Shown: positions 1 through 64,000, counted from the stretch's first letter. The stretch is 64,000 nucleotides of DNA from Candidatus Gastranaerophilales bacterium (GCA_944325005.1 CALUYO010000002.1:1-64000), one strand, 5' to 3'. Notes: generated from the sequence alone by a model not told the origin. Numbers and translations: made by a program.

Positions 1-246
1 CTTACTCATCTATTCGTCGTAAGAATTATCAATTATTATTTTTGGAAATCACATATATATTTTGTAGAACAGTATCCTGTTTTTCAAATTATATTGGCTG
101 TTGTTTTAGCGGTATTCTTTGGTGTGCTGACTTATCATTTTGTTGAAAAACCGGCTGCAAATTATTTGAAAAATTTATTTAATAATAATTCTGTGAAAAA
201 AACTTCGGGGGGGGGGGCGCTCTTAGCCTCGTACTGTCTAATTTAG
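1..246 (+). CDS. Acyltransferase family 3 (OafA/YrhL-like), C-terminal end only
   Basis: The gene enters from the left edge and only the last 81 codons are visible. They encode a hydrophobic membrane segment (FQIILAVVLAVFFGVLTYH) followed by FVEKPAANYLKN, the usual end of integral-membrane acyltransferase-3 proteins, which O-acetylate or O-acylate surface glycans. A run of 11 G at 207-217 encodes a Gly-Gly-Gly-Ala stretch about ten codons before the TAG stop. With one G fewer the frame stops after about two more codons. With one more it reads on to a stop near 258. Only the last residues change, so the tract would tune the tail or coupling to the next gene rather than switch off the membrane core. 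The family call rests on a short fragment. Confidence 0.65.
   Translation, partial: LTHLFVVRIINYYFWKSHIYFVEQYPVFQIILAVVLAVFFGVLTYHFVEKPAANYLKNLFNNNSVKKTSGGGALLASYCLI
207..217 (+). repeat. Poly-G tract, 11 G, in the acyltransferase gene
   Basis: Eleven consecutive G inside an AT-rich coding sequence, at the end of the acyltransferase reading frame. Tracts of this type are classic slipped-strand contingency sites in bacterial glycan genes. As given, the tract is in frame. Confidence 0.8.
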
Positions 247-266
247 CTATTTGTTAAGGATTGAAA

Positions 267-3119
267 ATGGAAAAATTTATACTTAAAAAAATATTTAAAA
301 TAATAAATTTAAAAACTCAAATTGATTTGATATTTTCTGAGCAGATTTCAATAAAAAATAATTTTGAAAGGCAGGTCAGTTATATTTGTTCTGATAAATT
401 ATCCGGAGCTAAGTATTGGCTTACTCTTGCTTTTTCTGAAGCCCAAAAATACAGACTAAGTAGAACAATCAAAAATATTACCGGTAACAGTGCTTTTTTA
501 CAGAAATACTTTGATGTAAATTTACCTGTAATCTCTGGTGAGTGTGATGGTACTGTTTTTATTTTGTATAAATATATTGAAAATGCTAAAAGGGCTCTTT
601 CTTCTGATACTTATTATGATGATTTAATTAAAAAAATATATGATGAAAATTCTTATAAAGTAAAGTTAACACCGGATAAAGCTGATGAAATTATGAATAA
701 TATTATTAACGAAAGATGTCCGCAAGATACGCTTACAAGAGAGTTATTTGAAACTAATCAATATTTTATAAAATACAGAGATTTATTAAATACTTATGAT
801 GAGATTATTCTGGTTCCATCTCATTGTGATTTGAAAACTAATAATATTCTTGAAACCGGTAATAAAAAATATTTGATAGGTTTTGAGTTCGGCGGAATTG
901 ATTTACCGCTGGGGTTTGATTTATATTGTCTTAAACGTATCAGAAAAGATAAAGATTTGGAAAAAGTTCCCTATTATCAGCTTCATGAGTTGTTCTGGCA
1001 GTTTCACCATGTAAACGATAGGGCTCCATGGTTAAGATTTCATAACCCTATTGTTAAACTCGATAAAGATCGTCAATTTATAAAAGTATTGGAATGCGGG
1101 AAATTTACAACTATTGACATCCAGCAAAGATTTCCATATTACAGTTTTGATTTAATTATAGATTTTGAAGGCTCTCGAATTTCACCTGCCGCAGCGTTAA
1201 AATTAGTTAATCTTATAAAAAAGAAATATGATGATAAATTTATTGTACGATTTAAAAATTGCCCTTATATGTTTGACGGGTTACAGCAGGATGGGGAAAA
1301 TTTACTTTCTTTTTCGGGTGTAATTAATAAAAAGTATAATGAACCTAGAAATTTTGTAGAGTATATTAAATCTACTCAAGCATACGAAAGTTACTCAAAA
1401 ATCTTGCCTTATGTAAAGCCATACTGGTTCAGAGCTTTGCTTGCAGTATTAATTTGTATTCCAATCGGTTCACTGGATGCTGTTATTGCTCTTTCCTTAA
1501 AACCATATATGGATTTAGTTATGGTTGAAAAATCTGTAAATTCTCCCTGGTATATCCCGTTTGCAATTGTTGCTTTTACATCAGTGCAGGGTGTTTTAAA
1601 CTATATGGCAACATATATGAATACATGGGTTGGGACGAAAATTACAAACGATTTAAAATTTGACCTGTACAAAAAAATGCTTACATTTGAAACCGCTTAT
1701 TTTGATAAGAAAAAATCCGGTGATATTATTTTTAGATTTAACAACGACGCAGATGCTGCATGTGCGGGACTTCTTGATAATTTAAAAACTTTTGTATCAA
1801 GATTATTCTCTTCTTTATCTCTGGTTTGCGTTTTATTTTATAATTCATGGCAATTGGCATTAATAGCTATTTTTGTTCTTGGTTGTGCTTTTATGCCTCT
1901 AACAAAAATAAGAAAAAGAATAAAAGATGTACTGGATAAGTCTATATCAATTTCTGCTTTAATAATAACAGCTTATAATGAAAGTTTTAGCGGAAATAAA
2001 ACAATTGCATCTTATAATCTTGATAAAATTCAGGAAAATAAATTTAAAAATATACTGGACAACTTATTTTCTTTAAAAATCAAGCTTGTACAGAGGACAT
2101 CATGGCTCTCTCCTTTAATGCATGTAATTGTTTCAGTCGGTATAGGGCTTGCAATCGGGTATGGAAGCCACTTAATTATTACAAAGCATATAACCAGCGG
2201 AAACTTTGTTTCTTTTATTACTGCATTGATAATGCTGTATACTCCTATTAAGAATCTTGGCAATAACTTTAATTCTGTCCAATTTTCTTTCCTGGCAATA
2301 GAAAGAGTATTTTCTATACTTGATGCAAAGCCTAAAATAACAGACAAATCTGATGCTGTTGAATTGCACCAAATTGATTGTATAGAGTTTAATGATGTAA
2401 ATTTCGAATACCTTAAAGACAGACCGGTGCTTAAAAATATAAATTTGAAAGTTAATTCGGGAGAAACAATTGCTTTTGTTGGAAACTCGGGAGGTGGTAA
2501 ATCAACTATTGTAAATCTTATTCCACGTTTTTATGATGTAAAATCCGGTTCTATCAGTATCGATGGTATCGATATCAGAGATTTCATGTTAAAATCTTTA
2601 AGACAGAATATAGCCATTGTATTTCAGGATAATTTTTTATTTTCCGGTACTATTCGTGAAAATATTATGCTCGGAAATGAAAATGCTACAGAAAGTGAAT
2701 TGCAGCAGGCTGTTAAAATGGCATATCTTGATGAATTTATTCAAAGTCTTTCAAGCGGTCTTGATACTCAGATTGGAGAAAGAGGTATTTTACTTTCAGG
2801 CGGACAAAAGCAAAGGGTTGCAATTGCACGTGCGTTTTTAAAAAATGCCCCGATTGTAATTCTGGATGAAGCGACTTCTGCACTTGATAATAAAGCTGAG
2901 GCGATTGTTCAGAAGGCTATTGAAAATTTAATGAAGGATAAAACAGTATTTGTAATTGCTCATAGGTTGTCTACAATTCAGAATGCTGATAAAATTGTGG
3001 TTATAAATGAAGGAAAAATTGTTGAAATTGGAACTCATGATGAACTTTTACAAATTTCAGAGGGGGCTTACAAACTTCTTTATAATGCGCAGTTTAAAAA
3101 AACAGCTTTTCCTGTCTAA
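267..3119 (+). CDS. MsbA-like ABC exporter with N-terminal phosphotransferase-like and STAS-like regions
   Basis: The C-terminal two thirds is a half-size ABC exporter. A membrane region spans about residues 375-660. The nucleotide-binding domain spans about 700-940, with Walker A GNSGGGKST (near 738), signature LSGGQKQR (near 842), Walker B IVILDEATSALD and the H-loop AHRLST. The first 370 residues are unusual. SHCDLKTNN (near 184) followed by IGFEFGG (near 208) looks like the HxDxxxxN and DFG/DFE core of aminoglycoside/choline-kinase-like phosphotransferases. A later segment (about 290-345, IIDFEGSRISPAAALKLV) resembles a STAS-like fold. Start: ATG 267 has AAGGA at 256-260; an in-frame TTG at 261 directly abuts that site and is less likely. 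Context suggests export of a lipid-linked glycan. The N-terminal role is unknown. Confidence 0.8.
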   Translation: MEKFILKKIFKIINLKTQIDLIFSEQISIKNNFERQVSYICSDKLSGAKYWLTLAFSEAQKYRLSRTIKNITGNSAFLQKYFDVNLPVISGECDGTVFILYKYIENAKRALSSDTYYDDLIKKIYDENSYKVKLTPDKADEIMNNIINERCPQDTLTRELFETNQYFIKYRDLLNTYDEIILVPSHCDLKTNNILETGNKKYLIGFEFGGIDLPLGFDLYCLKRIRKDKDLEKVPYYQLHELFWQFHHVNDRAPWLRFHNPIVKLDKDRQFIKVLECGKFTTIDIQQRFPYYSFDLIIDFEGSRISPAAALKLVNLIKKKYDDKFIVRFKNCPYMFDGLQQDGENLLSFSGVINKKYNEPRNFVEYIKSTQAYESYSKILPYVKPYWFRALLAVLICIPIGSLDAVIALSLKPYMDLVMVEKSVNSPWYIPFAIVAFTSVQGVLNYMATYMNTWVGTKITNDLKFDLYKKMLTFETAYFDKKKSGDIIFRFNNDADAACAGLLDNLKTFVSRLFSSLSLVCVLFYNSWQLALIAIFVLGCAFMPLTKIRKRIKDVLDKSISISALIITAYNESFSGNKTIASYNLDKIQENKFKNILDNLFSLKIKLVQRTSWLSPLMHVIVSVGIGLAIGYGSHLIITKHITSGNFVSFITALIMLYTPIKNLGNNFNSVQFSFLAIERVFSILDAKPKITDKSDAVELHQIDCIEFNDVNFEYLKDRPVLKNINLKVNSGETIAFVGNSGGGKSTIVNLIPRFYDVKSGSISIDGIDIRDFMLKSLRQNIAIVFQDNFLFSGTIRENIMLGNENATESELQQAVKMAYLDEFIQSLSSGLDTQIGERGILLSGGQKQRVAIARAFLKNAPIVILDEATSALDNKAEAIVQKAIENLMKDKTVFVIAHRLSTIQNADKIVVINEGKIVEIGTHDELLQISEGAYKLLYNAQFKKTAFPV

Positions 3120-3124
3120 AAGAA

Positions 3125-3439
3125 TTATATTGTACAGTCTCTAATCCAGTCAAGATAGCTCATTGAACCATCTTTAATATCAAACGATATAATTTCAGGA
3201 ACTTCGTAAGGATGGAGCATGGTAATTTTATTTTTGACTTCATTAAATAATTCTTTTTTAGTTTTAATAATTAGCATGTACTCTTCTTCTTTTTCTATTT
3301 TATCCTGCCATCTGTATATAGAGGTTATTTTGGGGATAATATTAGCACATGCCGCCAACTTCTCTTTAACTAAAAAATTTGCAATTGTTTCTGCGCTATT
3401 TTTGCTGTTTGTATTGCTTAAAATTGTGATATAGTGCAT
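3125..3439 (-). CDS. cutA: Divalent-cation tolerance protein CutA
   Basis: A 104-residue protein matching the CutA1 family in length and pattern: HYITILSNTNSKNSAETIAN at the start, LAACANIIPKITSIYRWQDKI in the middle and HPYEVPEIISFDI near the end. CutA forms compact trimers in the cytoplasm; it was first linked to copper tolerance, and its general role is unsettled. A longer upstream reading frame exists, but the second of two adjacent ATGs (ending at 3439) sits 5 nt after an AGGAG, and the family starts here. It lies convergent with the ABC exporter, only 5 nt away, and is a housekeeping gene inside the glycan locus. Confidence 0.9.
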   Translation of the reverse strand: MHYITILSNTNSKNSAETIANFLVKEKLAACANIIPKITSIYRWQDKIEKEEEYMLIIKTKKELFNEVKNKITMLHPYEVPEIISFDIKDGSMSYLDWIRDCTI

Positions 3440-3543
3440 CATTTCTCCTGTTTTTATATTATGAAAAAAATTAGCCATTTGGCTATTAATATTTATGTTA
3501 TAAATATTATTATACATTATTTTAAGCAAAATGTGGAGTATCT

Positions 3544-4935
3544 ATGCAGCCATTTTTATCAGTATTAATTCCGACTTTTAACAGCGCCTGTAGCCTTTGG
3601 AGAACATTAAACAGTATTACTACACAGAGAGAATTTTTGTTTTCTGAAGATGTTGAGATTATAATTTTTGATAATTCTTCTGCTGATGCAACAAAAGAAG
3701 TGTGCGAAGAATTTATAAATAAATTTCCGTCAAAGGTTTTCTATTATTACAACGAAGGGATTTTGGGCGATAATCTTATTTCGGGTGTTAAATATGCAAA
3801 AGGCAGATTTATTAAATTTCATGCTTCTGACTGTCTGTTCCTTGAAAATTCATTAGGTAAAATGCTTGATGAGTTGAAGTATGCGGATGGCTCAGATTGT
3901 GCAGGTTGTTTTTTTTCGAATGGTTTTATTAAAAATTCTTTTATTGCTTTTAGTTTAAATGAAGTGATTTCAAATGTTTCTTCAGAGGTAGTATCTATTT
4001 CGGCTCACTGTTATAAAAAAGAATTTTTGGAATCCTCTTTCCTGCCTGTAAAACCTGAACAATTTGCTTTTATTGCAAGGCTTTTTGAACAAAAGTACAG
4101 AATGTATATTTCAAATATGGTTTGTTTCAAATCCGTATACATTCCTAAAAATGATTTAAATTATGTGATACAGGCCTTTAAATCTGAGTATTTGTCGGCC
4201 TTAAAAACAATAAAAGATAACAAATTTGTTTCAAATTGTATCTTTTTTAGAGAAAATTTTAGTGTTTTGTTTAAAAATATTAAAATTTTTAAGGATTATT
4301 TTCTATCCAGACTTATAATATTTAAGAAAAGGGCTTTAAAGGCCAGGCGTCCTGAAAATCTCTGGGAAAAATCTAATTTTGATAATCATACAAAGCTTAT
4401 AGTTAATGGATCATTAGTATATAACATTGCTGTCGGCAAGGCATCATACGGAAAGATAAATGCTTTATTTTCCTCATACTTACCGGTAATGCTTATAATC
4501 GGAAATTATGTATCTATTGCTCCGGATGTGTTATTTATCCCTGCTTCCGAGCATGATTATAAAAATGTTTCGACCTATCCTTTTAAAGTAATGTCGCTGG
4601 GTGCTTCTTGCGAGGCGCTGTCAAAAGGTTCCATTATTGTTGAAGATGATGTTTGGATCGGAGCCCGTTCAATAATACTCTCCGGCGTACGGATAGGGCA
4701 GGGGGCTTTAATTGCGGCCGGCAGTGTTGTGACAAAAGATGTCGAACCTTACTCAATTGTCGCAGGAAATCCTGCAAGGCATATTAAGTATCGTTTTGAA
4801 CAAGATGTGATTGAAAAATTAAAGAGCTTAAATATCGGTATGTTGACACAAGATGTTATCGAATGTAATATTAATGCTATGTATAATAACTTAACACAAG
4901 ATAATGTTGATGAAATTGTAAAATTATTCGAGTAA
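3544..4935 (+). CDS. GT2 glycosyltransferase fused to a hexapeptide-repeat acetyltransferase
   Basis: Residues 1 to about 210 are a GT2-type glycosyltransferase ([15 protein letters not shown], then [15 protein letters not shown] as the nucleotide-binding part). Residues about 310-430 form a left-handed beta-helix acetyltransferase of the CatB/Vat type: [12 protein letters not shown] carries the probable catalytic His, and the repeats [20 protein letters not shown] and [14 protein letters not shown] are followed by IVAGNPAR. One polypeptide could therefore transfer a sugar and O-acetylate the product. A GTGGAG site precedes the ATG. It lies 8 nt before rfbF, at the head of a tight operon to 8747. 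Donor and acceptor cannot be read from the sequence. Confidence 0.85.
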
Positions 4936-4943
4936 CAGGGGTT

Positions 4944-5741
4944 ATGATGAAGGTAGTTATTTTAGCAGGCGGATTAGGAACCAGACTGGCAGAAGAAACG
5001 GATTTGAAGCCGAAACCAATGGTAGAAATTGGCGGTAAACCAATATTGTGGCATATTATGAAAATTTATTCATATTATGGTTTCAATGATTTTGTTATTT
5101 TAACGGGATATAAGTCGCATGTAATTAAAGATTATTTTATAAATTACTATACTAGATATTCTGATATTACAGTTGATATGGCCAATAATACAGTTGAAGT
5201 TCACAAAAACAGACATGAACCATGGAAAGTTACAATGCTTTATACAGGTCAGAATACAATGACCGGCGGCAGAATAAAAAAAGCGCAAAGTTATATCGGA
5301 AGCGAACCGTTTCTTCTTACATATGGCGATGGAGTTGCAGATGTAAATATAAATGAGCTGATTAAATCTCATAAAAAATCAAATAAAATTGTTACTATGA
5401 CTGCAGTTCAACTTCAAGGAAGGTTCGGGGCTCTTGTTATAAAAGACAATAATATGATAACTTCATTCATGGAAAAACCCAAAGGTGAAGAAAGCTGGAT
5501 AAATGGCGGATTTTTTGTTTGTGAACCTGAAGTTTTTGATTATATTAAGGATGGCGATTCTACAATTTTTGAAAGGGCTCCGCTGGAAAATCTTGCTAAG
5601 GATAACCAGCTGAATGCATATAAACATGGCGGTTTCTGGCGTCCTATGGATACCCTAAGGGATAAAAAAGATTTAACTGAAATGTGGTTAAATAATGATG
5701 CCCCATGGGCTATCTGGAATAAGGAGCCTGTTAATGCCTGA
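4944..5741 (+). CDS. rfbF: Glucose-1-phosphate cytidylyltransferase
   Basis: Makes CDP-glucose from CTP and glucose-1-phosphate, the first step towards CDP-3,6-dideoxyhexoses. The N-terminus VVILAGGLGTRLAEET is the nucleotidyltransferase signature and KPKPMVEIGGKPILWHIM the conserved second motif. Length (265 aa) and GGFFVCEPEVFDYI and GGFWRPMDTLRDK near the end fit RfbF. Two ATGs are adjacent (4944, 4947); the CAGGGG site at 4936 fits 4947 slightly better. The stop overlaps the next start by 8 nt, so translation is probably coupled. It works with rfbG and rfbH in this window. Confidence 0.93.
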   Translation: MMKVVILAGGLGTRLAEETDLKPKPMVEIGGKPILWHIMKIYSYYGFNDFVILTGYKSHVIKDYFINYYTRYSDITVDMANNTVEVHKNRHEPWKVTMLYTGQNTMTGGRIKKAQSYIGSEPFLLTYGDGVADVNINELIKSHKKSNKIVTMTAVQLQGRFGALVIKDNNMITSFMEKPKGEESWINGGFFVCEPEVFDYIKDGDSTIFERAPLENLAKDNQLNAYKHGGFWRPMDTLRDKKDLTEMWLNNDAPWAIWNKEPVNA

Positions 5742-6777
5742 TATTATTCTTTCTATTTGTATTCCGACATATAATAGAGGAAGAATTCTCTATGAGAATA
5801 TAAAAAACTGGTTAAAGACCAGTAATCAAAATTTTGAAATAATAGTGTCTGATAATTGTTCTGATGATAATACATTAGAACTTTTAAATTCAATAGATGA
5901 TAACCGCCTTGTAATTTTAACTAATGAAAAAAATATGGGCGGCTTTATTAATGGAAATCGAACTTTACTTTCTGGCCGCGGCAAATATTTAATGTATTTG
6001 ACTGATAAAGATCTTATTTCTATGGAGTATTTTGATGATATTATAGAGACTTTAAAAAACAATGATTTTGCGACGGGCAGGTTTGTTTTGAATTATAAAC
6101 AAAATAACTGTTATTTGCGCAGATATACTTCAAAGATAAAAGCACTCAGGACTGTTTGTTTTGCTGTAAATCATCCTTCCGGCATTATTCTAAATCGTGA
6201 ACTGCTTCATTCAAAACGAATTTTGGGAAGAGTTGCCGCCTACGGAGCAACAGTTCGTCCTTTTTTCTCTGACTTTATTACGACACTTCTCGGTGAATAT
6301 GGCGATGTTGTGCACTTTGAAGTACCTTTTTTAGAATTTGTACCTCCACCTTTCAACGGAATGAAACATTCCTATACTTATTCGCAAAATCAAAATAATT
6401 TATTTTTTATGCCTGCATTTAGATTTAAGGTTTTTGAAGTGTATTTAAAGTTTTTAAAACAGGAAGTTAAACTATCTTATTTTGAACGTCTTATATTGAT
6501 TAAGCGGATTATAAAAGATTTGTTTATTTATTCAACTCAAGAATATATAAGAATATTAAATATAAAATCTATTTGTGATTGGTATTGCCTGTCAGATGAT
6601 TTTGTAGAGGGGGAAAAAAAGAAACCTCTGGAGAGGCTCTTTATTATAAGATTGCTCAAATGTAAAAGTTTTGATTCTATATTTGAGTATTTATTTGCAG
6701 TAATCAATTTTTTTATGTTTTACTTAAAACGAAATTCTCAGAGGATTCTAAAAAATAATGTCAAATGTTATGGTTAA
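5734..6777 (+). CDS. GT2 family glycosyltransferase
   Basis: A 347-residue GT2 enzyme. It begins IILSICIPTYNRGRILYENI, followed by IIVSDNCSDDNTLELL, the standard nucleotide-sugar-binding Rossmann start, and has a later YLTDKD in the DxD position. The longer reading frame from 5695 is ignored because AAGGAG at 5721-5726 sits 7 nt before ATG 5734 and the family starts there. It lies between rfbF (8-nt overlap) and the short-chain reductase gene (20-nt overlap), so it probably transfers a sugar made by this operon. The last 130 residues are basic and without a recognised domain. Confidence 0.85.
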   Translation: MPDIILSICIPTYNRGRILYENIKNWLKTSNQNFEIIVSDNCSDDNTLELLNSIDDNRLVILTNEKNMGGFINGNRTLLSGRGKYLMYLTDKDLISMEYFDDIIETLKNNDFATGRFVLNYKQNNCYLRRYTSKIKALRTVCFAVNHPSGIILNRELLHSKRILGRVAAYGATVRPFFSDFITTLLGEYGDVVHFEVPFLEFVPPPFNGMKHSYTYSQNQNNLFFMPAFRFKVFEVYLKFLKQEVKLSYFERLILIKRIIKDLFIYSTQEYIRILNIKSICDWYCLSDDFVEGEKKKPLERLFIIRLLKCKSFDSIFEYLFAVINFFMFYLKRNSQRILKNNVKCYG

Positions 6778-7684
6778 TGAAGTAAAAAATATTATGTTAA
6801 CGGGTGCAACAGGTTTTTTAGGCAGCCACCTGCTTAAAGGTATTCTAAACAAGACCGGTTGCAATATAATTATACTGAAAAGATCTTTTTCCAATACTGA
6901 TAGAATTGCGGAACTTTTTGAAGTGCCACGCATTAAGTCTTACGATATTGATAAAGTATCGCTTGAACTTGTATTTGAAGAAAATAAAATTGATACAATT
7001 ATTCATTGTGCAACAAATTACGGACGTATGGAAAATTCATGTTACGGCGTGCTTGAATCAAATTTGATGTTTCCCATAAAACTTTTGGATTTGTCTGTAA
7101 AATATGGGGTTAAAATTTTTATAAATACGGATTCTTATTTTAATAAAGAAAATATGTCCTATTCCTATCTTTTAAATTATGCACTCTCAAAAAAGAGTTT
7201 GCTTCTGTGGCTGAAATATTTTTCTAAAAATATTAAAGTTGTAAATATGGTTCTGGAGCATATTTATGGAGAGGACGATCGTGAAGATAAATTTGTTTCC
7301 CAGATGCTTAATAAAATTGCGGTAAAGCAGGTTGACTCAATTGATTTAACCTATGGAGATCAGAAGCGTGATTTTATTTATGTTGATGATGTTGTTGATA
7401 ACTATATAAAAATTTTTGAATTTGCCGGTAAACATTCTTTCAGATACCGTACTTTTGATATTGGAACTGGGGCCGCTGTTTCTATTAAGGATTTTGTTAA
7501 AGAAATTAAAGAGATATCAAATAGCACTACAGTCCTAAATTTTGGCGCATTGCCGTACAGGGAAGATGAAATAATGTGTTCATGCGCAGATATCGTTGAA
7601 CTTCAAGACATCGGGGGGGGGGCGAAATATACTTTTAAGCAGGGATTAAGAAAAACCATAGAGAGGTTAAAGCAGCATGTTTAA
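6758..7684 (+). CDS. NAD(P)-dependent sugar epimerase/reductase (CDP-abequose-synthase-like), poly-G tract near the end
   Basis: An extended short-chain dehydrogenase: GATGFLGSH near residues 13-21 binds NAD(P), and YALSK near 141 gives the catalytic Tyr and Lys. QKRDFIYVDDVVDNYI is typical of nucleotide-sugar epimerases. Placed between rfbF and rfbG, it is a good candidate for the final 4-keto reductase of a CDP-3,6-dideoxyhexose (RfbJ/abequose- or paratose-synthase type), though which sugar is made cannot be told. Ten G at 7613-7622 encode Gly-Gly-Gly-Ala at about residue 286. One G more or fewer leads to a stop within 12 codons, removing the last 20 or so residues. The end overlaps rfbG by 8 nt. 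Confidence 0.82.
   Translation: MSNVMVNEVKNIMLTGATGFLGSHLLKGILNKTGCNIIILKRSFSNTDRIAELFEVPRIKSYDIDKVSLELVFEENKIDTIIHCATNYGRMENSCYGVLESNLMFPIKLLDLSVKYGVKIFINTDSYFNKENMSYSYLLNYALSKKSLLLWLKYFSKNIKVVNMVLEHIYGEDDREDKFVSQMLNKIAVKQVDSIDLTYGDQKRDFIYVDDVVDNYIKIFEFAGKHSFRYRTFDIGTGAAVSIKDFVKEIKEISNSTTVLNFGALPYREDEIMCSCADIVELQDIGGGAKYTFKQGLRKTIERLKQHV
7613..7622 (+). repeat. Poly-G tract, 10 G, in the CDP-sugar reductase gene
   Basis: Ten consecutive G in frame as given. With 11 G the frame ends TAC TTT TAA; with 9 G it ends AGG GAT TAA. Both are a few codons on and replace the native C-terminus. Confidence 0.8.
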
Positions 7685-8747
7685 TAATGTTTATAGAGGA
7701 AAAAAAATTTTTTTGACGGGTCATACCGGATTTAAAGGAAGCTGGCTGGCATTGTGGCTTGTTAAATTAGGCGCAAGAGTATGCGGTTATTCGCTTGCTC
7801 CAAACACGCATCCTTCAATGTTTTTAGAATTAAATATTTCTGAACAAATTGAAAAGAGTGTAATCGGTGATATTCTTGATGCAAAGAATTTGGAAAAAGC
7901 AATCTCTGATTTTCAGCCTGATATTGTTTTTCATCTTGCAGCACAGCCGCTTGTCAGGTTATCTTATTCTGAACCTGTTTTAACATATCAGACTAATGTT
8001 ATCGGAACTTTAAATGTTCTTGAAGCCGCAAGAAAATGTAAGTCGGTAAAGGCATTTGTCAATGTTACCACTGATAAGTGCTATGAAAATAAAGAAGTTG
8101 CGAGAGGTTACAAAGAGGATGAGCCTATGGGCGGTTATGATATGTATTCATCTTCTAAGGGGTGTGTTGAGATTATGTCAGCTTCATACAGGCGTTCTTT
8201 TCTTATGGGCGAAGGAACTTTTGCAATGGCAACTGCGCGGGCAGGTAATGTTATAGGTGGCGGCGATTGGGCTCTGGACAGATTGATTCCGGATTGCGTT
8301 ATTGCAATAAATAAGGGTGAGAAAATAGAAATTAGAAATCCTGTTGCTGTCCGTCCCTGGCAGCATGTTCTTGAACCTCTTTCCGGTTATTTACTACTTG
8401 GACAAAAACTTTTGGAAAATGGTAAAAAGTATGCTGAGGGGTTTAATTTCGGTCCGGATGAAAATAATGTTTTGCATGTTTCAGATGTTGCGCAAAGGGT
8501 TGTTGATTTTTACGGAAAAGGCGAAGTTATTGTTCAAAAACGCGATAATTTACATGAGGCCGGACTTTTAATGCTGAATATTGAAAAAGCTCAAAAAGTT
8601 TTAGGCTGGACTCCTTCACTTACTGCAGATGAGGCTGTAAGAGAGACTGTTGAATGGTACAAGGCATTTTATGCCGGTAATATTGATATGCTTAAATTTA
8701 CTTTTGTTCAGATTAAAGAATATTCTGATAGAATTAATTGGAGTTAG
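7677..8747 (+). CDS. rfbG: CDP-glucose 4,6-dehydratase
   Basis: Converts CDP-glucose to CDP-4-keto-6-deoxyglucose. The Rossmann motif is GHTGFKGSW (residues 14-22), a form characteristic of RfbG. Also seen are FHLAAQPLVRLSY, NVTTDKCYEN and the catalytic YSSSKG (near 157). NVIGGGDWALDRLIPD and VRPWQHVLEPLSGYL are family landmarks. At 356 aa the length is normal. It overlaps the upstream reductase by 8 nt. Its last 14 nt overlap, on the other strand, the end of an XRE regulator gene. Confidence 0.95.
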   Translation: MFNNVYRGKKIFLTGHTGFKGSWLALWLVKLGARVCGYSLAPNTHPSMFLELNISEQIEKSVIGDILDAKNLEKAISDFQPDIVFHLAAQPLVRLSYSEPVLTYQTNVIGTLNVLEAARKCKSVKAFVNVTTDKCYENKEVARGYKEDEPMGGYDMYSSSKGCVEIMSASYRRSFLMGEGTFAMATARAGNVIGGGDWALDRLIPDCVIAINKGEKIEIRNPVAVRPWQHVLEPLSGYLLLGQKLLENGKKYAEGFNFGPDENNVLHVSDVAQRVVDFYGKGEVIVQKRDNLHEAGLLMLNIEKAQKVLGWTPSLTADEAVRETVEWYKAFYAGNIDMLKFTFVQIKEYSDRINWS

Positions 8748-9069
8748 TTTTAAGATATTTTTGGATATTTTGTATAACCGAAAGATACAGGTCAATTTCT
8801 TGTTCTTTAGAAGAATTAATTATCTGTACCAGCTTTTCTTTTGATTTGCTGATTGTGATATTTTCTTTTTCCGATTTAAAGTCTTTCATTTCTATATTTA
8901 AGGCTTGTAAAATTTTCATGAAATTATCAAAAGTCGGAAAGTGAACACCTGCTTCTATTCTGGATATTTGTTTTTCGTGGATATTTACTTTTTCTGCAAG
9001 CGCTTCTTGAGTTAGTCCTGCAAGTTGTCTGAAATGTTTAAGTTGTCTGCCGATTTCTTTTTTATCCAT
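8734..9069 (-). CDS. XRE-family helix-turn-helix regulator (first of two)
   Basis: A 111-residue protein with an N-terminal HTH: IGRQLKHFRQLAGLTQEALAEKV then EKQISRIEAGVHFPTFDNF, a Cro/C1-type fold. The C-terminal 45 residues are charged and of unknown function. It diverges from the GT8 gene at 9198. The 128-bp region between them carries inverted GTAAT/ATTAC half-sites around a TTGACA, so it may control itself and the GT8 gene. A second XRE gene at 19381 has the same size and a similar position in the locus. Confidence 0.85.
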   Translation of the reverse strand: MDKKEIGRQLKHFRQLAGLTQEALAEKVNIHEKQISRIEAGVHFPTFDNFMKILQALNIEMKDFKSEKENITISKSKEKLVQIINSSKEQEIDLYLSVIQNIQKYLKTNSN

Positions 9070-9131
9070 AAATTTCCTTGATTAATTTATTTCATCTTAT
9101 TTTAAATTTGTAAAATGAATAACAATGAAAA

Positions 9132-9173
9132 ACATTACCTTTTATTATTGACAAGTAATGTATTTTATTACAT
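9132..9173. promoter_or_regulatory. Candidate XRE operator and promoter between divergent genes
   Basis: ACATTAC (9132-9138) and GTAATGT (9155-9161) form an inverted repeat around a TTGACA at 9148-9153. A third half-site, ATTACAT, lies at 9167-9173. The arrangement next to an XRE gene suggests an operator. The -10 box for the GT8 gene is not clear. Confidence 0.4.
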
Positions 9174-9197
9174 GAATATAGTACTGGAGGATATGAA

Positions 9198-10157
9198 ATG
9201 TCTTATAAATCAATAAATATTGCGTTTGCTGCTGATGAAAATTATATTCAGCCAATGTCTGTTGTGATTGCTTCAATTTTGAAAAATGCAAATAGTGATG
9301 ATAACTTGAAATTCTATATATTATGTAATGATGTTTCAGATTCTAGCAAGAAAAAGTTAATGAATTTGAAAAAAATAAAGGATTGTGATATTTCGTTTTT
9401 TGACATTGACAGCTCTGAATTCCAATCTTTTAATATTATGCCGGGAAGTCATATAACACTTACTGCATATTTTAGAATGAAACTTCCAACAATTTTGTCT
9501 GATATAGAAAAAATACTATATCTTGATTGCGATTTAGTTGTAAAAACAAGTTTAAGTAAGCTTTTTTATATTGATATATCAGATTACTATATTGCAGCTG
9601 TTGAAGATATAGGGTGTACTTATTGTCGAAAATATCGTAAAGATATTTTACCTTATGATTATTTATATATTAACAGTGGAGTTCTTCTTATCAATCTTGC
9701 TGAGTGGCGGAAATATAATGTTCACAAAATGCTTTTAGAAACTGCAAAGTCGGGTATTAATCATTTTCAGCATGATCAGGAGATTATTAATATTGTGTGC
9801 CATGATAAATGCCTCTCGCTTGATTTAGCATGGAATGTTCAGGATAGTTTTTTTAGAGATGATTTAATTGTACAAACTAATCCTAATGCTGAATATATAA
9901 AAGAGTGTGCTAAAAAGCCGAAAATTATTCATTATACTTATTTATTTAAGCCTTGGGCAGATGTTAAAATGCCTATGGCAAAAGAATGGTGGTATTATAA
10001 TAAATTTACGCCTGAACCTATGAAAATGAATATTGTTCAAAAAATAGATTTTTTTTGTCCGTTTTTGTGGAATATTTTTAGTGTTAAAAAGATTAATAAT
10101 AAGATAATTATCAGGATATTAGGTATAAAAATATCATTTTCTTGCAAAAAACATTAA
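9198..10157 (+). CDS. GT8 family glycosyltransferase (LgtC/WaaJ-like)
   Basis: A retaining GT8 enzyme, often galactosyl- or glucosyltransferases of LPS. It starts INIAFAADENYIQPMSVVIAS, has the metal-binding ILYLDCDLVV (DxD near residue 109), INSGVLLINLAEWR and HYTYLFKPW, all GT8 landmarks. GGAGG at 9186-9190 lies 7 nt before the ATG. The last 18 residues carry the short tail IIIRILGIKISF seen on several unrelated enzymes of this locus. It diverges from an XRE regulator gene and may be under its control. Confidence 0.88.
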   Translation: MSYKSINIAFAADENYIQPMSVVIASILKNANSDDNLKFYILCNDVSDSSKKKLMNLKKIKDCDISFFDIDSSEFQSFNIMPGSHITLTAYFRMKLPTILSDIEKILYLDCDLVVKTSLSKLFYIDISDYYIAAVEDIGCTYCRKYRKDILPYDYLYINSGVLLINLAEWRKYNVHKMLLETAKSGINHFQHDQEIINIVCHDKCLSLDLAWNVQDSFFRDDLIVQTNPNAEYIKECAKKPKIIHYTYLFKPWADVKMPMAKEWWYYNKFTPEPMKMNIVQKIDFFCPFLWNIFSVKKINNKIIIRILGIKISFSCKKH

Positions 10158-10220
10158 AATAGTATTAATATTTTCTGTTGATGATATAATTTTCTTAGAT
10201 TATATAAGAGGGATTATTGT

Positions 10221-11567
10221 ATGGAACAAGAATTACGAAATAGGGTTAGAGATGCTGTAAGAGAATATTATAATGAGGTTTTTGCTAAACCTCGGGAGTT
10301 TAAATATATTCCGGCTTCAGGGAAACTCCTTGGATGTGAAGAATTGGAAGCCATGGTTGATGCTTCGCTTGATATGTGGTTGACGGCAGGAAGATTTAAC
10401 GATGAATTCGAAAAAGAGTTTGCTAAATACCTCGGAGTTAAATTTGCTCTTTCCACAAATTCCGGTTCAAGCGCTAATTTGCTGGCGTTATCCGCACTTA
10501 CATCCTATAAGCTTGGAGAGAGAAGATTAAAGAAGGGGGATGAAGTTATATCGGTTGCAGCGGGTTTTCCGACAACAATTAATCCTATTATCCAACAAGG
10601 CCTTATTCCTGTTTTCATTGACTGTGAAATAGGTACTTATAATATTGATGCTGAAAAAATTGAGGAAGCAATCACTGATAAAACAAAGGCTGTATTTTTA
10701 GCACATACTCTCGGTAACAGCTATGATCTTGATAAAATCAAACAGATTTGCGATAAATATAACTTATGGCTTATTGAGGACAGTTGTGACGCATTAGGCG
10801 GTGAATACCGCGGCAAGAAACTTGGAACAATAGGACATATAGGTACTTACAGTTTTTATCCTGCGCATCATATGACTATGGGTGAAGGCGGAGCTGTTGT
10901 AACTGATGATCCTCAATTGTATAGAATAATTATGTCTTTTAGAGATTGGGGACGCGATTGCTGGTGTAAACCTGGAAAAGACGATACTTGTAAAAAACGA
11001 TTTCAGATGCAGCTCGGAAATCTTCCGTTCGGCTATGATCATAAATACACTTATTCTCATATCGGGTTTAATCTGAAAATTACTGATTGGCAGGCGGCTC
11101 TTGGATGCGCACAATTAAAAAAACTTCCTCAGTTTATTGAAAAAAGAACGCATAATGCTCGTTACCTTATGAATAAACTGTCTGATTTAAAAGATTATTT
11201 AATATTACCAGAGGTAAAGGAAGGTGTAAAACCCTCCTGGTTTGGTTTTTTGATTTCAACTAAACCACCTCTTTCAAAGCAAAAATTGGTTGAATACCTT
11301 GAAAGTAACGGGGTTGGTACGCGCCAGCTTTTTGCCGGTAATATTTTGCGCCAGCCTATGATTGTTGAAAATGATGTTCAATTAAGAATAGGAAATTCAG
11401 CAATTCTAAGTGCAAAGGATATAACTGAAGAACATTATAAATTACTGCCAAATACAGATTTTATTATGAATAATACTTTCTGGGTCGGTGTTTTCCCTGC
11501 ACTTTCAGAGAAAGAACTTGATAAAACTTCTGATTTAATTCACAAATTTGTTGAGGAAAACAAATAA
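10221..11567 (+). CDS. rfbH: CDP-4-keto-6-deoxyglucose 3-dehydrase (E1)
   Basis: The PMP- and iron-sulfur-dependent enzyme that removes the 3-hydroxyl of CDP-4-keto-6-deoxyglucose. Two hallmarks are exact. The usual PLP lysine is replaced by His in SFYPAHHMTMGEGG (near 215). The [2Fe-2S] cysteines follow C-X57-C-X-C-X7-C at C189, C247, C249 and C257. The rest (LSTNSGSSANLLAL, VAAGFPTTINPI) fits the family, and 448 aa is normal. The reaction needs an E3 reductase (RfbI/AscD), which is not seen in this window. GAGGG precedes the ATG by 7-8 nt. The next gene starts 1 nt after the stop. Confidence 0.95.
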   Translation: MEQELRNRVRDAVREYYNEVFAKPREFKYIPASGKLLGCEELEAMVDASLDMWLTAGRFNDEFEKEFAKYLGVKFALSTNSGSSANLLALSALTSYKLGERRLKKGDEVISVAAGFPTTINPIIQQGLIPVFIDCEIGTYNIDAEKIEEAITDKTKAVFLAHTLGNSYDLDKIKQICDKYNLWLIEDSCDALGGEYRGKKLGTIGHIGTYSFYPAHHMTMGEGGAVVTDDPQLYRIIMSFRDWGRDCWCKPGKDDTCKKRFQMQLGNLPFGYDHKYTYSHIGFNLKITDWQAALGCAQLKKLPQFIEKRTHNARYLMNKLSDLKDYLILPEVKEGVKPSWFGFLISTKPPLSKQKLVEYLESNGVGTRQLFAGNILRQPMIVENDVQLRIGNSAILSAKDITEEHYKLLPNTDFIMNNTFWVGVFPALSEKELDKTSDLIHKFVEENK

Positions 11568-11568
11568 T

Positions 11569-12429
11569 ATGAATATTTTATTAACAGGTTCAGGCGGATT
11601 TATCGGACGTAATTTAAAAGAGTATTTGCAAGATAAATATACTCTTTTGTGCCCGCGTAGTTTTGAACTTGATTTAACTGATGATGCCGCTGTAAGAAAA
11701 TATTTTTCCGGTAATTGTATTGACTTTATTATACATTGCGCTACAACCGGCGGAGCAAGAGGTATTCAGGATAAAGAAACTACTATTGACGATAATCTTT
11801 CTATGGTTAATAACCTTCTTAAATATAAAAGAGACGGGGTGCGGGTAATTCTCTTTGGCTCCGGTGCTATGTATGATAAGTCCAGAAATTTGCATAAAGT
11901 AAAAGAAACTGAAATCGGTAAATTTTTGCCGTATGATTTGTATGGTCAGTCTAAAGTAAAAATTGCAGAAATTGCATCAGGTCGTGATGATGTCCTTTGC
12001 TTGAATATTTTTGCATGTTACGGTTATAACGAAAAGGAAACACGCTTTCCAAGTTACGCTATAAATCAGGTTATAAAAGGCGAAGATATAATTATTAATC
12101 AAAATGTTGTTTTTGACTATCTGTTTGCCGAAGATATGCAGAAAATTGTCGAGTATTTTATTATGCAAAAGCCGCTGAATAAAATTATTAATATCACGCC
12201 TACGGAAAGCGTAAGCCTTGTCGAAATTGCAAAGACGGTAGTTGAGATATCGAGGGGGGGGCAATTTTCTGAGATTAAAGTTAAAAATCCAGTCATGAAT
12301 AATGAATATACCGGTGATAATTCTTTATTGCTTAAGGAAATACCGAATTTTAAGTTTACATCAATGCATGACGGACTTTTTAAATTATACAATTATATAA
12401 AAACATTAAGTTTGGAGACTGCCAGATGA
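11569..12429 (+). CDS. NAD(P)-dependent sugar reductase/epimerase with internal poly-G tract
   Basis: A 286-residue short-chain dehydrogenase. GSGGFIGRN (6-14) is the NAD(P) motif and YGQSK (near 124) holds Tyr and Lys; FDYLFAEDMQKIVEYF fits nucleotide-sugar enzymes. It directly follows rfbH and may reduce the 4-keto group or a branched-chain product (a role like YerF), which is inference. Eight G at 12254-12261 lie at about residue 229. With 9 G the frame stops after six codons; with 7 G it stops within 15. Either removes about 55 residues, a likely OFF state. ATG 11569 is preferred over an upstream TTG. The stop overlaps the HAD gene by 4 nt (ATGA). Confidence 0.8.
   Translation: MNILLTGSGGFIGRNLKEYLQDKYTLLCPRSFELDLTDDAAVRKYFSGNCIDFIIHCATTGGARGIQDKETTIDDNLSMVNNLLKYKRDGVRVILFGSGAMYDKSRNLHKVKETEIGKFLPYDLYGQSKVKIAEIASGRDDVLCLNIFACYGYNEKETRFPSYAINQVIKGEDIIINQNVVFDYLFAEDMQKIVEYFIMQKPLNKIINITPTESVSLVEIAKTVVEISRGGQFSEIKVKNPVMNNEYTGDNSLLLKEIPNFKFTSMHDGLFKLYNYIKTLSLETAR
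12254..12261 (+). repeat. Poly-G tract, 8 G, in the second sugar reductase gene
   Basis: Eight G followed by CAATTTT. The same 15-base string of eight G plus CAATTTT occurs at the pyruvyl transferase tract. In frame as given; either single-base change brings an early stop. Confidence 0.7.
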
Positions 12430-13070
12430 AAAAATATATTATGTTTGATTTGGACGGTACGTTAATTGATTCTTCTAAAGATGTTACAAGGTTATTGATA
12501 AAATCATTGTGCGACTGCGGTTATCCTGTATCACCGGATACATATATAAAAATAGGGCCGCCGTTAAATCAAATGATTAATGCTACGGTTCCTTCGGTTA
12601 CCCCGGAAGATAATAAAAAGGTCGTAGAGCATTTCAGGAAATTATATAAAGATAGTGGAACAGTTATGACTTTCCCTTATGAAGGTATTATTAATTTGTT
12701 GAAACAATTACGCAGAGATGACTGCAAGATTTTTATAGTTACCTATAAACCACGCCCTATGTGCAAAGAGTTACTGCAAAAGTTTTTTGACGGTCTTTAT
12801 GATGATCTTGTGACCCCGACGGATATTGAAGATTTTGAAGATGGAAAAACAAAAGTCGATATGTTTAAACTTTTGTTAAACAAATGGCAGATTTCTCCTT
12901 GCGATTGTGTTATGATAGGAGACGCCAAAAGTGATATTGAATGTGCTAATGCTTCGGGTATTATCTCAATTGGTGCAGAATACGGGTATGCGCAAGATAA
13001 TGATTTGATAAATGCGAATTATCTGGTATCAGATGTAGAAAAATTGTATGAATGTATCAGGAATATATAA
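12426..13070 (+). CDS. HAD-superfamily phosphatase (Gph-like)
   Basis: A 214-residue HAD hydrolase. Motif I is MFDLDGTLIDS (nucleophile and acid Asp), motif II lies around IFIVTYKPRP, and motif IV is VMIGDAKSDIECANASG. The cap region fits the phosphoglycolate-phosphatase-like subgroup. In glycan clusters such enzymes usually dephosphorylate a sugar-phosphate. Here it lies directly before a NeuB-like gene, so a nonulosonate-9-phosphate-like or similar intermediate is possible; the substrate cannot be told. It overlaps the upstream gene by 4 nt. Confidence 0.85.
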   Translation: MKKYIMFDLDGTLIDSSKDVTRLLIKSLCDCGYPVSPDTYIKIGPPLNQMINATVPSVTPEDNKKVVEHFRKLYKDSGTVMTFPYEGIINLLKQLRRDDCKIFIVTYKPRPMCKELLQKFFDGLYDDLVTPTDIEDFEDGKTKVDMFKLLLNKWQISPCDCVMIGDAKSDIECANASGIISIGAEYGYAQDNDLINANYLVSDVEKLYECIRNI

Positions 13071-13079
13071 GGAGAAGAA

Positions 13080-14168
13080 ATGAAAAACAATATTTTTGAA
13101 GATTTATTTGTTCTGGAACTTGCAAATAATCACTGGGGTGACGTTGAAAGGGGAAAAAAAATTATAACCGATTTTTCACGTATAGTTAGATTTAATAATA
13201 TTAAGGCTGCTATTAAACTACAGTTCAGAGATGTTGACCATTTTATTCATAAAGATTTTAAAGATAGACAAGATATAAGATATATTAAAAAAACCATGGC
13301 CACGAAAATGTCTGACGATGATTATGCTGTTCTTGTTGATGCAATAAGAAAGGCCGGATGTATAACCATGTCTACTCCTTTTGATGAAAGATCTGTTGAC
13401 CTGTGTGTAAATTTGGGCGTGCAGATTATTAAAATAGCGTCATCAGATATTAATGACTGGGTTTTAATTGAAAAAATTGCAAAAACAAGAAAACCTGTTA
13501 TTGTTTCTACAGGCGGTTCTTCTCTCAAGGATGTTGATGATCTTGTAACTTTCTTTGATAACAGAAATATTCCTCTTGCTATTAATCATTGTATATCTAA
13601 ATATCCTTCACAAAAAGGTGAATTGGAACTTAACCAGATTGATTTCCTTAAAGCCCGGTATCCTGAACATGTAATAGGATTCTCTACGCATGAGGGGAAT
13701 GAAGATCTTGAAATTCCTATGTATATCGCTTATGCAAAAGGGGCAAGAACTTTTGAACGTCATATTGATATTGATTATAATAACGTTCCTGTTTCGCCTT
13801 ACTGTTCAAAACCTGAGGATTTAGACAGATGGGTTAAAGCTTACCATAAAGCTAAGGAAATTTGCGGTGCTCCTGCAGGGTATAAAAGAATTGCAGATAA
13901 AAAAGAAACAGATTATCTGGATGCGTTAGTAAGAGGAGTTTATGCAAAGAGAGATTTCAAAGCAGGTGATGTACTACATGATGAAGATGTTTACCTTGCT
14001 ATACCCCTTCAAAAAGGACAGATTTCTTGTAGAGAGTTAATGCGTGGTGAGGTCTTGTTGAGAGATATCTCAAAGGATGAACCAATTAAAATTGATGATA
14101 TTGATTCTCCATATGCTTATAACCAATCTTTAAAAGAAAAAATCTATAACAGAGGACTCGAGGTTTAA
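13080..14168 (+). CDS. NeuB-family (N-acetylneuraminate-synthase-like) condensing enzyme with SAF domain
   Basis: A 362-residue relative of sialic, legionaminic and pseudaminic acid synthases, which condense PEP with a sugar. The barrel shows ELANNHWGDVERGK, KLQFRDVDHF, MSTPFDERSVDLC, IKIASSDINDW, VIVSTGGSS and HCISKYPS. About 60 C-terminal residues (RGVYAKRDFKAGDVLHDEDV) are the SAF/antifreeze-like domain. Changes such as GFSTHEG where sialate synthases usually have GYSDHT, and FERHIDID for EKHFT, suggest a different substrate. No CMP-sugar synthetase lies in the window. AAGGAG precedes the ATG. The next gene follows after 3 nt. Confidence 0.85.
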   Translation: MKNNIFEDLFVLELANNHWGDVERGKKIITDFSRIVRFNNIKAAIKLQFRDVDHFIHKDFKDRQDIRYIKKTMATKMSDDDYAVLVDAIRKAGCITMSTPFDERSVDLCVNLGVQIIKIASSDINDWVLIEKIAKTRKPVIVSTGGSSLKDVDDLVTFFDNRNIPLAINHCISKYPSQKGELELNQIDFLKARYPEHVIGFSTHEGNEDLEIPMYIAYAKGARTFERHIDIDYNNVPVSPYCSKPEDLDRWVKAYHKAKEICGAPAGYKRIADKKETDYLDALVRGVYAKRDFKAGDVLHDEDVYLAIPLQKGQISCRELMRGEVLLRDISKDEPIKIDDIDSPYAYNQSLKEKIYNRGLEV

Positions 14169-14171
14169 TAA

Positions 14172-15956
14172 ATGTCGAAAATAAAACTTTCTGATTACGT
14201 TGCCAAAAGGCTTAAGGAATTTTATGGTGTACAAAATCTGTTTATGGTTTCTGGAGGAGGCGCTATGCATCTGAATGACAGTTTTGGCAGATTTATTCCT
14301 TATATTTGCAATCATAATGAACAGGCCTGTGCAATAGCTGCAGAAGGTTATGCCCGTGTAAATCAGGAACTTGCTGTTGTAAATGTAACAACAGGTCCCG
14401 GGGGACTTAACTGTTTAAACGGAGTTTTTGGAGAATGGACTGATTCTGTGCCGGTTCTTTATATATCCGGTCAGGTTAAATTCTCAACTACTATAGCTTC
14501 ATGCCCTAATCTTCAATTGCGACAGCTCGGAGATCAAGAAGTCGACATTGTGAGTGTCGTTAAGCCGTTGACAAAATATGCCATAATGGTAACAGAACCT
14601 GATGAAATAAAGTATCATCTTGACAGAGCAATCTATGAGGCTACAAATGGAAGAAAAGGCCCTGTCTGGCTTGATATTCCAATTAATGTTCAGGCAGCAT
14701 TGATTGATGAAAATGAGCTAAAAGACTTTGTGCCCCCGGAAAAATCGGTTTATGATTTAAAAATACAGAAAGTTCTTGAAAAACTCAGATCCGCAAAGCG
14801 TCCTTTGCTTATTGCCGGTCATGGGATAAGACTTGCTGGCATGACAGAAGTTTTCAGAGATATTATTGATAACTTTGACATTCCTTTTGTCACAACATTT
14901 AACGGATTTGATATTATACCGTCAAATCACAAAAATTTTGTCGGCAGAATCGGTACAATAGGGCAGAGATGCGGAAATTTTGCACTTCAAAATGCAGATC
15001 TGGTAATATGCCTTGGTACAAGAAATAATATTCGTCAGGCAAGTTATAATTTTGAAAATTTTGCAAAAAATGCTTATTTAATTTCTGTTGATATTGATAA
15101 TGCGGAGTTGGACAAACCTACTGTTATTCCGGATTTAAAAATAAATGCGGATTTAGCTGATTTTTTACCTGAATTTGCTAAACACGTTGAAAAATCTAAT
15201 AGCTGGTCAATAGAGTGGCTTCCTTTTTGTAAAAAGCTTCAAAATCGATATTCCTTTGAGAATACTCCTGAGTATCAGCAAGCTGGTGATAAAATTAATG
15301 TTTATCATTTTATAAGGCGTGTAACTGAATTGATGAAAGAAGATGATGTTTGTGTAATGGCAAATGCAACAGCAACAATTTGTACATTTCAAACAGCAAT
15401 TGTTAAGGAAAGACAGCGTTTCTTTTCTAATTCAGGTGATGCTTCAATGGGGTATGATTTGCCTGCTTCTATTGGTGCGTGTATAGCAGCAGGCCGGAAA
15501 AATACGGTTTGTTTTGCAGGTGATGGTTCAATTATGATGAATTTGCAGGAACTTCAAACGATTAAACATCATAATTTGCCTGTGAAGATATTTTTGTTGA
15601 ATAATGACGGTTATATTTCAATAAAACAAACTCAGAATAATTTCTTTGAAGGCAGAAATACTGGAGCCGGTGTTACAAGCGGAGTTAGTGTTCCTGATTT
15701 TGTTAAGGTTGCCGGTGCTTTTGGTATTGAAACATTCAGATTGTCAGATCCTTCAGAAGTTGATAATGCTGTTAGAAAAGTGCTCTTGGCCGATAATCCG
15801 GTTCTTTGTGAAGTTATGGTAAATCCTGACTATATATTTACACCGAAATTATCTTCAAGAAAACTTGCGGACGGGACTATGATTTCTCCTTCGTTAGAGG
15901 ATATGTTTCCGTTTCTTGCCAGAAATGAATATCAGGAGAATTTACTTGTAAAGTAA
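14172..15956 (+). CDS. ThDP-dependent acetolactate-synthase-like enzyme of the glycan cluster (YerE-like candidate)
   Basis: A full-length (594 aa) thiamine-diphosphate enzyme. NHNEQACAIAAEGYAR has the catalytic Glu, VTTGPGGLNCLNG is the N-terminal landmark, and GDGSIMMNLQEL (near 450) with LLNNDGYISI forms the ThDP-Mg site. It resembles acetolactate synthase but has no regulatory subunit nearby and sits in a sugar cluster. In Yersinia, YerE is such an enzyme and adds a two-carbon acetyl unit to C4 of CDP-3,6-dideoxy-4-ketoglucose to make yersiniose. With rfbF, rfbG and rfbH here, a YerE-like role is attractive but inferred. A general 2-keto acid enzyme is the alternative. Confidence 0.75.
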   Translation: MSKIKLSDYVAKRLKEFYGVQNLFMVSGGGAMHLNDSFGRFIPYICNHNEQACAIAAEGYARVNQELAVVNVTTGPGGLNCLNGVFGEWTDSVPVLYISGQVKFSTTIASCPNLQLRQLGDQEVDIVSVVKPLTKYAIMVTEPDEIKYHLDRAIYEATNGRKGPVWLDIPINVQAALIDENELKDFVPPEKSVYDLKIQKVLEKLRSAKRPLLIAGHGIRLAGMTEVFRDIIDNFDIPFVTTFNGFDIIPSNHKNFVGRIGTIGQRCGNFALQNADLVICLGTRNNIRQASYNFENFAKNAYLISVDIDNAELDKPTVIPDLKINADLADFLPEFAKHVEKSNSWSIEWLPFCKKLQNRYSFENTPEYQQAGDKINVYHFIRRVTELMKEDDVCVMANATATICTFQTAIVKERQRFFSNSGDASMGYDLPASIGACIAAGRKNTVCFAGDGSIMMNLQELQTIKHHNLPVKIFLLNNDGYISIKQTQNNFFEGRNTGAGVTSGVSVPDFVKVAGAFGIETFRLSDPSEVDNAVRKVLLADNPVLCEVMVNPDYIFTPKLSSRKLADGTMISPSLEDMFPFLARNEYQENLLVK

Positions 15957-15982
15957 AAATAAATAAATAAGGAATTAAGAAT

Positions 15983-17248
15983 ATGAATAATTTTAAAAGA
16001 CCTTTTTTTCTTCATGGCGGTTTTATTACCTCTGAAGATGATATAAGTAGCATAGATAATTTGTATAATAATTTAACAGAGAATATTGGAAACGGTTATA
16101 TAATTTATTCCTTACTAAATGAACTTTATGGGAAAACTATAGTCCCGAACCAGACTCTTCTTTTGTATGCAGATATAAAAAGGGATATTCCCGTTATAAA
16201 CGAACAGAGTTCTTGTGCAATATTAATGCTTCAGGATTTTATAAGACCAAAAGAAGTTCAGTTTGATATTGATTATGATTTGTGGTATAACCTTATATCA
16301 AAAATTAAGGTGCCTTTGTTCTTTCCGAGCCTTGGTATTAATTCTTTTGACGGTATAAAAGAGCTGCACAAAAGATTGAGTCCAGAGCTTGTAAGGATTT
16401 TAAAACTTGTTTCGGATAAAACAGAATTAATAGGTGTAAGAGGCTATGAATCGCAGGAGGTCCTTCATAATCTCGGTATTGACAATGTACATGTTATAGG
16501 CTGTCCGAGTTTCTTTAAAAATGGTCCCGACAGGTTTATTACTAAAAAAGAAAACTTAGATTTGAATAATGTTGTTTTTTCAAGTGATTATAATCTTGAA
16601 ATAATAAAAAATCGTCCTGTAGTAATCCAGGGTAACAACAAGGAATTATGGGATGTAATGTGTTTTGATAAGTCCATTAAAAATATTCAACCTTATAATA
16701 TGGATATTCTTTTGAATTCAAAACCTGTAATGTTTTCGGATAACAGAAGCTGGGAAGAGTATCTGTCAAAATTCGATTTTTGTCTGGGTACACGCCTTCA
16801 TGGAGCAATAGTTGCCTTAAACAGCGGAACTCCGGCGGTATGCGTAAATATTGATGCCAGAGCTATGGAACTTTGTTCTTATTTGAAAATCCCTTGTTTC
16901 CCAGAATACTTGCATGAAAAAAATATTCAAAAAATTTATGATGCTTGTGATTTTACTGAAATGAATTCAAATTATAATAAACTTTATGAAAATTTTGTTA
17001 ATTATCTTGAAAAGTCCGGATTAAAGAATGCTGTCGGGGGGGGGGCAATTTTAAGCTCGTTGCCGGAATTTAGAAGCCCTAATATAAAATGTGAGCTTTC
17101 AATTGCTAATAAGAGACGCTTGTTTATCGAAAAATTAAAATTAAATTTATTATCTAAAACGAAAACAAAAACTCATAGAATATTCAGGGTCTTAGGCTTT
17201 AAAATTACTGTTAAACGAAAAAAAAGGGTAAAAATTAAGGGGAATTAA
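15983..17248 (+). CDS. Polysaccharide pyruvyl transferase family protein with poly-G tract and tail motif
   Basis: A 421-residue member of the CsaB/WcaK family, which adds ketal-linked pyruvate to glycans (some relatives have other roles). Landmarks: PLFFPSLGINSFD, LIGVRGYESQEVLHNLG, HVIGCPSFFK, and FCLGTRLHGAIVALNSGTPAVCVN with the conserved RLHG. Ten G at 17036-17045 lie near residue 352 and encode Gly-Gly-Gly-Ala. With 11 or 9 G the frame stops within nine codons, cutting the last 65 or so residues. These include the basic tail HRIFRVLGFKITVKRKK shared with other enzymes of the locus. AAGGA precedes the ATG. Confidence 0.85.
   Translation: MNNFKRPFFLHGGFITSEDDISSIDNLYNNLTENIGNGYIIYSLLNELYGKTIVPNQTLLLYADIKRDIPVINEQSSCAILMLQDFIRPKEVQFDIDYDLWYNLISKIKVPLFFPSLGINSFDGIKELHKRLSPELVRILKLVSDKTELIGVRGYESQEVLHNLGIDNVHVIGCPSFFKNGPDRFITKKENLDLNNVVFSSDYNLEIIKNRPVVIQGNNKELWDVMCFDKSIKNIQPYNMDILLNSKPVMFSDNRSWEEYLSKFDFCLGTRLHGAIVALNSGTPAVCVNIDARAMELCSYLKIPCFPEYLHEKNIQKIYDACDFTEMNSNYNKLYENFVNYLEKSGLKNAVGGGAILSSLPEFRSPNIKCELSIANKRRLFIEKLKLNLLSKTKTKTHRIFRVLGFKITVKRKKRVKIKGN
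17036..17045 (+). repeat. Poly-G tract, 10 G, in the pyruvyl transferase gene
   Basis: Ten G in frame as given, followed by CAATTTTAAGCTCGT. The downstream bases resemble those after the acyltransferase tract (CGCTCTTAGCCTCGT). With 9 G the next stop comes after three codons. Confidence 0.8.
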
Positions 17249-17257
17249 TTTTCCCCT
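17238..17257. terminator. Bidirectional hairpin terminator between convergent genes
   Basis: AGGGGAA and TTCCCCT (7 bp) flank a TTAATT loop. T-rich runs lie on both exits, so it can end both the pyruvyl transferase transcript and the minus-strand fusion gene. Confidence 0.7.
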
Positions 17258-17263
17258 AATTTC

Positions 17264-19381
17264 TTATATACTTTTTGCAAATTCTTTTATTCTTTCAATA
17301 TCCTGCAAACCTTCTTTTGAAGCCCCTGAAAGTCTGTCACCTGTCCATATTACTTCCAGGCCTAAATTGTTCGCGGACTTATAAATAATTCCTGCGGCTC
17401 TAAGCATATCATCTTTTATGAGATGAGGTGTAAATGTCGTAAATTCTCCTTCTTTTGTTTTAAAATACTCATCTCCATCTTTCGCAATCGCTCTCATATC
17501 TGCATCTATAATAACGTATGTTTTATTAGGATTTTCTAAACTTACCCTCCTGCAAATATCTATAAAACCGTATATATCTTTATCAGAAGTATTTGAACCG
17601 TCTTCAAGAAGTATATATTTCAGATAAATTGTGTCAAAAATGTCTTCTTGAGCACTTCTGATTATGTTATTGACAACATCATCGAATGCATCTCTATTTC
17701 TGATTTTTGTGTATGTTTCACGGGTTCCGCAGTCAATGGATGTTTTTAGTGTTGTCTTAATTTTTTTCTGCTTAAAAATTGGAATTATGTCATTAACCCG
17801 ATTGGAAAGAGCGTAATTAGATACAAGTACTATTCCTCCTTTAGGGTAATTTTTTGCCATAAAACTATATGTTTTATCAATGTTATTCAAGAGCAAGGGC
17901 TCGCCGCCGCCGAGTTCAAGCTGTATATTTTCTTTAAATAGTCCTATTTTATGGAAGTTTTGTATCGCAGCATAAAGATCTGCTGTTCTTGGATCAAGTT
18001 TGGCATATTGTTCATTTTTTTGAAAAAAGCAGTAACAGCATTTCAAATTACATGTTGTATGCGGATGATATATTAAGTAACTAATTTTGCCTATATCAAT
18101 TTTTTTAGCAGGCTTCTGTATTAAGCACTCACAGCCTTCACATTGTGGTGCCATACCTTTATTTATATCTTCATATAATTTAATTCTGTTTTTTTGAATG
18201 TCATTATAGGTCAGTTCATCATAGTTATATTTTTTATCAACAAGAATCGGTACGGCTCTGGTGCAGCAGGCATAAATATGGTTTTCTCGCATTGGAATTA
18301 TGCCTGCCTGATTACTGTCAAGCCAGTAACAAACCTTTTTTAATCCTCTTCTTTTTACTTTTAGCTTAATTCCGAATATGTTGAATATTTTGTGTGTATT
18401 TGTTTTTTTTATTGAAATAATCTTTTTTCTTAGCTTTTTTAAAAGTTTATGGTAAGGTATCATTAAAATCCAGCTGAATATTTGTTTTAAAAAAGCTTTA
18501 CAGTTATTATCTCCCAGTTCGCACATTAATTCAATCAGCTCTTTTTGTTGTTTTTTGCTTGTCCCAAGTAAAATTTCAAAGATATTATAAATATAGCCGT
18601 TGTTTTCACTTAAAAAATATCTCATGGAATCTTTAAAGCTGGAGCCCATACACAGGACATCACAGCATTCTTCCTTTGTCTTTTTATCTTCTATAAGCTG
18701 GTAGGCTGCAATATACGCAGAAAGAAGTTGAAAGTTATCCATTTTATGGTATATCCATTTTTTAGGATTGCGTATCATATTACATTTATCATTGTAAGTT
18801 TGAATTACAATCTTATGTTCTGGCACATATATTTTCCCATGTTGATTTAAAATCGCACAATTGAGCGCATGTTGAGGACAAAATGTATAGGATATTCCGT
18901 ATGCATTTTGGATAACTTCTGAAGTTATATGTTTTGTATTATAAATAGATGTAGAAAGAAAAACTTCTTCATTTAATATATATGGAGTTGTTTCATTTCT
19001 TACTCCGTCTGTGAAAGTTGTATGAACGATATCGTAGTCTTTATTGAGAGCACTTTCAATTTCAGACCAGTATTTAAAATTATATTTGTCGTCGTCGCCT
19101 AATATCCATAGCCATTTTTTTGAAGCCATTTCAAATGCTCTGATAATATTTCCTGATATCCCGATATTATACTTGTTTCTAATGTATTTAAAATTCGTGT
19201 GAGAGGAACAAAAATTTTCGCACAGCTCTTTTGTTCCATCGTTTGATGCATTATCAATAATAATAAAATTAAAGTTTTTAATCGGAGAATTTTCAGCTGA
19301 AAGACTTTCCAATGTATGTTTTAATTTTATCTTGCGATTATATGTTATAATTATTATTTCCAGTTCATTATTTAATGACAT
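17264..19381 (-). CDS. Fusion of a GT2 glycosyltransferase and a radical SAM enzyme
   Basis: A 705-residue two-part protein. Residues 1 to about 300 are GT2 (IITYNRKIKLKHTLESL, then IIIDNASNDGTKELC, and LWILGDDD near 95). A linker at about 329-346 carries the tail motif HKIFNIFGIKLKVKRR. A Cys-rich zone follows (YACC near 372 and CEGCEC near 413), then the radical SAM core with CNLKCCYC near 444 and the GGGEPLL SAM motif. The early cysteines may bind an auxiliary Fe-S cluster. The same two parts occur as separate neighbouring genes at 19825-22000. Its ATG overlaps the TAA of the XRE gene (TAATG), so it is coupled to that regulator. Reaction and substrate are unknown. Confidence 0.85.
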   Translation of the reverse strand: MSLNNELEIIIITYNRKIKLKHTLESLSAENSPIKNFNFIIIDNASNDGTKELCENFCSSHTNFKYIRNKYNIGISGNIIRAFEMASKKWLWILGDDDKYNFKYWSEIESALNKDYDIVHTTFTDGVRNETTPYILNEEVFLSTSIYNTKHITSEVIQNAYGISYTFCPQHALNCAILNQHGKIYVPEHKIVIQTYNDKCNMIRNPKKWIYHKMDNFQLLSAYIAAYQLIEDKKTKEECCDVLCMGSSFKDSMRYFLSENNGYIYNIFEILLGTSKKQQKELIELMCELGDNNCKAFLKQIFSWILMIPYHKLLKKLRKKIISIKKTNTHKIFNIFGIKLKVKRRGLKKVCYWLDSNQAGIIPMRENHIYACCTRAVPILVDKKYNYDELTYNDIQKNRIKLYEDINKGMAPQCEGCECLIQKPAKKIDIGKISYLIYHPHTTCNLKCCYCFFQKNEQYAKLDPRTADLYAAIQNFHKIGLFKENIQLELGGGEPLLLNNIDKTYSFMAKNYPKGGIVLVSNYALSNRVNDIIPIFKQKKIKTTLKTSIDCGTRETYTKIRNRDAFDDVVNNIIRSAQEDIFDTIYLKYILLEDGSNTSDKDIYGFIDICRRVSLENPNKTYVIIDADMRAIAKDGDEYFKTKEGEFTTFTPHLIKDDMLRAAGIIYKSANNLGLEVIWTGDRLSGASKEGLQDIERIKEFAKSI

Positions 19382-19710
19382 TATATATCCTTTATAATTT
19401 TTGCTATCGCATGTAGAAGCTGCGTATCTTTAGTATTTAGTTCTGGCAATATCTGTATAATATTCTTTTTCAATATCGATTCATCTTCTAAATGATCGTA
19501 ATTAAACAAATCTTTTATCTCACAATCATATACTTTAGCCAGTTTAACCAATGTTGAAAGTGAAGGAAATGATTTCCCACTTTCAATTTGTGCGACCTGT
19601 CTCTGGTTGATATCTATTTTTTCCCCTAAGACGAATTGTGTATAATTTTTACTTTGTCTTAGTTGTTTAATCCTCTTTCCTAAGAGGATTTTCACCTTTT
19701 TATCATCCAT
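19381..19710 (-). CDS. XRE-family helix-turn-helix regulator (second of two)
   Basis: A 109-residue DNA-binding protein. LGKRIKQLRQSKNYTQFVLGEKI and QRQVAQIESGKSFPSLSTLVKLA form a Cro/C1-type HTH, and the C-terminus is short and charged. Its stop overlaps by one base the ATG of the GT2-radical SAM fusion gene, so the two are made together. It diverges from the separate GT2 and radical SAM genes, so it could set which version is used. It resembles the XRE protein at 8734 in size and layout but is not a close copy. Confidence 0.87.
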   Translation of the reverse strand: MDDKKVKILLGKRIKQLRQSKNYTQFVLGEKIDINQRQVAQIESGKSFPSLSTLVKLAKVYDCEIKDLFNYDHLEDESILKKNIIQILPELNTKDTQLLHAIAKIIKDI

Positions 19711-19767
19711 AACAGCTCCTTTTGTTATTATATTTTCCTGAATAATTAATAAAAATGTTATTGCATA

Positions 19768-19796
19768 TTGTAATTTATTTATAATTATGATATTCT
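19768..19796 (+). promoter_or_regulatory. Promoter for the split GT2/radical SAM pair
   Basis: TTGTAA (19768-19773), a 17-nt spacer and TATTCT (19791-19796). The predicted transcript start near 19803 falls almost on an in-frame ATG at 19804, so this message may be leaderless. Confidence 0.5.
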
Positions 19797-19824
19797 ATCT
19801 TGTATGATTTTTGTTGAAGGGTGT

Positions 19825-20814
19825 ATGGAAGACAGACTTGGTTTAGAGATTTTTATAATTACATATAACAGGAGAGAGAAATTACAAAAAACTCTTAATC
19901 AAATTTTTGATATAAATAGCCCTGTTAGAAATTTTGATATAAAAATTATTGATAATTCTTCAAATGATGGTACTGGGGAACTTTGTGCAGAGTACAAAAA
20001 ACGTTTCCATAATATTACTTATCTGTGTAACAATAGAAATGTGGGTTTATCTGGAAATATTATAAAACCTTTTGAGCTTGCATCAAAAAAATGGCTGTGG
20101 ATTTTGTGTGATGATGATGAATTTGATTGGACGCATTGGAGTGAAATTGAAAATGCTTTAAAATGCGAAGAAAATGCTATTGTAATGGCTGAGCGTCTGA
20201 CAGATTATAACAAAATTTCACTGCCTGTTCTTATTAATGAATTTTCTTTTCTTCCGGCTGCAATTTATAATACAGCTAATATTACGCCTGCAGTTTTACA
20301 AAAAATGTATGTAAATGCTTACACATTGTTTCCGCACATGGCACTTGTTTGTGAGATAGTAAATGAAGGTAAAAAGATTTTTGTTCCCGAACATGTTCTT
20401 GTGAAACAGTCATTTGATCTTGAAAAAGATAATAAGCAATATGCAAGAGGTGCAGATAATAAGCTTCATTTCAGACAAAAAAGATTTCATTTATTCTGTG
20501 GTTTTGCCAATTCTTTCAGAATGCTAAATGATAAAAATTTAAGATATAAATGCTGCGAAAATTTTATGCTGGGATATCCTTTTAGTGAAGCGATGTCATT
20601 ATTTTTGGCTCATAATGGTTTGGATATTAATAATTTATTTGATTTATTTTGTGCGTTTAGCTTACGACAAAACATTATTTTTTCTTTATTGATAGTTAAA
20701 TATATTTTAAAAAATATATTTTTTATAAGTGTAACACGTGAGAGAATTTATATAGCGGTATTAAAAAAATTAAAAATTAGATTAAATTTAACAAGGAGAT
20801 ATGAAAATGCATGA
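19825..20814 (+). CDS. GT2 glycosyltransferase, stand-alone partner of the radical SAM enzyme
   Basis: A 329-residue GT2 enzyme clearly paralogous to the first half of the fusion at 17264-19381. Both share LEIxIITYNR, IIDNxSNDGTxELC, GxSGNII, FExASKKWLWIL and a DDD metal site. ATG 19825 was chosen because GAAGG lies just upstream and the product then lines up with the paralog's start. An in-frame ATG at 19804, sitting at the predicted transcript start, is the alternative. The last 60 residues are hydrophobic then basic (IYIAVLKKLKIRLNL), a degenerate form of the locus tail motif. The stop overlaps the radical SAM gene by 8 nt. Confidence 0.85.
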   Translation: MEDRLGLEIFIITYNRREKLQKTLNQIFDINSPVRNFDIKIIDNSSNDGTGELCAEYKKRFHNITYLCNNRNVGLSGNIIKPFELASKKWLWILCDDDEFDWTHWSEIENALKCEENAIVMAERLTDYNKISLPVLINEFSFLPAAIYNTANITPAVLQKMYVNAYTLFPHMALVCEIVNEGKKIFVPEHVLVKQSFDLEKDNKQYARGADNKLHFRQKRFHLFCGFANSFRMLNDKNLRYKCCENFMLGYPFSEAMSLFLAHNGLDINNLFDLFCAFSLRQNIIFSLLIVKYILKNIFFISVTRERIYIAVLKKLKIRLNLTRRYENA

Positions 20815-22000
20815 ATTTAAACCGGATGATATAGTAAAAAGTTGTGATGCAATTGAAGCAGGATGCAGACTTCATCCTGAGGGTATGGGTTGTTGCTACA
20901 AGCTCCCTGTTATGTCCCCTATTATCGTAACTTCAGAAGAGATTAATTCTCCGGAATTTTCTCATGAAATGATTGTTAATAAAAGAAGACAGCTTTTTGA
21001 GGCTCTAAACGGTTTAAATGATGGTATGGATACTGGTTCTTGTAAGACCTGTGCCTGTTTAAAGGAGAAAAAATATAAGGATGTAAATTTTGAATATCTT
21101 GGAGGGTGTAATATTGAATCATCTTTTAATATTGCGCCGAGTTATAGTTGTAACTTAAGATGCAGTTATTGTTATTTAAAAGAAACTGCTAACGGGCATT
21201 ATCATCCTGCAACTTATAATATTATTGATGTATATGATAAATTCAGAGAAAAAGATAGAATAAAACCTGCTCCCTGGATTCAATATAACGGAGGAGAGCC
21301 CACATTAGATAAAGATTTTGAGAAAAACCTTGACTATATGGTTAAATATATGGGGACTGTTTGTATTTTCTCAAATTCTACAAATTATAGTCCGCTTGTA
21401 GAAAAATATCTTGCTGAAAATAAAATTTTCTATGAAACTTCTGTAGATGCGGGAACTGCTTCTACTTATAAAAAAATTCATGCTGCTGATGCTTATATGA
21501 GGGTTTTAAGTAACATTATAAGGTATGTAAAAACAGGTACCAATAATGTTTTCGTTAAATACATAGTGCTTCCGGAAAATATGACAGATGATGATTTATG
21601 GGGATTTGTAATGGCTATGGCTGCAATTAAGCCGCCTCATGTTTATATCGCATCTGAATATGTCTGTGGCGACGACTTTAAAATACATCCGGAAAGTTAT
21701 AAATTTGCTGCTAAGATGTGGTATATGTTGGAAAAATACGCGGGCATAACTCCATATCTGCCGACAGATGATGAAGCAAGTGATGAACAGTACGTAAAAT
21801 ATTCTCAGGATGTAAAAGCTGAATATGCAAGGCTTGTTAAAGAGAATCCTATTACGGACGAATACAATCTTAATAAAAAATGCTGCTGTAAGAATAAAAA
21901 GAAGCTTTCTTTGAGAAAACGTTTATTTTCAATAGTTAAAGACAATAATCACAGAGTTATAAGATTGGCCGGCTTAAAAGTTGCTTTAAAAACGAAATAA
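20807..22000 (+). CDS. Radical SAM enzyme with N-terminal cysteine cluster, partner of the GT2
   Basis: A 397-residue radical SAM protein. The core has SCNLRCSYC (CxxxCxxC, near 114-121) and YNGGEPTL. Before it lie further cysteines (GCC, then CKTCAC), matching in order those of the fused paralog and suggesting an extra Fe-S cluster placed N-terminal to the core. A second Cys group (KKCCCKNKKK) lies near the C-terminus, which ends in the tail motif HRVIRLAGLKVALKTK. ATG 20807 has AAGGAG 8 nt upstream; ATG 20801 is too close to it. The 8-nt overlap with the GT2 gene implies coupled synthesis. A glycan or lipid carrier modification is likely but unproven. Confidence 0.85.
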   Translation: MHEFKPDDIVKSCDAIEAGCRLHPEGMGCCYKLPVMSPIIVTSEEINSPEFSHEMIVNKRRQLFEALNGLNDGMDTGSCKTCACLKEKKYKDVNFEYLGGCNIESSFNIAPSYSCNLRCSYCYLKETANGHYHPATYNIIDVYDKFREKDRIKPAPWIQYNGGEPTLDKDFEKNLDYMVKYMGTVCIFSNSTNYSPLVEKYLAENKIFYETSVDAGTASTYKKIHAADAYMRVLSNIIRYVKTGTNNVFVKYIVLPENMTDDDLWGFVMAMAAIKPPHVYIASEYVCGDDFKIHPESYKFAAKMWYMLEKYAGITPYLPTDDEASDEQYVKYSQDVKAEYARLVKENPITDEYNLNKKCCCKNKKKLSLRKRLFSIVKDNNHRVIRLAGLKVALKTK

Positions 22001-22042
22001 CGATTTAGCGGGAATTAATTATTTTCTCAGGGGCTGAAGTTT

Positions 22043-23890
22043 CTATTTACTTTTGGCAAAATAAAATTTTAGACCTAATATTGTAATCTTTTTACTTTTT
22101 ATTTCATTGTCATTACTATTTTTAACTGAAAACAGTTCCTGTGAAAATTTTTTAAATTCTTTTTTCATAATATACTTTTTATTCTTAATACCAAGAATTT
22201 TATAATTTTGTGCTTCAATAATTCTCGAAAACATTCTTTCCAGTGTATGAGCAATTGTTTCTCTTCCACTGGTTTCTTGTTTTTCTGGAAAGTCTGACTC
22301 CGTTAAATTCATTTCTTTTATTTTGGCAAAACAGTTTGCTCGTGCTATAAACATGGTTCCCGCTACAAATATTCCTTTTTGCGCAGGTATCCGGTATTTT
22401 GAGCACATTTCAGAAAATAACCTGTTATCTTCCGCGTATTTGTCTCCCATTTGTGATAGAGTTGATAGTGATGCAATCATTCCGATCTTTGGATGCAGAT
22501 TTAACTGATATAAATTGTTGTTAAAAATCAATTTACTTCCAAGCAGCGCATCTATTAAGAGATTTCTCCAGGTAAATCCTTTGCCGAATTCCCATGCTTT
22601 TTCTTTTCTGTAATTCTTAGTGTGAATTTTTAATATGTAGTCATAGTTTTTCAGGTCTACTAGATTCAAAACATATATAAAAGGCCAAATATCGTAGCCG
22701 GTATTTTTTACTTTAATAATTTGTGCATCCGGTTTAAATGCTTTTATTCTGTTTATGATAGCGGGATTTTCTTCACTGACTGTTACAAATAAGTCCCAAT
22801 CACAGTTGTTTATATTCCCGAGCTTTTTTAGCATATAATCCAGCTGAGCATGGTAATATAGATGCAAGTGTACAAGAATTCGAGGCTTAGGATTAAATTT
22901 GATTATTCTTTTTGTGCTGAATTTTAAACCTAAGATATTTAAATTTTTATTATTTCCCTCATTTCTTAGTAAAAATAACTTTTGAAATACATTTGAATTC
23001 ATCTTAGTATTATGAATGATACTCTCTTTTAGAGTATTAAACTTTTTGTATTTTATTTCATCTGCATATTTCCGTGCAGTTTTTATTATTAGCTCCCTGT
23101 GTGCCTCATCTGACAACTTGTATGCAAGTCTGAAATATATTTCAAATAGTTTTATTATGGAATGTTTATGTTGAGCTAATATATTTTGTTTTTGCAACCT
23201 TTTGTATAAATTATGCCAGGCATAAAGATGGTGAATTGATTTTCCACTGCAATTGTTCATTATTGAGTTTTGGCGTTGTCTGTAAAAATAATAATTGCCT
23301 GTATTAAGGTAATATGCCTTTTTAATTTTCAGCATATAGTCCCATAGAAAAACAAAATCTTCAAAATACAACCCGTATGGAAATTCAATATTATACTTTT
23401 TTATAATTTCTGTTTTATATAATTTATTCCATGCATAAACATTTGTTTTTAAAATAATTTTATCTGTAATTTCATTTTCTCCTTTGAAATGGCATTTAAG
23501 ATTATTTTGTATTGTTTGTGGAATTTGTATATCTCCGAAAGCCTCGGCATTAAAGCAAATTATTTCTGCCGGAAGATATTCGGCAAGGGTTTCATAGAGT
23601 GTTGTGCTGACAAAATCGTCACTGTCAATAAACGAGATATATTCGCCGGTAGCATGCTTAATTCCGGTATTTCTTGCTGCTGAAAGCCCTTGATTTGGCT
23701 GGTTAATAATTTTTATTCGATTATCTTTACATGCAAATTTATTGAGAATTAATGATGATTTATCTGTAGAGCCGTCATTTACACAGATAATTTCAATATT
23801 TTTGTATGTTTGTCCGATAATGCTTTCAAGACATTGTTCAAGATACTCTTCTACATTATAGACCGGCACTATAACTGAAATTTTAGGCAT
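22043..23890 (-). CDS. GT2 glycosyltransferase fused to an RgpF-like rhamnan synthesis domain
   Basis: Residues 1 to about 220 are GT2 (ISVIVPVYNVEEYLEQCL, IICVNDGSTDKSSLI, ISFIDSDDF). Residues about 335-590 match the RgpF family (ILVHLHLYYHAQLDYML, NTGYDIWPFI, YILKIHTKNYRKEKAW, GTMFIARANCF), found in rhamnose-rich cell-wall glycan assembly. The tail motif appears twice: at the join of the two parts (NLNILGLKFSTKR, near 317) and at the very C-terminus (ITILGLKFYFAKSK). This suggests the protein arose from two once separate enzymes that each carried the tail. It is last of a three-gene minus-strand operon with another GT2 and glf. Confidence 0.85.
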   Translation of the reverse strand: MPKISVIVPVYNVEEYLEQCLESIIGQTYKNIEIICVNDGSTDKSSLILNKFACKDNRIKIINQPNQGLSAARNTGIKHATGEYISFIDSDDFVSTTLYETLAEYLPAEIICFNAEAFGDIQIPQTIQNNLKCHFKGENEITDKIILKTNVYAWNKLYKTEIIKKYNIEFPYGLYFEDFVFLWDYMLKIKKAYYLNTGNYYFYRQRQNSIMNNCSGKSIHHLYAWHNLYKRLQKQNILAQHKHSIIKLFEIYFRLAYKLSDEAHRELIIKTARKYADEIKYKKFNTLKESIIHNTKMNSNVFQKLFLLRNEGNNKNLNILGLKFSTKRIIKFNPKPRILVHLHLYYHAQLDYMLKKLGNINNCDWDLFVTVSEENPAIINRIKAFKPDAQIIKVKNTGYDIWPFIYVLNLVDLKNYDYILKIHTKNYRKEKAWEFGKGFTWRNLLIDALLGSKLIFNNNLYQLNLHPKIGMIASLSTLSQMGDKYAEDNRLFSEMCSKYRIPAQKGIFVAGTMFIARANCFAKIKEMNLTESDFPEKQETSGRETIAHTLERMFSRIIEAQNYKILGIKNKKYIMKKEFKKFSQELFSVKNSNDNEIKSKKITILGLKFYFAKSK

Positions 23891-23891
23891 T

Positions 23892-24962
23892 TTATATAAC
23901 CTCTTTCCCGAAAATAGTAAGACTTAATTTTCCGTTTCTAAAGTGGATAGAGAGTATATTTTTTCTAAACTGGTTAAATTTTCTTCTTTTTTCTATTGAT
24001 TTTAAAACTCTAATATATTTGTCAGGTTTGTTTATTAATGTCATAAATTCTTGCTTATTAATTTTCTTGAAAAATTCATCACCGAGCAATCCTGACAAAT
24101 ATTCTTTTTTGAAGTGTTCTGAGAAAACTTTTATAAATTCCGGTTTAACAGTATCATCAATTCTTAATACAGAGCTCACATATCCGTTATAACGATTTAT
24201 TTCTTCTTGAACTTTAAATTCATGTTTAAGATCGGGATACTGCTCTAAAAATCTGTCTATTTCATCATATTCATCGCATACACAATAGATTTTTGTTTTA
24301 CTTTTTACAGATGAATTCATATTATCCTGACGGTAATATAAATATGCCTTATCTGTTAAAATAATTCTTTGAGCAAGCGCAAATACTTTAAATGAAAACG
24401 CAAGATCCTGATAGCTCGCTCCCGGAGTTTCTAGAAAGCGGATATTGTATTTGTTTAAAAATTCTCTTTTATAGATGGCACTCCAAACAGAAGGGTTTAT
24501 TCTCAAAAGGCTTTTATCCTCTGTTGAATTTGTTAATTTAAATGATTTCGCAGATGAAATTCTGTTATTTTTTCTTGCAAATTTATTCTTAGACCAGTAA
24601 TTATACCAATCTCCCTTTGCTATATCGGCATTATTATCCCTTGCTAATTTATATAAGTCTTTGAACATATTTTTGTCAGCAAAGTCATCGGATTCAATTA
24701 TTCCTATATATTCTCCGGAAGCGGAGTTTAGCCCCATGTTCATTGTGTGGCCATACCCGGAATTTGATTTGTTTATAACAATTATACGTTTGTCTTTTAA
24801 TGCGTATTCATTCAAAATCTGTAATGAACCATCTGTAGAACCGTCATTAACACAGATAACTTCTATATCTTCCAGTGTCTGATTTATAACACTGTCAAGA
24901 CATTCTCTTAAATACTTTTCTACGTTATACACAGGAATAATTATACTAACCTTAGCTGTCAT
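23892..24962 (-). CDS. GT2 family glycosyltransferase
   Basis: A 356-residue GT2 enzyme of the CpsJ/EpsJ kind: VSIIIPVYNVEKYLRECL, VICVNDGSTDGSLQIL, YIGIIESDDFADKNMF and TPGASYQDLAFSFK. A GAGGAG lies 10 nt before ATG 24962; the upstream extension is unlikely because glf ends there. Its last residues (LSLTIFGKEVI) are a weak form of the locus tail motif. It lies 1 nt from each neighbour and is the middle gene of the glf operon. Its acceptor may be a galactofuranose-containing chain, judged only from the neighbourhood. Confidence 0.88.
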   Translation of the reverse strand: MTAKVSIIIPVYNVEKYLRECLDSVINQTLEDIEVICVNDGSTDGSLQILNEYALKDKRIIVINKSNSGYGHTMNMGLNSASGEYIGIIESDDFADKNMFKDLYKLARDNNADIAKGDWYNYWSKNKFARKNNRISSAKSFKLTNSTEDKSLLRINPSVWSAIYKREFLNKYNIRFLETPGASYQDLAFSFKVFALAQRIILTDKAYLYYRQDNMNSSVKSKTKIYCVCDEYDEIDRFLEQYPDLKHEFKVQEEINRYNGYVSSVLRIDDTVKPEFIKVFSEHFKKEYLSGLLGDEFFKKINKQEFMTLINKPDKYIRVLKSIEKRRKFNQFRKNILSIHFRNGKLSLTIFGKEVI

Positions 24963-24963
24963 T

Positions 24964-26085
24964 TTATTTAATCTCCTCAAAAAGAGTCAATGCTCTTTCT
25001 ATCGCTTTATCCATATCATAATATTTATAATCTCCAAGCCTTCCTAAAAAATATACTTTTTGAGGAATTTCTTTTTTATATTTTTCGTAAAGAAGCCTGT
25101 TTTCATTATTTTCAATCGGGTAATATCTTTCATTTTTACCTCTCTCAAAAAATTCAGAATATTCTTTGGCAATAACTGTTTTATCGGATTTATCACCGAG
25201 ATAGTATTTGTATTCGTGAATTCTTGTGAAGTCATAATTACAAGGATAATTTATAACAGCATTGGTCTGATAATACTCGCAATTATGTGTTTCAAATTTG
25301 AAATTTACGCTTCTATAGGGCAATTCTCCATATTTATAATTGAAAAATTCATCTATAGAGCAAGTGCAAAATATTCTGTCAAACTTTTTAAATAATTCGG
25401 TATCAGCGGACTGTAAATCCTTTAAAGCTGTTTTGAGTTGTACATTTATGTCAGGGTGGTCGAGCATATTTTTAATAAGTTCAGTGTATCCTTTTAGTGG
25501 TATACCCTGATATTTATCCTGAAAATATCTGTCATCTCTGCTTATATACACCGGAACTCTTGATGTTACGGAGCCATCAATTTCTTCAGGTGTTTTTCCC
25601 CATTGTTTGGCAGTGTAGTGCAAAAATATTTTTTTATAAACATAGTCTGATAAAAATTTTAAATCTTTATCTTCCTGTTTCTGAAATTCTAGAATAGGAA
25701 CCTTAGTATTATATTCAAAAGCACTAAGCAGTTTTTCTTCTAATCGCAGCGCAAGACTTTTGGGAAATACATCATAAAGGGTATTTAGATTGAATGGAAT
25801 AGTTGTTTCAATTCCATCTATAAAGGCGATAACTTTGTGCATATAGGTGTTAAAATCGGCGAATTTATTTATGAATTTCCAAACTTTTTCATTGTTCGTA
25901 TGAAAAATATGGGATCCGTATTTATGGATGCATATTCCGTTTACATCCGTATAGTCATAAATATTCCCTGCTATATGGTCTTTTTTATCAATTACAAGAA
26001 CTTTTTCTCCGTTTTCTGCCAGCAATCTGGCGATTACGGAACCTGAAAGCCCGCATCCAACTATTAGGTTTTTGTACATCATCAT
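24964..26085 (-). CDS. glf: UDP-galactopyranose mutase
   Basis: A flavoenzyme interconverting UDP-galactopyranose and UDP-galactofuranose. The FAD-binding start is LIVGCGLSGSVIARLLAENG. IAGNIYDYTD, HKYGSHIFHTNNEKVW, YTAKQWGKTPEEID, RVPVYISRDDRYFQDKYQGIP and GRLGDYKYYDMDKAI are Glf landmarks. Length 373 aa is normal. Three ATGs in a row start the frame; the ribosome site is weak. It is first in the operon with two GT2-type genes and implies that the surface glycan contains galactofuranose. Confidence 0.95.
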   Translation of the reverse strand: MMMYKNLIVGCGLSGSVIARLLAENGEKVLVIDKKDHIAGNIYDYTDVNGICIHKYGSHIFHTNNEKVWKFINKFADFNTYMHKVIAFIDGIETTIPFNLNTLYDVFPKSLALRLEEKLLSAFEYNTKVPILEFQKQEDKDLKFLSDYVYKKIFLHYTAKQWGKTPEEIDGSVTSRVPVYISRDDRYFQDKYQGIPLKGYTELIKNMLDHPDINVQLKTALKDLQSADTELFKKFDRIFCTCSIDEFFNYKYGELPYRSVNFKFETHNCEYYQTNAVINYPCNYDFTRIHEYKYYLGDKSDKTVIAKEYSEFFERGKNERYYPIENNENRLLYEKYKKEIPQKVYFLGRLGDYKYYDMDKAIERALTLFEEIK

Positions 26086-26159
26086 ATACTCTCTTTTATT
26101 ATGCTAGTACAAAAAATGATTATGGTGAATTCATCTTAAAGAATTATTAAGTGTAGAAA

Positions 26160-26199
26160 AAAGGTACAAGTCAAACTCTAAAGACTTGTACCTTTTTTT
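26160..26199 (-). terminator. Intrinsic terminator after the prepilin operon
   Basis: A 12-bp perfect stem, AAGGTACAAGTC (26161-26172) with GACTTGTACCTT (26183-26194), a 10-nt loop and T runs on both exits. It ends the minus-strand prepilin transcript and insulates it from glf. Confidence 0.85.
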
Positions 26200-26218
26200 C
26201 AAATTTATCTTTGTCGTA

Positions 26219-26863
26219 TTAGTAATCCATTTTCCAGTTCGCTTCTGTTATAATTTGATAGCAGGCCAACCCAACCGGATCTTTTGTACAATCATTTGTT
26301 GTATATGTACCTTCAGTACCATCCGGTTTAACGCTTATTTCTCCCTCCTGAGTGATGTAAAAGCCGTACATATCTCTCCCCCCTACATTAGGGCCTTCTT
26401 TGCCGTTAACATCAACATTTACACTTACATACGGAATTAATCCCGGTTTATAATATTTTAAACAAACAGCTGCAGAGTTTGCAAGAACATATGAATTTCC
26501 GCCACAGGAAAAACTTTTTGAAGTAGTTCCGTCAATTGATCTGTAAGCTTCTGATGCAAAACATTCTCCTGTTTCATCATTGTCGTCATTTTTTTCACAG
26601 GTTTTAATTGTTTTCAGCTTTTCTGTAACAAATAAATCTGAATTATCAAAATATTTCGTTGCAGAAAATTTAGTTTTTCCTTCTTCTGTAATCGCCATGT
26701 CTACAGCATTTGATATATCGGAAACAACTTTTCTCAATTGCACTGCCTGAGCTTTTTTCTGATAGCTGTTAACTAATGTCGGAACTGTTAGAGCTGATAT
26801 AACGCCGATTATACTCATTGTTACCAGTACTTCTGATAATGTAAATGCGAACTTTTTATTCAT
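26219..26863 (-). CDS. Type IV prepilin-like protein (second gene of pair)
   Basis: A 214-residue protein with a class III-type prepilin leader: MNKKFA, then FTLSEVLVTMSIIGVISALTVPTL, giving the charged leader, the +5 Glu and the hydrophobic helix of type IV pilins or pseudopilins. Ala replaces the usual Gly before the cleavage point. The globular part has several Cys and ends GPNVGGRDMYGFYI ... NWKMDY. The neighbour shares the same start, the GGRDM motif and an NWKMNY end, so they are paralogs. They are 18 nt apart and share a terminator. This pilin style is common in Gastranaerophilales. No prepilin peptidase is in the window. Confidence 0.85.
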   Translation of the reverse strand: MNKKFAFTLSEVLVTMSIIGVISALTVPTLVNSYQKKAQAVQLRKVVSDISNAVDMAITEEGKTKFSATKYFDNSDLFVTEKLKTIKTCEKNDDNDETGECFASEAYRSIDGTTSKSFSCGGNSYVLANSAAVCLKYYKPGLIPYVSVNVDVNGKEGPNVGGRDMYGFYITQEGEISVKPDGTEGTYTTNDCTKDPVGLACYQIITEANWKMDY

Positions 26864-26881
26864 TATAATCCCTTTCTGATA

Positions 26882-27583
26882 TTAATAATTCATCTTCCAA
26901 TTATCATTAAGTAGTTTCCCGAAACATCCTTCTCCAATGGTAGATACTTTACAAGATTTTGTGTATAAAGCTTCTCTCGCATCTTTGGCGGTGTTATCTT
27001 TAATCTTATCGGGGCCTATATCTTTTTCGTCAATACTATAATCATCATAAATATAGAAGGTAAACATATCTCTACCACCTATATTTGGGCCTTCAGGACC
27101 GTTTACATCTACATGAACCTCTGCAGGATTTCCTCCGTCAGCAGGTATTATACACATTGCAGTTCCACTTTTTATCAGAACATTGTAACCCTCCGAGCAT
27201 GAAAAAGCTTCATTTTTTGTCCCGTTAAGATTAGCATATGTATCGGCAAAACAAGGTTGGGCAGTAGTCTCGCAATCTTTTATTACACTATAGTATCCCT
27301 TCTCATCGGCATCCCCCATAAAAAATTTCCCTGCGGTATTTGCGATGGAACGTCCCTGTAAGCTTAATAAAGATTGGTAAAATGTTTTATTATAGGCTTC
27401 TGTACTTAAAATCATTAAATTTTCGCCCAATTCAAGATAAGTTTTCTGCAGTAATGAAAGCATAGTCTGCTTTTGATAACTCGCAACAACTGTAGGTATA
27501 GTTATAGCAGCAATTATACCTATAATAGCTGTTGCTATTAATACTTCTGAAAGTGAAAATCCCGAAAATGTTGTATGTTTCAT
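26882..27583 (-). CDS. Type IV prepilin-like protein (first gene of pair)
   Basis: A 233-residue paralog of the downstream gene. The leader ends SG before FSLSEVLIATAIIGIIAAITIP, a normal prepilin site with the +5 Glu. The mature domain carries paired cysteines (CETTAQPC, CSEG), PEGPNIGGRDMFTFYI and the C-terminal NDNWKMNY. The GGRDM[FY] and NWKM[DN]Y motifs shared by both proteins likely form part of one fold. It is the first gene of a two-gene operon. It could be a minor pilin, adhesin or DNA-uptake component; nothing in the sequence decides. Confidence 0.85.
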   Translation of the reverse strand: MKHTTFSGFSLSEVLIATAIIGIIAAITIPTVVASYQKQTMLSLLQKTYLELGENLMILSTEAYNKTFYQSLLSLQGRSIANTAGKFFMGDADEKGYYSVIKDCETTAQPCFADTYANLNGTKNEAFSCSEGYNVLIKSGTAMCIIPADGGNPAEVHVDVNGPEGPNIGGRDMFTFYIYDDYSIDEKDIGPDKIKDNTAKDAREALYTKSCKVSTIGEGCFGKLLNDNWKMNY

Positions 27584-27650
27584 ATTCCCAATCTGCTTTC
27601 CTATGTTTACATTATAACCTTTTTCCGTATGAATGTCAATTGCAAAGGCC

Positions 27651-27881
27651 CTAAACCTCGATAAATAAACGCTGTCCGACTATATTTTGTTTCCCGTTGT
27701 AATAACCTGCAAAGTATCCGCCTCTTACCGGAGAATTTTTTGCATAAGTATTTAAGCTGTTTCCGTTATAGTTAACAAACGGATTATTGCTGTATGGATT
27801 TGAAGAATTCTTTACAGGAACAGCAATCTGTGTTGTTTGCGGTACAAACATTTGGGATAATAAATTTACAATACCTGCCAT
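27651..27881 (-). CDS. Small Asn/Tyr/Gly-rich hypothetical protein
   Basis: A 76-residue protein beginning MAGIVNLLSQMF and then rich in Asn, Ser, Tyr and Pro (NPYSNNPFVNYNGN). It has no signal peptide or membrane helix and no family I recognise. A GAGGT precedes the ATG by about 10 nt, and the gene stands alone between the prepilins and the purD-like gene. Composition resembles the small proteins at 36212 and 55538 and the C-terminal region of the protein at 62232. Confidence 0.55.
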   Translation of the reverse strand: MAGIVNLLSQMFVPQTTQIAVPVKNSSNPYSNNPFVNYNGNSLNTYAKNSPVRGGYFAGYYNGKQNIVGQRLFIEV

Positions 27882-28009
27882 ACTTACAATTACCTCACTT
27901 TATTATGAAATTAATTATATTTTTTTGTTTGTCATTATTATATCATATACTGCCGGAAAATTTTAAAATTTCTTAATAAATCCTATATTTGGTTTAGAAT
28001 TTTTTGTTA

Positions 28010-28015
28010 TATAAT
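28010..28015 (+). promoter_or_regulatory. -10 box placing the transcript start on the purD-like ATG
   Basis: TATAAT at 28010-28015, with a weak TTTGGT about 16 nt upstream. The ATG is at 28022, the expected +1, and no Shine-Dalgarno exists, so the message is probably leaderless. Confidence 0.55.
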
Positions 28016-28021
28016 ACGTTT

Positions 28022-29266
28022 ATGGATAAAACTAAAAAAGTGTTAATAGTCGGCAATTCTGCAAAAGAATACGCATTAATTAAAAAATTTAAAAATTATA
28101 ATTGTGAAATTTTTGTTGCACCCGGAAATAGTGCAATTAGTGAAATTGCAAAATGTATAGATATTCGGGAAGAGAACGTTTCGGAACTACTGGAATTTGT
28201 ACTTGAAAATGATATTGACCTGACTGTTGCGTCTTCGGAGGTATCAATAAAAAATGATGTTGCCGGCTTGTTTCAGGCAAACGGGCAATTGATTTTTGCA
28301 CCTTCAAAACTGTCTTCTAATTTTGCTATAAGCAGATCGGCAGGTAAAAAGTTTTTATATAAATTAAGGATACCGACACCCAGATTTGCAATTTTTGATA
28401 AATTGCCTCTTGCGCTTGACTATCTTAAAACTGCTTCTATGCCGCAAGTTATAAGAACAGATGAAAATTCTTTGACGGCTGACAGACTTGTCTGCACGAC
28501 TTTTGCAAATTCTAAAACCTTTGTGGAGGATTTATTTTGCAGGAATGAAAATAAAGTAGTTTTAGAAGATTATGTTTTCGGGCATGAATTTACTTTTTAT
28601 GTTATTACGGACGGTTATAGTGCTTTGCCTCTTGCTGTTGTTGCAAATTATAAATTTGCGGAAACCGGTGATGGCGGGTTGCTTACAGCAGGTATTGGTT
28701 CTTATACTCCGGATTATAAAATTTCAAAGGATATAGAGAGTGCAATAATGCAAGATGTTGTAAGCAGAGTGCTTGATGCCTTACAGCGAAAAGAGTCCCC
28801 TTATCTGGGAATTTTAGGTATAGATTGCGTCTTAACTGAAAATAATGATTTTGTTATTCTTGATTTTAAACCATTTCTTTCGGATCATGATGCTGAGGCA
28901 GTATTAAATCTTGTTGACGAAAATCTGTTAACTTTATTTGAGGCCTGTGCCGTTGGTTCTTTTGCTGATGATTATGAAAAAATAGATATCTCTGATTTTT
29001 CCTCTGTTTCGTGCGTAATATCTTCGCGTGCGGAAGGAAAAATTATAAAGGGGCTTGAACTTGTCGAATCGGATATTTCTAATTTTGGTCTGAAAAAAAA
29101 TAAATATCTTGAGTATGAGACAATTAAAGGTAAAAATCTTGTGATTACGCGTACTGCTAAGACTCTTTCAAGAGCCCGCAGGCATTTGTATGAAGATATA
29201 GAGCAGATCGATTTTGACGGTAAAAAGTACCGTAAAGATATTTGTGAGCAGGTTGAAAATTTTTAA
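28022..29266 (+). CDS. purD: Phosphoribosylamine-glycine ligase (PurD-like, ATP-grasp)
   Basis: Joins phosphoribosylamine and glycine in purine synthesis. The start KVLIVGNSAKEYALIKKF corresponds to the PurD opening (GxGGREHAL), diverged. FAPSKLSSNFAISRSAGKKFLYKLRIPTP, VLEDYVFGHEFTFYVITDG, GDGGLLTAGIGSYTP and YLGILGIDCVLTENNDFVILDFKP match the ATP-grasp core. At 414 aa the length is normal. Several usual residues have changed, so it is a divergent PurD, or an ATP-grasp relative with another substrate. The ATG sits on the predicted transcript start. The stop is followed by a 21-nt hairpin and the DnaJ-like gene. Confidence 0.75.
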   Translation: MDKTKKVLIVGNSAKEYALIKKFKNYNCEIFVAPGNSAISEIAKCIDIREENVSELLEFVLENDIDLTVASSEVSIKNDVAGLFQANGQLIFAPSKLSSNFAISRSAGKKFLYKLRIPTPRFAIFDKLPLALDYLKTASMPQVIRTDENSLTADRLVCTTFANSKTFVEDLFCRNENKVVLEDYVFGHEFTFYVITDGYSALPLAVVANYKFAETGDGGLLTAGIGSYTPDYKISKDIESAIMQDVVSRVLDALQRKESPYLGILGIDCVLTENNDFVILDFKPFLSDHDAEAVLNLVDENLLTLFEACAVGSFADDYEKIDISDFSSVSCVISSRAEGKIIKGLELVESDISNFGLKKNKYLEYETIKGKNLVITRTAKTLSRARRHLYEDIEQIDFDGKKYRKDICEQVENF

Positions 29267-29287
29267 ATCTTCATTATATATGAAGAT
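29267..29287 (+). promoter_or_regulatory. Perfect hairpin filling the purD-dnaJ gap, candidate RNA thermometer
   Basis: ATCTTCAT and ATGAAGAT (8 bp, no mismatch) flank a TATAT loop. The hairpin occupies every base between the purD-like stop and the DnaJ-like ATG and hides the only GAAG that could serve as a ribosome site. Confidence 0.5.
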
Positions 29288-30301
29288 ATGAAAAACTATT
29301 ACAAAATTCTTGGAGTTACGCCTGACAGTTCTAATTCGGAAATTAAGGCTGCATACCGAAAACTTGCCCGTAAATATCATCCGGACGTTAATCCCTACGG
29401 AACCGCAAGATTTAAGGATATAACTGAGGCCTATGAAATTTTGTCTGACGCTAAAAAGAAGATGAATTATGATACTGTTAACGGCTTTTTTAAATCCGCT
29501 CCAAAACAGGAAAAGCGGCATACATCTTCAAATCAGGCCCAAAACGAGTACAAAAAACAGGCGTCTTCACACAACCATACTGAGCCTAAAATGTCTAAAG
29601 ATGAATTTTCTAAAAAGATAAATGATATCTTTGAAGAATTTTCAAAAACCAAGTCAAAAAAACAGAAGACTTTTCCAAAATCAGGTGAAGATATTTTTGA
29701 GGATATCTCTATTACTCTTAAAGAGGCTGTTAATGGTGCGGAACGCATAGTTAATGTTATGCATTCCTCTGAATGCCCAAATTGCAAAGGACGAAAATTT
29801 ATCAACGGTGCTTTATGCCACGTTTGTAACGGGAGCGGTGAAAAAATTGAGCATAAAAAAATCACTGTAAAAATTCCAAAAAATATAAAGAACGGGGCAA
29901 AGCTAAGAATTGCCGGGGAAGGAAAACAAGGTATTAATGGCGGTAAAAACGGTGATTTATACCTGAAAATAAAAATTGAGCCAGTCAGCAGAATTTCGTT
30001 TGAAGGAAATAATATTATTTATAATGTTCCAATAACTCCTTATGAGGCTGTACTTGGGGGAAATATTTCTATACCATCTTTTGACTGCTGCTTAAATTTA
30101 AAAATTCCGCCGAAAACTCATTCAGGTCAAAAATTCCGTCTTTCTGGACAGGGGTTAAGACAAAATGGTAAATCTGGTGACATGATTGTTATAGTGCATA
30201 TTGAAATTCCTTGTTCTTTGTCGGATGATGAAATTAGGCTCTACGAAAAGCTTAAAAAATTGTCCTCACAAAATATTAGAGAGAATTTGTTAAATGAGTA
30301 A
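29288..30301 (+). CDS. DnaJ-like co-chaperone with reduced zinc centre
   Basis: The J domain spans residues 1-65 (YYKILGVTPDSSNSEIKAAYRKLARKYHPDVN, quoted in parts: HPD near 35), and would stimulate a DnaK ATPase. A flexible stretch follows. At about residues 160-182 there are only two CxxC pairs (CPNCKG and CHVCNGSG) where canonical DnaJ has four. The C-terminal substrate-binding region is intact (KITVKIPKNIKNGAKLRIAGEG, GDLYLKIKI). At 337 aa it lies between CbpA and DnaJ types. Its start is inside the reach of a perfect hairpin, and its end overlaps queE by 8 nt. Confidence 0.85.
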   Translation: MKNYYKILGVTPDSSNSEIKAAYRKLARKYHPDVNPYGTARFKDITEAYEILSDAKKKMNYDTVNGFFKSAPKQEKRHTSSNQAQNEYKKQASSHNHTEPKMSKDEFSKKINDIFEEFSKTKSKKQKTFPKSGEDIFEDISITLKEAVNGAERIVNVMHSSECPNCKGRKFINGALCHVCNGSGEKIEHKKITVKIPKNIKNGAKLRIAGEGKQGINGGKNGDLYLKIKIEPVSRISFEGNNIIYNVPITPYEAVLGGNISIPSFDCCLNLKIPPKTHSGQKFRLSGQGLRQNGKSGDMIVIVHIEIPCSLSDDEIRLYEKLKKLSSQNIRENLLNE

Positions 30302-30962
30302 AGTTAAAATCAAAGAAATTTTTCAGTCAATTCAAGGCGAAGGACCTTATGTCGGATACAAACAATTATTTGTAAGATTTTGTAACTGTAATTTGAAATG
30401 TAATTATTGTGATACGGAGTTTTCTTCAGAAAATGATTATGAGGAATTTGAACCTTGTGAACTTGCTGATAAAGTTAATTTATATAAGAATGTTCATTCT
30501 GTATCATTAACCGGTGGAGAACCGCTGTTGGCTGCGGATTTTTTAAAGGATTTTTTACCGCTCATTGATAAAAAGGTTTATCTTGAGACGAACGCAACTC
30601 TTGCGGATAAACTTCTGGAAGTTAAACCCTTTATTGATATTATTTCGGCTGATATAAAATTGGATAGTGCCTCAGGGATAAAAGGGGCTTATAAATTCCA
30701 TGATAAATTTTTTTCAAACTGCAATGGTATAGAAACTTTTGCCAAAATTGTTTTTAATTCTAAAATTACTGTAGATGAGATAAATGCTTGTTGTGAACTC
30801 GGGCAAAAGCATAATATTGAACTGATTTTACAGCCGGAAATGATTGACTCTAAAATGTCTGTTTCATCTCTGTTTGCGGCTGAAATTCTTGACAAATTTC
30901 TTGATAAATACCCTAATACCAGACTTATTCCTCAGGTACATAAATTTTTAGATGTCAGATAA
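30294..30962 (+). CDS. queE: 7-carboxy-7-deazaguanine synthase
   Basis: A radical SAM enzyme of the queuosine/7-deazapurine pathway. The start IKEIFQSIQGEGPYVGYKQ is the QueE signature and FVRFCNCNLKCNYCDTEF holds the CxxxCxxC cluster motif. SLTGGEPLL is the SAM-binding GGE, and LILQPEMID lies near the end. At 222 aa it is normal. It overlaps the DnaJ-like gene by 8 nt. Other queuosine genes are not in this window. Confidence 0.93.
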   Translation: MSKVKIKEIFQSIQGEGPYVGYKQLFVRFCNCNLKCNYCDTEFSSENDYEEFEPCELADKVNLYKNVHSVSLTGGEPLLAADFLKDFLPLIDKKVYLETNATLADKLLEVKPFIDIISADIKLDSASGIKGAYKFHDKFFSNCNGIETFAKIVFNSKITVDEINACCELGQKHNIELILQPEMIDSKMSVSSLFAAEILDKFLDKYPNTRLIPQVHKFLDVR

Positions 30963-31012
30963 CCTTTTTTATAGTATAATATTGCCATAGAATAAATTTT
31001 AAAGAGGGAAAA

Positions 31013-31582
31013 ATGTCTGTTAAAAGAGTTTTACAATATGGCGAAAAAAGTTTAAGAGAACCGTCAAAAGAGGTTCATAAAGTTTCTAGGAAAATTCAGG
31101 AACTTGTTCAGGATTTGTTGGACACGATGTATGCTAAAAATGGTGTAGGTATGGCTGCTCCACAAATAGGAGTTAATTATAGAGTATTTGTTGTTGATGT
31201 TTCCAAAAATGATGAACCGCTTAATCCTCTGGTATTTATTAATCCTAAAATTATTAAAAAATCAGGAGCTATCATAGCTCAGGAGGGTTGTATAAGCTTT
31301 CCCGAAGCTTATACTGATGTTAAGCGTTATAAAAATATTATGGTTAAAGCTCTTGATAGGCATGGCAGACCATTCGTAATGGAGGCTAAAGACGGCTGTC
31401 TGCTCGCAAGAGCTATTCAACATGAAAATGATCATCTTGACGGAATTTTGTTTATTGACCACTGTGTAAATCGTTTTGAAACCGATGAAATTCTTGCAAA
31501 GCACAATCTTCCGCCGGTAGAGCCCGATATGCTTATCGTAGACACTGAACTTGATAAGGAACTGGAAAATAAAAATGATTAA
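31013..31582 (+). CDS. def: Peptide deformylase
   Basis: Removes the formyl group from new proteins. All three metal-site motifs are present: GVGMAAPQIGVN (motif 1), EGCISFPE (motif 2, Cys ligand) and QHENDHLDGILF (motif 3, the HExxH pair). Length 189 aa is typical. AGAGGG lies about 6 nt before the ATG, with TATAAT at 30975-30980. It overlaps fmt by 8 nt; def-fmt is a common pair, since one enzyme removes what the other adds. Confidence 0.96.
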   Translation: MSVKRVLQYGEKSLREPSKEVHKVSRKIQELVQDLLDTMYAKNGVGMAAPQIGVNYRVFVVDVSKNDEPLNPLVFINPKIIKKSGAIIAQEGCISFPEAYTDVKRYKNIMVKALDRHGRPFVMEAKDGCLLARAIQHENDHLDGILFIDHCVNRFETDEILAKHNLPPVEPDMLIVDTELDKELENKND

Positions 31583-32501
31583 TATTGTTTTTTTCGGAAC
31601 ACCTGTGATTGCATTGAAATCTCTGGAGTATTTATATAATTCAGATAAGATAAATGTTCTTGCTGTTGTTACCCAGCCTGATAAACCTGCAGGACGCGGG
31701 CATAAACTATCCATGTCACCTGTAAAAGAATTTGCTCTTTCTAAAGGGCTTCCGATACTTCAGCCGAAGTCTATCAGAAAAGAACCGGAAATACAGAAGC
31801 AGTTGGAAAATTTAAATCCTGATTTTTTTGTAACTTTTGCATTTGGGCAAATATTATCTCAGGAAGTTCTTGATATACCCAGATTTGAAACAATAAATCT
31901 TCATGCCTCTCTTCTTCCTAAATATCGCGGAGCAAATCCTATTCAACGTGCAATAATAAATGGTGACAGAGAAACAGGTATCTGTACAATGATTACGGAA
32001 TTAGGATTAGACTGCGGTGATGTTTGTTTGAAAGAAATTATTAAAATATCTGATAACATGACTTGTGTTGATTTGTTTGAAGAAATCAGCAACAGATCCC
32101 CGGAACTTATTGAAAAAACTTTGATAGGACTTGTTAATAAAACTATTACTCCGCAAAAACAGTGTGAAGATGGTGTTTGTATGGCAAATAAATTATCTAA
32201 GGAAGAAACACTTATTGACTGGTCGAAGTCTGCAGAGGAAATTCATAATCTTGTACGGGGTGTATACAAATTCCCTTCTGCTTATTTTATGCATAATAAT
32301 AAAATTATTAAAGTACTTGAAACTCGTGTTGTTAGCGAGCATGCTGATTGCGGAGAATTTGTAAGACTTACAAAGGATGGTGTTGTAGTTGGCTGCGGTA
32401 AGGACTGCATATTGCTTGTAAAGGTAAAACCTGAAGGAAAAGGTGAAATGTATGCAAGGGATTGGGCTAACGGACAACATATTGTTGTAAAGGCTGGTTA
32501 A
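31575..32501 (+). CDS. fmt: Methionyl-tRNA formyltransferase
   Basis: Formylates initiator Met-tRNA with 10-formyl-tetrahydrofolate. IVFFGTPVIALKSLEYL opens the catalytic domain, and NLHASLLPKYRGANPIQRAI contains the folate-binding motif with the catalytic His and Asn region; DCGDVCL follows. At 308 aa it is complete, with the C-terminal tRNA-binding domain from about residue 205. ATG 31575 inside the end of def is chosen over a longer frame because the family starts there. Confidence 0.95.
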   Translation: MINIVFFGTPVIALKSLEYLYNSDKINVLAVVTQPDKPAGRGHKLSMSPVKEFALSKGLPILQPKSIRKEPEIQKQLENLNPDFFVTFAFGQILSQEVLDIPRFETINLHASLLPKYRGANPIQRAIINGDRETGICTMITELGLDCGDVCLKEIIKISDNMTCVDLFEEISNRSPELIEKTLIGLVNKTITPQKQCEDGVCMANKLSKEETLIDWSKSAEEIHNLVRGVYKFPSAYFMHNNKIIKVLETRVVSEHADCGEFVRLTKDGVVVGCGKDCILLVKVKPEGKGEMYARDWANGQHIVVKAG

Positions 32502-32523
32502 GTCAGAAACTTAGGATGTAAAA

Positions 32524-32871
32524 ATGGTAACAAAAGGTATCAGAGGTGCAATAACTGTTGATGAAAATTCTGTTCAAGCTCTTAAAGAAGCAACTTTAGA
32601 GCTTTTAAATATAATGATTGAGAAAAACTGTATTGATATATCAAAAATTTCTCATGTTATTTTTACTTTGACTGAAGATTTAGATGCGGCATTTCCTGCC
32701 AAATTTGCAAGGATTGATTTGGGCTGGAAAGAGACTGCTATGATGTGTTTTCATGAACTTAATGTTCCCAATTCACTCCCTAAATGCCTGCGTGTATTAA
32801 TTGTTCTAAATTGTGATGAAAATTTTAAACCTGAATTTGTCTATTTAAAAGGAGCTTCTATCCTAAGATAG
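32524..32871 (+). CDS. aroH: Chorismate mutase, AroH type
   Basis: A 115-residue trimeric chorismate mutase making prephenate for Phe and Tyr. KGIRGAITVDENSVQALKEAT carries the conserved early Arg, VIFTLTEDLDAAFPAKFAR the central landmark, and PKCLRVLIVLN the late active-site Arg. The AroH fold is found in Bacillus-type bacteria and cyanobacteria, which fits the suggested lineage. The last 9 nt overlap the end of the minus-strand gene at 32863. Confidence 0.9.
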   Translation: MVTKGIRGAITVDENSVQALKEATLELLNIMIEKNCIDISKISHVIFTLTEDLDAAFPAKFARIDLGWKETAMMCFHELNVPNSLPKCLRVLIVLNCDENFKPEFVYLKGASILR

Positions 32872-34944
32872 TTTTGTAATCTCACTCATTGCCGGGTCAA
32901 GCAAGCGTCTTCCGATATTTGGGAACTCAATAGAACAAAGCATTTTGTTTCCGTATTTAATCATTTTTTCAACAACACCTTCACCATATTTAGGTGTAGA
33001 CACTCGGTCTCCAGGTTCAAGTACAGGACCCTCCTTTGCTTCAAGCTCATCGGCGGCGTATACAGGAACAACCGGTACAGGATTTTCTTCAGTAATACTG
33101 TTTTCTAATTCGTTTGTCATGGCTGCCGGTTCATCATTTGTCAAATCTTCAATAAGATTTAAATCATCTTCAGTCAGTTCATCCGTTGCAAGACTATCTA
33201 AATCTTCAATTTCTAAATCTTCCTGCGGAAGTTTTTCATAGAATACTTTGTCAACATCTTTAGCTACCTGTTCAACGATATCATCGTTATTTTCAATAAT
33301 TTGGGGTTCACCAAAATTTTCTTCGATATCTATGTCATCGACTGAATAATCAATTTCAGGTTCTTCCAAAGTTATTTCTTCACTTCCAGTACCAATAGCA
33401 GAATCACTTACCGGTTCTTCGATAATGATATTTTCTTCTTCTGATGAGCTGTCAATTACAGGTTCAGTAATTTCTATTTTGTCAGCATCTTCTTCAGAAA
33501 GTATATTTTGTACAGGAGGTATTTCGTTTATTATTTGAACATTTTCATTAACAGGGATTAATTCTGTTTCGTCAGTCTTGTTTGAATTTGTTGTTACAGG
33601 TACTTCATCTATTGTTATATCAGGATATTCTACATGAGGCATAACTTTGCGAGCTTCTTCTTGAACGTTATCAATTTCTTTATTATTTTTAGGTGTTTCT
33701 ACTTCGGATTCTGCCGGTTTTTGTTCGCTTTCATCGGTTTCTTCTACAGATGAAAAAGTTATTTCATCAAGTTCTACTATAAGCGGTATGTTCTGCGTAT
33801 GTGCGCCATAAATGATGAATTCATCTGAATTTAGCTTATTTAAAAATGTATTATAACTAGCAAAATCATGTTGTAAAGTTAGTGGTGCAAAAAGAAGCAA
33901 ATTTTGGGAGACTTCTTTTAACTCTGCCAGATATTTATATGCGTGTGAGCATATAATTGTAGTATACACATTGGTTCTTGCAAGTAATTTCTTTAGCAAT
34001 GCTTTATCAGAATTGGAATTTTCTATTTTCACAAATGAATAAATATTTTTACTCATAGAATTCATAACGTCATATATATATGATATTATCAATTTCTGCA
34101 AGGCAGGATTCATATCAGAAATATCAATAACAGAAAGATCATTATTTTCTATGGCTATTGTAAGGTTTAGAATATCTTTTAACGTTTCAGCAAAGACGTT
34201 CAAGTCCCTGTATTTAAGCAATTTATTTTTGAGTAAAACAAGCTGTGTTATCTGTGTTTCCCTATATTGCTGGTCAACTACATTTAAAAAAGTGTCAAAT
34301 GGCAGGTAGCCTTCAGGAAGCGTTTTTGTGTATTCCTGAACTTCTATAAAAATGTCTTGAATAACAGCCTTACTGGTAGCGTCAACATCATCAAGTTCGT
34401 TATCATAAATAAAATTAATAGTATCATAATTTAGAGGCAGTCTGAAATCTTTCCCGAAAAATATTTTATTGTCATATTCAAACTGTCCTTCTGTGTCGAA
34501 TATGACAATTTTATCTTTAATCTGTTGAACAAAATTATTTAGTAAGATAGAGGTATTTTCAAGGTTATTGGAGCATACCAGAAGGTTATTATCAAATATT
34601 GTTTTGTCAACTTTCAGTTGAACTTCTTGCTGAGCAAGCTGCCCAATAATAATAGGTGTTTCTACAGGTATAATATCCAGGAGTTCATTTGAAGGCAATA
34701 CGGTAACAGAGGCTTTTAGCGAAGGTATTGTTCCGTTATAGTTTTTAAGAATGCCCTCTTCATTAAAGGTAAAAAGAAGTTTTACTATAGCATAATTTGC
34801 AGCGGTATCTGCTTTTATATTTACAACCTGAGCAACATAGGGGGTGTTAGCATCTTCAACGATAACAAAGCCGGAAAGTGCAAGATTATCTTTAACATCA
34901 TATGCTATCTTAACCAAATTGTTCTTAATTTCCAATACCTTCAT
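32863..34944 (-). CDS. Degenerate HerA-like protein with UvrD-type Tudor C-terminus
   Basis: The first 100 residues (GFVIVEDANTPYVAQVVNIKA) look like the HAS barrel of HerA-class ATPases. Next comes a RecA-like region where the P-loop is missing (LLVCSNNLENTSILLNN in its place), although a Walker-B-like KIVIFDTEG remains. Residues about 400-630 are a long acidic linker of Glu, Asp, Pro and Ile. The last 60 residues (PGDRVSTPKYGEGVVEKMI, FPNIGRRLLDPAM) match the Tudor-like end of UvrD/PcrA helicases, which binds RNA polymerase. A polymerase- or DNA-linked scaffold is plausible. I know no named family with this order of parts. Confidence 0.6.
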   Translation of the reverse strand: MKVLEIKNNLVKIAYDVKDNLALSGFVIVEDANTPYVAQVVNIKADTAANYAIVKLLFTFNEEGILKNYNGTIPSLKASVTVLPSNELLDIIPVETPIIIGQLAQQEVQLKVDKTIFDNNLLVCSNNLENTSILLNNFVQQIKDKIVIFDTEGQFEYDNKIFFGKDFRLPLNYDTINFIYDNELDDVDATSKAVIQDIFIEVQEYTKTLPEGYLPFDTFLNVVDQQYRETQITQLVLLKNKLLKYRDLNVFAETLKDILNLTIAIENNDLSVIDISDMNPALQKLIISYIYDVMNSMSKNIYSFVKIENSNSDKALLKKLLARTNVYTTIICSHAYKYLAELKEVSQNLLLFAPLTLQHDFASYNTFLNKLNSDEFIIYGAHTQNIPLIVELDEITFSSVEETDESEQKPAESEVETPKNNKEIDNVQEEARKVMPHVEYPDITIDEVPVTTNSNKTDETELIPVNENVQIINEIPPVQNILSEEDADKIEITEPVIDSSSEEENIIIEEPVSDSAIGTGSEEITLEEPEIDYSVDDIDIEENFGEPQIIENNDDIVEQVAKDVDKVFYEKLPQEDLEIEDLDSLATDELTEDDLNLIEDLTNDEPAAMTNELENSITEENPVPVVPVYAADELEAKEGPVLEPGDRVSTPKYGEGVVEKMIKYGNKMLCSIEFPNIGRRLLDPAMSEITKLS

Positions 34945-34985
34945 TTAATATTCCTCACCTTGAAAAATATTTTATCATAAACATG

Positions 34986-35567
34986 CTAATTTTGTAATAT
35001 ATCTTGAAGTTTATTGTAAATTTCTATTGTGAGAATACAAATTTTTAAGTCGCGTTTTACAAGGCTTTTTATAGTTTCTTTGTAGCATTGAAGCAGGGCT
35101 TTATCGAGACCTTGCGGTTCATCTAAGATATTTTTTATTTTTGAGGCGTATTCTTTATCTCTTGTGTTTGGTTCTATTTTATCTGCCAGAAAGACTATTT
35201 TTTCAAAGTTAGTCATATCAAGCTTCCCAAGTGTATGCCATCTTATTGCTGATAAAATGTCTTTATCTGTTATATTAAATTCTTTTTCTGCAATATAAGC
35301 GCTTACAGGTGCATGCAGAGTTTTGTAATTAAGCATCTCACACTCTTCTATGTGTAAATGGCGATTAATTATATCAAGCAATTTATCGTTAGAAAAGCAT
35401 TTTGCACAATCATGTAAAAGCCCGGCAAGATAAGCTTTATTTTCATCAAGCCCGTATTTTTTTGCTAATTCTTTGGCACATTCGGCTGTTCCGAGTGTGT
35501 GTATGTATCTTTCTTCATTAAGATTCTTTTTAAGCCATTCAAGTATTTCTGTATAATCCATTTTCAA
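34986..35567 (-). CDS. yqeK: HD-domain dinucleoside tetraphosphatase YqeK
   Basis: A 193-residue HD hydrolase that cleaves Ap4A symmetrically. RYIHTLGTAECAKELAKKYG and LAGLLHDCAK hold the metal His and HD pair; IRWHTLGKLDMTNFEKIVFLADKIEPNT is the YqeK landmark. A GAGGA lies 8 nt before a TTG at 35567, and an in-frame ATG follows at 35561; either may be used. It overlaps the end of nadD by about 25 nt, a common pairing. Confidence 0.9.
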   Translation of the reverse strand: MKMDYTEILEWLKKNLNEERYIHTLGTAECAKELAKKYGLDENKAYLAGLLHDCAKCFSNDKLLDIINRHLHIEECEMLNYKTLHAPVSAYIAEKEFNITDKDILSAIRWHTLGKLDMTNFEKIVFLADKIEPNTRDKEYASKIKNILDEPQGLDKALLQCYKETIKSLVKRDLKICILTIEIYNKLQDILQN

Positions 35568-36126
35568 TTATATATTCCTCTACGTCTTTTGTTACAAGCC
35601 CTTGTATTGATTTGCCCTGTGCAATTTTTTCTCTTAATTCTGTAGATGATATATCTATAAAAGGCATAAGGGCAAATCGAAAATTGTAACCTTTTTCCTT
35701 TAGATAATCTAAGTTTACAACTTCATTTTCTCTGATAAATACGATGAAATCAACAAGTTTTTTAAATTTTTCGCTTTCATACCAGCTTTCAATTTTTTCA
35801 AAAGCATCTGTACCTATAATAAAATTAATTTTCCCATTAACTTTATATTTTTTATAGAGCTCAAGGGCTGTAATATATGAGTATGATTTTCCCTCGCTCT
35901 GGTATTCAATATCTGAAATTTCAAAATGAGGGTTATTTTTAATTGCAAGTTCTACCATATTGAACCTGTGTCTGCACATGTCAGGGCTGTAATTTTTGTG
36001 GGGCGGTTTATAGGCAGGTATAAAAATAATTTTATCAAATCCGTAGTTCTTCAGCACATATTCTGCCATTTTAAGATGCGCATTATGTATCGGATTAAAT
36101 GTCCCTGAAAAAATACAAAGTCTCAT
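35539..36126 (-). CDS. nadD: Nicotinate-nucleotide adenylyltransferase
   Basis: Makes nicotinic acid adenine dinucleotide in NAD synthesis. The start CIFSGTFNPIHNAHLKMAE has the GxFxPxHxxH nucleotidyltransferase motif, and ISSTELREKIAQG is the SSTxLR motif near the end. IIFIPAYKPPHK and NFIIGTDAFEKIESW fit NadD. Length 195 aa is normal. It is followed on the same strand by yqeK in overlap, and is preceded by the terminator of a small upstream gene. Confidence 0.93.
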   Translation of the reverse strand: MRLCIFSGTFNPIHNAHLKMAEYVLKNYGFDKIIFIPAYKPPHKNYSPDMCRHRFNMVELAIKNNPHFEISDIEYQSEGKSYSYITALELYKKYKVNGKINFIIGTDAFEKIESWYESEKFKKLVDFIVFIRENEVVNLDYLKEKGYNFRFALMPFIDISSTELREKIAQGKSIQGLVTKDVEEYIIENGLYRNT

Positions 36127-36145
36127 ATATAGATTTTACCATAAT

Positions 36146-36169
36146 AAAAAGCAGAACCGGAGTTCTGCT
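36146..36169 (-). terminator. Intrinsic terminator of the small gene at 36212
   Basis: AGCAGAAC and GTTCTGCT (8 bp) around a CGGA loop. On the minus strand it is followed by a T5 run, so it ends the transcript of the 54-codon gene before nadD. Confidence 0.75.
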
Positions 36170-36211
36170 GGTAAAAAATTTGTAGGGGAAAAATTAATTG
36201 GAGTTAAAATG

Positions 36212-36376
36212 TTAGATTAAGTGTAAAGCTTGTTTATTTGCCATAGCGATGAAATTCATCTGTGCAAAAAGTAGTTCCGACCGATCTTCAAATGGCTGGT
36301 TATTGTTGACCGTAATCTGGCTTTCATAGATATTTTTTAGCTTATCATCAATTTTTTTCAAATTTGCAACTGCCAT
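36212..36376 (-). CDS. Small hypothetical protein, 54 aa
   Basis: An open frame of 54 codons with a good ribosome site (GAGAGG, 6 nt before the ATG) and its own terminator. The product begins MAVANLKKIDDKLKNIYESQ and ends FIAMANKQALHLI. It is soluble with helical character and belongs to no family I recognise. It lies alone between nadD and the divergent gene at 36545. The start, spacing and terminator make it a real gene rather than a chance frame. Confidence 0.65.
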   Translation of the reverse strand: MAVANLKKIDDKLKNIYESQITVNNNQPFEDRSELLFAQMNFIAMANKQALHLI

Positions 36377-36544
36377 TTTATGCCTCTCAATCTTCTTATT
36401 TATCGCTTGTGTATATATAAAGTATATAAAACTTTTTAAATTTCACAAAAGTCTTTACTTGTTACATTTCTTTACAATTAAATTTTTGTGGCAATATTTG
36501 AAACAATATTGTTTTTATATTTATATAGGGGAAATAGGAAAACT

Positions 36545-38680
36545 ATGCTCGATAATAATGTCAATAATAAGCAGAAAATACCTCAATTTCAGGCAATTTC
36601 GATGTCTCAGCCGGGACAACAGCAGGTTGCCATGCAGGCTGTAAATCCTGAACTTCTAAAAGAGAATGTGCAGGACAGCTATGTAGCAAACAGGCTTGGA
36701 GAAACGGCGGAAGATCCGAAAGGAATGCTTTATACTGCCGCATTAACTGTTCCGACCTGGTTTGCTATATCCAAGGGGATGGATTACTATGCGAAAAAAT
36801 CAAGAGGGGATTTTGATGCAACAGTTCATCATAAAGTCGGTCAGTTTGGTGATGATATTACAAGCTATGTCAAAAACAGCAGGTTTGGCAAATCAAGTTT
36901 TGCGAATTCTTTAAATAACGGTTTTAATCGTTTTAAAGGATTTTTAAAGAAAAATTTTGTTGACAGGTTTCGAATTACCAGGGCTATGGCATATACCCCA
37001 TCCAGACCTGAACTTGATATGGTAAAAGGTCAGGCAAACGGCATGTGGGGAATGCAGTTGTTTGATTACCCGCAGCATGGTGAACAATTTGTTAAGCCTC
37101 TTAAGCATATAGAAGATTTAGATTGTTACGGTGCTTCAAAAACTGATATAAAGAGATGGAAAGATTTATTAAATAAAGCTTCTACTCCTCAGGCACGCGC
37201 TGAGATAATGCAGCGTGCAGAACTTGAGACCATATTGCAAAATTCGAAATTAAAAAGAAGTCCTGCTCAAATTGCTAAGGAGATAAGTGATTTCAAGGCT
37301 CTTGATGCAAATGCAAAAATAGCTAAATTAAAAGACTTAAAAGCATTTGAGTGGGGATATAAAGATTTTGCAGAAATGGAAGCTGTTCAAAAGAATATTC
37401 AGGAGAAAATGCCGAGAGTTCTTGAAGCTTGTAATAATGCGAATAAAAAGATGTTTACAAGAATTTGGGGAACAAATCACAGTTCATGGGGCAGACTCAA
37501 AACATGGCTTTTTGGTCGTGAAGTTTATGCATCTGAAACTGCTAATAAGCTTGCCGGTTCTCTTGGAAATATAAATCTTGCAGAAAATAAAGAACTTGCA
37601 GATGTTCTTAATAAAACTGGTTTGGATAAAAAAGTGCCTAAATCAGTTCTGGGGAAATTCTTTGCTAAATATAATAACCTTGTTCTTGAAGGTGCAACTA
37701 ACAGGGTTGCGGGCGGTAAGTTTGTTGCCTTAATGCAGGCTGCATATCTGGCCGATGTATTATATAAAACAGCTAAAACAGAAGGTGTAAGTGAAAAGGT
37801 TAAAACTTTTGCGGAACGTTTCACTGAAATGATATCTTTCTTCGTCGCAATGCCTCTTGCAATACAATTGATGCACAAGGTTGGCGGACTACAGTATGCT
37901 GGCATGACAAAAGAACAGGTTGAAACTTACAGACAACATCTCAAAGCATTTAATGAAAAAGCTATGGCAGGCGGTTTTAAAGATAAAGCTGACTGGAAAG
38001 CCGGTAAAAAGGTCTTAAAAGAAGAACTTAATGCAGGTGTTAAAAATCCTATAACAAAACTATTTAAGAAAGTTGGCAGAATAGTTACAGTCGGTCTTGA
38101 ACAAATTAGACCTTATGACAAAAAAGCAGTTACAAGAAATGGTATTGGTGATAAAATTAAGGATTTGTTCAGACATCCGAAATTTGGTCTTAAACAAATG
38201 GCAGGTTATCCGATGAGAATTGTGCTGGGTATGATGATAATTTTGCCTTTCTTAAGTAAGATTGCTGTTAAAGGATCGCATTTGCTATTCGGTAAACCTC
38301 AAAAATCAGTACTAGATGAAGGAAAAGAACCTGAAAAAACTCAGCCTTCCGTTCAGGATACTCAATTGCCTCCACAGTTACAGCAGGCACAATCACCTGT
38401 TCAGCAGTCTGCAACACAAGCTACTGCGGCATCACAGCAATCCGGTCAAAGCCATTCAAATCTTTTGAATAAATATAAAAATGGTACTATGACTACAACT
38501 GCAACTGCTAAAACAGCAAATAATAAATCTTCAGATCCTCAGGAACCTGTGAGAACATATATTCCATCTCCAGTCGGGGTTCAGATACAATCGACTGAGG
38601 ACTTGACTTCTGCGGAAGAGGCTATGAGGCGTGCGGATCTCGCTGAACAGCAGGCTTTGCAAATTCTCAAGATGAATTAA
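36545..38680 (+). CDS. Large lineage-type protein of unknown function with membrane segments
   Basis: A 711-residue protein I cannot place in a family. It begins with a Gln-rich stretch, has a hydrophobic segment near residue 75 (LYTAALTVPTWFAIS), a long basic and Ala-rich helical middle, and hydrophobic segments near 430 (MISFFVAMPLAIQLM) and 575 (MRIVLGMMIILPFL). A Gln/Pro/Thr-rich tail follows (about 600-660). ATG 36545 has AGGA 5 nt upstream; longer frames lack support. Style resembles the proteins at 42136, 60779 and 62232, so these may form one envelope-linked group. The upstream region shares a promoter-like element with the gene at 62113. Confidence 0.65.
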   Translation: MLDNNVNNKQKIPQFQAISMSQPGQQQVAMQAVNPELLKENVQDSYVANRLGETAEDPKGMLYTAALTVPTWFAISKGMDYYAKKSRGDFDATVHHKVGQFGDDITSYVKNSRFGKSSFANSLNNGFNRFKGFLKKNFVDRFRITRAMAYTPSRPELDMVKGQANGMWGMQLFDYPQHGEQFVKPLKHIEDLDCYGASKTDIKRWKDLLNKASTPQARAEIMQRAELETILQNSKLKRSPAQIAKEISDFKALDANAKIAKLKDLKAFEWGYKDFAEMEAVQKNIQEKMPRVLEACNNANKKMFTRIWGTNHSSWGRLKTWLFGREVYASETANKLAGSLGNINLAENKELADVLNKTGLDKKVPKSVLGKFFAKYNNLVLEGATNRVAGGKFVALMQAAYLADVLYKTAKTEGVSEKVKTFAERFTEMISFFVAMPLAIQLMHKVGGLQYAGMTKEQVETYRQHLKAFNEKAMAGGFKDKADWKAGKKVLKEELNAGVKNPITKLFKKVGRIVTVGLEQIRPYDKKAVTRNGIGDKIKDLFRHPKFGLKQMAGYPMRIVLGMMIILPFLSKIAVKGSHLLFGKPQKSVLDEGKEPEKTQPSVQDTQLPPQLQQAQSPVQQSATQATAASQQSGQSHSNLLNKYKNGTMTTTATAKTANNKSSDPQEPVRTYIPSPVGVQIQSTEDLTSAEEAMRRADLAEQQALQILKMN

Positions 38681-38690
38681 GTTATAGCTG

Positions 38691-38719
38691 TTGCCCTAAT
38701 CAAAATAACATGATATAAT
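38691..38719 (+). promoter_or_regulatory. Sigma-70-type promoter for the gene at 38737
   Basis: TTGCCC (38691-38696), a 17-nt spacer and TATAAT (38714-38719). The transcript would start near 38726 with an 11-nt leader carrying GGAGG. Confidence 0.7.
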
Positions 38720-38736
38720 TCTTTGTGGAGGGTTTT

Positions 38737-39426
38737 ATGGTAGCTACATTTGATTATAAAGGTTTTGCAAAAGATTTGACTAAACAGGCAGAGCAAAATA
38801 TTCCTCAGGATATTGCACTGGAACATAAGAAAGAATTTCTTGAAAGAATTTATAATTTTACTTATATTGCAGGCGAGGCTTTTTCACAGGATGATACTAT
38901 CCAAAATTCTGATACTGCAAAAACTTTAACTCAAATTATTTCCGAGTGGACTTTCCATAAATATATTGATTTATTACGTTCTGATATACCGGAGATGTAT
39001 CATGAAAGTATTCTTCAAAAACTTGCTTATGTTGCATTTGAAATGGGTAAAGAGTCTGAACTGAGCAAATTAACTCAGGAACAAATGCTTATTCTTGTTG
39101 AAGCTCAGGTAAAAAAAGCTTTTGAAAGGGCTTGTAAAAATCTCCTTGATAACGGACAGATTACTCAATCTGCTTATGATAGGGCATTAAACCTTTCGAA
39201 TATAGATGAATATTCTGCAAAACTTTGTCATAATATAAAAGTTCCTCAAAGAAGAAAAAATACTTTTAAATATACTGTTGCAGCTTTAGTTCTTGCTCTG
39301 GCAGTGTTAACGGCAAATTTCTTTTATCCCGAAGCTGCTGATATGGCTATAATAAATACCATAGTTCTTGTAATTCTTGCAATGTATATAGGATTTTATT
39401 TCGGTGTAAATTATTATTCTAAATAG
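38737..39426 (+). CDS. Unknown protein with C-terminal membrane anchor
   Basis: A 229-residue protein of no recognised family. Residues 1-170 are soluble, helical and charged (KDLTKQAEQNIPQDIALEHK). The end has two hydrophobic helices (YTVAALVLALAVLTANFF and IINTIVLVILAMYIGFYFG) and a short basic tail, so the soluble part likely faces the cytoplasm. GGAGG lies 5 nt before ATG 38737. It has its own promoter. It lies just before the 6S-like RNA and the cpaE/cpaF-like genes, but nothing ties it to them. Confidence 0.7.
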   Translation: MVATFDYKGFAKDLTKQAEQNIPQDIALEHKKEFLERIYNFTYIAGEAFSQDDTIQNSDTAKTLTQIISEWTFHKYIDLLRSDIPEMYHESILQKLAYVAFEMGKESELSKLTQEQMLILVEAQVKKAFERACKNLLDNGQITQSAYDRALNLSNIDEYSAKLCHNIKVPQRRKNTFKYTVAALVLALAVLTANFFYPEAADMAIINTIVLVILAMYIGFYFGVNYYSK

Positions 39427-39440
39427 AGCTTTAGTGTATA

Positions 39441-39469
39441 TTGTATTTGTTTGATAAATGTGTTATACT
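39441..39469 (+). promoter_or_regulatory. Promoter of the structured RNA
   Basis: TTGTAT (39441-39446), a 17-nt spacer and TATACT (39464-39469). The predicted start near 39477 is exactly where the long RNA stem begins. Confidence 0.75.
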
Positions 39470-39476
39470 AATATTA

Positions 39477-39653
39477 GTTCTGTGCAGGTGCTCATTTTGT
39501 TCCTACATTTATTTTAAAAGGGAGAATTTGACTCTGTCAGGATGTGAAGTATACCCGCCGATTTATAATCGCCAGCGGGAAACGGATAATCCGGGGCGTT
39601 CACCCACCTGCGAGACCACGCAGGCAACAAAATCACATCTGTACAGGGCTTTT
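39477..39653 (+). ncRNA. Structured small RNA, probably 6S RNA (SsrS)
   Basis: A non-coding stretch of about 177 nt with its own promoter. The ends pair over some 20 bases: CTGTGCAGGTG and CATTTTGTT near the 5' end with AACAAAAT and CATCTGTACAG near the 3' end, including G-U pairs. Inside lie hairpins such as CCTGCG/CGCAGG (39606-39624) and a CCCGC/GCGGG arm, and GC content is far above that of the surroundings. A long closing stem, open middle and length near 180 nt are typical of 6S RNA, which binds RNA polymerase. SRP RNA, tmRNA and RNase P landmarks are absent. The 6S name is an inference from shape. Confidence 0.6.
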
Positions 39654-39658
39654 AATAT

Positions 39659-39687
39659 TTGCTTCTTTAATAAAAATATGCTACAAT
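39659..39687 (+). promoter_or_regulatory. Promoter for a leaderless cpaE-like message
   Basis: TTGCTT (39659-39664), a 17-nt spacer and TACAAT (39682-39687). The expected +1 is 39694, the A of the start codon. There is no Shine-Dalgarno. Confidence 0.6.
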
Positions 39688-39693
39688 GCCTGT

Positions 39694-40863
39694 ATGAAAC
39701 AGAGTATTTCTACGATAATAATTACAGAGCAGGTTCATACAGCAGAGCTTTTAAAAAGATACATTCAGGATTGTGATACTTTTTCTTTTCTTGCTGAAAC
39801 TTCTGATTTATCAAAGGCTTATAACGGAATTAAAGAATTGGCAAAATCTCTTGTAATTGTTGATATTTCAGATTATCAGGAGCAGGCTTTGAATTTTGTT
39901 TCAAAAATTACTTCTGAATTCCCAAATTGCAAAGTGCTGGTTTTGTCTGATAAACCTTCTGTTGATATTGTTATAAGAGCTATGAGAATAGGGGCTTCTG
40001 ATTTCCTGCCGCTTCCCGTAATAAAGGATGAATTTTTTGAGGTTCTCGAAAAAATTTATGGAGATTTAACTGATACTAAACAAAAAAAATCTAAATGTCG
40101 TGTTATAACTGTTTATTCCAATAAGGGAGGTGTCGGAAAAACTTCAATTGCGACAAATCTTGCTCTTGAACTGGCCAAAATTACAAAAGAAAATGTTGCT
40201 CTCATAGATTTAAATTTTCAGCTTGGTGATATAACTACTTTTCTTGATTTGAAGCCTTCATTTAATATTTCTTATATGCTTCAAAATCTTGACAAAATCA
40301 ACGGGGACTTTCTCCTTTCAACTCTGGAAAAGTATAAGGATACAAGTTTGTACGTGTTGGCGGATCCTCCTTATTTTAAACAGGTTGATGATATTTCATC
40401 AAAAAAAATAACCAGACTGTTTAATATTTTGAGAGATACATTTTCTTACGTTGTAGTTGACACATCCGGCGGTTTTGACAGCAAAGCTATGACTGCCCTT
40501 GAGAATTCTGATTTAATTTTTCTTGTAACCATAATTAATCTTCCTGCAGTAAGAAATTGTCAGAGATGCTTGGAATTATTTGAAAAACTTGGTTTTGAAG
40601 AAGATAAAGTTCAGGTGCTTGTAAACAGGTATATGGAAAATGATGAAATTAAGGCTGAGGACGTGGAAGAGGCCCTTGCTAAAAAGCTTTATTGGAAAAT
40701 TCCAAATAATTATTTTACAATGATGTCGGCCATAAATAAAGGAGTTCCTGTTTCGGTTGTAAATCCGGATTCCAATGTCGCTTTGAGTTATAAAAATCTT
40801 GCCTTAATGGTATCTGACAGTGTTTATCGCAGGAAATTTACTAAAAAGCTGGGAAGGATATAG
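39694..40863 (+). CDS. CpaE-like protein: receiver-like domain plus MinD/ParA ATPase
   Basis: A 389-residue protein. Residues 1-120 resemble a response-regulator receiver (VIVDISDYQEQALNF, VLVLSDKPSVDIVIRAMRIGASDFLPLP) that may lack full phosphorylation residues. Residues about 135-380 are a MinD/ParA-type ATPase with the deviant Walker A SNKGGVGKTSIATNLA and LIDLNFQLGDITTFLDL. In Tad/Flp pilus systems CpaE places the machine at a pole. ATG 39694 is chosen because MKQSIS opens the domain and the promoter points to it; upstream extensions run through the RNA gene. The cpaF-like gene follows after 2 nt. Confidence 0.8.
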   Translation: MKQSISTIIITEQVHTAELLKRYIQDCDTFSFLAETSDLSKAYNGIKELAKSLVIVDISDYQEQALNFVSKITSEFPNCKVLVLSDKPSVDIVIRAMRIGASDFLPLPVIKDEFFEVLEKIYGDLTDTKQKKSKCRVITVYSNKGGVGKTSIATNLALELAKITKENVALIDLNFQLGDITTFLDLKPSFNISYMLQNLDKINGDFLLSTLEKYKDTSLYVLADPPYFKQVDDISSKKITRLFNILRDTFSYVVVDTSGGFDSKAMTALENSDLIFLVTIINLPAVRNCQRCLELFEKLGFEEDKVQVLVNRYMENDEIKAEDVEEALAKKLYWKIPNNYFTMMSAINKGVPVSVVNPDSNVALSYKNLALMVSDSVYRRKFTKKLGRI

Positions 40864-40865
40864 AA

Positions 40866-42233
40866 GTGTTACAAAGCAGTAAATTAAGCAGCAGATTTAA
40901 AAAAATAGAGGAAGAAGGACAGCAGAAGGAGCAACCTAAAAGATTTGTGTTTTCAAAATCGGCTGTAAGAAAAAATGAGATTAACGCAGAAACTGAAGCA
41001 GGAGCAGGAGAGGGTGAATTTACACAAACTAAAGAAGTTAAATCTTCAGATTTTGATATTGAATTTCAACTTAAAAATGCTTTGCTTGAAAAAATAGATT
41101 CAATTCCTGTGTGGTTTGAATATACTCCTGTCCGTCAAAAAGAACTTATAAAGAGTTTTATTGAGAATAGACTGTCCGCAGAAAACATAAATTTTTCAGA
41201 AACTGAAAAGGATACATTAATTGACAAACTTTTTACATCAATTATGGGATTTGGACCGCTTGATTACTTAATTGCCCGCGAAAATGTAGATGCAGTTTTT
41301 GTTAACGGAACACGCAGCGTTCATATAGAAATTGGCGGTAAAGTTTTAAATACCGAAATGAAACTTAATGAAAAACAAATGGGTTTTATCCTCAATAATA
41401 TTTCAAATATGGCGGGTTTAAAAATTGATAGTTCAAAAAGTATCTGGAATTGCAAAATTAAAGATTTGTTAATATCAGTAATACTTCCTCCTGTATCTCA
41501 GTGCGGCGTCAATATTACTCTGAGAAAAGTTGGATTATATGATATTGATACTCTCTTAAATAAAGAGTTAATGTCAAGAGAAATTTTTGACTTTCTTGTC
41601 TCAATGATTGATGAAAGGAAAAATATTGTTATATCTGGTGATATAAATTCCGGGAAAACAACTTTTTTAGATACATTGATTAATACTGTAATGATAAATA
41701 AACGGGTTGTCTTGCTGGAAGAATTTCCGCGTTCTTGTTGTTCCGGTGATACTTTAATGAAGTTTTCTGTTGATAGTGCTTCCAATGATTATAATATGCT
41801 TATATCTGATATATTAAGAATGTCTCCTGACTATATCTTAACAGATTTAAATGCTCCCGTTACTGAAATTTCTGACAAAGCCGGTAATATAACTACTATA
41901 AGGGCATGTTCTGTTGATGCTGCAATAACCGGGCTTATCTCAGCGTTTGCCGGAAAAGAAAAGCTGTCTGAAAAATATGCTAAAACAAAGGTTTTGACAA
42001 ATTATGATTATATAGTTCAGATTAATAATATGGGTGATGGAACAAGGAGGGTTACGTCCGTTGTAGAGCTTACTCCTGCAAGAACTACGGCTTTGTCAAT
42101 TAAAGTTATAGCGAAACTTGTTGATAATCAGTATGTTACGGAGATCCCTCAGCCTTTGACTTCGATTCGTGCTGAATCTTTGATTTCTGAAGCAGGTTCG
42201 ATGTCTGCCCGTTTCTATCATCATGATTCGTAA
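40866..42233 (+). CDS. CpaF/TadA-like secretion ATPase with degenerate catalytic motifs
   Basis: A 455-residue relative of CpaF/VirB11 ATPases. The N-terminal all-helical part includes FTSIMGFGPLDYLI and VDAVFVNGTRSVHIE; the Walker A is ISGDINSGKTTFLD. The usual Walker B zone (GEVRGxEA) and the His box (GSLSTxHAN) are not seen; DYILTDLNAPVTEISD and ITTIRACSVDAA stand there instead. Catalysis may be weak or lost, so it might be a partner subunit. It starts with GTG 40866, 7 nt after AAGGA. No pilin, platform or prepilin peptidase gene follows. Its 3' end overlaps the convergent gene at 42136 by 98 nt. Confidence 0.75.
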   Translation: MLQSSKLSSRFKKIEEEGQQKEQPKRFVFSKSAVRKNEINAETEAGAGEGEFTQTKEVKSSDFDIEFQLKNALLEKIDSIPVWFEYTPVRQKELIKSFIENRLSAENINFSETEKDTLIDKLFTSIMGFGPLDYLIARENVDAVFVNGTRSVHIEIGGKVLNTEMKLNEKQMGFILNNISNMAGLKIDSSKSIWNCKIKDLLISVILPPVSQCGVNITLRKVGLYDIDTLLNKELMSREIFDFLVSMIDERKNIVISGDINSGKTTFLDTLINTVMINKRVVLLEEFPRSCCSGDTLMKFSVDSASNDYNMLISDILRMSPDYILTDLNAPVTEISDKAGNITTIRACSVDAAITGLISAFAGKEKLSEKYAKTKVLTNYDYIVQINNMGDGTRRVTSVVELTPARTTALSIKVIAKLVDNQYVTEIPQPLTSIRAESLISEAGSMSARFYHHDS

Positions 42234-43209
42234 TTCTTTCTTTCATATCGTTAAAAATTGACTTCATTCTTGATTCATTAACGAAATTATTAGAAATTTG
42301 ATCTATGCCGGGGCTTATATATTTTTTCATTAATTGTTTTTCGACAAATGTATTTATCGGAGTCGCCAGAAATAGTAAAGTTCCTATACCGCCTAATGTT
42401 TTTAATAATTTATTTTTAAATATCAATGAATTCTGGTATTCTTTTAATGCATTTCGAGTTGCTTGGTAGGCATAGTCTCCGTCTTTGTACATTTCCTTCA
42501 TTATGGGAAGTATATTTTTATATTTTTGCAGAACTTTCCGCGGGACCTTCTTTTCATCGCCGTGTTTTAATGCATGCTTAATTTTAAATGTATGTTGTGC
42601 GTTTTCTTGTGCAAATTTAATAATTTTTGATTTGTCAGAACTTAGCAAATCATATCTTTCAGTAAAATATCTATTATAAAAACGTTTGACAAAATTTATT
42701 GTTCTTTTTTCATTGTTTCTTACATTAATCTTATTCTCTAGTGTTTCTGTAATTATATTGTTGAAATTTGTCATATTTTCAAGTGCACTGCCATGCGCTT
42801 GATCTATAACATTTTTGATGTGTTTGTAAACGGCTTCTTTTGCATTTCCGCTAATACCTGATTTCCCTAATTTCCCGAGCGGCGATACAATGCATTGACC
42901 GGCTACAATAACAGCAGGCAAGGCTACTATTGATGTCAGACCTTGATAGATTGCCCGTTTTAAAGCTCTTTTGCCACTCGGATTATAGTTATCTTTGTCA
43001 TTTTTATATTTATCATATATATCTGCTCCAAGATACATAAATGTAGGCGCCCACAGAGCAGTCCCGAGTTTGGGCGCAATTTCGGAAATTGCCGTACCTA
43101 TTTCATTAGAGTATGACATTATTACAGGAAGCGGTTTATTAAGCGGATCCTTATATTTTTCCTGCATATTCTTTTTATTTACATCAGTCGATGATATTTG
43201 ACTTATCAA
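42136..43209 (-). CDS. Lineage-type unknown protein with hydrophobic segments
   Basis: A 357-residue protein, family not recognised. It has hydrophobic segments near residues 45-60 (LGTALWAPTFMYLG), 90-110 (IYQGLTSIVALPAVIVAGQCIV) and 295-315 (LLKTLGGIGTLLFLATPI) separated by basic helices. Style is close to the proteins at 36545 and 60779. The start is uncertain: a TTG at 43209 or an ATG about 14 codons later. Its C-terminal 32 codons overlap the cpaF-like gene on the other strand, an unusually long convergent overlap, so one of the two ends may be mis-set or frameshifted. Confidence 0.6.
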   Translation of the reverse strand: MISQISSTDVNKKNMQEKYKDPLNKPLPVIMSYSNEIGTAISEIAPKLGTALWAPTFMYLGADIYDKYKNDKDNYNPSGKRALKRAIYQGLTSIVALPAVIVAGQCIVSPLGKLGKSGISGNAKEAVYKHIKNVIDQAHGSALENMTNFNNIITETLENKINVRNNEKRTINFVKRFYNRYFTERYDLLSSDKSKIIKFAQENAQHTFKIKHALKHGDEKKVPRKVLQKYKNILPIMKEMYKDGDYAYQATRNALKEYQNSLIFKNKLLKTLGGIGTLLFLATPINTFVEKQLMKKYISPGIDQISNNFVNESRMKSIFNDMKERITNHDDRNGQTSNLLQKSKIQHESKSKAEGSP

Positions 43210-43268
43210 TTCAGGGTACCTTAAATTAGAATATTCTTATTATATAATAACCTTGTGAAAAAAATTTT

Positions 43269-43296
43269 TTGCTAGTATTTTTAGTTCAGGTATAAT
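43269..43296 (+). promoter_or_regulatory. Promoter for a leaderless uvrB message
   Basis: TTGCTA (43269-43274), a 16-nt spacer and TATAAT (43291-43296). The uvrB ATG at 43303 lies at the expected +1 and no ribosome site precedes it. No LexA-type box was recognised. Confidence 0.6.
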
Positions 43297-43302
43297 TTTA
43301 TC

Positions 43303-45285
43303 ATGGAAAGAAAGTTTAAAATATCGTCAAAATATAAACCTGCCGGAGACCAGCCAAAGGCTATTAGTGAGCTTGTTGATGGATTGAATAAAGGTGATGA
43401 TGCTCAGACGCTTCTTGGAATTACGGGATCCGGAAAAACTTTTACTATTGCTAATGTGATAGAAAGGGTACAAAAGCCTACGCTCATTATTGCACATAAC
43501 AAAACACTTGCTGCTCAGTTATACAACGAGTTTAAAGAGCTTTTTCCTGATAATGCAGTTGAGTATTTTATAAGTTACTATGACTATTATCAGCCGGAGG
43601 CATATATTCCCAGAACTGATACATTTATCGAAAAATCCGCTTCTATAAATGAAGAAATTGATAGATTAAGACATAATGCTACAAGATGCTTGTATGAACG
43701 CAACGATGTAATAATTGTAGCTTCTGTCAGCTGTATTTATGGTTTGGGACTTCCTGAAAATTATTTTAGAGGTTCAGTAGAACTAAATGTAGGCGATGAA
43801 GTAGCCAGAGATGATTTGCTTAAACATCTTGTCAGTGTCCAGTATACAAGAAACGATCTTGTTCTTGAACGTTCTACTTTTCGTGCAAGAGGTGACATTG
43901 TTGAGATAATGCCGGCTTATGAAAAAATTATTACGCGTGTTTATTTCTTTGGTGACGAAATTGAAAAGATTGTCAGGATCGATAATATCACCGGAGAAAT
44001 TCTTGAAACTCCGCAGAAGGTTGTTATTTATCCTGCAGTACACTACCTTTCCTATGACGAAAATGTAGATGAAACTATTAAATTAATAAAAGAAGAGCTT
44101 CAGCATAGACTTGTTGAGCTCCATAATGAAAATAAACTTGTAGAGGCGCAGCGGCTTGAGCAGAGAGTTAAATATGATATTGAAATGATTAAGGAAATGG
44201 GGTATTGTTCAGGTATTGAAAACTATTCAAGAATAATTGAGCGCCGTCCGCCCGGATCTGCTCCTGCTACTCTGCTCGATTATTTTAGAGGTGATTTTCT
44301 GACTGTAATTGACGAGTCGCATGTTACGCTTCCGCAATTAAAAGGTATGTATCATGGTGATTCTTCAAGAAAAAATACGCTTATTGAATACGGTTTTAGA
44401 CTGCCCTGTGCGAGAGACAACAGACCTTTGAAAAATGAAGAGTTTTTTAAAAAAGTTCATCAAAAAATTTATATTTCTGCAACTCCGGGAGAATTTGAAA
44501 GAAAAACTTCCGCTCAGCTTGTCGAACAGATTATTCGTCCGACAGGGCTTGTTGATCCCAAAATATCTGTTCGTCCTATTGAATCTCAAATAAATGATTT
44601 AAAAGAAGAAATTAAAAAGCGTGCACAAAAGGACGAACGCGTGCTGATAACTACTTTAACAAAACGTATGGCAGAAGATTTAACAGATTTCTTCATTCAG
44701 GAGGGAATAAAGGTGAGATATCTCCACAGTGAAATTCAATCTCTTGAACGTGTTGAAATTCTGAGAGACTTACGTCTTGGAGAATTTGATGTTCTTATAG
44801 GGGTGAACCTTTTAAGGGAAGGACTTGATATTCCTGAAGTTTCACTTGTTGCGATAATGGATGCGGACAAAGAGGGTTTTCTTCGATCAGAAACAAGTTT
44901 AATTCAGACAATAGGCCGTGCTGCGCGTAACGCGTGCGGGGAAGTTATTATGTATGCTGACAGAATGACTGAATCAATGGAAAAAGCTATTTCTGAAACA
45001 GAAAGGCGTCGCAAAATTCAGATAGAGTACAATAAAAAATACGGAATTATACCTCAAACAATTAAAAAACCTATTGAAAATAATCTTCTTTCTCTAGTTG
45101 CAAGTTACAGAGATCTTGAGGATATTGTTGCAGAAGAAATGGTTGATATGGGTATTGATAAAAAAGATTTGCCAAAACTTATTGATAAATTAGAGAAAGA
45201 TATGCATAAAGCGGCTAAGATACTTGATTTTGAAAGAGCTGCTGAAATTAGGGATAAGTTAAAAAAACTACGAGAAATGGTGTAA
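43303..45285 (+). CDS. uvrB: Excinuclease ABC subunit B
   Basis: The damage-verifying helicase of nucleotide excision repair, 660 aa as usual. Walker A is [15 protein letters not shown] (near 40). [20 protein letters not shown] is the beta-hairpin that clamps [21 protein letters not shown] is the DEAD-like box, and [30 protein letters not shown] and QTIGRAARN are helicase motifs. A C-terminal UVR motif ([21 protein letters not shown]) contacts UvrC. No uvrA or uvrC lies in the window. The start codon appears leaderless, and a strong palindromic terminator follows. Confidence 0.98.
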
Positions 45286-45286
45286 A

Positions 45287-45320
45287 TAAAAAGTCTCTTA
45301 AATATTTAAGAGACTTTTTA
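45287..45320. terminator. Bidirectional terminator after uvrB
   Basis: AAGTCTCTTAAAT meets ATTTAAGAGACTT as a perfect palindrome centred at 45303/45304, with A and T runs outside. It serves uvrB and the convergent gene at 45328. Confidence 0.85.
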
Positions 45321-45327
45321 TTTTAAA

Positions 45328-46044
45328 TTAGTTTGCATTCTCCTTAGCTGCTATTGCTTCATAATCCACTTGAGCCAGATAATGCCCGCACATTGCGAGG
45401 TTAAATATAAGCACGATACTCCAATAATACATTGCTATAGGATGCGGTATTCCGAAAAATACCCATATAACGTACGTGACAGGCCCTACTAACAGTGCAT
45501 TAGCAAGAAGCACTTGTGGTATCATAAATAATACAGCTACAAGAATATCACAACAGGATTCTGATATTACTTTAAAATTGTATGCATCAGCAATTCTAAA
45601 CCCTTTAGCATAACACAAATATCCTGTTAGAATTATTGAGCCGAATAATCCCCAGATAATAACTTTAAATATTATCAACGTATTAGGTTCCGGAATATAA
45701 TTAGCTATCAAGCCGGTGAGTAATGAGGCCAGCCAGCAGTTAATAGCAATAGATGGCCCCAGTGCTATAGTCCCTTTTAAACCTGCCCAGAAAAGTGCAA
45801 AAATATTAAATGATGGTAGTACACAATCTTTCCCGTTTCTAACATTTGCTGTGCACTTAATTAAAAAACCAAATAAGAGCAGATAGGTTACGGAAAACAT
45901 CCACCAGAAGCCGGTTAAATTCCCGTTTGATGCATTGACATATAAATGTGCACAATAATAAACAGGAATAGCAAAAATAATATACTTAATAATGGCATTA
46001 GTATCCTGAAAGGACTCTTCAAAAGCGTCTTTAATAGATGCCAT
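45328..46044 (-). CDS. Polytopic membrane protein (DUF4013-like)
   Basis: A 238-residue protein with about six hydrophobic helices (for example AIIKYIIFAIPVYYC, MFSVTYLLLFGFLIK and YWSIVLIFNLAMCGHYLA). The N-terminal MASIKDAFEESFQD and the Gly-rich hydrophobic middle recall DUF4013 membrane proteins, a tentative match. ATG 46044 is preferred: GGAGGAG lies 9 nt upstream and is itself inside the longer frame. It stands alone between two minus-strand units, and function is unknown. Confidence 0.65.
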   Translation of the reverse strand: MASIKDAFEESFQDTNAIIKYIIFAIPVYYCAHLYVNASNGNLTGFWWMFSVTYLLLFGFLIKCTANVRNGKDCVLPSFNIFALFWAGLKGTIALGPSIAINCWLASLLTGLIANYIPEPNTLIIFKVIIWGLFGSIILTGYLCYAKGFRIADAYNFKVISESCCDILVAVLFMIPQVLLANALLVGPVTYVIWVFFGIPHPIAMYYWSIVLIFNLAMCGHYLAQVDYEAIAAKENAN

Positions 46045-46117
46045 AGTTTCAAACTCCTCCATTTACTATTCTTAACAAGATTATTATAACATATTTTTAA
46101 ATAAAAAACAAGCCTGC

Positions 46118-47233
46118 TTACTCTAACGGTATAATAACTTTAAATTCTGAGCCACTTCCCGGCGAGCTTTTAAGAGTTACTTTTCCTTTGTGGAGTTTTA
46201 CAAGTTCTTTTGTAATTGATAAACCTAAACCCGTAGAATTTACGGAGCTTTCTCCTATTTGTTCAAATTTTCTGAATATTTTTTTATGATTTTTTTTATC
46301 TATACCGATGCCATTGTCTATAACCGAAATTATAGCTGAATTTTTGCCTTTTAAGGCTTCTATTTTTATGTTTCCATTTTCTGATGTATATTTGATAGCA
46401 TTACTAAGAAGATTAAAGAGTATTTGCTGGAATTTTTGATAATCAGCTTTTATAGTAAAATTTTCAATTTTTGTTTCAAGTTCTATATTTTTCTTTATGA
46501 TAAGAGGGTTTATGACATTTATAACCTCTTGAACAGCCTGCCTTATCTCAAAATCTCTTAAACTTAAAGTTAATACACCTGCTTCTATTTTTGACATGTC
46601 AAGTATTTCATTAATCATACCGAGAAGGTGTAAACTTGAGATTTTTATATCATTAACGTAATTTTTTTGCTTTGCATTTAGTGTGCCGGCAAATTCATTT
46701 TCAAGCAGGTCTGAAAAACCTATTATAGAATTAAGCGGAGTACGCAGCTCGTGTGAAATATGTGAAAGAAATTTCGTTTTAATCTTTTCGGCTTTTAAAA
46801 TTTTCTTATTATTTTTTTGCGTTTTTTGGTAACCTTCCTGTAAAGCATTTATCTGCATTTTTATGATTTCTGAAATTTCCCTGTCTTTTGTTATATTTGC
46901 GATTACAGATGCACAGGTTTTAAAAATTTTTTTATCTTCTGCTGAAAAATCTGAACCTGTAATAATAATTTTCCCGAAGGTTGTATTTTTGAGCTTCAAA
47001 TCTTCCTGAAGGAACGGCTGGGTTATAGAATTAATATCAGAGGTTCTCTTATTGTATGAATATTCCAGCCGGACTGGGTCTGTGAAAAATATATACCCTG
47101 AAGCCAGAGGAATTATTTTATTTAATACTTTAAATACTTCTTCCCCGAAATTTTCAGAAAGTTCTATATCAAAAAATTCATTTATTAATTCTATTGATTT
47201 TTCATAGTCGTTACAGGGCATCTTTTTCAACAT
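46118..47233 (-). CDS. Sensor histidine kinase
   Basis: A 371-residue kinase. FLSHISHELRTPLNSIIGFSDLLEN is the dimerisation region with the phospho-accepting His (quoted here as HELRTP). NLLSNAIKYTSENG is the N box, VIDNGIGID the G1 box and GLGLSITKELVKLH the G2 box. The first 120 residues look GAF-like, with no membrane helix, so it should sense a cytoplasmic signal. No response regulator is adjacent. The start overlaps the end of hpt by 23 nt, and it is last of the operon from 52849. Confidence 0.9.
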   Translation of the reverse strand: MLKKMPCNDYEKSIELINEFFDIELSENFGEEVFKVLNKIIPLASGYIFFTDPVRLEYSYNKRTSDINSITQPFLQEDLKLKNTTFGKIIITGSDFSAEDKKIFKTCASVIANITKDREISEIIKMQINALQEGYQKTQKNNKKILKAEKIKTKFLSHISHELRTPLNSIIGFSDLLENEFAGTLNAKQKNYVNDIKISSLHLLGMINEILDMSKIEAGVLTLSLRDFEIRQAVQEVINVINPLIIKKNIELETKIENFTIKADYQKFQQILFNLLSNAIKYTSENGNIKIEALKGKNSAIISVIDNGIGIDKKNHKKIFRKFEQIGESSVNSTGLGLSITKELVKLHKGKVTLKSSPGSGSEFKVIIPLE

Positions 47234-47747
47234 AACCTATATATCTTAAATTTCTATAGTAGCCGTCATAATCAAGCCCGTAACCTATTAGAAATTTATC
47301 GTCCACTTCAAAACCGTAATAATCAGCATCAACATCTGCAATACGTGTAATCTTTTTATCAAGTAGAGAGCAGAATTTTGTTGATTTTGTATGGAAATTA
47401 CAGTTTAAAAAATCCAGAAGAAATTTTGCAGTAAGTCCGGTATCAACGATATCTTCAATTATTAGCACATTTTTTTCGTTTAAATCAGGGAGTGAAATAT
47501 CAACAGCATTAACCTTGCCAGATGTACTTGTCCCGCCGTTATAGCTGGAAAGCCTTATAAATTCCATTTTTATCGGCATATTTAAGTGTTTTACAAGGTC
47601 GACCGCAAACATTACTGCCCCTTTAAGAACGCAAATTGCATAAACTTCGTCATTTCCGTAAAATTCGTTCATTTCGTCCGCGAGTTCTTTAATTCTTGCT
47701 TGAATTTGTTCTTCTGTAAACAATATTTTTAATTTATTAATATCCAT
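47211..47747 (-). CDS. hpt: Hypoxanthine phosphoribosyltransferase
   Basis: Salvages hypoxanthine and guanine with PRPP. VYAICVLKGAVMFAVDLVKHL holds the first loop, FIRLSSYNGG the flexible loop, and NVLIIEDIVDTGLTAKFLL the PRPP-binding motif. At 178 aa it is normal. It lies 3 nt downstream of tilS, the same order as in Firmicutes (tilS-hpt), and overlaps the histidine kinase gene. Confidence 0.94.
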   Translation of the reverse strand: MDINKLKILFTEEQIQARIKELADEMNEFYGNDEVYAICVLKGAVMFAVDLVKHLNMPIKMEFIRLSSYNGGTSTSGKVNAVDISLPDLNEKNVLIIEDIVDTGLTAKFLLDFLNCNFHTKSTKFCSLLDKKITRIADVDADYYGFEVDDKFLIGYGLDYDGYYRNLRYIGYVEKDAL

Positions 47748-47750
47748 AAC

Positions 47751-49016
47751 CTACCTCTTTTTTAATCTTAGCATGTGTGTCGGTTTTTGTGCAACTTTAA
47801 CTTTTTCGCTTAATCCCAGCCCGCATGCCCAGATGATTTCATTGCCTTTGCAGAGAAGTATAAGTTTATCTTTTTCATGCTGCGGAATTTTCTTTTCATT
47901 AAGATATTTTTTTAATTTTTGCGAGCCTTTACATCCGAGCGGCCGGATTATATCGCCATTTTTTCGATGTCTTAAGGTAAAGTCAATGCTATCAGAATTA
48001 ATATATGCTATAAACTCTTTGTCATCAGGGAAAGTGGTGACTACTTCCGTAAATGGTTCAATTGTAAATATGTAATTTCCAAAAATGTATTCACCGCAAT
48101 TGTTTACTTGAACCTCCTCGGAACTTTTTGAGATTCGAGTAATTACTTCTGCTTTTTTATCATTTACAAACAGCCACAAATCTTTTGTAAGGGAAATTGT
48201 CTTTCCGGACTTTGAATTTTTATTTTCTTCGATGAATTTCTGGATGTTTTCAATTTTTTCTCTATCGTAGTCAATATTATTATCTATAAGTATTTTGTAT
48301 ATTATTCTTTTTTGTTCAATTTCAGATGCCTGTGCGAGATTTTGAGGGAGATAATTATTTATCAGATTATAATCTTCTTCTGCAATTTTTGATAGTGAAT
48401 TTAAGGCGTCTGACACGTTAGGATTAATTTCTTTTAAAAGCGGAATAACATTATGCCTGATAAAATTTCTTTTATATTTTGTGTCCGAATTTGAACTGTC
48501 TGTGTTCGGGGTTAAACCGTTATCCCTGCAGTACTGTTCAATATCTTCACGTTTTGTTTTTAAAAGCGGTCTGTAAAAAATTTCTCTTTTTTCTGAAATT
48601 CCCTGTAAGCCGGCAGTTCCTGTTCCCCTTATAATTCTGTAGAGTACAGTTTCTGCATTATCGTCAAAATTGTGCGCGGTGAAAACAACTTTTGAATTAA
48701 ATTTTTCAGCGCATCTTCTAAAAAAATCGTATCTTGCTTCTCTTCCTGCGGTTTCTGTTTTGTCAATATAATCCGGAAGAATTTCTGAATAATATGGAAT
48801 TCCGCGTGATTTTGCAAAATTTTCACAATTTTGTGCTTCCTTCAGACTTTCTTCTCCGCGCCAGTTGTGGTTTAAGTGAACTGCAGTGACATCAGTACCG
48901 AGTTTATGCAGAATATCTAAGAGGCACATTGAGTCAAAACCTCCTGAAAAAGCCAGAATAAATTTTCCTGACAAATTATATTTTTCAATAAAGTTTTTGA
49001 CGTTATCCTTTATCAA
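47751..49016 (-). CDS. tilS: tRNA(Ile)-lysidine synthetase
   Basis: Changes the wobble C of tRNA-Ile(CAU) to lysidine. FILAFSGGFDSMCLLDIL is the PP-loop ATP site (SGGxDS). VHLNHNWRGEESLKEAQNCE, FTAHNFDDNAETVLYRIIRGTG and YKRNFIRHNVIPLL are TilS landmarks. The C-terminal domain (FTLRHRKNGDIIRPLGCKGSQKLKKYL, a TilS C region) is complete. At 421 aa it is normal. It abuts the Clp-N repeat gene and hpt. Confidence 0.95.
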   Translation of the reverse strand: MIKDNVKNFIEKYNLSGKFILAFSGGFDSMCLLDILHKLGTDVTAVHLNHNWRGEESLKEAQNCENFAKSRGIPYYSEILPDYIDKTETAGREARYDFFRRCAEKFNSKVVFTAHNFDDNAETVLYRIIRGTGTAGLQGISEKREIFYRPLLKTKREDIEQYCRDNGLTPNTDSSNSDTKYKRNFIRHNVIPLLKEINPNVSDALNSLSKIAEEDYNLINNYLPQNLAQASEIEQKRIIYKILIDNNIDYDREKIENIQKFIEENKNSKSGKTISLTKDLWLFVNDKKAEVITRISKSSEEVQVNNCGEYIFGNYIFTIEPFTEVVTTFPDDKEFIAYINSDSIDFTLRHRKNGDIIRPLGCKGSQKLKKYLNEKKIPQHEKDKLILLCKGNEIIWACGLGLSEKVKVAQKPTHMLRLKKR

Positions 49017-50381
49017 TTAAGCCTCTTGGAATTTTTTAACTCCTTCTTTAATTTCAACAGCATCTACACCTAACTGTTCCAGTGCTTTCATTGCAAGAGA
49101 ATCCGGCTCTGTTGTCAGCGCAAGAAGCATATGCGCAGATTCAATTTTTTGCTTATGGTCTTTTTTTGCGAGTTCCCAGGCTGTTTCAAGAACACGTTTC
49201 GCGCGTTCGGTAAATACAATTTCCCTGTCGTAATATTCATTCCCGAAACCTATCATGTTTTCGACAACACTTCTTGCATCTTTAATATTAATTTCAAGTT
49301 CTGAGAGTACCCGTCCGCCTATTCCTGTGGCTTCTCCGATTATTCCGAGCAGGAACATTTCAGTTCCTACAATATTACGCCCGAGGCGTCTGGCTTCTTC
49401 TTTGGCGAGCCTTAATATTGTAAGTGTTTCCGGCATCTGTTTCTCAATCGGCTTGATTATGCTGTGCGCAAGATCATCATCAGGAATTTTAAGCTCTTTT
49501 AATATATCGTAAGCAATACCGCTTTTGGTTTTTAATAGTCCCAGAACTATATGTTCAGGCAGAACAACTGATGAGCCAAGTTCTTTTGCTGTTTGTAATG
49601 CCATATTCATCGTTTTGAAGGCGTTGGGAGTAAAAATTATTTGTCTGCCTTCATATTCAGACTGTCTTGAGCGGATATTCTGAAGCTTTTCATCAAATTT
49701 TTCGCCTGTAACACCGTATCTGGCTAGAATTTGTGTAAGCTCGGAATTTTTATCCTCAAGAATAGATGATAATATCTGTTCCGTGCCCAATATTTCGTAG
49801 TTTGAAGTAGATAATTTAGCTACAGCTCTTTCAAATACTTTTGCGGATTCTTCGCTGTCGAAGATATTATCGGTTTCTTCTGCTTTGTCCTCTTTTCTTT
49901 CTCTGTTTTCATCTATTTCAGGGTGATAAAGACGTTTTATCTTTTTTTGGACGAGCTTTTCAAGAAGGCTTTTTGATTTGTATATATCAAAGCCTAAATC
50001 TTCAAGTATTTTAACGTTATTGGATTTTTTGTCAGAAATTGCGGAAAGGAATAAATGTTCGTAAAGAATTGTCGGATTACCTGATTTATTTGCTAAATCA
50101 AGTGATTTTTTAAGTATTTCTTTGTATTCATCATCAAAAGGCAGTGTTTGTGCCTGAACCGGTTGTGAAGCGTTGATATCTGCGTATTTTTTTATTTCTT
50201 CCGCCAGTTTTTCATGCGTAATATCGTAAGATTTGAATATTTTTAGCGCAATACCTTTTGCCTCGTCAAACAGTGCCAGCAAAAGAAGTTCCGGGGTTAC
50301 TTTTTTTAACCCCATTTTTTTTGCTGTATTCTGCGATGAACTTACAACATTTATTGCCTTTTCCGTAAATTTCTCAAACAA
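49017..50381 (-). CDS. Clp-N repeat protein without an AAA+ ATPase
   Basis: A 454-residue protein made of six repeats of about 70 residues, which equal three ClpA/ClpC-type N-domains. Repeats begin FEKFTEKAINVV (1), FDDEYKEILKKSLDLA (83), SEESAKVFERAVAKL (175), FTPNAFKTMNMALQTA (250), TLTILRLAKEEARRLG (318) and FTERAKRVLETAWELA (388), each with an E-L-L or E-H-L-type motif such as VTPELLLLALF. No Walker motif exists. Stand-alone Clp-N proteins (ClpS-like adaptors, plant ClpT) modulate Clp proteases. A second Clp-type domain alone is encoded in the same operon at 52592. The next gene abuts with no gap. Confidence 0.8.
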   Translation of the reverse strand: MFEKFTEKAINVVSSSQNTAKKMGLKKVTPELLLLALFDEAKGIALKIFKSYDITHEKLAEEIKKYADINASQPVQAQTLPFDDEYKEILKKSLDLANKSGNPTILYEHLFLSAISDKKSNNVKILEDLGFDIYKSKSLLEKLVQKKIKRLYHPEIDENRERKEDKAEETDNIFDSEESAKVFERAVAKLSTSNYEILGTEQILSSILEDKNSELTQILARYGVTGEKFDEKLQNIRSRQSEYEGRQIIFTPNAFKTMNMALQTAKELGSSVVLPEHIVLGLLKTKSGIAYDILKELKIPDDDLAHSIIKPIEKQMPETLTILRLAKEEARRLGRNIVGTEMFLLGIIGEATGIGGRVLSELEINIKDARSVVENMIGFGNEYYDREIVFTERAKRVLETAWELAKKDHKQKIESAHMLLALTTEPDSLAMKALEQLGVDAVEIKEGVKKFQEA

Positions 50382-50384
50382 AAC

Positions 50385-50651
50385 TTATTCCTCGTCTTCG
50401 TCTTCATCTTCCATACTTTCGACGTAAGCAGCTACCTTTTCAAATTCTTCATCATCGTCGATTGTTTCAAAGAGGTATTCTTCGCCGTCTTTTGTTAATT
50501 TCATAAGTACAACTTCATCGCCTTCTTCCTCTTCGACAGGTAAAAGCAATGCATACTCTTGTTCATCAACTTCAACTATATCGAACAGTTCAAAATTAAC
50601 TTCGTTGCCGTTTTCATCAACTGTTTTAATTATTTGATCTTCATCTGCCAT
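50385..50651 (-). CDS. DUF1292 acidic protein (YrzB-like)
   Basis: An 88-residue, very acidic protein: VNFELFDIVEVDEQEYALLLPV and LMKLTKDGEEYLFETIDDDEEF match DUF1292, and the tail is nearly all Glu and Asp. In Firmicutes this gene (yrzB) follows ruvX, the same order as here. Function is unknown. It lies between ruvX and the Clp-N repeat gene, 3 nt from the latter. Confidence 0.85.
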   Translation of the reverse strand: MADEDQIIKTVDENGNEVNFELFDIVEVDEQEYALLLPVEEEEGDEVVLMKLTKDGEEYLFETIDDDEEFEKVAAYVESMEDEDEDEE

Positions 50652-50676
50652 TTTTATTTTTCCTTTCTATTAATTT

Positions 50677-51078
50677 CTAATTTCTTGTAAGGTACTGTTC
50701 CAGTATAATACAAGCACTTTCAATATCAACCAGTCCTTTGTCTTTTCTAAAGTCTATTTTTTTTGCCCTGAGATTCTCTTCTGCTGTGTCAGAAGTCAAT
50801 CTTTCGTCCTCATATATTATTTCAAAATCGTTAATTTTTGATGCAAAATCTTTACAATCTTGAGCTTGCGCCCCCTGTGTACCGTCCATGTTATAGGGAA
50901 TTCCTATTACTATCTTTTTCACGTTATTCTCTTTTGCAATTTTGAGAATAGTTTCTATTGCAACATTTTCCGGCTGTCTTTGAATATATGAATGTCCGTT
51001 TGCGAGCATTAAAAGATAATCGCTTAATGCTATTCCTATTCTTTTTGTTCCTATATCAAGAGCCATAACTTTGTACAT
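50677..51078 (-). CDS. ruvX: RuvX/YqgF RNase H-like nuclease
   Basis: A 133-residue protein of the YqgF family, linked to Holliday-junction resolution and to pre-16S rRNA 5'-end processing. VMALDIGTKRIGIALSDYL holds the first catalytic Asp, VIGIPYNMDGTQGAQ the second strand, and IIYEDERLTSDTAEENL the ExxxT motif. ATG 51078 shares its A with the upstream TAA (TAATG), so it is coupled to the preceding gene. The longer GTG frame is unlikely. Confidence 0.93.
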   Translation of the reverse strand: MYKVMALDIGTKRIGIALSDYLLMLANGHSYIQRQPENVAIETILKIAKENNVKKIVIGIPYNMDGTQGAQAQDCKDFASKINDFEIIYEDERLTSDTAEENLRAKKIDFRKDKGLVDIESACIILEQYLTRN

Positions 51079-52592
51079 TATTTTACCCACATATTTTCAA
51101 TTGCTTGGACTTTCTCTTTATCTTGCATTGCAAAATAATATTCATAAATACTTTTTCTTATTATATTTTTAAAAAGTTCGCGTTTCAATGTTTTATCATT
51201 ATACAAGGAATATAAATTTTCTGCAGATTTTTTTTCTCCCGCAAAGTGCTTTAACAATGCGGTATGCAGTATCCTTTCTGACCATACCTGATATTCTTCT
51301 TTATAGAAAATTTTTTCAAGATTTTCATCAATAATTTTTTCGTAATCATCAGGTGAAGTTTCATTTAGTATTTTAATAAAATCTTCAAATTCATCGCTGT
51401 ATGTGCTGTTTAAAAACCAGCAGTCAGTGAAATCAAATTGTAAAATAATTTCAAATTCCTCATTTGAAAGCTTTTTAACTTTGTATTCAAGTTTTAGAGG
51501 AAGTGGTTTGATGTCTGCCAGCAAATTTTTCCAGCAAACATATTCATAGGGAATTTTACCACCGGCAAGTTTCTCTGCTTCGTTGAGTATTGACTTTAAA
51601 ATTCCCGGTTCAAGCTCTAAAGCTCTCTGTCCCCTGTAAAATCTTTCTATAATTGCATTACATTCAAATTTTGTAATGTCGTTAAACCCGAAGCAGTCAC
51701 GAACTCCCTTGTAATCATCAATTACAATTGCTACAAACTGGACTTTGCCGAAATCATTAATTCTTGATATTATAACAGCCTGATTGCCATGTCCGTCCGG
51801 ATATGTGATACAAAATTTGTATGGTTTTGAATTTTTTAATATATTTTTATAAAATTCAAGTGAATTGTCTTCTCTTATCCCTGATAGTTTCAGTACAGAT
51901 AAATTCTTTTTTATTGCAGGAAGCAATCCGGCATCAGCAGTATCCAGCGCAGAGTTAAGTGCATGATATGCGAGCTGTGATTTTGAATTCCCTAGAATAT
52001 CCAGTGCAGTTCGACCGGCTTCGCTGTCTGGTATTGATAAAAATACCGGAATAAGAAGGTTTGCAAGCTCATCATTTGAATAATCTTCCCCGAGAGATTT
52101 TAAAAGAACGACTTTATCATTGTCAGGAAGTGTACTCAAAAAGTCCAGAAAATCAATTTGTACTTCAGGATTTACAATAGCATTGTCAAGAATTTTTTTC
52201 GTATCGGCTTCTACAAATTCGTCAGGATTATCAATATACTTATCGCATTCTTCATAAGACCAGTTTGCGTCAATGTCTCTCAGAAGGTCTAATGCAAAGA
52301 TTTTTGCCTGATTTGATGTCATATTGTTTTTTATAATGTTCCATAAACGTTCTATAAGTTCATTTTTTTCACAGTATCTGGTCAGCAGGAACTTTATGAG
52401 CTCAGGATTTGCATTTGGATTATTAACCTCTTTGAACAAAAGTTTGACAATAACACTTTTATCGCTTTGTGTATCAAGAGCCCTGTAATGTATTTCATAA
52501 TTTTCGAAATTTTTTACATCATTTAGTTTTTGAAGAATTTTTGCGATTTCTGCTTTTATTTCAAACGGATTAAGTTCAAATCTGTCAGTCAT
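51078..52592 (-). CDS. Unknown protein with HEAT-like helical repeats
   Basis: A 504-residue soluble protein I cannot name. The first 230 residues are helical repeats (LIKFLLTRYCEKNELIERL, VVLLKSLGEDYSNDELANLL, AYHALNSALDTADAGLLPAI) like HEAT or ARM folds. The middle (KFCITYPDGHGNQAVIISRI) looks like a beta-rich domain, and the end is helical again (HTALLKHFAGEKKSAENLY). Both ends overlap neighbours by one base (TGATG with the zinc-finger gene, TAATG with ruvX), so it is made with them. Start ATG 52592 is set by that overlap. Confidence 0.7.
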   Translation of the reverse strand: MTDRFELNPFEIKAEIAKILQKLNDVKNFENYEIHYRALDTQSDKSVIVKLLFKEVNNPNANPELIKFLLTRYCEKNELIERLWNIIKNNMTSNQAKIFALDLLRDIDANWSYEECDKYIDNPDEFVEADTKKILDNAIVNPEVQIDFLDFLSTLPDNDKVVLLKSLGEDYSNDELANLLIPVFLSIPDSEAGRTALDILGNSKSQLAYHALNSALDTADAGLLPAIKKNLSVLKLSGIREDNSLEFYKNILKNSKPYKFCITYPDGHGNQAVIISRINDFGKVQFVAIVIDDYKGVRDCFGFNDITKFECNAIIERFYRGQRALELEPGILKSILNEAEKLAGGKIPYEYVCWKNLLADIKPLPLKLEYKVKKLSNEEFEIILQFDFTDCWFLNSTYSDEFEDFIKILNETSPDDYEKIIDENLEKIFYKEEYQVWSERILHTALLKHFAGEKKSAENLYSLYNDKTLKRELFKNIIRKSIYEYYFAMQDKEKVQAIENMWVK

Positions 52593-52849
52593 CAACGCGC
52601 TTTCCCCCAAAATGCATCTAAAATAGCCTGGGCTTCAGCAGATGGCATTCTGTCATTCAGAATTAAATATTGAACTGCAATCATAGCACACTCAGAACAA
52701 ATATTTACTCCCGGCCCCTGAACCATTTTAAGTACCTGTGTGTTTGGTCTTCCGCAGAAACTGCAGTACACAAGTTCATCTCCTTTATGTTCATGTTCCG
52801 ATGACTTTTCACGTTTAGCCCCTAATTTTATCACTTTATCTTCTGACAT
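52592..52849 (-). CDS. Stand-alone ClpX-type C4 zinc-finger protein
   Basis: An 85-residue protein with the ClpX zinc-binding domain only: VYCSFCGRPNTQVLKMV then VNICSECAMIAVQYLI, two CxxC pairs as in the N-terminus of ClpX, where this domain binds substrates and adaptors. There is no ATPase. It is the first gene of a minus-strand operon that also contains a Clp-N repeat protein without ATPase. A role as substrate receptor or adaptor for a Clp protease is inferred. The stop shares a base with the next ATG. Confidence 0.8.
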   Translation of the reverse strand: MSEDKVIKLGAKREKSSEHEHKGDELVYCSFCGRPNTQVLKMVQGPGVNICSECAMIAVQYLILNDRMPSAEAQAILDAFWGKAR

Positions 52850-52893
52850 ATATAAACCTCACCTTTTTCATTTGTAACTTTTATTTATAAAAT

Positions 52894-52923
52894 TTGCATA
52901 AATTTAAAGGTTTATTTTATAAT
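52894..52923 (+). promoter_or_regulatory. Promoter for the TPR lipoprotein and lgt
   Basis: TTGCAT (52894-52899), an 18-nt spacer and TATAAT (52918-52923), some 37 nt before the ATG. Confidence 0.5.
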
Positions 52924-52959
52924 TAAAATTACAAATAATTTTATGAGGTTGATTATAGC

Positions 52960-53538
52960 ATGAAAAAAGCATTTTTACTAGCCAGTATCTTATTTATTTC
53001 TGTAATATCTACGGCATGTATTAATAACTTTGCAGTTCAGGAGCTTAACAATAAAGCAAAAACTTTTATGGATAAAGGGGATTATGCGTCTGCTATTGAA
53101 CGTTTAAAGTCAAGTGTGGACCTTGACGGAAGTGTTTTTGAAACACAGTATAACCTTGCTGTTGCCTATACAAAAGCTGAAGATTATGCTAATGCTATTA
53201 AAACTTATAATGATGCAATAAAATTGAATCCTAACTTTGCTGATGCCTATTATTCTCTTGCGGTTTGTGAAGAAAATCTTGCAAAAGATATTATATCGGG
53301 GAATGTTATTGTTAATGATGATGATACAATAGAAAAAGCTGAAGAGACTGATGAGGAGGATGTTCAAGATAAAGAGCTTTCCCGGAATGCTGCAAAGATG
53401 CTTACAAATCTCTTAAACAGTTCAATTTCTGATTATCAAATTTACCTTGATAAGGGGCAAAATATTGATGACAGAGCTTATGTAGAAGATAAGATTAAAG
53501 AGCTCCAGATGCTCCTTGCAAAAAATACTGTGAAGTAA
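52960..53538 (+). CDS. TPR-repeat lipoprotein
   Basis: A 192-residue lipoprotein. MKKAFLLASILFISVISTACIN gives a signal peptide with the lipobox STAC (Cys near 20). TPR units follow: GDYASAIERLKSSVDLDGSVF, YNLAVAYTKAEDYANAIKTYNDAIKLNPNF and AYYSLAVCEENL. The later part is acidic. TPR lipoproteins often help assemble outer-membrane complexes. The next gene, 2 nt on, is lgt, which attaches the lipid to such proteins. Confidence 0.85.
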   Translation: MKKAFLLASILFISVISTACINNFAVQELNNKAKTFMDKGDYASAIERLKSSVDLDGSVFETQYNLAVAYTKAEDYANAIKTYNDAIKLNPNFADAYYSLAVCEENLAKDIISGNVIVNDDDTIEKAEETDEEDVQDKELSRNAAKMLTNLLNSSISDYQIYLDKGQNIDDRAYVEDKIKELQMLLAKNTVK

Positions 53539-53540
53539 CC

Positions 53541-54335
53541 ATGTTTCAATCACCGGCAGAAGTTGCATTTTCTATATTTGGTTTTCCTGTTTATTTTTAC
53601 GGAATTATCCTTGCTTTAGCTATCCTTGTTGGTGTTTATTCTGCCTATTTTTTGTATAAACACTTTTATGACAAAGAAAAGGCCTCAAGTATTATTGATT
53701 TTTCACCTTATATAATTATAATTGGTATAATTGGTGCTAGATTATATTATTGTATCGTTAATTATTCTTATTATTTTCATCATCCGTTTGAAATATTTTA
53801 TATCCGGCAGGGTGGGTTATCAATTCATGGTATGATAATTGTGGGATTAATAACTTTATTTGTTTTTTCAAAAATTTATAAAATCTCTTTTTTTAAGCTC
53901 ATTGATGTTTTTTTATGCGGTACAGCACTAGGACAGTGTATTGGCAGATGGGGTAACTTTTTTAATTCGGAAGCTTTCGGTACTCCTACAAATCTCCCAT
54001 GGAAGTTGTTTATTCCTGTTGAAAAAAGACCGCCTCAATATTTGGATTTTGACTATTTTCATCCGACTTTTCTCTATGAAAGCATACTGGACTTACTTAT
54101 TTTTATTTTTCTTTTGCTTTTATTCAGAAAATTTTCAAAACATCCGGGATTAATTGCATGTTTTTATCTTATAATGTATTCTTTTGCAAGAATATTTGTT
54201 GAGCATTTTAGGGTTGACAGTATATTGAATATTTATGGGGTTCCGGTTGCGCAGATAATGTCTCTTGCTTTAATCTTATTTGCTTCAATTTTTATGGTAT
54301 ACATTATTTATAGAGATAATTCATTCCGGCATTGA
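53541..54335 (+). CDS. lgt: Prolipoprotein diacylglyceryl transferase
   Basis: An inner-membrane enzyme of 264 aa that adds diacylglycerol to lipobox Cys. VYFYGIILALAILVGVYSAYF is the first helix, RQGGLSIHGMIIVG and GQCIGRWGNFFNSEAFG the signatures (GRxGNFxNxE), and HPTFLYESILDLLIF follows. About seven hydrophobic helices are present. It is co-transcribed with the TPR lipoprotein upstream. Confidence 0.95.
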   Translation: MFQSPAEVAFSIFGFPVYFYGIILALAILVGVYSAYFLYKHFYDKEKASSIIDFSPYIIIIGIIGARLYYCIVNYSYYFHHPFEIFYIRQGGLSIHGMIIVGLITLFVFSKIYKISFFKLIDVFLCGTALGQCIGRWGNFFNSEAFGTPTNLPWKLFIPVEKRPPQYLDFDYFHPTFLYESILDLLIFIFLLLLFRKFSKHPGLIACFYLIMYSFARIFVEHFRVDSILNIYGVPVAQIMSLALILFASIFMVYIIYRDNSFRH

Positions 54336-54367
54336 TTTTTGTATTTATTTGTCATTAAATATAAGTT

Positions 54368-55537
54368 ATGAATGATAAATTACCCCGTAATAAAAAGGCG
54401 CTGTTCTGGCTGAGCGGTTCACATTTTATAAATGATATTTATACAGGTGTTCTTAATCCTATTATGCCGTTTATAGCTGTTAAGATTGGAATAACGATGG
54501 CTGTTGCCACTATAATTCTTACTGTATCACATATTTTTTCATCACTATTGCAGCCGTTATTCGGCTATTTTGCTGATAATATTGTTAAACGATCATTTAT
54601 TTTCTGGGGGTTAATTTTATCCTCAATTTTTATTCCGCTTTCTGCTCTGGCACATAATCCTTTTATTCTTATTTTATTTATTATATTCGGTAGTATAGGC
54701 TCCAGTCTTTTTCATCCTCAGGCGCTCGGATTTGCTTCAAGGTTTGCAGGAAAAGAAGATGCCGGTAAATCTATGGCTATTTTTGTTGCTATGGGTACAC
54801 TTGGCTATTCATTCGGGCCTATTATCTCTTCTGCTATAACTCAGTTTTTAGGAATGCCTAAAATGCCATTGATGACTATTGCTGGTATTGTATGGGCTTT
54901 GTTAATGTTTTCATTTGTACCAAAGCTTTCTTTGTCTGAGCCGGTTATTTCTAAAATTGATTTTAAAACAGCTTTCAATAGAATTTTGACTAATAAAAAG
55001 CTTAATATTTTAAATGTTATTGCAATGCTGAAAACAATGATTATGTCTGCATGTTTTATTCTACTACCTTTTTTGTGGAAAGATATGGGATATAAACCTT
55101 TTTATATCGGCTTAGCTTTATTTTTATTTATTTTTGCCGGTGGTATTGGTTCGCTTATAAGCAGTAGCCTTGAAAAAAGACTCGGTGCCGCTAATGTTTT
55201 TTATATATCAATGATTTCTACTTTACCTTTAATGATTTTATTTATTTTAACCTGTTCACTTCACCCTGTTTTATCGCTTGTAATATTTGTAATTATGGGG
55301 TTTGTGACTATGATGGCAACACCTGTTACTATGGTCATGGCGCAGAATGTTCTTCCGGAATACAAAAGTATAATTTCGGGGTTTATAAATGGTTTTTCTT
55401 GGGGGATTGTGGCAATTGTTATGTCAATGCTGGGTTTTATCGCTGAAAAATTTGGAATTACAAACGTTTTATTATTTGTCGCTATAATCCCTGCGATATG
55501 TTCGGTACTGGTTAAAGAATTATTCAAGCAAGAATAA
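54368..55537 (+). CDS. MFS transporter, Fsr-like
   Basis: A 389-residue major-facilitator protein with about twelve hydrophobic helices. FWLSGSHFINDIYTGVLNPIMPF at the start resembles the fosmidomycin-resistance (Fsr) family; LQPLFGYFADNIVKR is the loop 2-3 motif. Substrate unknown. No Shine-Dalgarno precedes the ATG; a TTGATT-N17-TTAAAT pair (54332-54360) would start the message on it, a weaker leaderless candidate. Its stop touches the stop of the convergent gene at 55538. Confidence 0.85.
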   Translation: MNDKLPRNKKALFWLSGSHFINDIYTGVLNPIMPFIAVKIGITMAVATIILTVSHIFSSLLQPLFGYFADNIVKRSFIFWGLILSSIFIPLSALAHNPFILILFIIFGSIGSSLFHPQALGFASRFAGKEDAGKSMAIFVAMGTLGYSFGPIISSAITQFLGMPKMPLMTIAGIVWALLMFSFVPKLSLSEPVISKIDFKTAFNRILTNKKLNILNVIAMLKTMIMSACFILLPFLWKDMGYKPFYIGLALFLFIFAGGIGSLISSSLEKRLGAANVFYISMISTLPLMILFILTCSLHPVLSLVIFVIMGFVTMMATPVTMVMAQNVLPEYKSIISGFINGFSWGIVAIVMSMLGFIAEKFGITNVLLFVAIIPAICSVLVKELFKQE

Positions 55538-55816
55538 TTAAGCTAATACATTTAATGATTTTTTTATACTATTATTTTGGTGTTTAGTGACCATTTTTTC
55601 CTGCAGATATGCAACATTATAAAGAAGTTTGTTAGTTAATAAATCAAGACTCATTTTTTTATCCATTTTATTAAGCATGCTCAAATCATGTTCACCACCG
55701 AATGTATGTGTATTATTTACTCCGTTAATCATGGAATTTGTTAATTGCATGGATGCAAAAGATGCATTATTCATTGTATTAACAGCGTTAAAACGGGCTA
55801 TGGATGAAACTAACAT
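55538..55816 (-). CDS. Small hypothetical protein, 92 aa
   Basis: A 92-residue protein rich in Asn, Met and Ser (MLVSSIARFNAVNTMNNASF at the start, then MLNKMDKKMSLDLLTNKLLYN). No signal peptide or known family. GGAG lies upstream of the ATG. Composition recalls the small proteins at 27651 and 36212. TTGTTACA (minus strand, 55892-55899) lies upstream, as before the genes at 36545 and 62113. Confidence 0.55.
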   Translation of the reverse strand: MLVSSIARFNAVNTMNNASFASMQLTNSMINGVNNTHTFGGEHDLSMLNKMDKKMSLDLLTNKLLYNVAYLQEKMVTKHQNNSIKKSLNVLA

Positions 55817-55917
55817 TCCTAACTCCTATCCTAGTGTCTCCTACATATATTAATATAAAATATAAAATAAATAAAATCAAGTATTAATTTTTGTAACAAA
55901 TAGGCTAATCTTTGAAA

Positions 55918-55946
55918 TTGAAGATTATATATATTTTTTATATATA
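55918..55946 (+). promoter_or_regulatory. Promoter of an orphan small RNA
   Basis: TTGAAG (55918-55923), a 17-nt spacer and TATATA (55941-55946) on the plus strand, in a gene-free stretch. Confidence 0.4.
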
Positions 55947-55952
55947 TAGTTG

Positions 55953-56062
55953 ATACATAGAGATATTAACAGAGAGAGTATTTTAAATAAGAGAGAGACA
56001 CTAATTCCTATTCCTACCTTCCTAAAAACAAAATTTTCCCCTTATTCAAGGGGCTTTTTTTT
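55953..56062 (+). ncRNA. Candidate orphan small RNA with intrinsic terminator
   Basis: The gap 55817-56107 holds no convincing gene. On the plus strand a promoter-like pair is followed about 85 nt later by a strong terminator: CCCCTT (56038-56043), loop ATTC, AAGGGG (56048-56053), then eight T. No plus-strand gene ends nearby; the MFS stop is 500 nt upstream. The transcript of about 110 nt has GAGAGAG-type stretches that could pair with ribosome sites. A 61-codon frame across it runs through both terminators and lacks a ribosome site, so I do not call it. Confidence 0.45.
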
Positions 56063-56069
56063 GCCAATA

Positions 56070-56102
56070 AAAAAATCCCCGCTTATTAAGCGGGGATTTT
56101 TT
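56070..56102 (-). terminator. Intrinsic terminator of pyk
   Basis: AATCCCCGCTT and AAGCGGGGATT around an ATT loop, with A and T runs outside. It ends the minus-strand pyk transcript 6 nt after the stop. Confidence 0.85.
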
Positions 56103-56107
56103 AGTAT

Positions 56108-57550
56108 TTATTCACTGAGTAAACCTATTTTGTGAATTTTAATGAAGTTTGTTCCACCTACAAGAAGTTCCGGAACAGACCCTGTTATAACAACATAGTC
56201 TCCTTTTTCGAGTCCCAAACCATTAATCAAAAATTTATCTAACTCTAATAGTGATTTTTTGTCAATTGATGGTTCAATATCAACAGGAATCGGATAAACT
56301 CCTCTGTATAATTTTATATCACGACAAATATGTCTATGCGGACAGCAAGCAAAAATAGGTACGCTTAGTTTTGCTTCTGCCAGCATTGATGCTGTAAATC
56401 CGCTTCCGGTTAGCGCAATTGCGGCTTTTACATCCATTTTTCTTGTCATATCAGCGATTGACATTCCTATTGCCATGGCCTGGGAATCTTTTTCTTCTTC
56501 AATCATTTTTCTCGGGAATTTATTTTTCCTCATGAACGGAGAGGCTTCTACATTATCAGCAATTTTTTTCATCATTGAAACTGCTTCTACAGGATAAGCA
56601 CCCGCAGCTGTTTCCCCGGATAACATAATTGCATCGGTACCATCTAAAATTGCATTGGCAACGTCAGAGGTTTCCGCACGTGTCGGGATTGGATTTTCAA
56701 TCATACTATCAAGCATCTGTGTTGCGACTATTACAACTTTTCTTTTAGCATTAGCTTTTCTGATAATGGTTTTTTGAACAATAGGTACTTTTTCATTTGA
56801 AATTTCAATACCTAAATCTCCTCTGGCAACCATGATACCGTCAGAAACTTCAATAATGGCATCAATATTTTCAACAGCCTGGGGCTTTTCAATTTTAGAA
56901 ATAATTCTGGCTGTAGTATTTCCATGGCTGTGTAAAAGTTCTCTTAATTTTACAACATCAGAAGCTTCTCTTACAAATGATAACCCCAGATAGTCAATGT
57001 CATTGTGAGCTGCAAATTCCACAAATTTAATATCACGTTCTGTTAAAACATCAAGGCTGCCCTGTGAACCGGGGATATTAATTCCTTTTCTCTGTTTTAA
57101 AAGACCGTCTGTTAATACTTCTGCAAATATTACCCTATCTTCAACTTTTTTTACTTCAAGCTGAATTTTGCCATCGTCTATCATGATTTTTTCACCGGGA
57201 GTAACGTCATCAGCCATGCCTTTGTAGTCAACAGGCAGTATATCACCTGTAACTTCAGGCTGGTGGCGGAATTTTAAAATTTCACCTTTGTGTATTTCAA
57301 TAGATTCAGGCAAATTTCCTATTCTGATTTTAGGTCCCTGTAGATCTAGCAAAACCGGGATTAAAGTTCTTTCTTCTTTTTCAATTTCTCTAATGTAAGA
57401 TAAATTGGTTTTGTGCATTTCAACATCTCCATGCGAAGAATTTAATCTGAACATGGTGACGCCTGCTTTAAAAAGCTCTCTGATTTTTTCCTTTGTCGAT
57501 GTTGCAGGTCCAAGAGTTGCAACAATTTTCGTCATAGTGTAATTATCCAT
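56108..57550 (-). CDS. pyk: Pyruvate kinase
   Basis: Makes pyruvate and ATP from PEP. TKIVATLGPATSTKEKI opens the barrel, FRLNSSHGDVEMH, VLLDLQGPKIRIGNLP and IISKIEKPQAVENIDAIIEVSDGIMVARGDLG (the catalytic Lys and metal Glu region, cited as SKIEKP and ARGDLG) are intact. ATQMLDSMIENPIPTRAE and MLSGETAAGAYPVEAV follow. At 480 aa it is a complete type without the extra PEP-utilising tail. AAGGA precedes the start. Confidence 0.97.
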   Translation of the reverse strand: MDNYTMTKIVATLGPATSTKEKIRELFKAGVTMFRLNSSHGDVEMHKTNLSYIREIEKEERTLIPVLLDLQGPKIRIGNLPESIEIHKGEILKFRHQPEVTGDILPVDYKGMADDVTPGEKIMIDDGKIQLEVKKVEDRVIFAEVLTDGLLKQRKGINIPGSQGSLDVLTERDIKFVEFAAHNDIDYLGLSFVREASDVVKLRELLHSHGNTTARIISKIEKPQAVENIDAIIEVSDGIMVARGDLGIEISNEKVPIVQKTIIRKANAKRKVVIVATQMLDSMIENPIPTRAETSDVANAILDGTDAIMLSGETAAGAYPVEAVSMMKKIADNVEASPFMRKNKFPRKMIEEEKDSQAMAIGMSIADMTRKMDVKAAIALTGSGFTASMLAEAKLSVPIFACCPHRHICRDIKLYRGVYPIPVDIEPSIDKKSLLELDKFLINGLGLEKGDYVVITGSVPELLVGGTNFIKIHKIGLLSE

Positions 57551-57600
57551 ACTTTTCCTTTCTATATTGGGTAAAATTATTTAAAATAATAACTTACATG

Positions 57601-57629
57601 TTTACAAAAATTTAATTGTACGTTATAAT
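57601..57629 (+). promoter_or_regulatory. Promoter of the SLH protein gene
   Basis: TTTACA (57601-57606), a 17-nt spacer and TATAAT (57624-57629). The leader is about 38 nt and carries GAGG before the ATG. Confidence 0.7.
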
Positions 57630-57673
57630 TTTACACGAAAAAGGTTTACTAGTAAATATGAGGAAGTAAGAAA

Positions 57674-58933
57674 ATGAAAAAAATTATTTCTGCAATTATG
57701 GCTTTTTGCTTATTAGCATTAAATGCCATGCCTGTTCTGGCAGCCTCTATAGCAGATGTCAGCCAGAACTACTGGGCAAGCAAAGAGATTAATATTGTTG
57801 TTGATAACAATATTATGTCACTTTCCGGAAATCGTTTCAATCCGGAAGGAAACATTACAAGGGTTGAATTTGTTAATGCTCTTTTAAAGGTATTATCCGA
57901 TGAAAACGTGAATGTTACTATCTCAAATAAATTTTCTGATGTAACTAAGTCTAACCCGAATTATGATAATATTTTACGTTCTCAGCAGCTGGGTCTGGTT
58001 TACGGATATCCTGACGGGACATTCAAGCCTAACAAATCAGTATTAAGATCTGAAGCTCAATCTGTTATGAGCCACATTACAAAAGATATGGATGCAGATA
58101 AATCTATTCTTAATCAGTTCAAAGATGCCTCTGCTATTCCTGCTTGGGCTAAAAATGTTTATGCCAAAACTATTAATTACGGCATTTATGTAAATTATCC
58201 TGATTCAAGAGAGTTAAGACCTAATGACAATTTGTCAAGAGCAGAAGCTGCTGTTCTTTTAGCAAGACTTAAAGAAAAATTAGATCTTGTTAAAGCTCAG
58301 TATATTGGTGCTACAAGAGTTGAACATCTTGATGTAACTAAAAAGGCTCCTAACAATGAAGTTAGAATTAACAACATTCAAAATATTATCAACGAAGGTA
58401 ACGTTCTTGTTGTTGCGTTTGAAGATAAGTTTAAATCAGAAGATCACAAAGCAGGCGATATAGTAACTTTTGTTGCAAATGAAGATATTTGTACAGAAGA
58501 GGGTTCTCTGGTAATTCCTGCCGGAACTAAATTTATTGCTAAAATTAATGAAATTAAAGACCCGAAATGGTTTAACAAAAATGCTAGAGTTTATCCTCAG
58601 TTATGCAAAATTATTTTACCTAACGGAAAAGAAGCTGCATTTAATGCTAAACCTTTCTCAAAAGATTATTCTTTAAAAGAAGGTCCATGGATGACTACGG
58701 GTAAACTTGTACTGTGTACATTGACAGGTGGTGTTGTTGGTACAGGTGCTGGTGTTGGCTTTGCATTTATTCCAAGCCCTGACTTAATCGGTACTGGTAT
58801 TGCGATTGGTTTACCTGTTGGTGCTGCTGTTGGTCTTGCAACGGGTCTCGTTACTAAAGGTCTTGAATACCACGCTAAGTCAGGTGAAATGGTTTATGTT
58901 ATTTTACTTGACGATGCAACTGTATCAAAATAG
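57674..58933 (+). CDS. SLH-domain envelope protein
   Basis: A 419-residue exported protein. A signal peptide (ends PVLAAS, near 24) is followed by three S-layer-homology repeats to about residue 200: FNPEGNITRVEFVNALLKVL, GYPDGTFKPNKSVLRSEAQSV and LRPNDNLSRAEAAVLLARL. Such repeats hold proteins to pyruvylated wall polymers or, in cyanobacteria, anchor porins. A polysaccharide pyruvyl transferase family gene is in this window. The second half is beta-rich and ends with a Gly-rich hydrophobic stretch near 350-395 (GVVGTGAGVGFAF, GLPVGAAVGLATGLV). It has its own promoter and terminator. Confidence 0.88.
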   Translation: MKKIISAIMAFCLLALNAMPVLAASIADVSQNYWASKEINIVVDNNIMSLSGNRFNPEGNITRVEFVNALLKVLSDENVNVTISNKFSDVTKSNPNYDNILRSQQLGLVYGYPDGTFKPNKSVLRSEAQSVMSHITKDMDADKSILNQFKDASAIPAWAKNVYAKTINYGIYVNYPDSRELRPNDNLSRAEAAVLLARLKEKLDLVKAQYIGATRVEHLDVTKKAPNNEVRINNIQNIINEGNVLVVAFEDKFKSEDHKAGDIVTFVANEDICTEEGSLVIPAGTKFIAKINEIKDPKWFNKNARVYPQLCKIILPNGKEAAFNAKPFSKDYSLKEGPWMTTGKLVLCTLTGGVVGTGAGVGFAFIPSPDLIGTGIAIGLPVGAAVGLATGLVTKGLEYHAKSGEMVYVILLDDATVSK

Positions 58934-58955
58934 TTTGATATTAAACTTATTTCAT

Positions 58956-58990
58956 AAAGAACCGGTAGTATAAAATTACCGGTTCTTTTT
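58956..58990 (+). terminator. Intrinsic terminator of the SLH gene
   Basis: AAAGAACCGGTA (58956-58967) and TACCGGTTCTTT (58977-58988), 12 bp with a 9-nt loop, then T residues. Confidence 0.88.
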
Positions 58991-59118
58991 AATATTTTTA
59001 ATTAGTTATTTTCGGCTATATATATTACCCGCCAAGGTATAGTAAAATCTTTCATAAAGTTTAAAATAAGTATGTGAATATTTCTTTCACATTTACTAAA
59101 TTGTTATGGGAGTATTTT

Positions 59119-59481
59119 ATGAAAAAATTATGTATTTCTTTAGCACTCATAGGTGCTGTTACTTTTTCTACTCAGGGAGCTTTTGCAGCATGGGAGGGTG
59201 TCCAATCCTTAAATCCTATGCCTTATCTGTCTTATCTTAATCCTCTGCCATACATTGGTATTGGTGAGAATAAGACTGATTTTAGCTTAAATCCGTTTAC
59301 TGGGTTTAAAAACTGTGATAAGTGTAAAGTTAAAAAAGTGAAAAAATGCGACGAATGTACTCGTATACAGCCGACCCCGTGTCCTACCTGCAGAAAAGCG
59401 TTTGCAGAACCATGTGATACTTGTGACAGGGTTTACATTCAGCCTGTACAGCCAAAGTGTCCGTGTATGATTGATCATTAA
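59119..59481 (+). CDS. Secreted small protein with CxxC repeats
   Basis: A 120-residue exported protein. MKKLCISLALIGAVTFSTQG leads to a signal-peptidase site at AFAA. The mature part has a Pro/Tyr/Leu stretch (LNPMPYLSYLNPLPYIGIG) and then four CxxC pairs (CDKC, CDEC, CPTC, CDTC) plus a final CPC before MIDH. Evenly spaced CxxC pairs suggest metal binding or disulfide cross-links in an envelope structure. ATG 59119 has GGGAG 6 nt upstream; the longer frame is unsupported. Followed by a hairpin terminator. Family not recognised. Confidence 0.75.
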   Translation: MKKLCISLALIGAVTFSTQGAFAAWEGVQSLNPMPYLSYLNPLPYIGIGENKTDFSLNPFTGFKNCDKCKVKKVKKCDECTRIQPTPCPTCRKAFAEPCDTCDRVYIQPVQPKCPCMIDH

Positions 59482-59485
59482 ACTG

Positions 59486-59513
59486 AAAGAGCCCTTTTTA
59501 TTAAGGGCTCTTT
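59486..59513. terminator. Bidirectional terminator
   Basis: AAAGAGCCCTT and AAGGGCTCTTT around a TTTATT loop, between the CxxC protein gene and the convergent kinase gene. Confidence 0.85.
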
Positions 59514-59515
59514 TA

Positions 59516-60352
59516 TTAATATTCGACAATATTTTGTAATGTATTAAGTATATTATCTGTAATTTCCTGAATATATTCCTGTGATACCATCCCGTTAATT
59601 ACTGCATCTGATATCTGATATGCCGGCCTGATATATTGCTGGGCTGTTCTGTTAACGTCCTGAAACTGCAAATCTGCTGCAGTTCCGGTTTTACCTCTCA
59701 GCGCTGCACGTTTATACCATCGTTCTTTTATAACTTCCAGCGGGGTATAAACATAAACCTTAACATCCATAATATCCCTTAACCCTTCATTAAGAACATA
59801 TAAACCTTCCGTAAGTACTACTTTTGCAGGTTTTTTTACATCTCCGTCTGGGTCTGAAACGCATGTAACAAAATCGTATTTGGGAGAAGTTATTTCTCTG
59901 CCTGATTTAAGTTTGATAAGGTGTTTTTTCATTAGTTCAAGGTCAATTACATCCGGGGTATCAAAGCTGAAGCCTGTTTTAAACAGAGCTTCATAGCTTC
60001 CTGCCTCTTTAAGTTCTTTAGATGTATCTTTATAGTAGTCATCACAGCGTATAACAGTATAAATTCCTTCTTTTTTTTCTTTTACACAGGCTTTAATTGT
60101 ATTATCAACAAAAACTGTTTTACCTGATGCGCTTTCTCCGGTTATACCGATAAGAAATGTTTTTTTCTTTTCCTGTACCACTTTTCTTGCTATATTTAAA
60201 ATGAGATTTTCAGACGTTTTTAAAAACAGCGGTTGTGATTGCAGTTTATCTTCTTCCAGTATTTTCTTCAAAGATTCTACAATATTTGATATGACTTCCA
60301 TATCACGTCTGCTTGAATAATAATCATAACTTGTTAGAAAATCTGTTGCCAT
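59516..60352 (-). CDS. Uridine-kinase-like P-loop kinase
   Basis: A 278-residue kinase of the uridine kinase/phosphoribulokinase superfamily. Walker A is IGITGESASGKTVFVDN (near 80). TVIRCDDYYKDTS, FDTPDVIDLELMKKHL, SPKYDFVTCVSD and VVLTEGLYVL are family motifs. About 70 residues precede the P-loop, longer than standard Udk, so the substrate may differ. The stop lies 3 nt from the shared terminator. Confidence 0.85.
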   Translation of the reverse strand: MATDFLTSYDYYSSRRDMEVISNIVESLKKILEEDKLQSQPLFLKTSENLILNIARKVVQEKKKTFLIGITGESASGKTVFVDNTIKACVKEKKEGIYTVIRCDDYYKDTSKELKEAGSYEALFKTGFSFDTPDVIDLELMKKHLIKLKSGREITSPKYDFVTCVSDPDGDVKKPAKVVLTEGLYVLNEGLRDIMDVKVYVYTPLEVIKERWYKRAALRGKTGTAADLQFQDVNRTAQQYIRPAYQISDAVINGMVSQEYIQEITDNILNTLQNIVEY

Positions 60353-60559
60353 TCTACTTCCCCTGTATATATTCTAATATAATACATTAAACTTTTTTTA
60401 TTTTGTTAGAATAATAAATTTTGTAACAATATTATAAATATTTTTAAAGAATGTTCCAAAATGTGCCGTTATGGGAATATGTGAAGTAGCCTTTGCGGTA
60501 AAGCTTATAATTTACTGTTAGAAGTCTACAAAGGTAGAATGAAATGAGGAGATATGTAC

Positions 60560-60733
60560 ATGTATCATGATGAAATTTTTGAAAATGCGCTGAGAGATGT
60601 TAGGGAAGAAAGTTACAAGGCACTGAAAGAAGAAATTTCTTCTATGGAATCGTCAATTGAGCGTTTTATCAAGAATATTTTGGAGTGCACTTCCAGTAAA
60701 TCTGAAAGAGATTTTAACGTTCAGTCACTTTAA
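60560..60733 (+). CDS. Small helical hypothetical protein, 57 aa
   Basis: A 57-codon gene with GAGGAG 8 nt before ATG 60560 and a terminator just after the stop. The product begins MYHDEIFENALRDVREESYK and ends SERDFNVQSL. It is charged and mainly helical, with one Cys. No family recognised. The upstream 200 nt (60353-60559) hold only AT-rich sequence with a TTGTTACA (minus, 60422-60429) and a TATAAT at about 60508. Confidence 0.65.
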   Translation: MYHDEIFENALRDVREESYKALKEEISSMESSIERFIKNILECTSSKSERDFNVQSL

Positions 60734-60747
60734 TACTTAAAACTAAT

Positions 60748-60780
60748 AAAAAGAAATCGCTTTCAAAGCGGTTTCTTTTT
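60748..60780. terminator. Bidirectional terminator
   Basis: AAAGAAATCGCTT pairs with AAGCGGTTTCTTT (one G-T pair) around a TCA loop, with A and T runs outside. It serves the 57-aa gene and the convergent gene at 60779. Confidence 0.85.
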
Positions 60781-62113
60781 ACATATACATTCCTAAGTTT
60801 TGTTGTGCAAATATATTCCCGTTTGCCAGTTGATTAAGTGCATTTAATATATCAGTATAATCTGTTGAAGTCTGATAATCATTCTCAGTAACTGAAACTG
60901 TCTTTTCTGCTGTTAGTTTTTCGTATGCTTTTATAACTTCTTCATCTGTGCAACCTCCGTTTTCAGCTGCTTTTTTCTCAACTTTTGCAAGTAATATTTC
61001 TTTTCCTTTTTTCGATTTTTCGGCATTTTTAGCCAGTTTCTTAGCTTCTGCTTCCTTGTGTTTTTCAAGCTCTGATTTACCTGTAATAGATTTTACGCCT
61101 TTTCCTGCAAGCCAGCTGCACAAAATTCCTGTACCTACGCCTATAATAGCGCCTACAGCTCCACCAACCGCTGTACCTATTGGCCCTCCAATGCATGTCC
61201 CAATTGCAGCTCCTGCTTTAGCTCCTGCAATAGCTCCAACTTTAGCACCGACAGCATAACCGACACCTTCTGCTGCGACAACTGCTCCTGTCTTAACAAG
61301 CTGTTTGGTACCTTTCCCTGCTCCGCATGTTTTATATGTTTCAATTATTTCCGGAGTTTCTATGGCCAAACCTATTGCAGCCGTTGCTAGCCCTCCTCCT
61401 TTTGCTCCTTTTGAAAGTGTTTTTATTGCTTTATTAGAACTTGTGGCTCCTTTTTTCAATGCACCGTCTATTGCATCATAACCTGTATATTTTTTTACGC
61501 CTGACCAGGCTTTGCCGCGAAGCGTAGAAGGTTTAATTATTCCTGCCTGGCGTGCTTTATGTACTTCTAAATCTGCTTTTGCTATAGCTTCATCTACTTT
61601 TTTTAGGTGTTCTCTAAGGGCTTTCCCTGTTAATTTTTTACTTTTAGCTTCTGCAATTAGTTTTCTTGCTTCATCGTAGTATGATGCTTTTGTAGATTGA
61701 TTAAATAATTTTGCTCTTGCAGATGGCTTTGTTGTCTGTCCCATTTGCGAGTATTCAGGTTTTACCGGAACTTTTTTTTCTAATTCAACTAAATTATTAT
61801 AATAACTTCTATTGTTTATAGTTTCTAATATATTATTTCCTTTAAGATATTTTATAGCATCTTTTGCAGATTTGTTTTTAGTCATCACTTCCTGCCATGC
61901 GGAAGTATAATTGCCATAATTTTTTATTGCCCATTTGGGAGCTGTCCATAAAGCTGCTTTTCCTGTTTTCCATACCAGCGGGAGTGCAACGGTTCCGCCG
62001 GCAAATATAAGTTGTGAGTTTAACTCCTGTACATCAAACGGATTATGATTCAGCTGTGCTCCTGCGGCATAGCTGGCTAATTTATAATAATTATTGTTTA
62101 TAGAACTTGCCAT
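60779..62113 (-). CDS. Glycine-zipper membrane-associated protein, lineage-type
   Basis: A 444-residue protein of no known family. The N-terminus (SINNNYYKLASYAAGAQLNH) is polar, then basic helices follow. Residues about 270-330 form a glycine zipper (VGAIAGAKAGAAIGTCIGG, then PIGTAVGGAVGAIIGVGTGI), the kind that inserts into membranes. A Lys/Glu-rich helix follows and the end is Asn- and Gln-rich. The neighbour at 62232 has the same flavour and the two share a promoter-like element. A role in the cell envelope is likely but unproven. Confidence 0.65.
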   Translation of the reverse strand: MASSINNNYYKLASYAAGAQLNHNPFDVQELNSQLIFAGGTVALPLVWKTGKAALWTAPKWAIKNYGNYTSAWQEVMTKNKSAKDAIKYLKGNNILETINNRSYYNNLVELEKKVPVKPEYSQMGQTTKPSARAKLFNQSTKASYYDEARKLIAEAKSKKLTGKALREHLKKVDEAIAKADLEVHKARQAGIIKPSTLRGKAWSGVKKYTGYDAIDGALKKGATSSNKAIKTLSKGAKGGGLATAAIGLAIETPEIIETYKTCGAGKGTKQLVKTGAVVAAEGVGYAVGAKVGAIAGAKAGAAIGTCIGGPIGTAVGGAVGAIIGVGTGILCSWLAGKGVKSITGKSELEKHKEAEAKKLAKNAEKSKKGKEILLAKVEKKAAENGGCTDEEVIKAYEKLTAEKTVSVTENDYQTSTDYTDILNALNQLANGNIFAQQNLGMYM

Positions 62114-62153
62114 AAAACCATTTTCCCTTAAATTTAATTCCCCGTATTATATA

Positions 62154-62187
62154 TAAAAATTTTTTTCATCAAAAATTGCGTTTTATG
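62154..62187 (-). promoter_or_regulatory. Shared promoter-like element, copy A
   Basis: On the minus strand: GCAATTTTTGATG, A7, T5, then ATATATAAT, upstream of the gene at 60779-62113. Copy B lies before the neighbouring gene with the same A7T6 core. Confidence 0.45.
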
Positions 62188-62201
62188 TAACAATTTATTA
62201 A

Positions 62202-62226
62202 AAAAAAAAGCGGTTATTTACCGCCT
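62202..62226 (-). terminator. Intrinsic terminator of the gene at 62232
   Basis: GCGGT (62210-62214) and ACCGC (62220-62224) with a TATTT loop; the minus strand then has a long T run. Confidence 0.75.
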
Positions 62227-62231
62227 TTTAA

Positions 62232-63131
62232 TTAACATTGATAGTTAAGTCTGTTCAATCCTGATGTCATTGCCATAAAATCTTGATCCATTGGATTTGT
62301 CATTCCGCCACCATAAAGCATCTGCTGCATTGCCATTAACTCTTGCGGCGTTATTGTTGGTTGTGGAATGTTAAATGGATTTGCCGGCTGCGTATTTATT
62401 CCATTATAAGATGGTGTTCCGAAAGGATTTATACCATACCCCTGCATCATTGCTTGCTGCTGTTTTTGCGCTTCTTCAGCTTCGGCTTTCTTTTCGGAAT
62501 GAGTTTTGCCTGTAAATTTGCTCATTAGCCAATCACCTGCCATATAACCTACCATAAATCCTACAAACGGTATTGGAATTAATGCCTGTGCTATTGCGCC
62601 TGTTATGGTGCCTGCACCTATTCTCAATGCCGTTTTCCCTGTTTCGGCAAGCCCGCCAATCAACCCTTTATCTTTAAAAGCTGAAAATAAATTCGGAATT
62701 TCCGGCAGTATAACCATAAGAGTGAATATTAACGGCATTCTTTTGCCTAATCCGCTCATTGCACCTTTAAATTGTGACCAGAATTTAGAGAAGCCTGTTT
62801 TACCTGCTCTATCAGCAAGTTTTCCTCCAACTCTCCAGCCTTGGGCTACTTTTTTAGGAGCACTTTTTAAAGATTTCCATGTGCTTTGCCAAAAACCTCC
62901 ATCTCTTGCTTTTAGGATGCCATTATGTTTTTCTGCTGCTTTTGCTCCGTTTTTTATGCCGCTGCCAACAGCTTGCCAGTATGATTGGCCTGATGCAGCT
63001 CTATTTTTAATTGTATTACGCATTGTTTGGGTAAATGCTTCATTGCCTGTTCCGAGAATAAAATCCGGTGCAATTTTTGCTCCTCTGCGAATATATCTCA
63101 ATCCTGCTGATGCAATTGATCCTATACCCAT
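62232..63131 (-). CDS. Lineage-type membrane-associated protein with Gln/Asn-rich tail
   Basis: A 299-residue protein, family unknown. It has a Gly-rich start (MGIGSIASAGLRYIRRG), basic helices with repeated Trp (FWQSTWKSLK, KFWSQFKGAM), a hydrophobic segment near 135-150 (MPLIFTLMVILPEIP) and a Gly/Ala-rich segment near 175-205 (IGAGTITGAIAQALIP). The tail is Gln, Asn, Pro and Met-rich (QQQAMMQGYGINPFG). It resembles the neighbour at 60779 in build but not in alignable sequence. Own terminator downstream and promoter-like element upstream. Confidence 0.65.
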   Translation of the reverse strand: MGIGSIASAGLRYIRRGAKIAPDFILGTGNEAFTQTMRNTIKNRAASGQSYWQAVGSGIKNGAKAAEKHNGILKARDGGFWQSTWKSLKSAPKKVAQGWRVGGKLADRAGKTGFSKFWSQFKGAMSGLGKRMPLIFTLMVILPEIPNLFSAFKDKGLIGGLAETGKTALRIGAGTITGAIAQALIPIPFVGFMVGYMAGDWLMSKFTGKTHSEKKAEAEEAQKQQQAMMQGYGINPFGTPSYNGINTQPANPFNIPQPTITPQELMAMQQMLYGGGMTNPMDQDFMAMTSGLNRLNYQC

Positions 63132-63165
63132 TGTTTACCTACCTAATCTTTAACCTACCTTAATT

Positions 63166-63198
63166 ACATGAAAAAATTTTTTTATTAAAAATTGCTTT
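63166..63198 (-). promoter_or_regulatory. Shared promoter-like element, copy B
   Basis: On the minus strand: GCAATTTTTAAT, A7, T6, CATGTAAT, upstream of the gene at 62232-63131. It aligns with copy A over about 33 bp. Confidence 0.45.
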
Positions 63199-63229
63199 TG
63201 TTTAGAAATTTTGTTAAGATTTGTTAATA

Positions 63230-63258
63230 TTTACAAACACGCTGCTAAGTTGTATAAT
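63230..63258 (+). promoter_or_regulatory. Promoter for a leaderless message
   Basis: TTTACA (63230-63235), a 17-nt spacer and TATAAT (63253-63258). The ATG at 63265 is the expected +1. Confidence 0.6.
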
Positions 63259-63264
63259 TAGACT

Positions 63265-63483
63265 ATGTATTGTGATAACGGTAAAATTTATATTGAAGAT
63301 GATGATCAGTGTATGGAATGCAAAAACTACGCTGAAGGTGTTTCTTGCCCTTTGTTGACGGCATTGGGATTGGGTGTTGTTTATCTTGAGGATAATTTGA
63401 CCGTTACTAATTGCGGATTTTTTGAAAAATTTGAACGAAAGTTGCATATTGTGAGGAATAATGACACGGATAACATTGATTAA
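63265..63483 (+). CDS. Small Cys-containing hypothetical protein, 72 aa
   Basis: A 72-residue acidic protein with four Cys: [21 protein letters not shown], then [20 protein letters not shown] and [11 protein letters not shown]. The spacing C..CxxC..C..C could bind a metal. No family recognised. It has no ribosome site; the -10 box puts the transcript start on its ATG. The last 23 nt overlap the isocitrate dehydrogenase gene, whose ribosome site lies inside this frame, so the two are coupled. Confidence 0.6.
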
Positions 63484-64000
63484 CGGAGATGGTATCGGTC
63501 CTGAAATATCTGATGCTGTTGTAAAAATAATTGAAGCTGCGGGACTAAAAATTGACTGGGATGTCCAGACAGCTGGAGAGGCTGTTATTGATACAGAGGG
63601 AGTTCCCCTTCCTGAGCGTGTTTTGAATTCTATAAGAAAAAATAAAGTTGCCCTCAAAGCTCCGGTGACTACACCGATAGGTAAAGGTTTTCGTTCAGTT
63701 AATGTTCAACTTCGTAAATCGCTTGATTTATATGCAAATCTGCGTCCATGCAAAAATCTGCCGAACATCAAAACAAAGTTTGATAATGTTGATATAGTTG
63801 TTGTTAGAGAAAATACTGAGGATTTATATGCAGGTATTGAACGTCAGGTTGATAAAAATACTGCTGAAAGTATAAAACTTATTACCCGTGATGCTTCTGA
63901 GCGGATTTGTAAATTTGCGTTTGATTATGCCGTTAAAAATAATCGTAATGAAGTTTGTGTTGTTACAAAGGCAAATATTATGAAGCTTTCTGACGGTCTA
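63461..64000 (+). CDS. icd: NAD-type isocitrate dehydrogenase, 5' part only
   Basis: The first 180 codons of an isocitrate/isopropylmalate dehydrogenase; the gene runs off the right edge. [20 protein letters not shown] is the opening motif. [33 protein letters not shown] and [16 protein letters not shown] are substrate- and metal-site motifs, with the ENTED form typical of isocitrate rather than isopropylmalate enzymes. GAGGA lies 5 nt before the ATG. It makes 2-oxoglutarate. NAD or NADP use cannot be judged from this part. Confidence 0.85.

Follow-up and report, generated by a model that had tools for sequence, protein, structure and literature searches.

The DNA analyzed here, called the window, is a stretch of 64,000 nucleotides from the 2.0-Mb assembly of a Candidatus Gastranaerophilales bacterium. 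It carries a fusion of a GT2 glycosyltransferase to a radical SAM (rSAM) protein and, divergently, two overlapping genes that encode a GT2 and an rSAM protein separately. An XRE-family regulator lies between the two units, and a sugar locus converges on the fusion. The features discussed below are as follows.

4944 to 17248, plus strand, with one XRE gene inside on the minus strand: surrounding sugar locus (similarity and Pfam)
17238 to 17257, no strand: terminator-like hairpin between the fusion and the converging sugar operon
17264 to 19381, minus strand: GT2-rSAM fusion, 705 aa (ORF and Pfam; counterpart in the species G288)
17633 to 18061, minus strand: radical SAM core of the fusion, with CNLKCCYC and GGGEP (PF04055, structural model and fold matches)
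18107 to 18346, minus strand: SPASM/twitch-like N-terminal region of the fusion's rSAM half (invariant Cys; PF13186 in a paralog)
18347 to 18421, minus strand: linker of the fusion, residues 321-345, IISIKKTNTHKIFNIFGIKLKVKRR, marking the fusion junction
18953 to 19357, minus strand: GT-A domain of the fused GT2, containing a DDD motif, at residues 9-143 (PF00535, 7.8e-23)
19381 to 19710, minus strand: XRE-family HTH regulator (Pfam HTH_3, 7.5e-13)
19711 to 19824, no strand: divergent intergenic region with presumed promoters and operator, near-identical in three species
19804 to 20814, plus strand: stand-alone GT2 of the split pair (PF00535, 6.7e-19)
20801 to 22000, plus strand: stand-alone rSAM of the split pair, with four N-terminal Cys (PF04055, 7.5e-13)

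Fused and split forms of a GT2-rSAM pair

ORF calls and Pfam bear out the four open reading frames of a preliminary description of this DNA, with their strands, coordinates and domains. The 705-aa protein does join a GT2 to a radical SAM domain: both PF00535 and PF04055 match, the latter at residues 441-583 (1.9e-8, above the Pfam cut-off). From its N-terminus, the fusion consists of the GT2, a beta-tail linker, an N-terminal four-Cys region and the radical SAM core. The linker IISIKKTNTHKIFNIFGIKLKVKRR is a tail motif that also terminates other glycan enzymes. The fusion start overlaps the XRE gene by 1 nt, and the split GT2 and rSAM genes share a 14 nt overlap. For the split GT2, 19825 is a more probable start than 19804, since the homolog in the species G196 aligns from the former position.

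Both GT2s have a PF00535 GT-A domain with a DXD-type motif, and their structural matches are the GT2 enzymes TarS, TarP, RmlT and SpsA. Their top-scoring NCBIfam model is that of the PglI-like GT2 glucosyltransferases (NF050050), at 50 and 36 bits, far under its 500-bit cut-off; unlike the window proteins, PglI-like enzymes have no rSAM partner. The preliminary description held that the split genes encode the same two parts as the fusion. The parts are indeed alignable, and the quoted motifs are present (CNLKCCYC/CNLRCSYC in the rSAM halves, and ASKKWLWIL), but the likeness is uneven. Identity between fused and split GT2s reaches 41% over 276 aa (4e-68); that between the rSAM halves, which are more diverged, is 28% over 251 aa (4e-22).

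The fusion is retained and recombined in sister species

The fusion served as query against 383 genomes of the family, with our own ORF calls for the genes of relatives; the nearest relatives belong to the same genus. Fusions were present in 2 genomes of this sample. The second, in G288, is a 693-aa protein (L082:10595-12676) with the same junction as in the window, and an assembly or frameshift artifact is ruled out by this independent species. The G288 locus runs from a pyruvyl transferase-like gene through the fusion, two SDR genes and XRE to a divergent GT2/rSAM pair, whose proteins are 76% (GT2) and 93% (rSAM) identical to those of the window. The two fusions are 87% identical in their rSAM halves and only about a third identical in their GT2 halves. 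Identity shifts at the linker, and the fused GT2s of the window and of G288 fall in separate clades of a GT2 tree.

G196 also has the split pair (GT2 77%, rSAM 95% identical to the window), though its rSAM (L084:8500-9459) stops at 319 aa, without the C-terminal part and tail of the window copy. In place of the fusion it has a stand-alone GT2 that groups with the window's fused GT2 in the tree and whose end coincides exactly with the point at which an rSAM half would start. Because G288 swaps the GT2 half and the G196 GT2 stops at the junction, the fusion is real and modular.

An N-terminal cysteine set and a radical SAM fold

The rSAM proteins have the CxxxCxxC motif of the radical SAM superfamily, PF04055 scores above its cut-off in both, and the structural model matches rSAM structures. 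Four further Cys lie N-terminal to the core, at fusion residues 351, 372, 414 and 417 (6, 27, 69 and 72 of the rSAM half). Together with the three core Cys, they do not vary among 13 glycan-type members or among 18 mixed members; Cys6 is near-invariant across 53. No invariant Cys follows the radical SAM core in the alignments of the 13 and 18 members. The four N-terminal Cys probably hold one extra Fe-S cluster.

An rSAM core beside an extra set of conserved Cys is shared with SPASM/twitch enzymes (NF033640 N_Twi_rSAM, PF13186). The canonical order, with the auxiliary domain C-terminal to the core, is reversed here: the Cys-rich region is N-terminal, and it is fused to or paired with a GT2. 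PF13186 does not match the window proteins, but it matches a paralog (L037:11609-12622) at residues 5-66, the equivalent N-terminal place. NF033640 matches 9 of 18 family members weakly, with a best score of 56 bits against a 170-bit cut-off; the window proteins score lower.

The rSAM half is modeled with confidence (pLDDT 91, pTM 0.91), and the model indicates a radical SAM fold. Its top Foldseek match in the PDB is DesII (1.4e-7, TM 0.49, 18% identity), a TDP-amino-sugar radical SAM lyase that acts on a nucleotide-sugar substrate. SkfB, anSME, SuiB and viperin follow closely, and VIA-align scores DesII (Z 13.5) below both PFL-activase (15.2) and SkfB. We take the match as a lead, not a test, as a TM of 0.49 with 18% identity is generic to the superfamily and does not imply a shared reaction; DesII, moreover, is not fused to a GT2. 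For the full fusion, the model gives no usable interface between the GT2 and rSAM domains, because its pTM is 0.59.

The wider rSAM family has further arrangements. G159 and G309, of genus g41, each have about 40 paralogous rSAM genes of about 325-350 aa with four N-terminal Cys (46 and 47 rSAM matches in 2-Mb genomes), in head-to-tail or divergent arrays (L037:6442-15593, L133, L134, L041). One array consists of nine rSAM genes with no other gene inside and lies near FlhA-like and CheA-like genes. Family members are also fused to a MatE transporter (764 aa) and to hexapeptide acyltransferases (both among L035:7750-10044, L047:8568-10454, L131:8402-10264 and L132:9054-10934); the L047 acyltransferase fusion adjoins a PGA_cap gene.

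Two old rSAM subclades in polysaccharide loci

A midpoint-rooted tree unites the glycan-type rSAMs in a single supported group (19 rows, support 100/99), apart from the large paralog group in other genera. The group divides into a fusion clade of 15 rows and a split-pair clade of 4 rows. Since the two window rSAMs fall in these two clades, and G291 has one rSAM of each within a single locus, the phylogeny identifies the window genes as two old paralogs, not a recent copy. A recent local duplication of one pair is rejected by the same placement. The rSAMs are under strong purifying selection between sister species, with dN/dS of about 0.02-0.05, values that are rough because dS is near saturation. 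The rSAM half of the fusion, with a ratio of about 0.05, retains all seven Cys.

The same two subclades occur in polysaccharide loci of G307, G213, G320, G291, G306 and G035, and of G501, which belongs to a different family. The rSAM gene directly precedes a GT2 gene in G307/G213 and G501; three species of one genus have the order GT2 then rSAM; and in G035 one gene lies between the two. Wherever an rSAM lies in a polysaccharide locus, that locus also has a GT2 of the same clade (10 of 10 genomes, which are not ten independent events: the G307 and G213 GT2s are identical, and three genomes share a genus). The pairing is asymmetric, as most GT2s of the clade occur without an rSAM and the rSAMs usually share a locus with such a GT2. 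Near five fusion-clade rSAM genes (of G087, G309 and G364) we recognized no genes of this sugar locus; the G381 contig is too short to judge.

With qualifications, these results bear out the Rosetta-stone argument of the preliminary description, by which the fused and split forms imply that the two activities work together. It gains from the fusion of two GT2 lineages to one rSAM lineage and from adjacency in both orders, and the suggested genome search did find a second fusion (G288) and adjacent genes (G307/G213/G501). It loses in that the fused and split forms are two old subclades rather than one pair in two forms. Halves that usually occur apart were to count against the argument, and this holds on one side only, that of the GT2s.

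In a sample across the order, 25 of 192 genomes had matches, mostly to the GT2 only, and every rSAM match among 386 genomes of the phylum fell within the order Gastranaerophilales. A search of named genomes, made with short patterns of limited sensitivity, matched only three Gastranaerophilales loci. We reject a plasmid or phage origin: plasmids and viral contigs gave no rSAM match, and phage gave a single weak one (26% over 41% of the query). The literature searched described no GT2-radical SAM glycan system, in agreement with the preliminary description.

The surrounding sugar locus

By similarity, the sugar locus encodes a CDP-glucose-type cytidylyltransferase and dehydratase, a DegT-family enzyme, epimerases, HAD, NeuB-like and ThDP enzymes, and a pyruvyl transferase-like protein. 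Its gene content is that of a CDP-dideoxyhexose/ThDP-enzyme polysaccharide cluster. Gene sets of this kind, with variants, occupy 4944-15956 of the window and also L130, L087, L092 and L093. In the loci of relatives the NeuB step is replaced or supplemented by HpcH/HpaI aldolase-, dehydroquinate synthase- or FGGY kinase-like enzymes, and this variation suggests that the product may be a branched, higher-carbon or carbocyclic sugar. In gene content, with its CDP-dideoxyhexose-type genes and an acetolactate-synthase-like ThDP enzyme, the locus resembles systems with YerE-type ThDP enzymes, which make branched 3,6-dideoxy sugars; the window and related loci differ in adding NeuB-like or HpcH/DHQS-like enzymes and an rSAM.

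A short tail like HKIFNIFGIKLKVKRR is common to enzymes of unrelated folds, at the end or between domains. In the window it occurs in a GT8 (9198-10157), the pyruvyl transferase-like protein (15983-17248), the GT2-rSAM fusion (17264-19381), the split rSAM (20801-22000) and a GT2-RgpF protein (22043-23890). The pattern is found in 20 of 707 proteins of related loci, against 1 in shuffled sequence, and is predicted by modeling to form small beta strands. At 261-3119, an ABC transporter is extended at its N-terminus by about 360 aa. On visual inspection the extension looks like an aminoglycoside/choline-kinase-like fold (SHCDLKTNNIL); it is present in G196 (L135, 81%) and absent from G035.

The XRE regulator

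The regulator between the two units is assigned to the XRE family by Pfam HTH_3; against the RstR-type model NF041951 it scores 45.4 bits, below the 80-bit cut-off. Its orthologs in G288 and G196 are 80-81% identical. No operator footprint could be distinguished in the divergent region of the three species because the whole region is conserved, and a promoter scan performed no better than on shuffled sequence (35 against 31). A second XRE gene (XRE1) lies at 8734-9069, within the region 8734-9197. Near 9155-9173 is a palindrome, GTAATGTATTTTATTACAT, that is largely conserved in G196 5' of a GT8 gene.

Discussion

We tentatively favor a reading in which the fusion and the split pair are versions of one type of glycosyltransferase-rSAM module, which would radically modify a glycan sugar in step with its transfer by the GT2. 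The GT2 would add a sugar to a growing lipid-linked glycan. The rSAM, with a probable extra Fe-S cluster in its N-terminal four-Cys region, would form a 5'-deoxyadenosyl radical that alters a hydroxyl-bearing carbon of the transferred sugar or its donor. A first guess at the reaction is an oxidation, as performed by single-auxiliary-cluster enzymes such as BtrN; epimerization or dehydration are alternatives. BtrN is a twitch radical SAM dehydrogenase that oxidizes a ring hydroxyl of an aminocyclitol and has one auxiliary cluster. It would share with the module an auxiliary cluster beside the rSAM core and a sugar-like ring substrate, but its auxiliary domain is C-terminal, not N-terminal. Gene fusion or overlap would hold the two activities together.

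In favor of a coupled module, fusion and overlapping pair are both kept in sister species, and rSAM halves that are 87% identical are fused to GT2s of two clades. The reversed adjacent order in G307/G213 and G501, the GT2 in all ten polysaccharide loci with an rSAM, the conserved Cys, the purifying selection, the confident rSAM model, the Foldseek rank of DesII and the frequent presence of the ThDP enzyme also speak for it. Against it are the many clade GT2s that have no rSAM, the fusion-clade rSAMs found outside sugar loci, the lower VIA-align rank of DesII and the full-fusion model with its unusable interface. The GT2 partner is freely swapped, which argues against an rSAM bound to a single GT2 specificity. 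A bolder proposal, which we consider rather unlikely, is that these proteins represent a new bifunctional type of enzyme in surface-glycan assembly, whose radical half, with its SPASM-like N-terminal region, modifies a sugar during or just after transfer, as part of a module that recombines with glycosyltransferases to diversify the coat.

It is possible, if doubtful, that the rSAM instead tailors a CDP-linked branched sugar before transfer, near the ThDP step, and that its proximity or fusion to GT2s is a by-product of shuffling. The ThDP enzyme is present in 11 of 12 genomes with a fusion-type rSAM, as opposed to 74 of 383 genomes in all (P about 8e-8, kinship ignored); in G501, G307, G213 and G320 its gene is the first one upstream of the rSAM, or nearly so; and the GT2 partners are interchangeable. 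However, adjacency or fusion to a GT2 is direct in several arrangements, the G035 pair has no ThDP or CDP genes nearby, and beyond ThDP and (where covered) CDP genes, there is no single module of sugar synthesis that every rSAM locus shares.

A peptide or protein substrate, either RiPP-like or a glycosylated surface protein on which the GT2 also acts, seems improbable to us. Most SPASM/twitch rSAMs mature peptides or proteins, the fold neighbors include SkfB, SuiB and anSME, and in another genus a paralog array lies beside FlhA- and CheA-like genes. Yet beside the pair we recognized neither a precursor-like gene nor a leader-binding domain or protease; its neighbors are nucleotide-sugar and polysaccharide genes. 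It is very unlikely that the fusion is a functionless accident of rearrangement, possibly with one active half only: polysaccharide loci turn over fast and the fusion is rare in the family, but two species have kept it, with its rSAM half constrained and its Cys complete.

Least credible is the earlier suggestion that the XRE regulator sets whether the fused or the split version is made; although it sits between both units and the divergent region is near-identical across three species, in G288 and G196 it heads a unit of sugar SDR genes instead of the fusion, and some loci with XRE2-like genes (e.g. L094, L095) have no rSAM.

Radical SAM tailoring of sugars is known mainly from small-molecule pathways. 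Should the coupled module that we favor exist, with an rSAM attached to a polysaccharide glycosyltransferase, radical chemistry would reach into bacterial coats as well, pointing to sugars that are hard to make by ordinary chemistry. The gene pairs are ready-made constructs for activity tests. For the gut Gastranaerophilales, a poorly studied group, such a module would provide a mechanism of glycan diversification.
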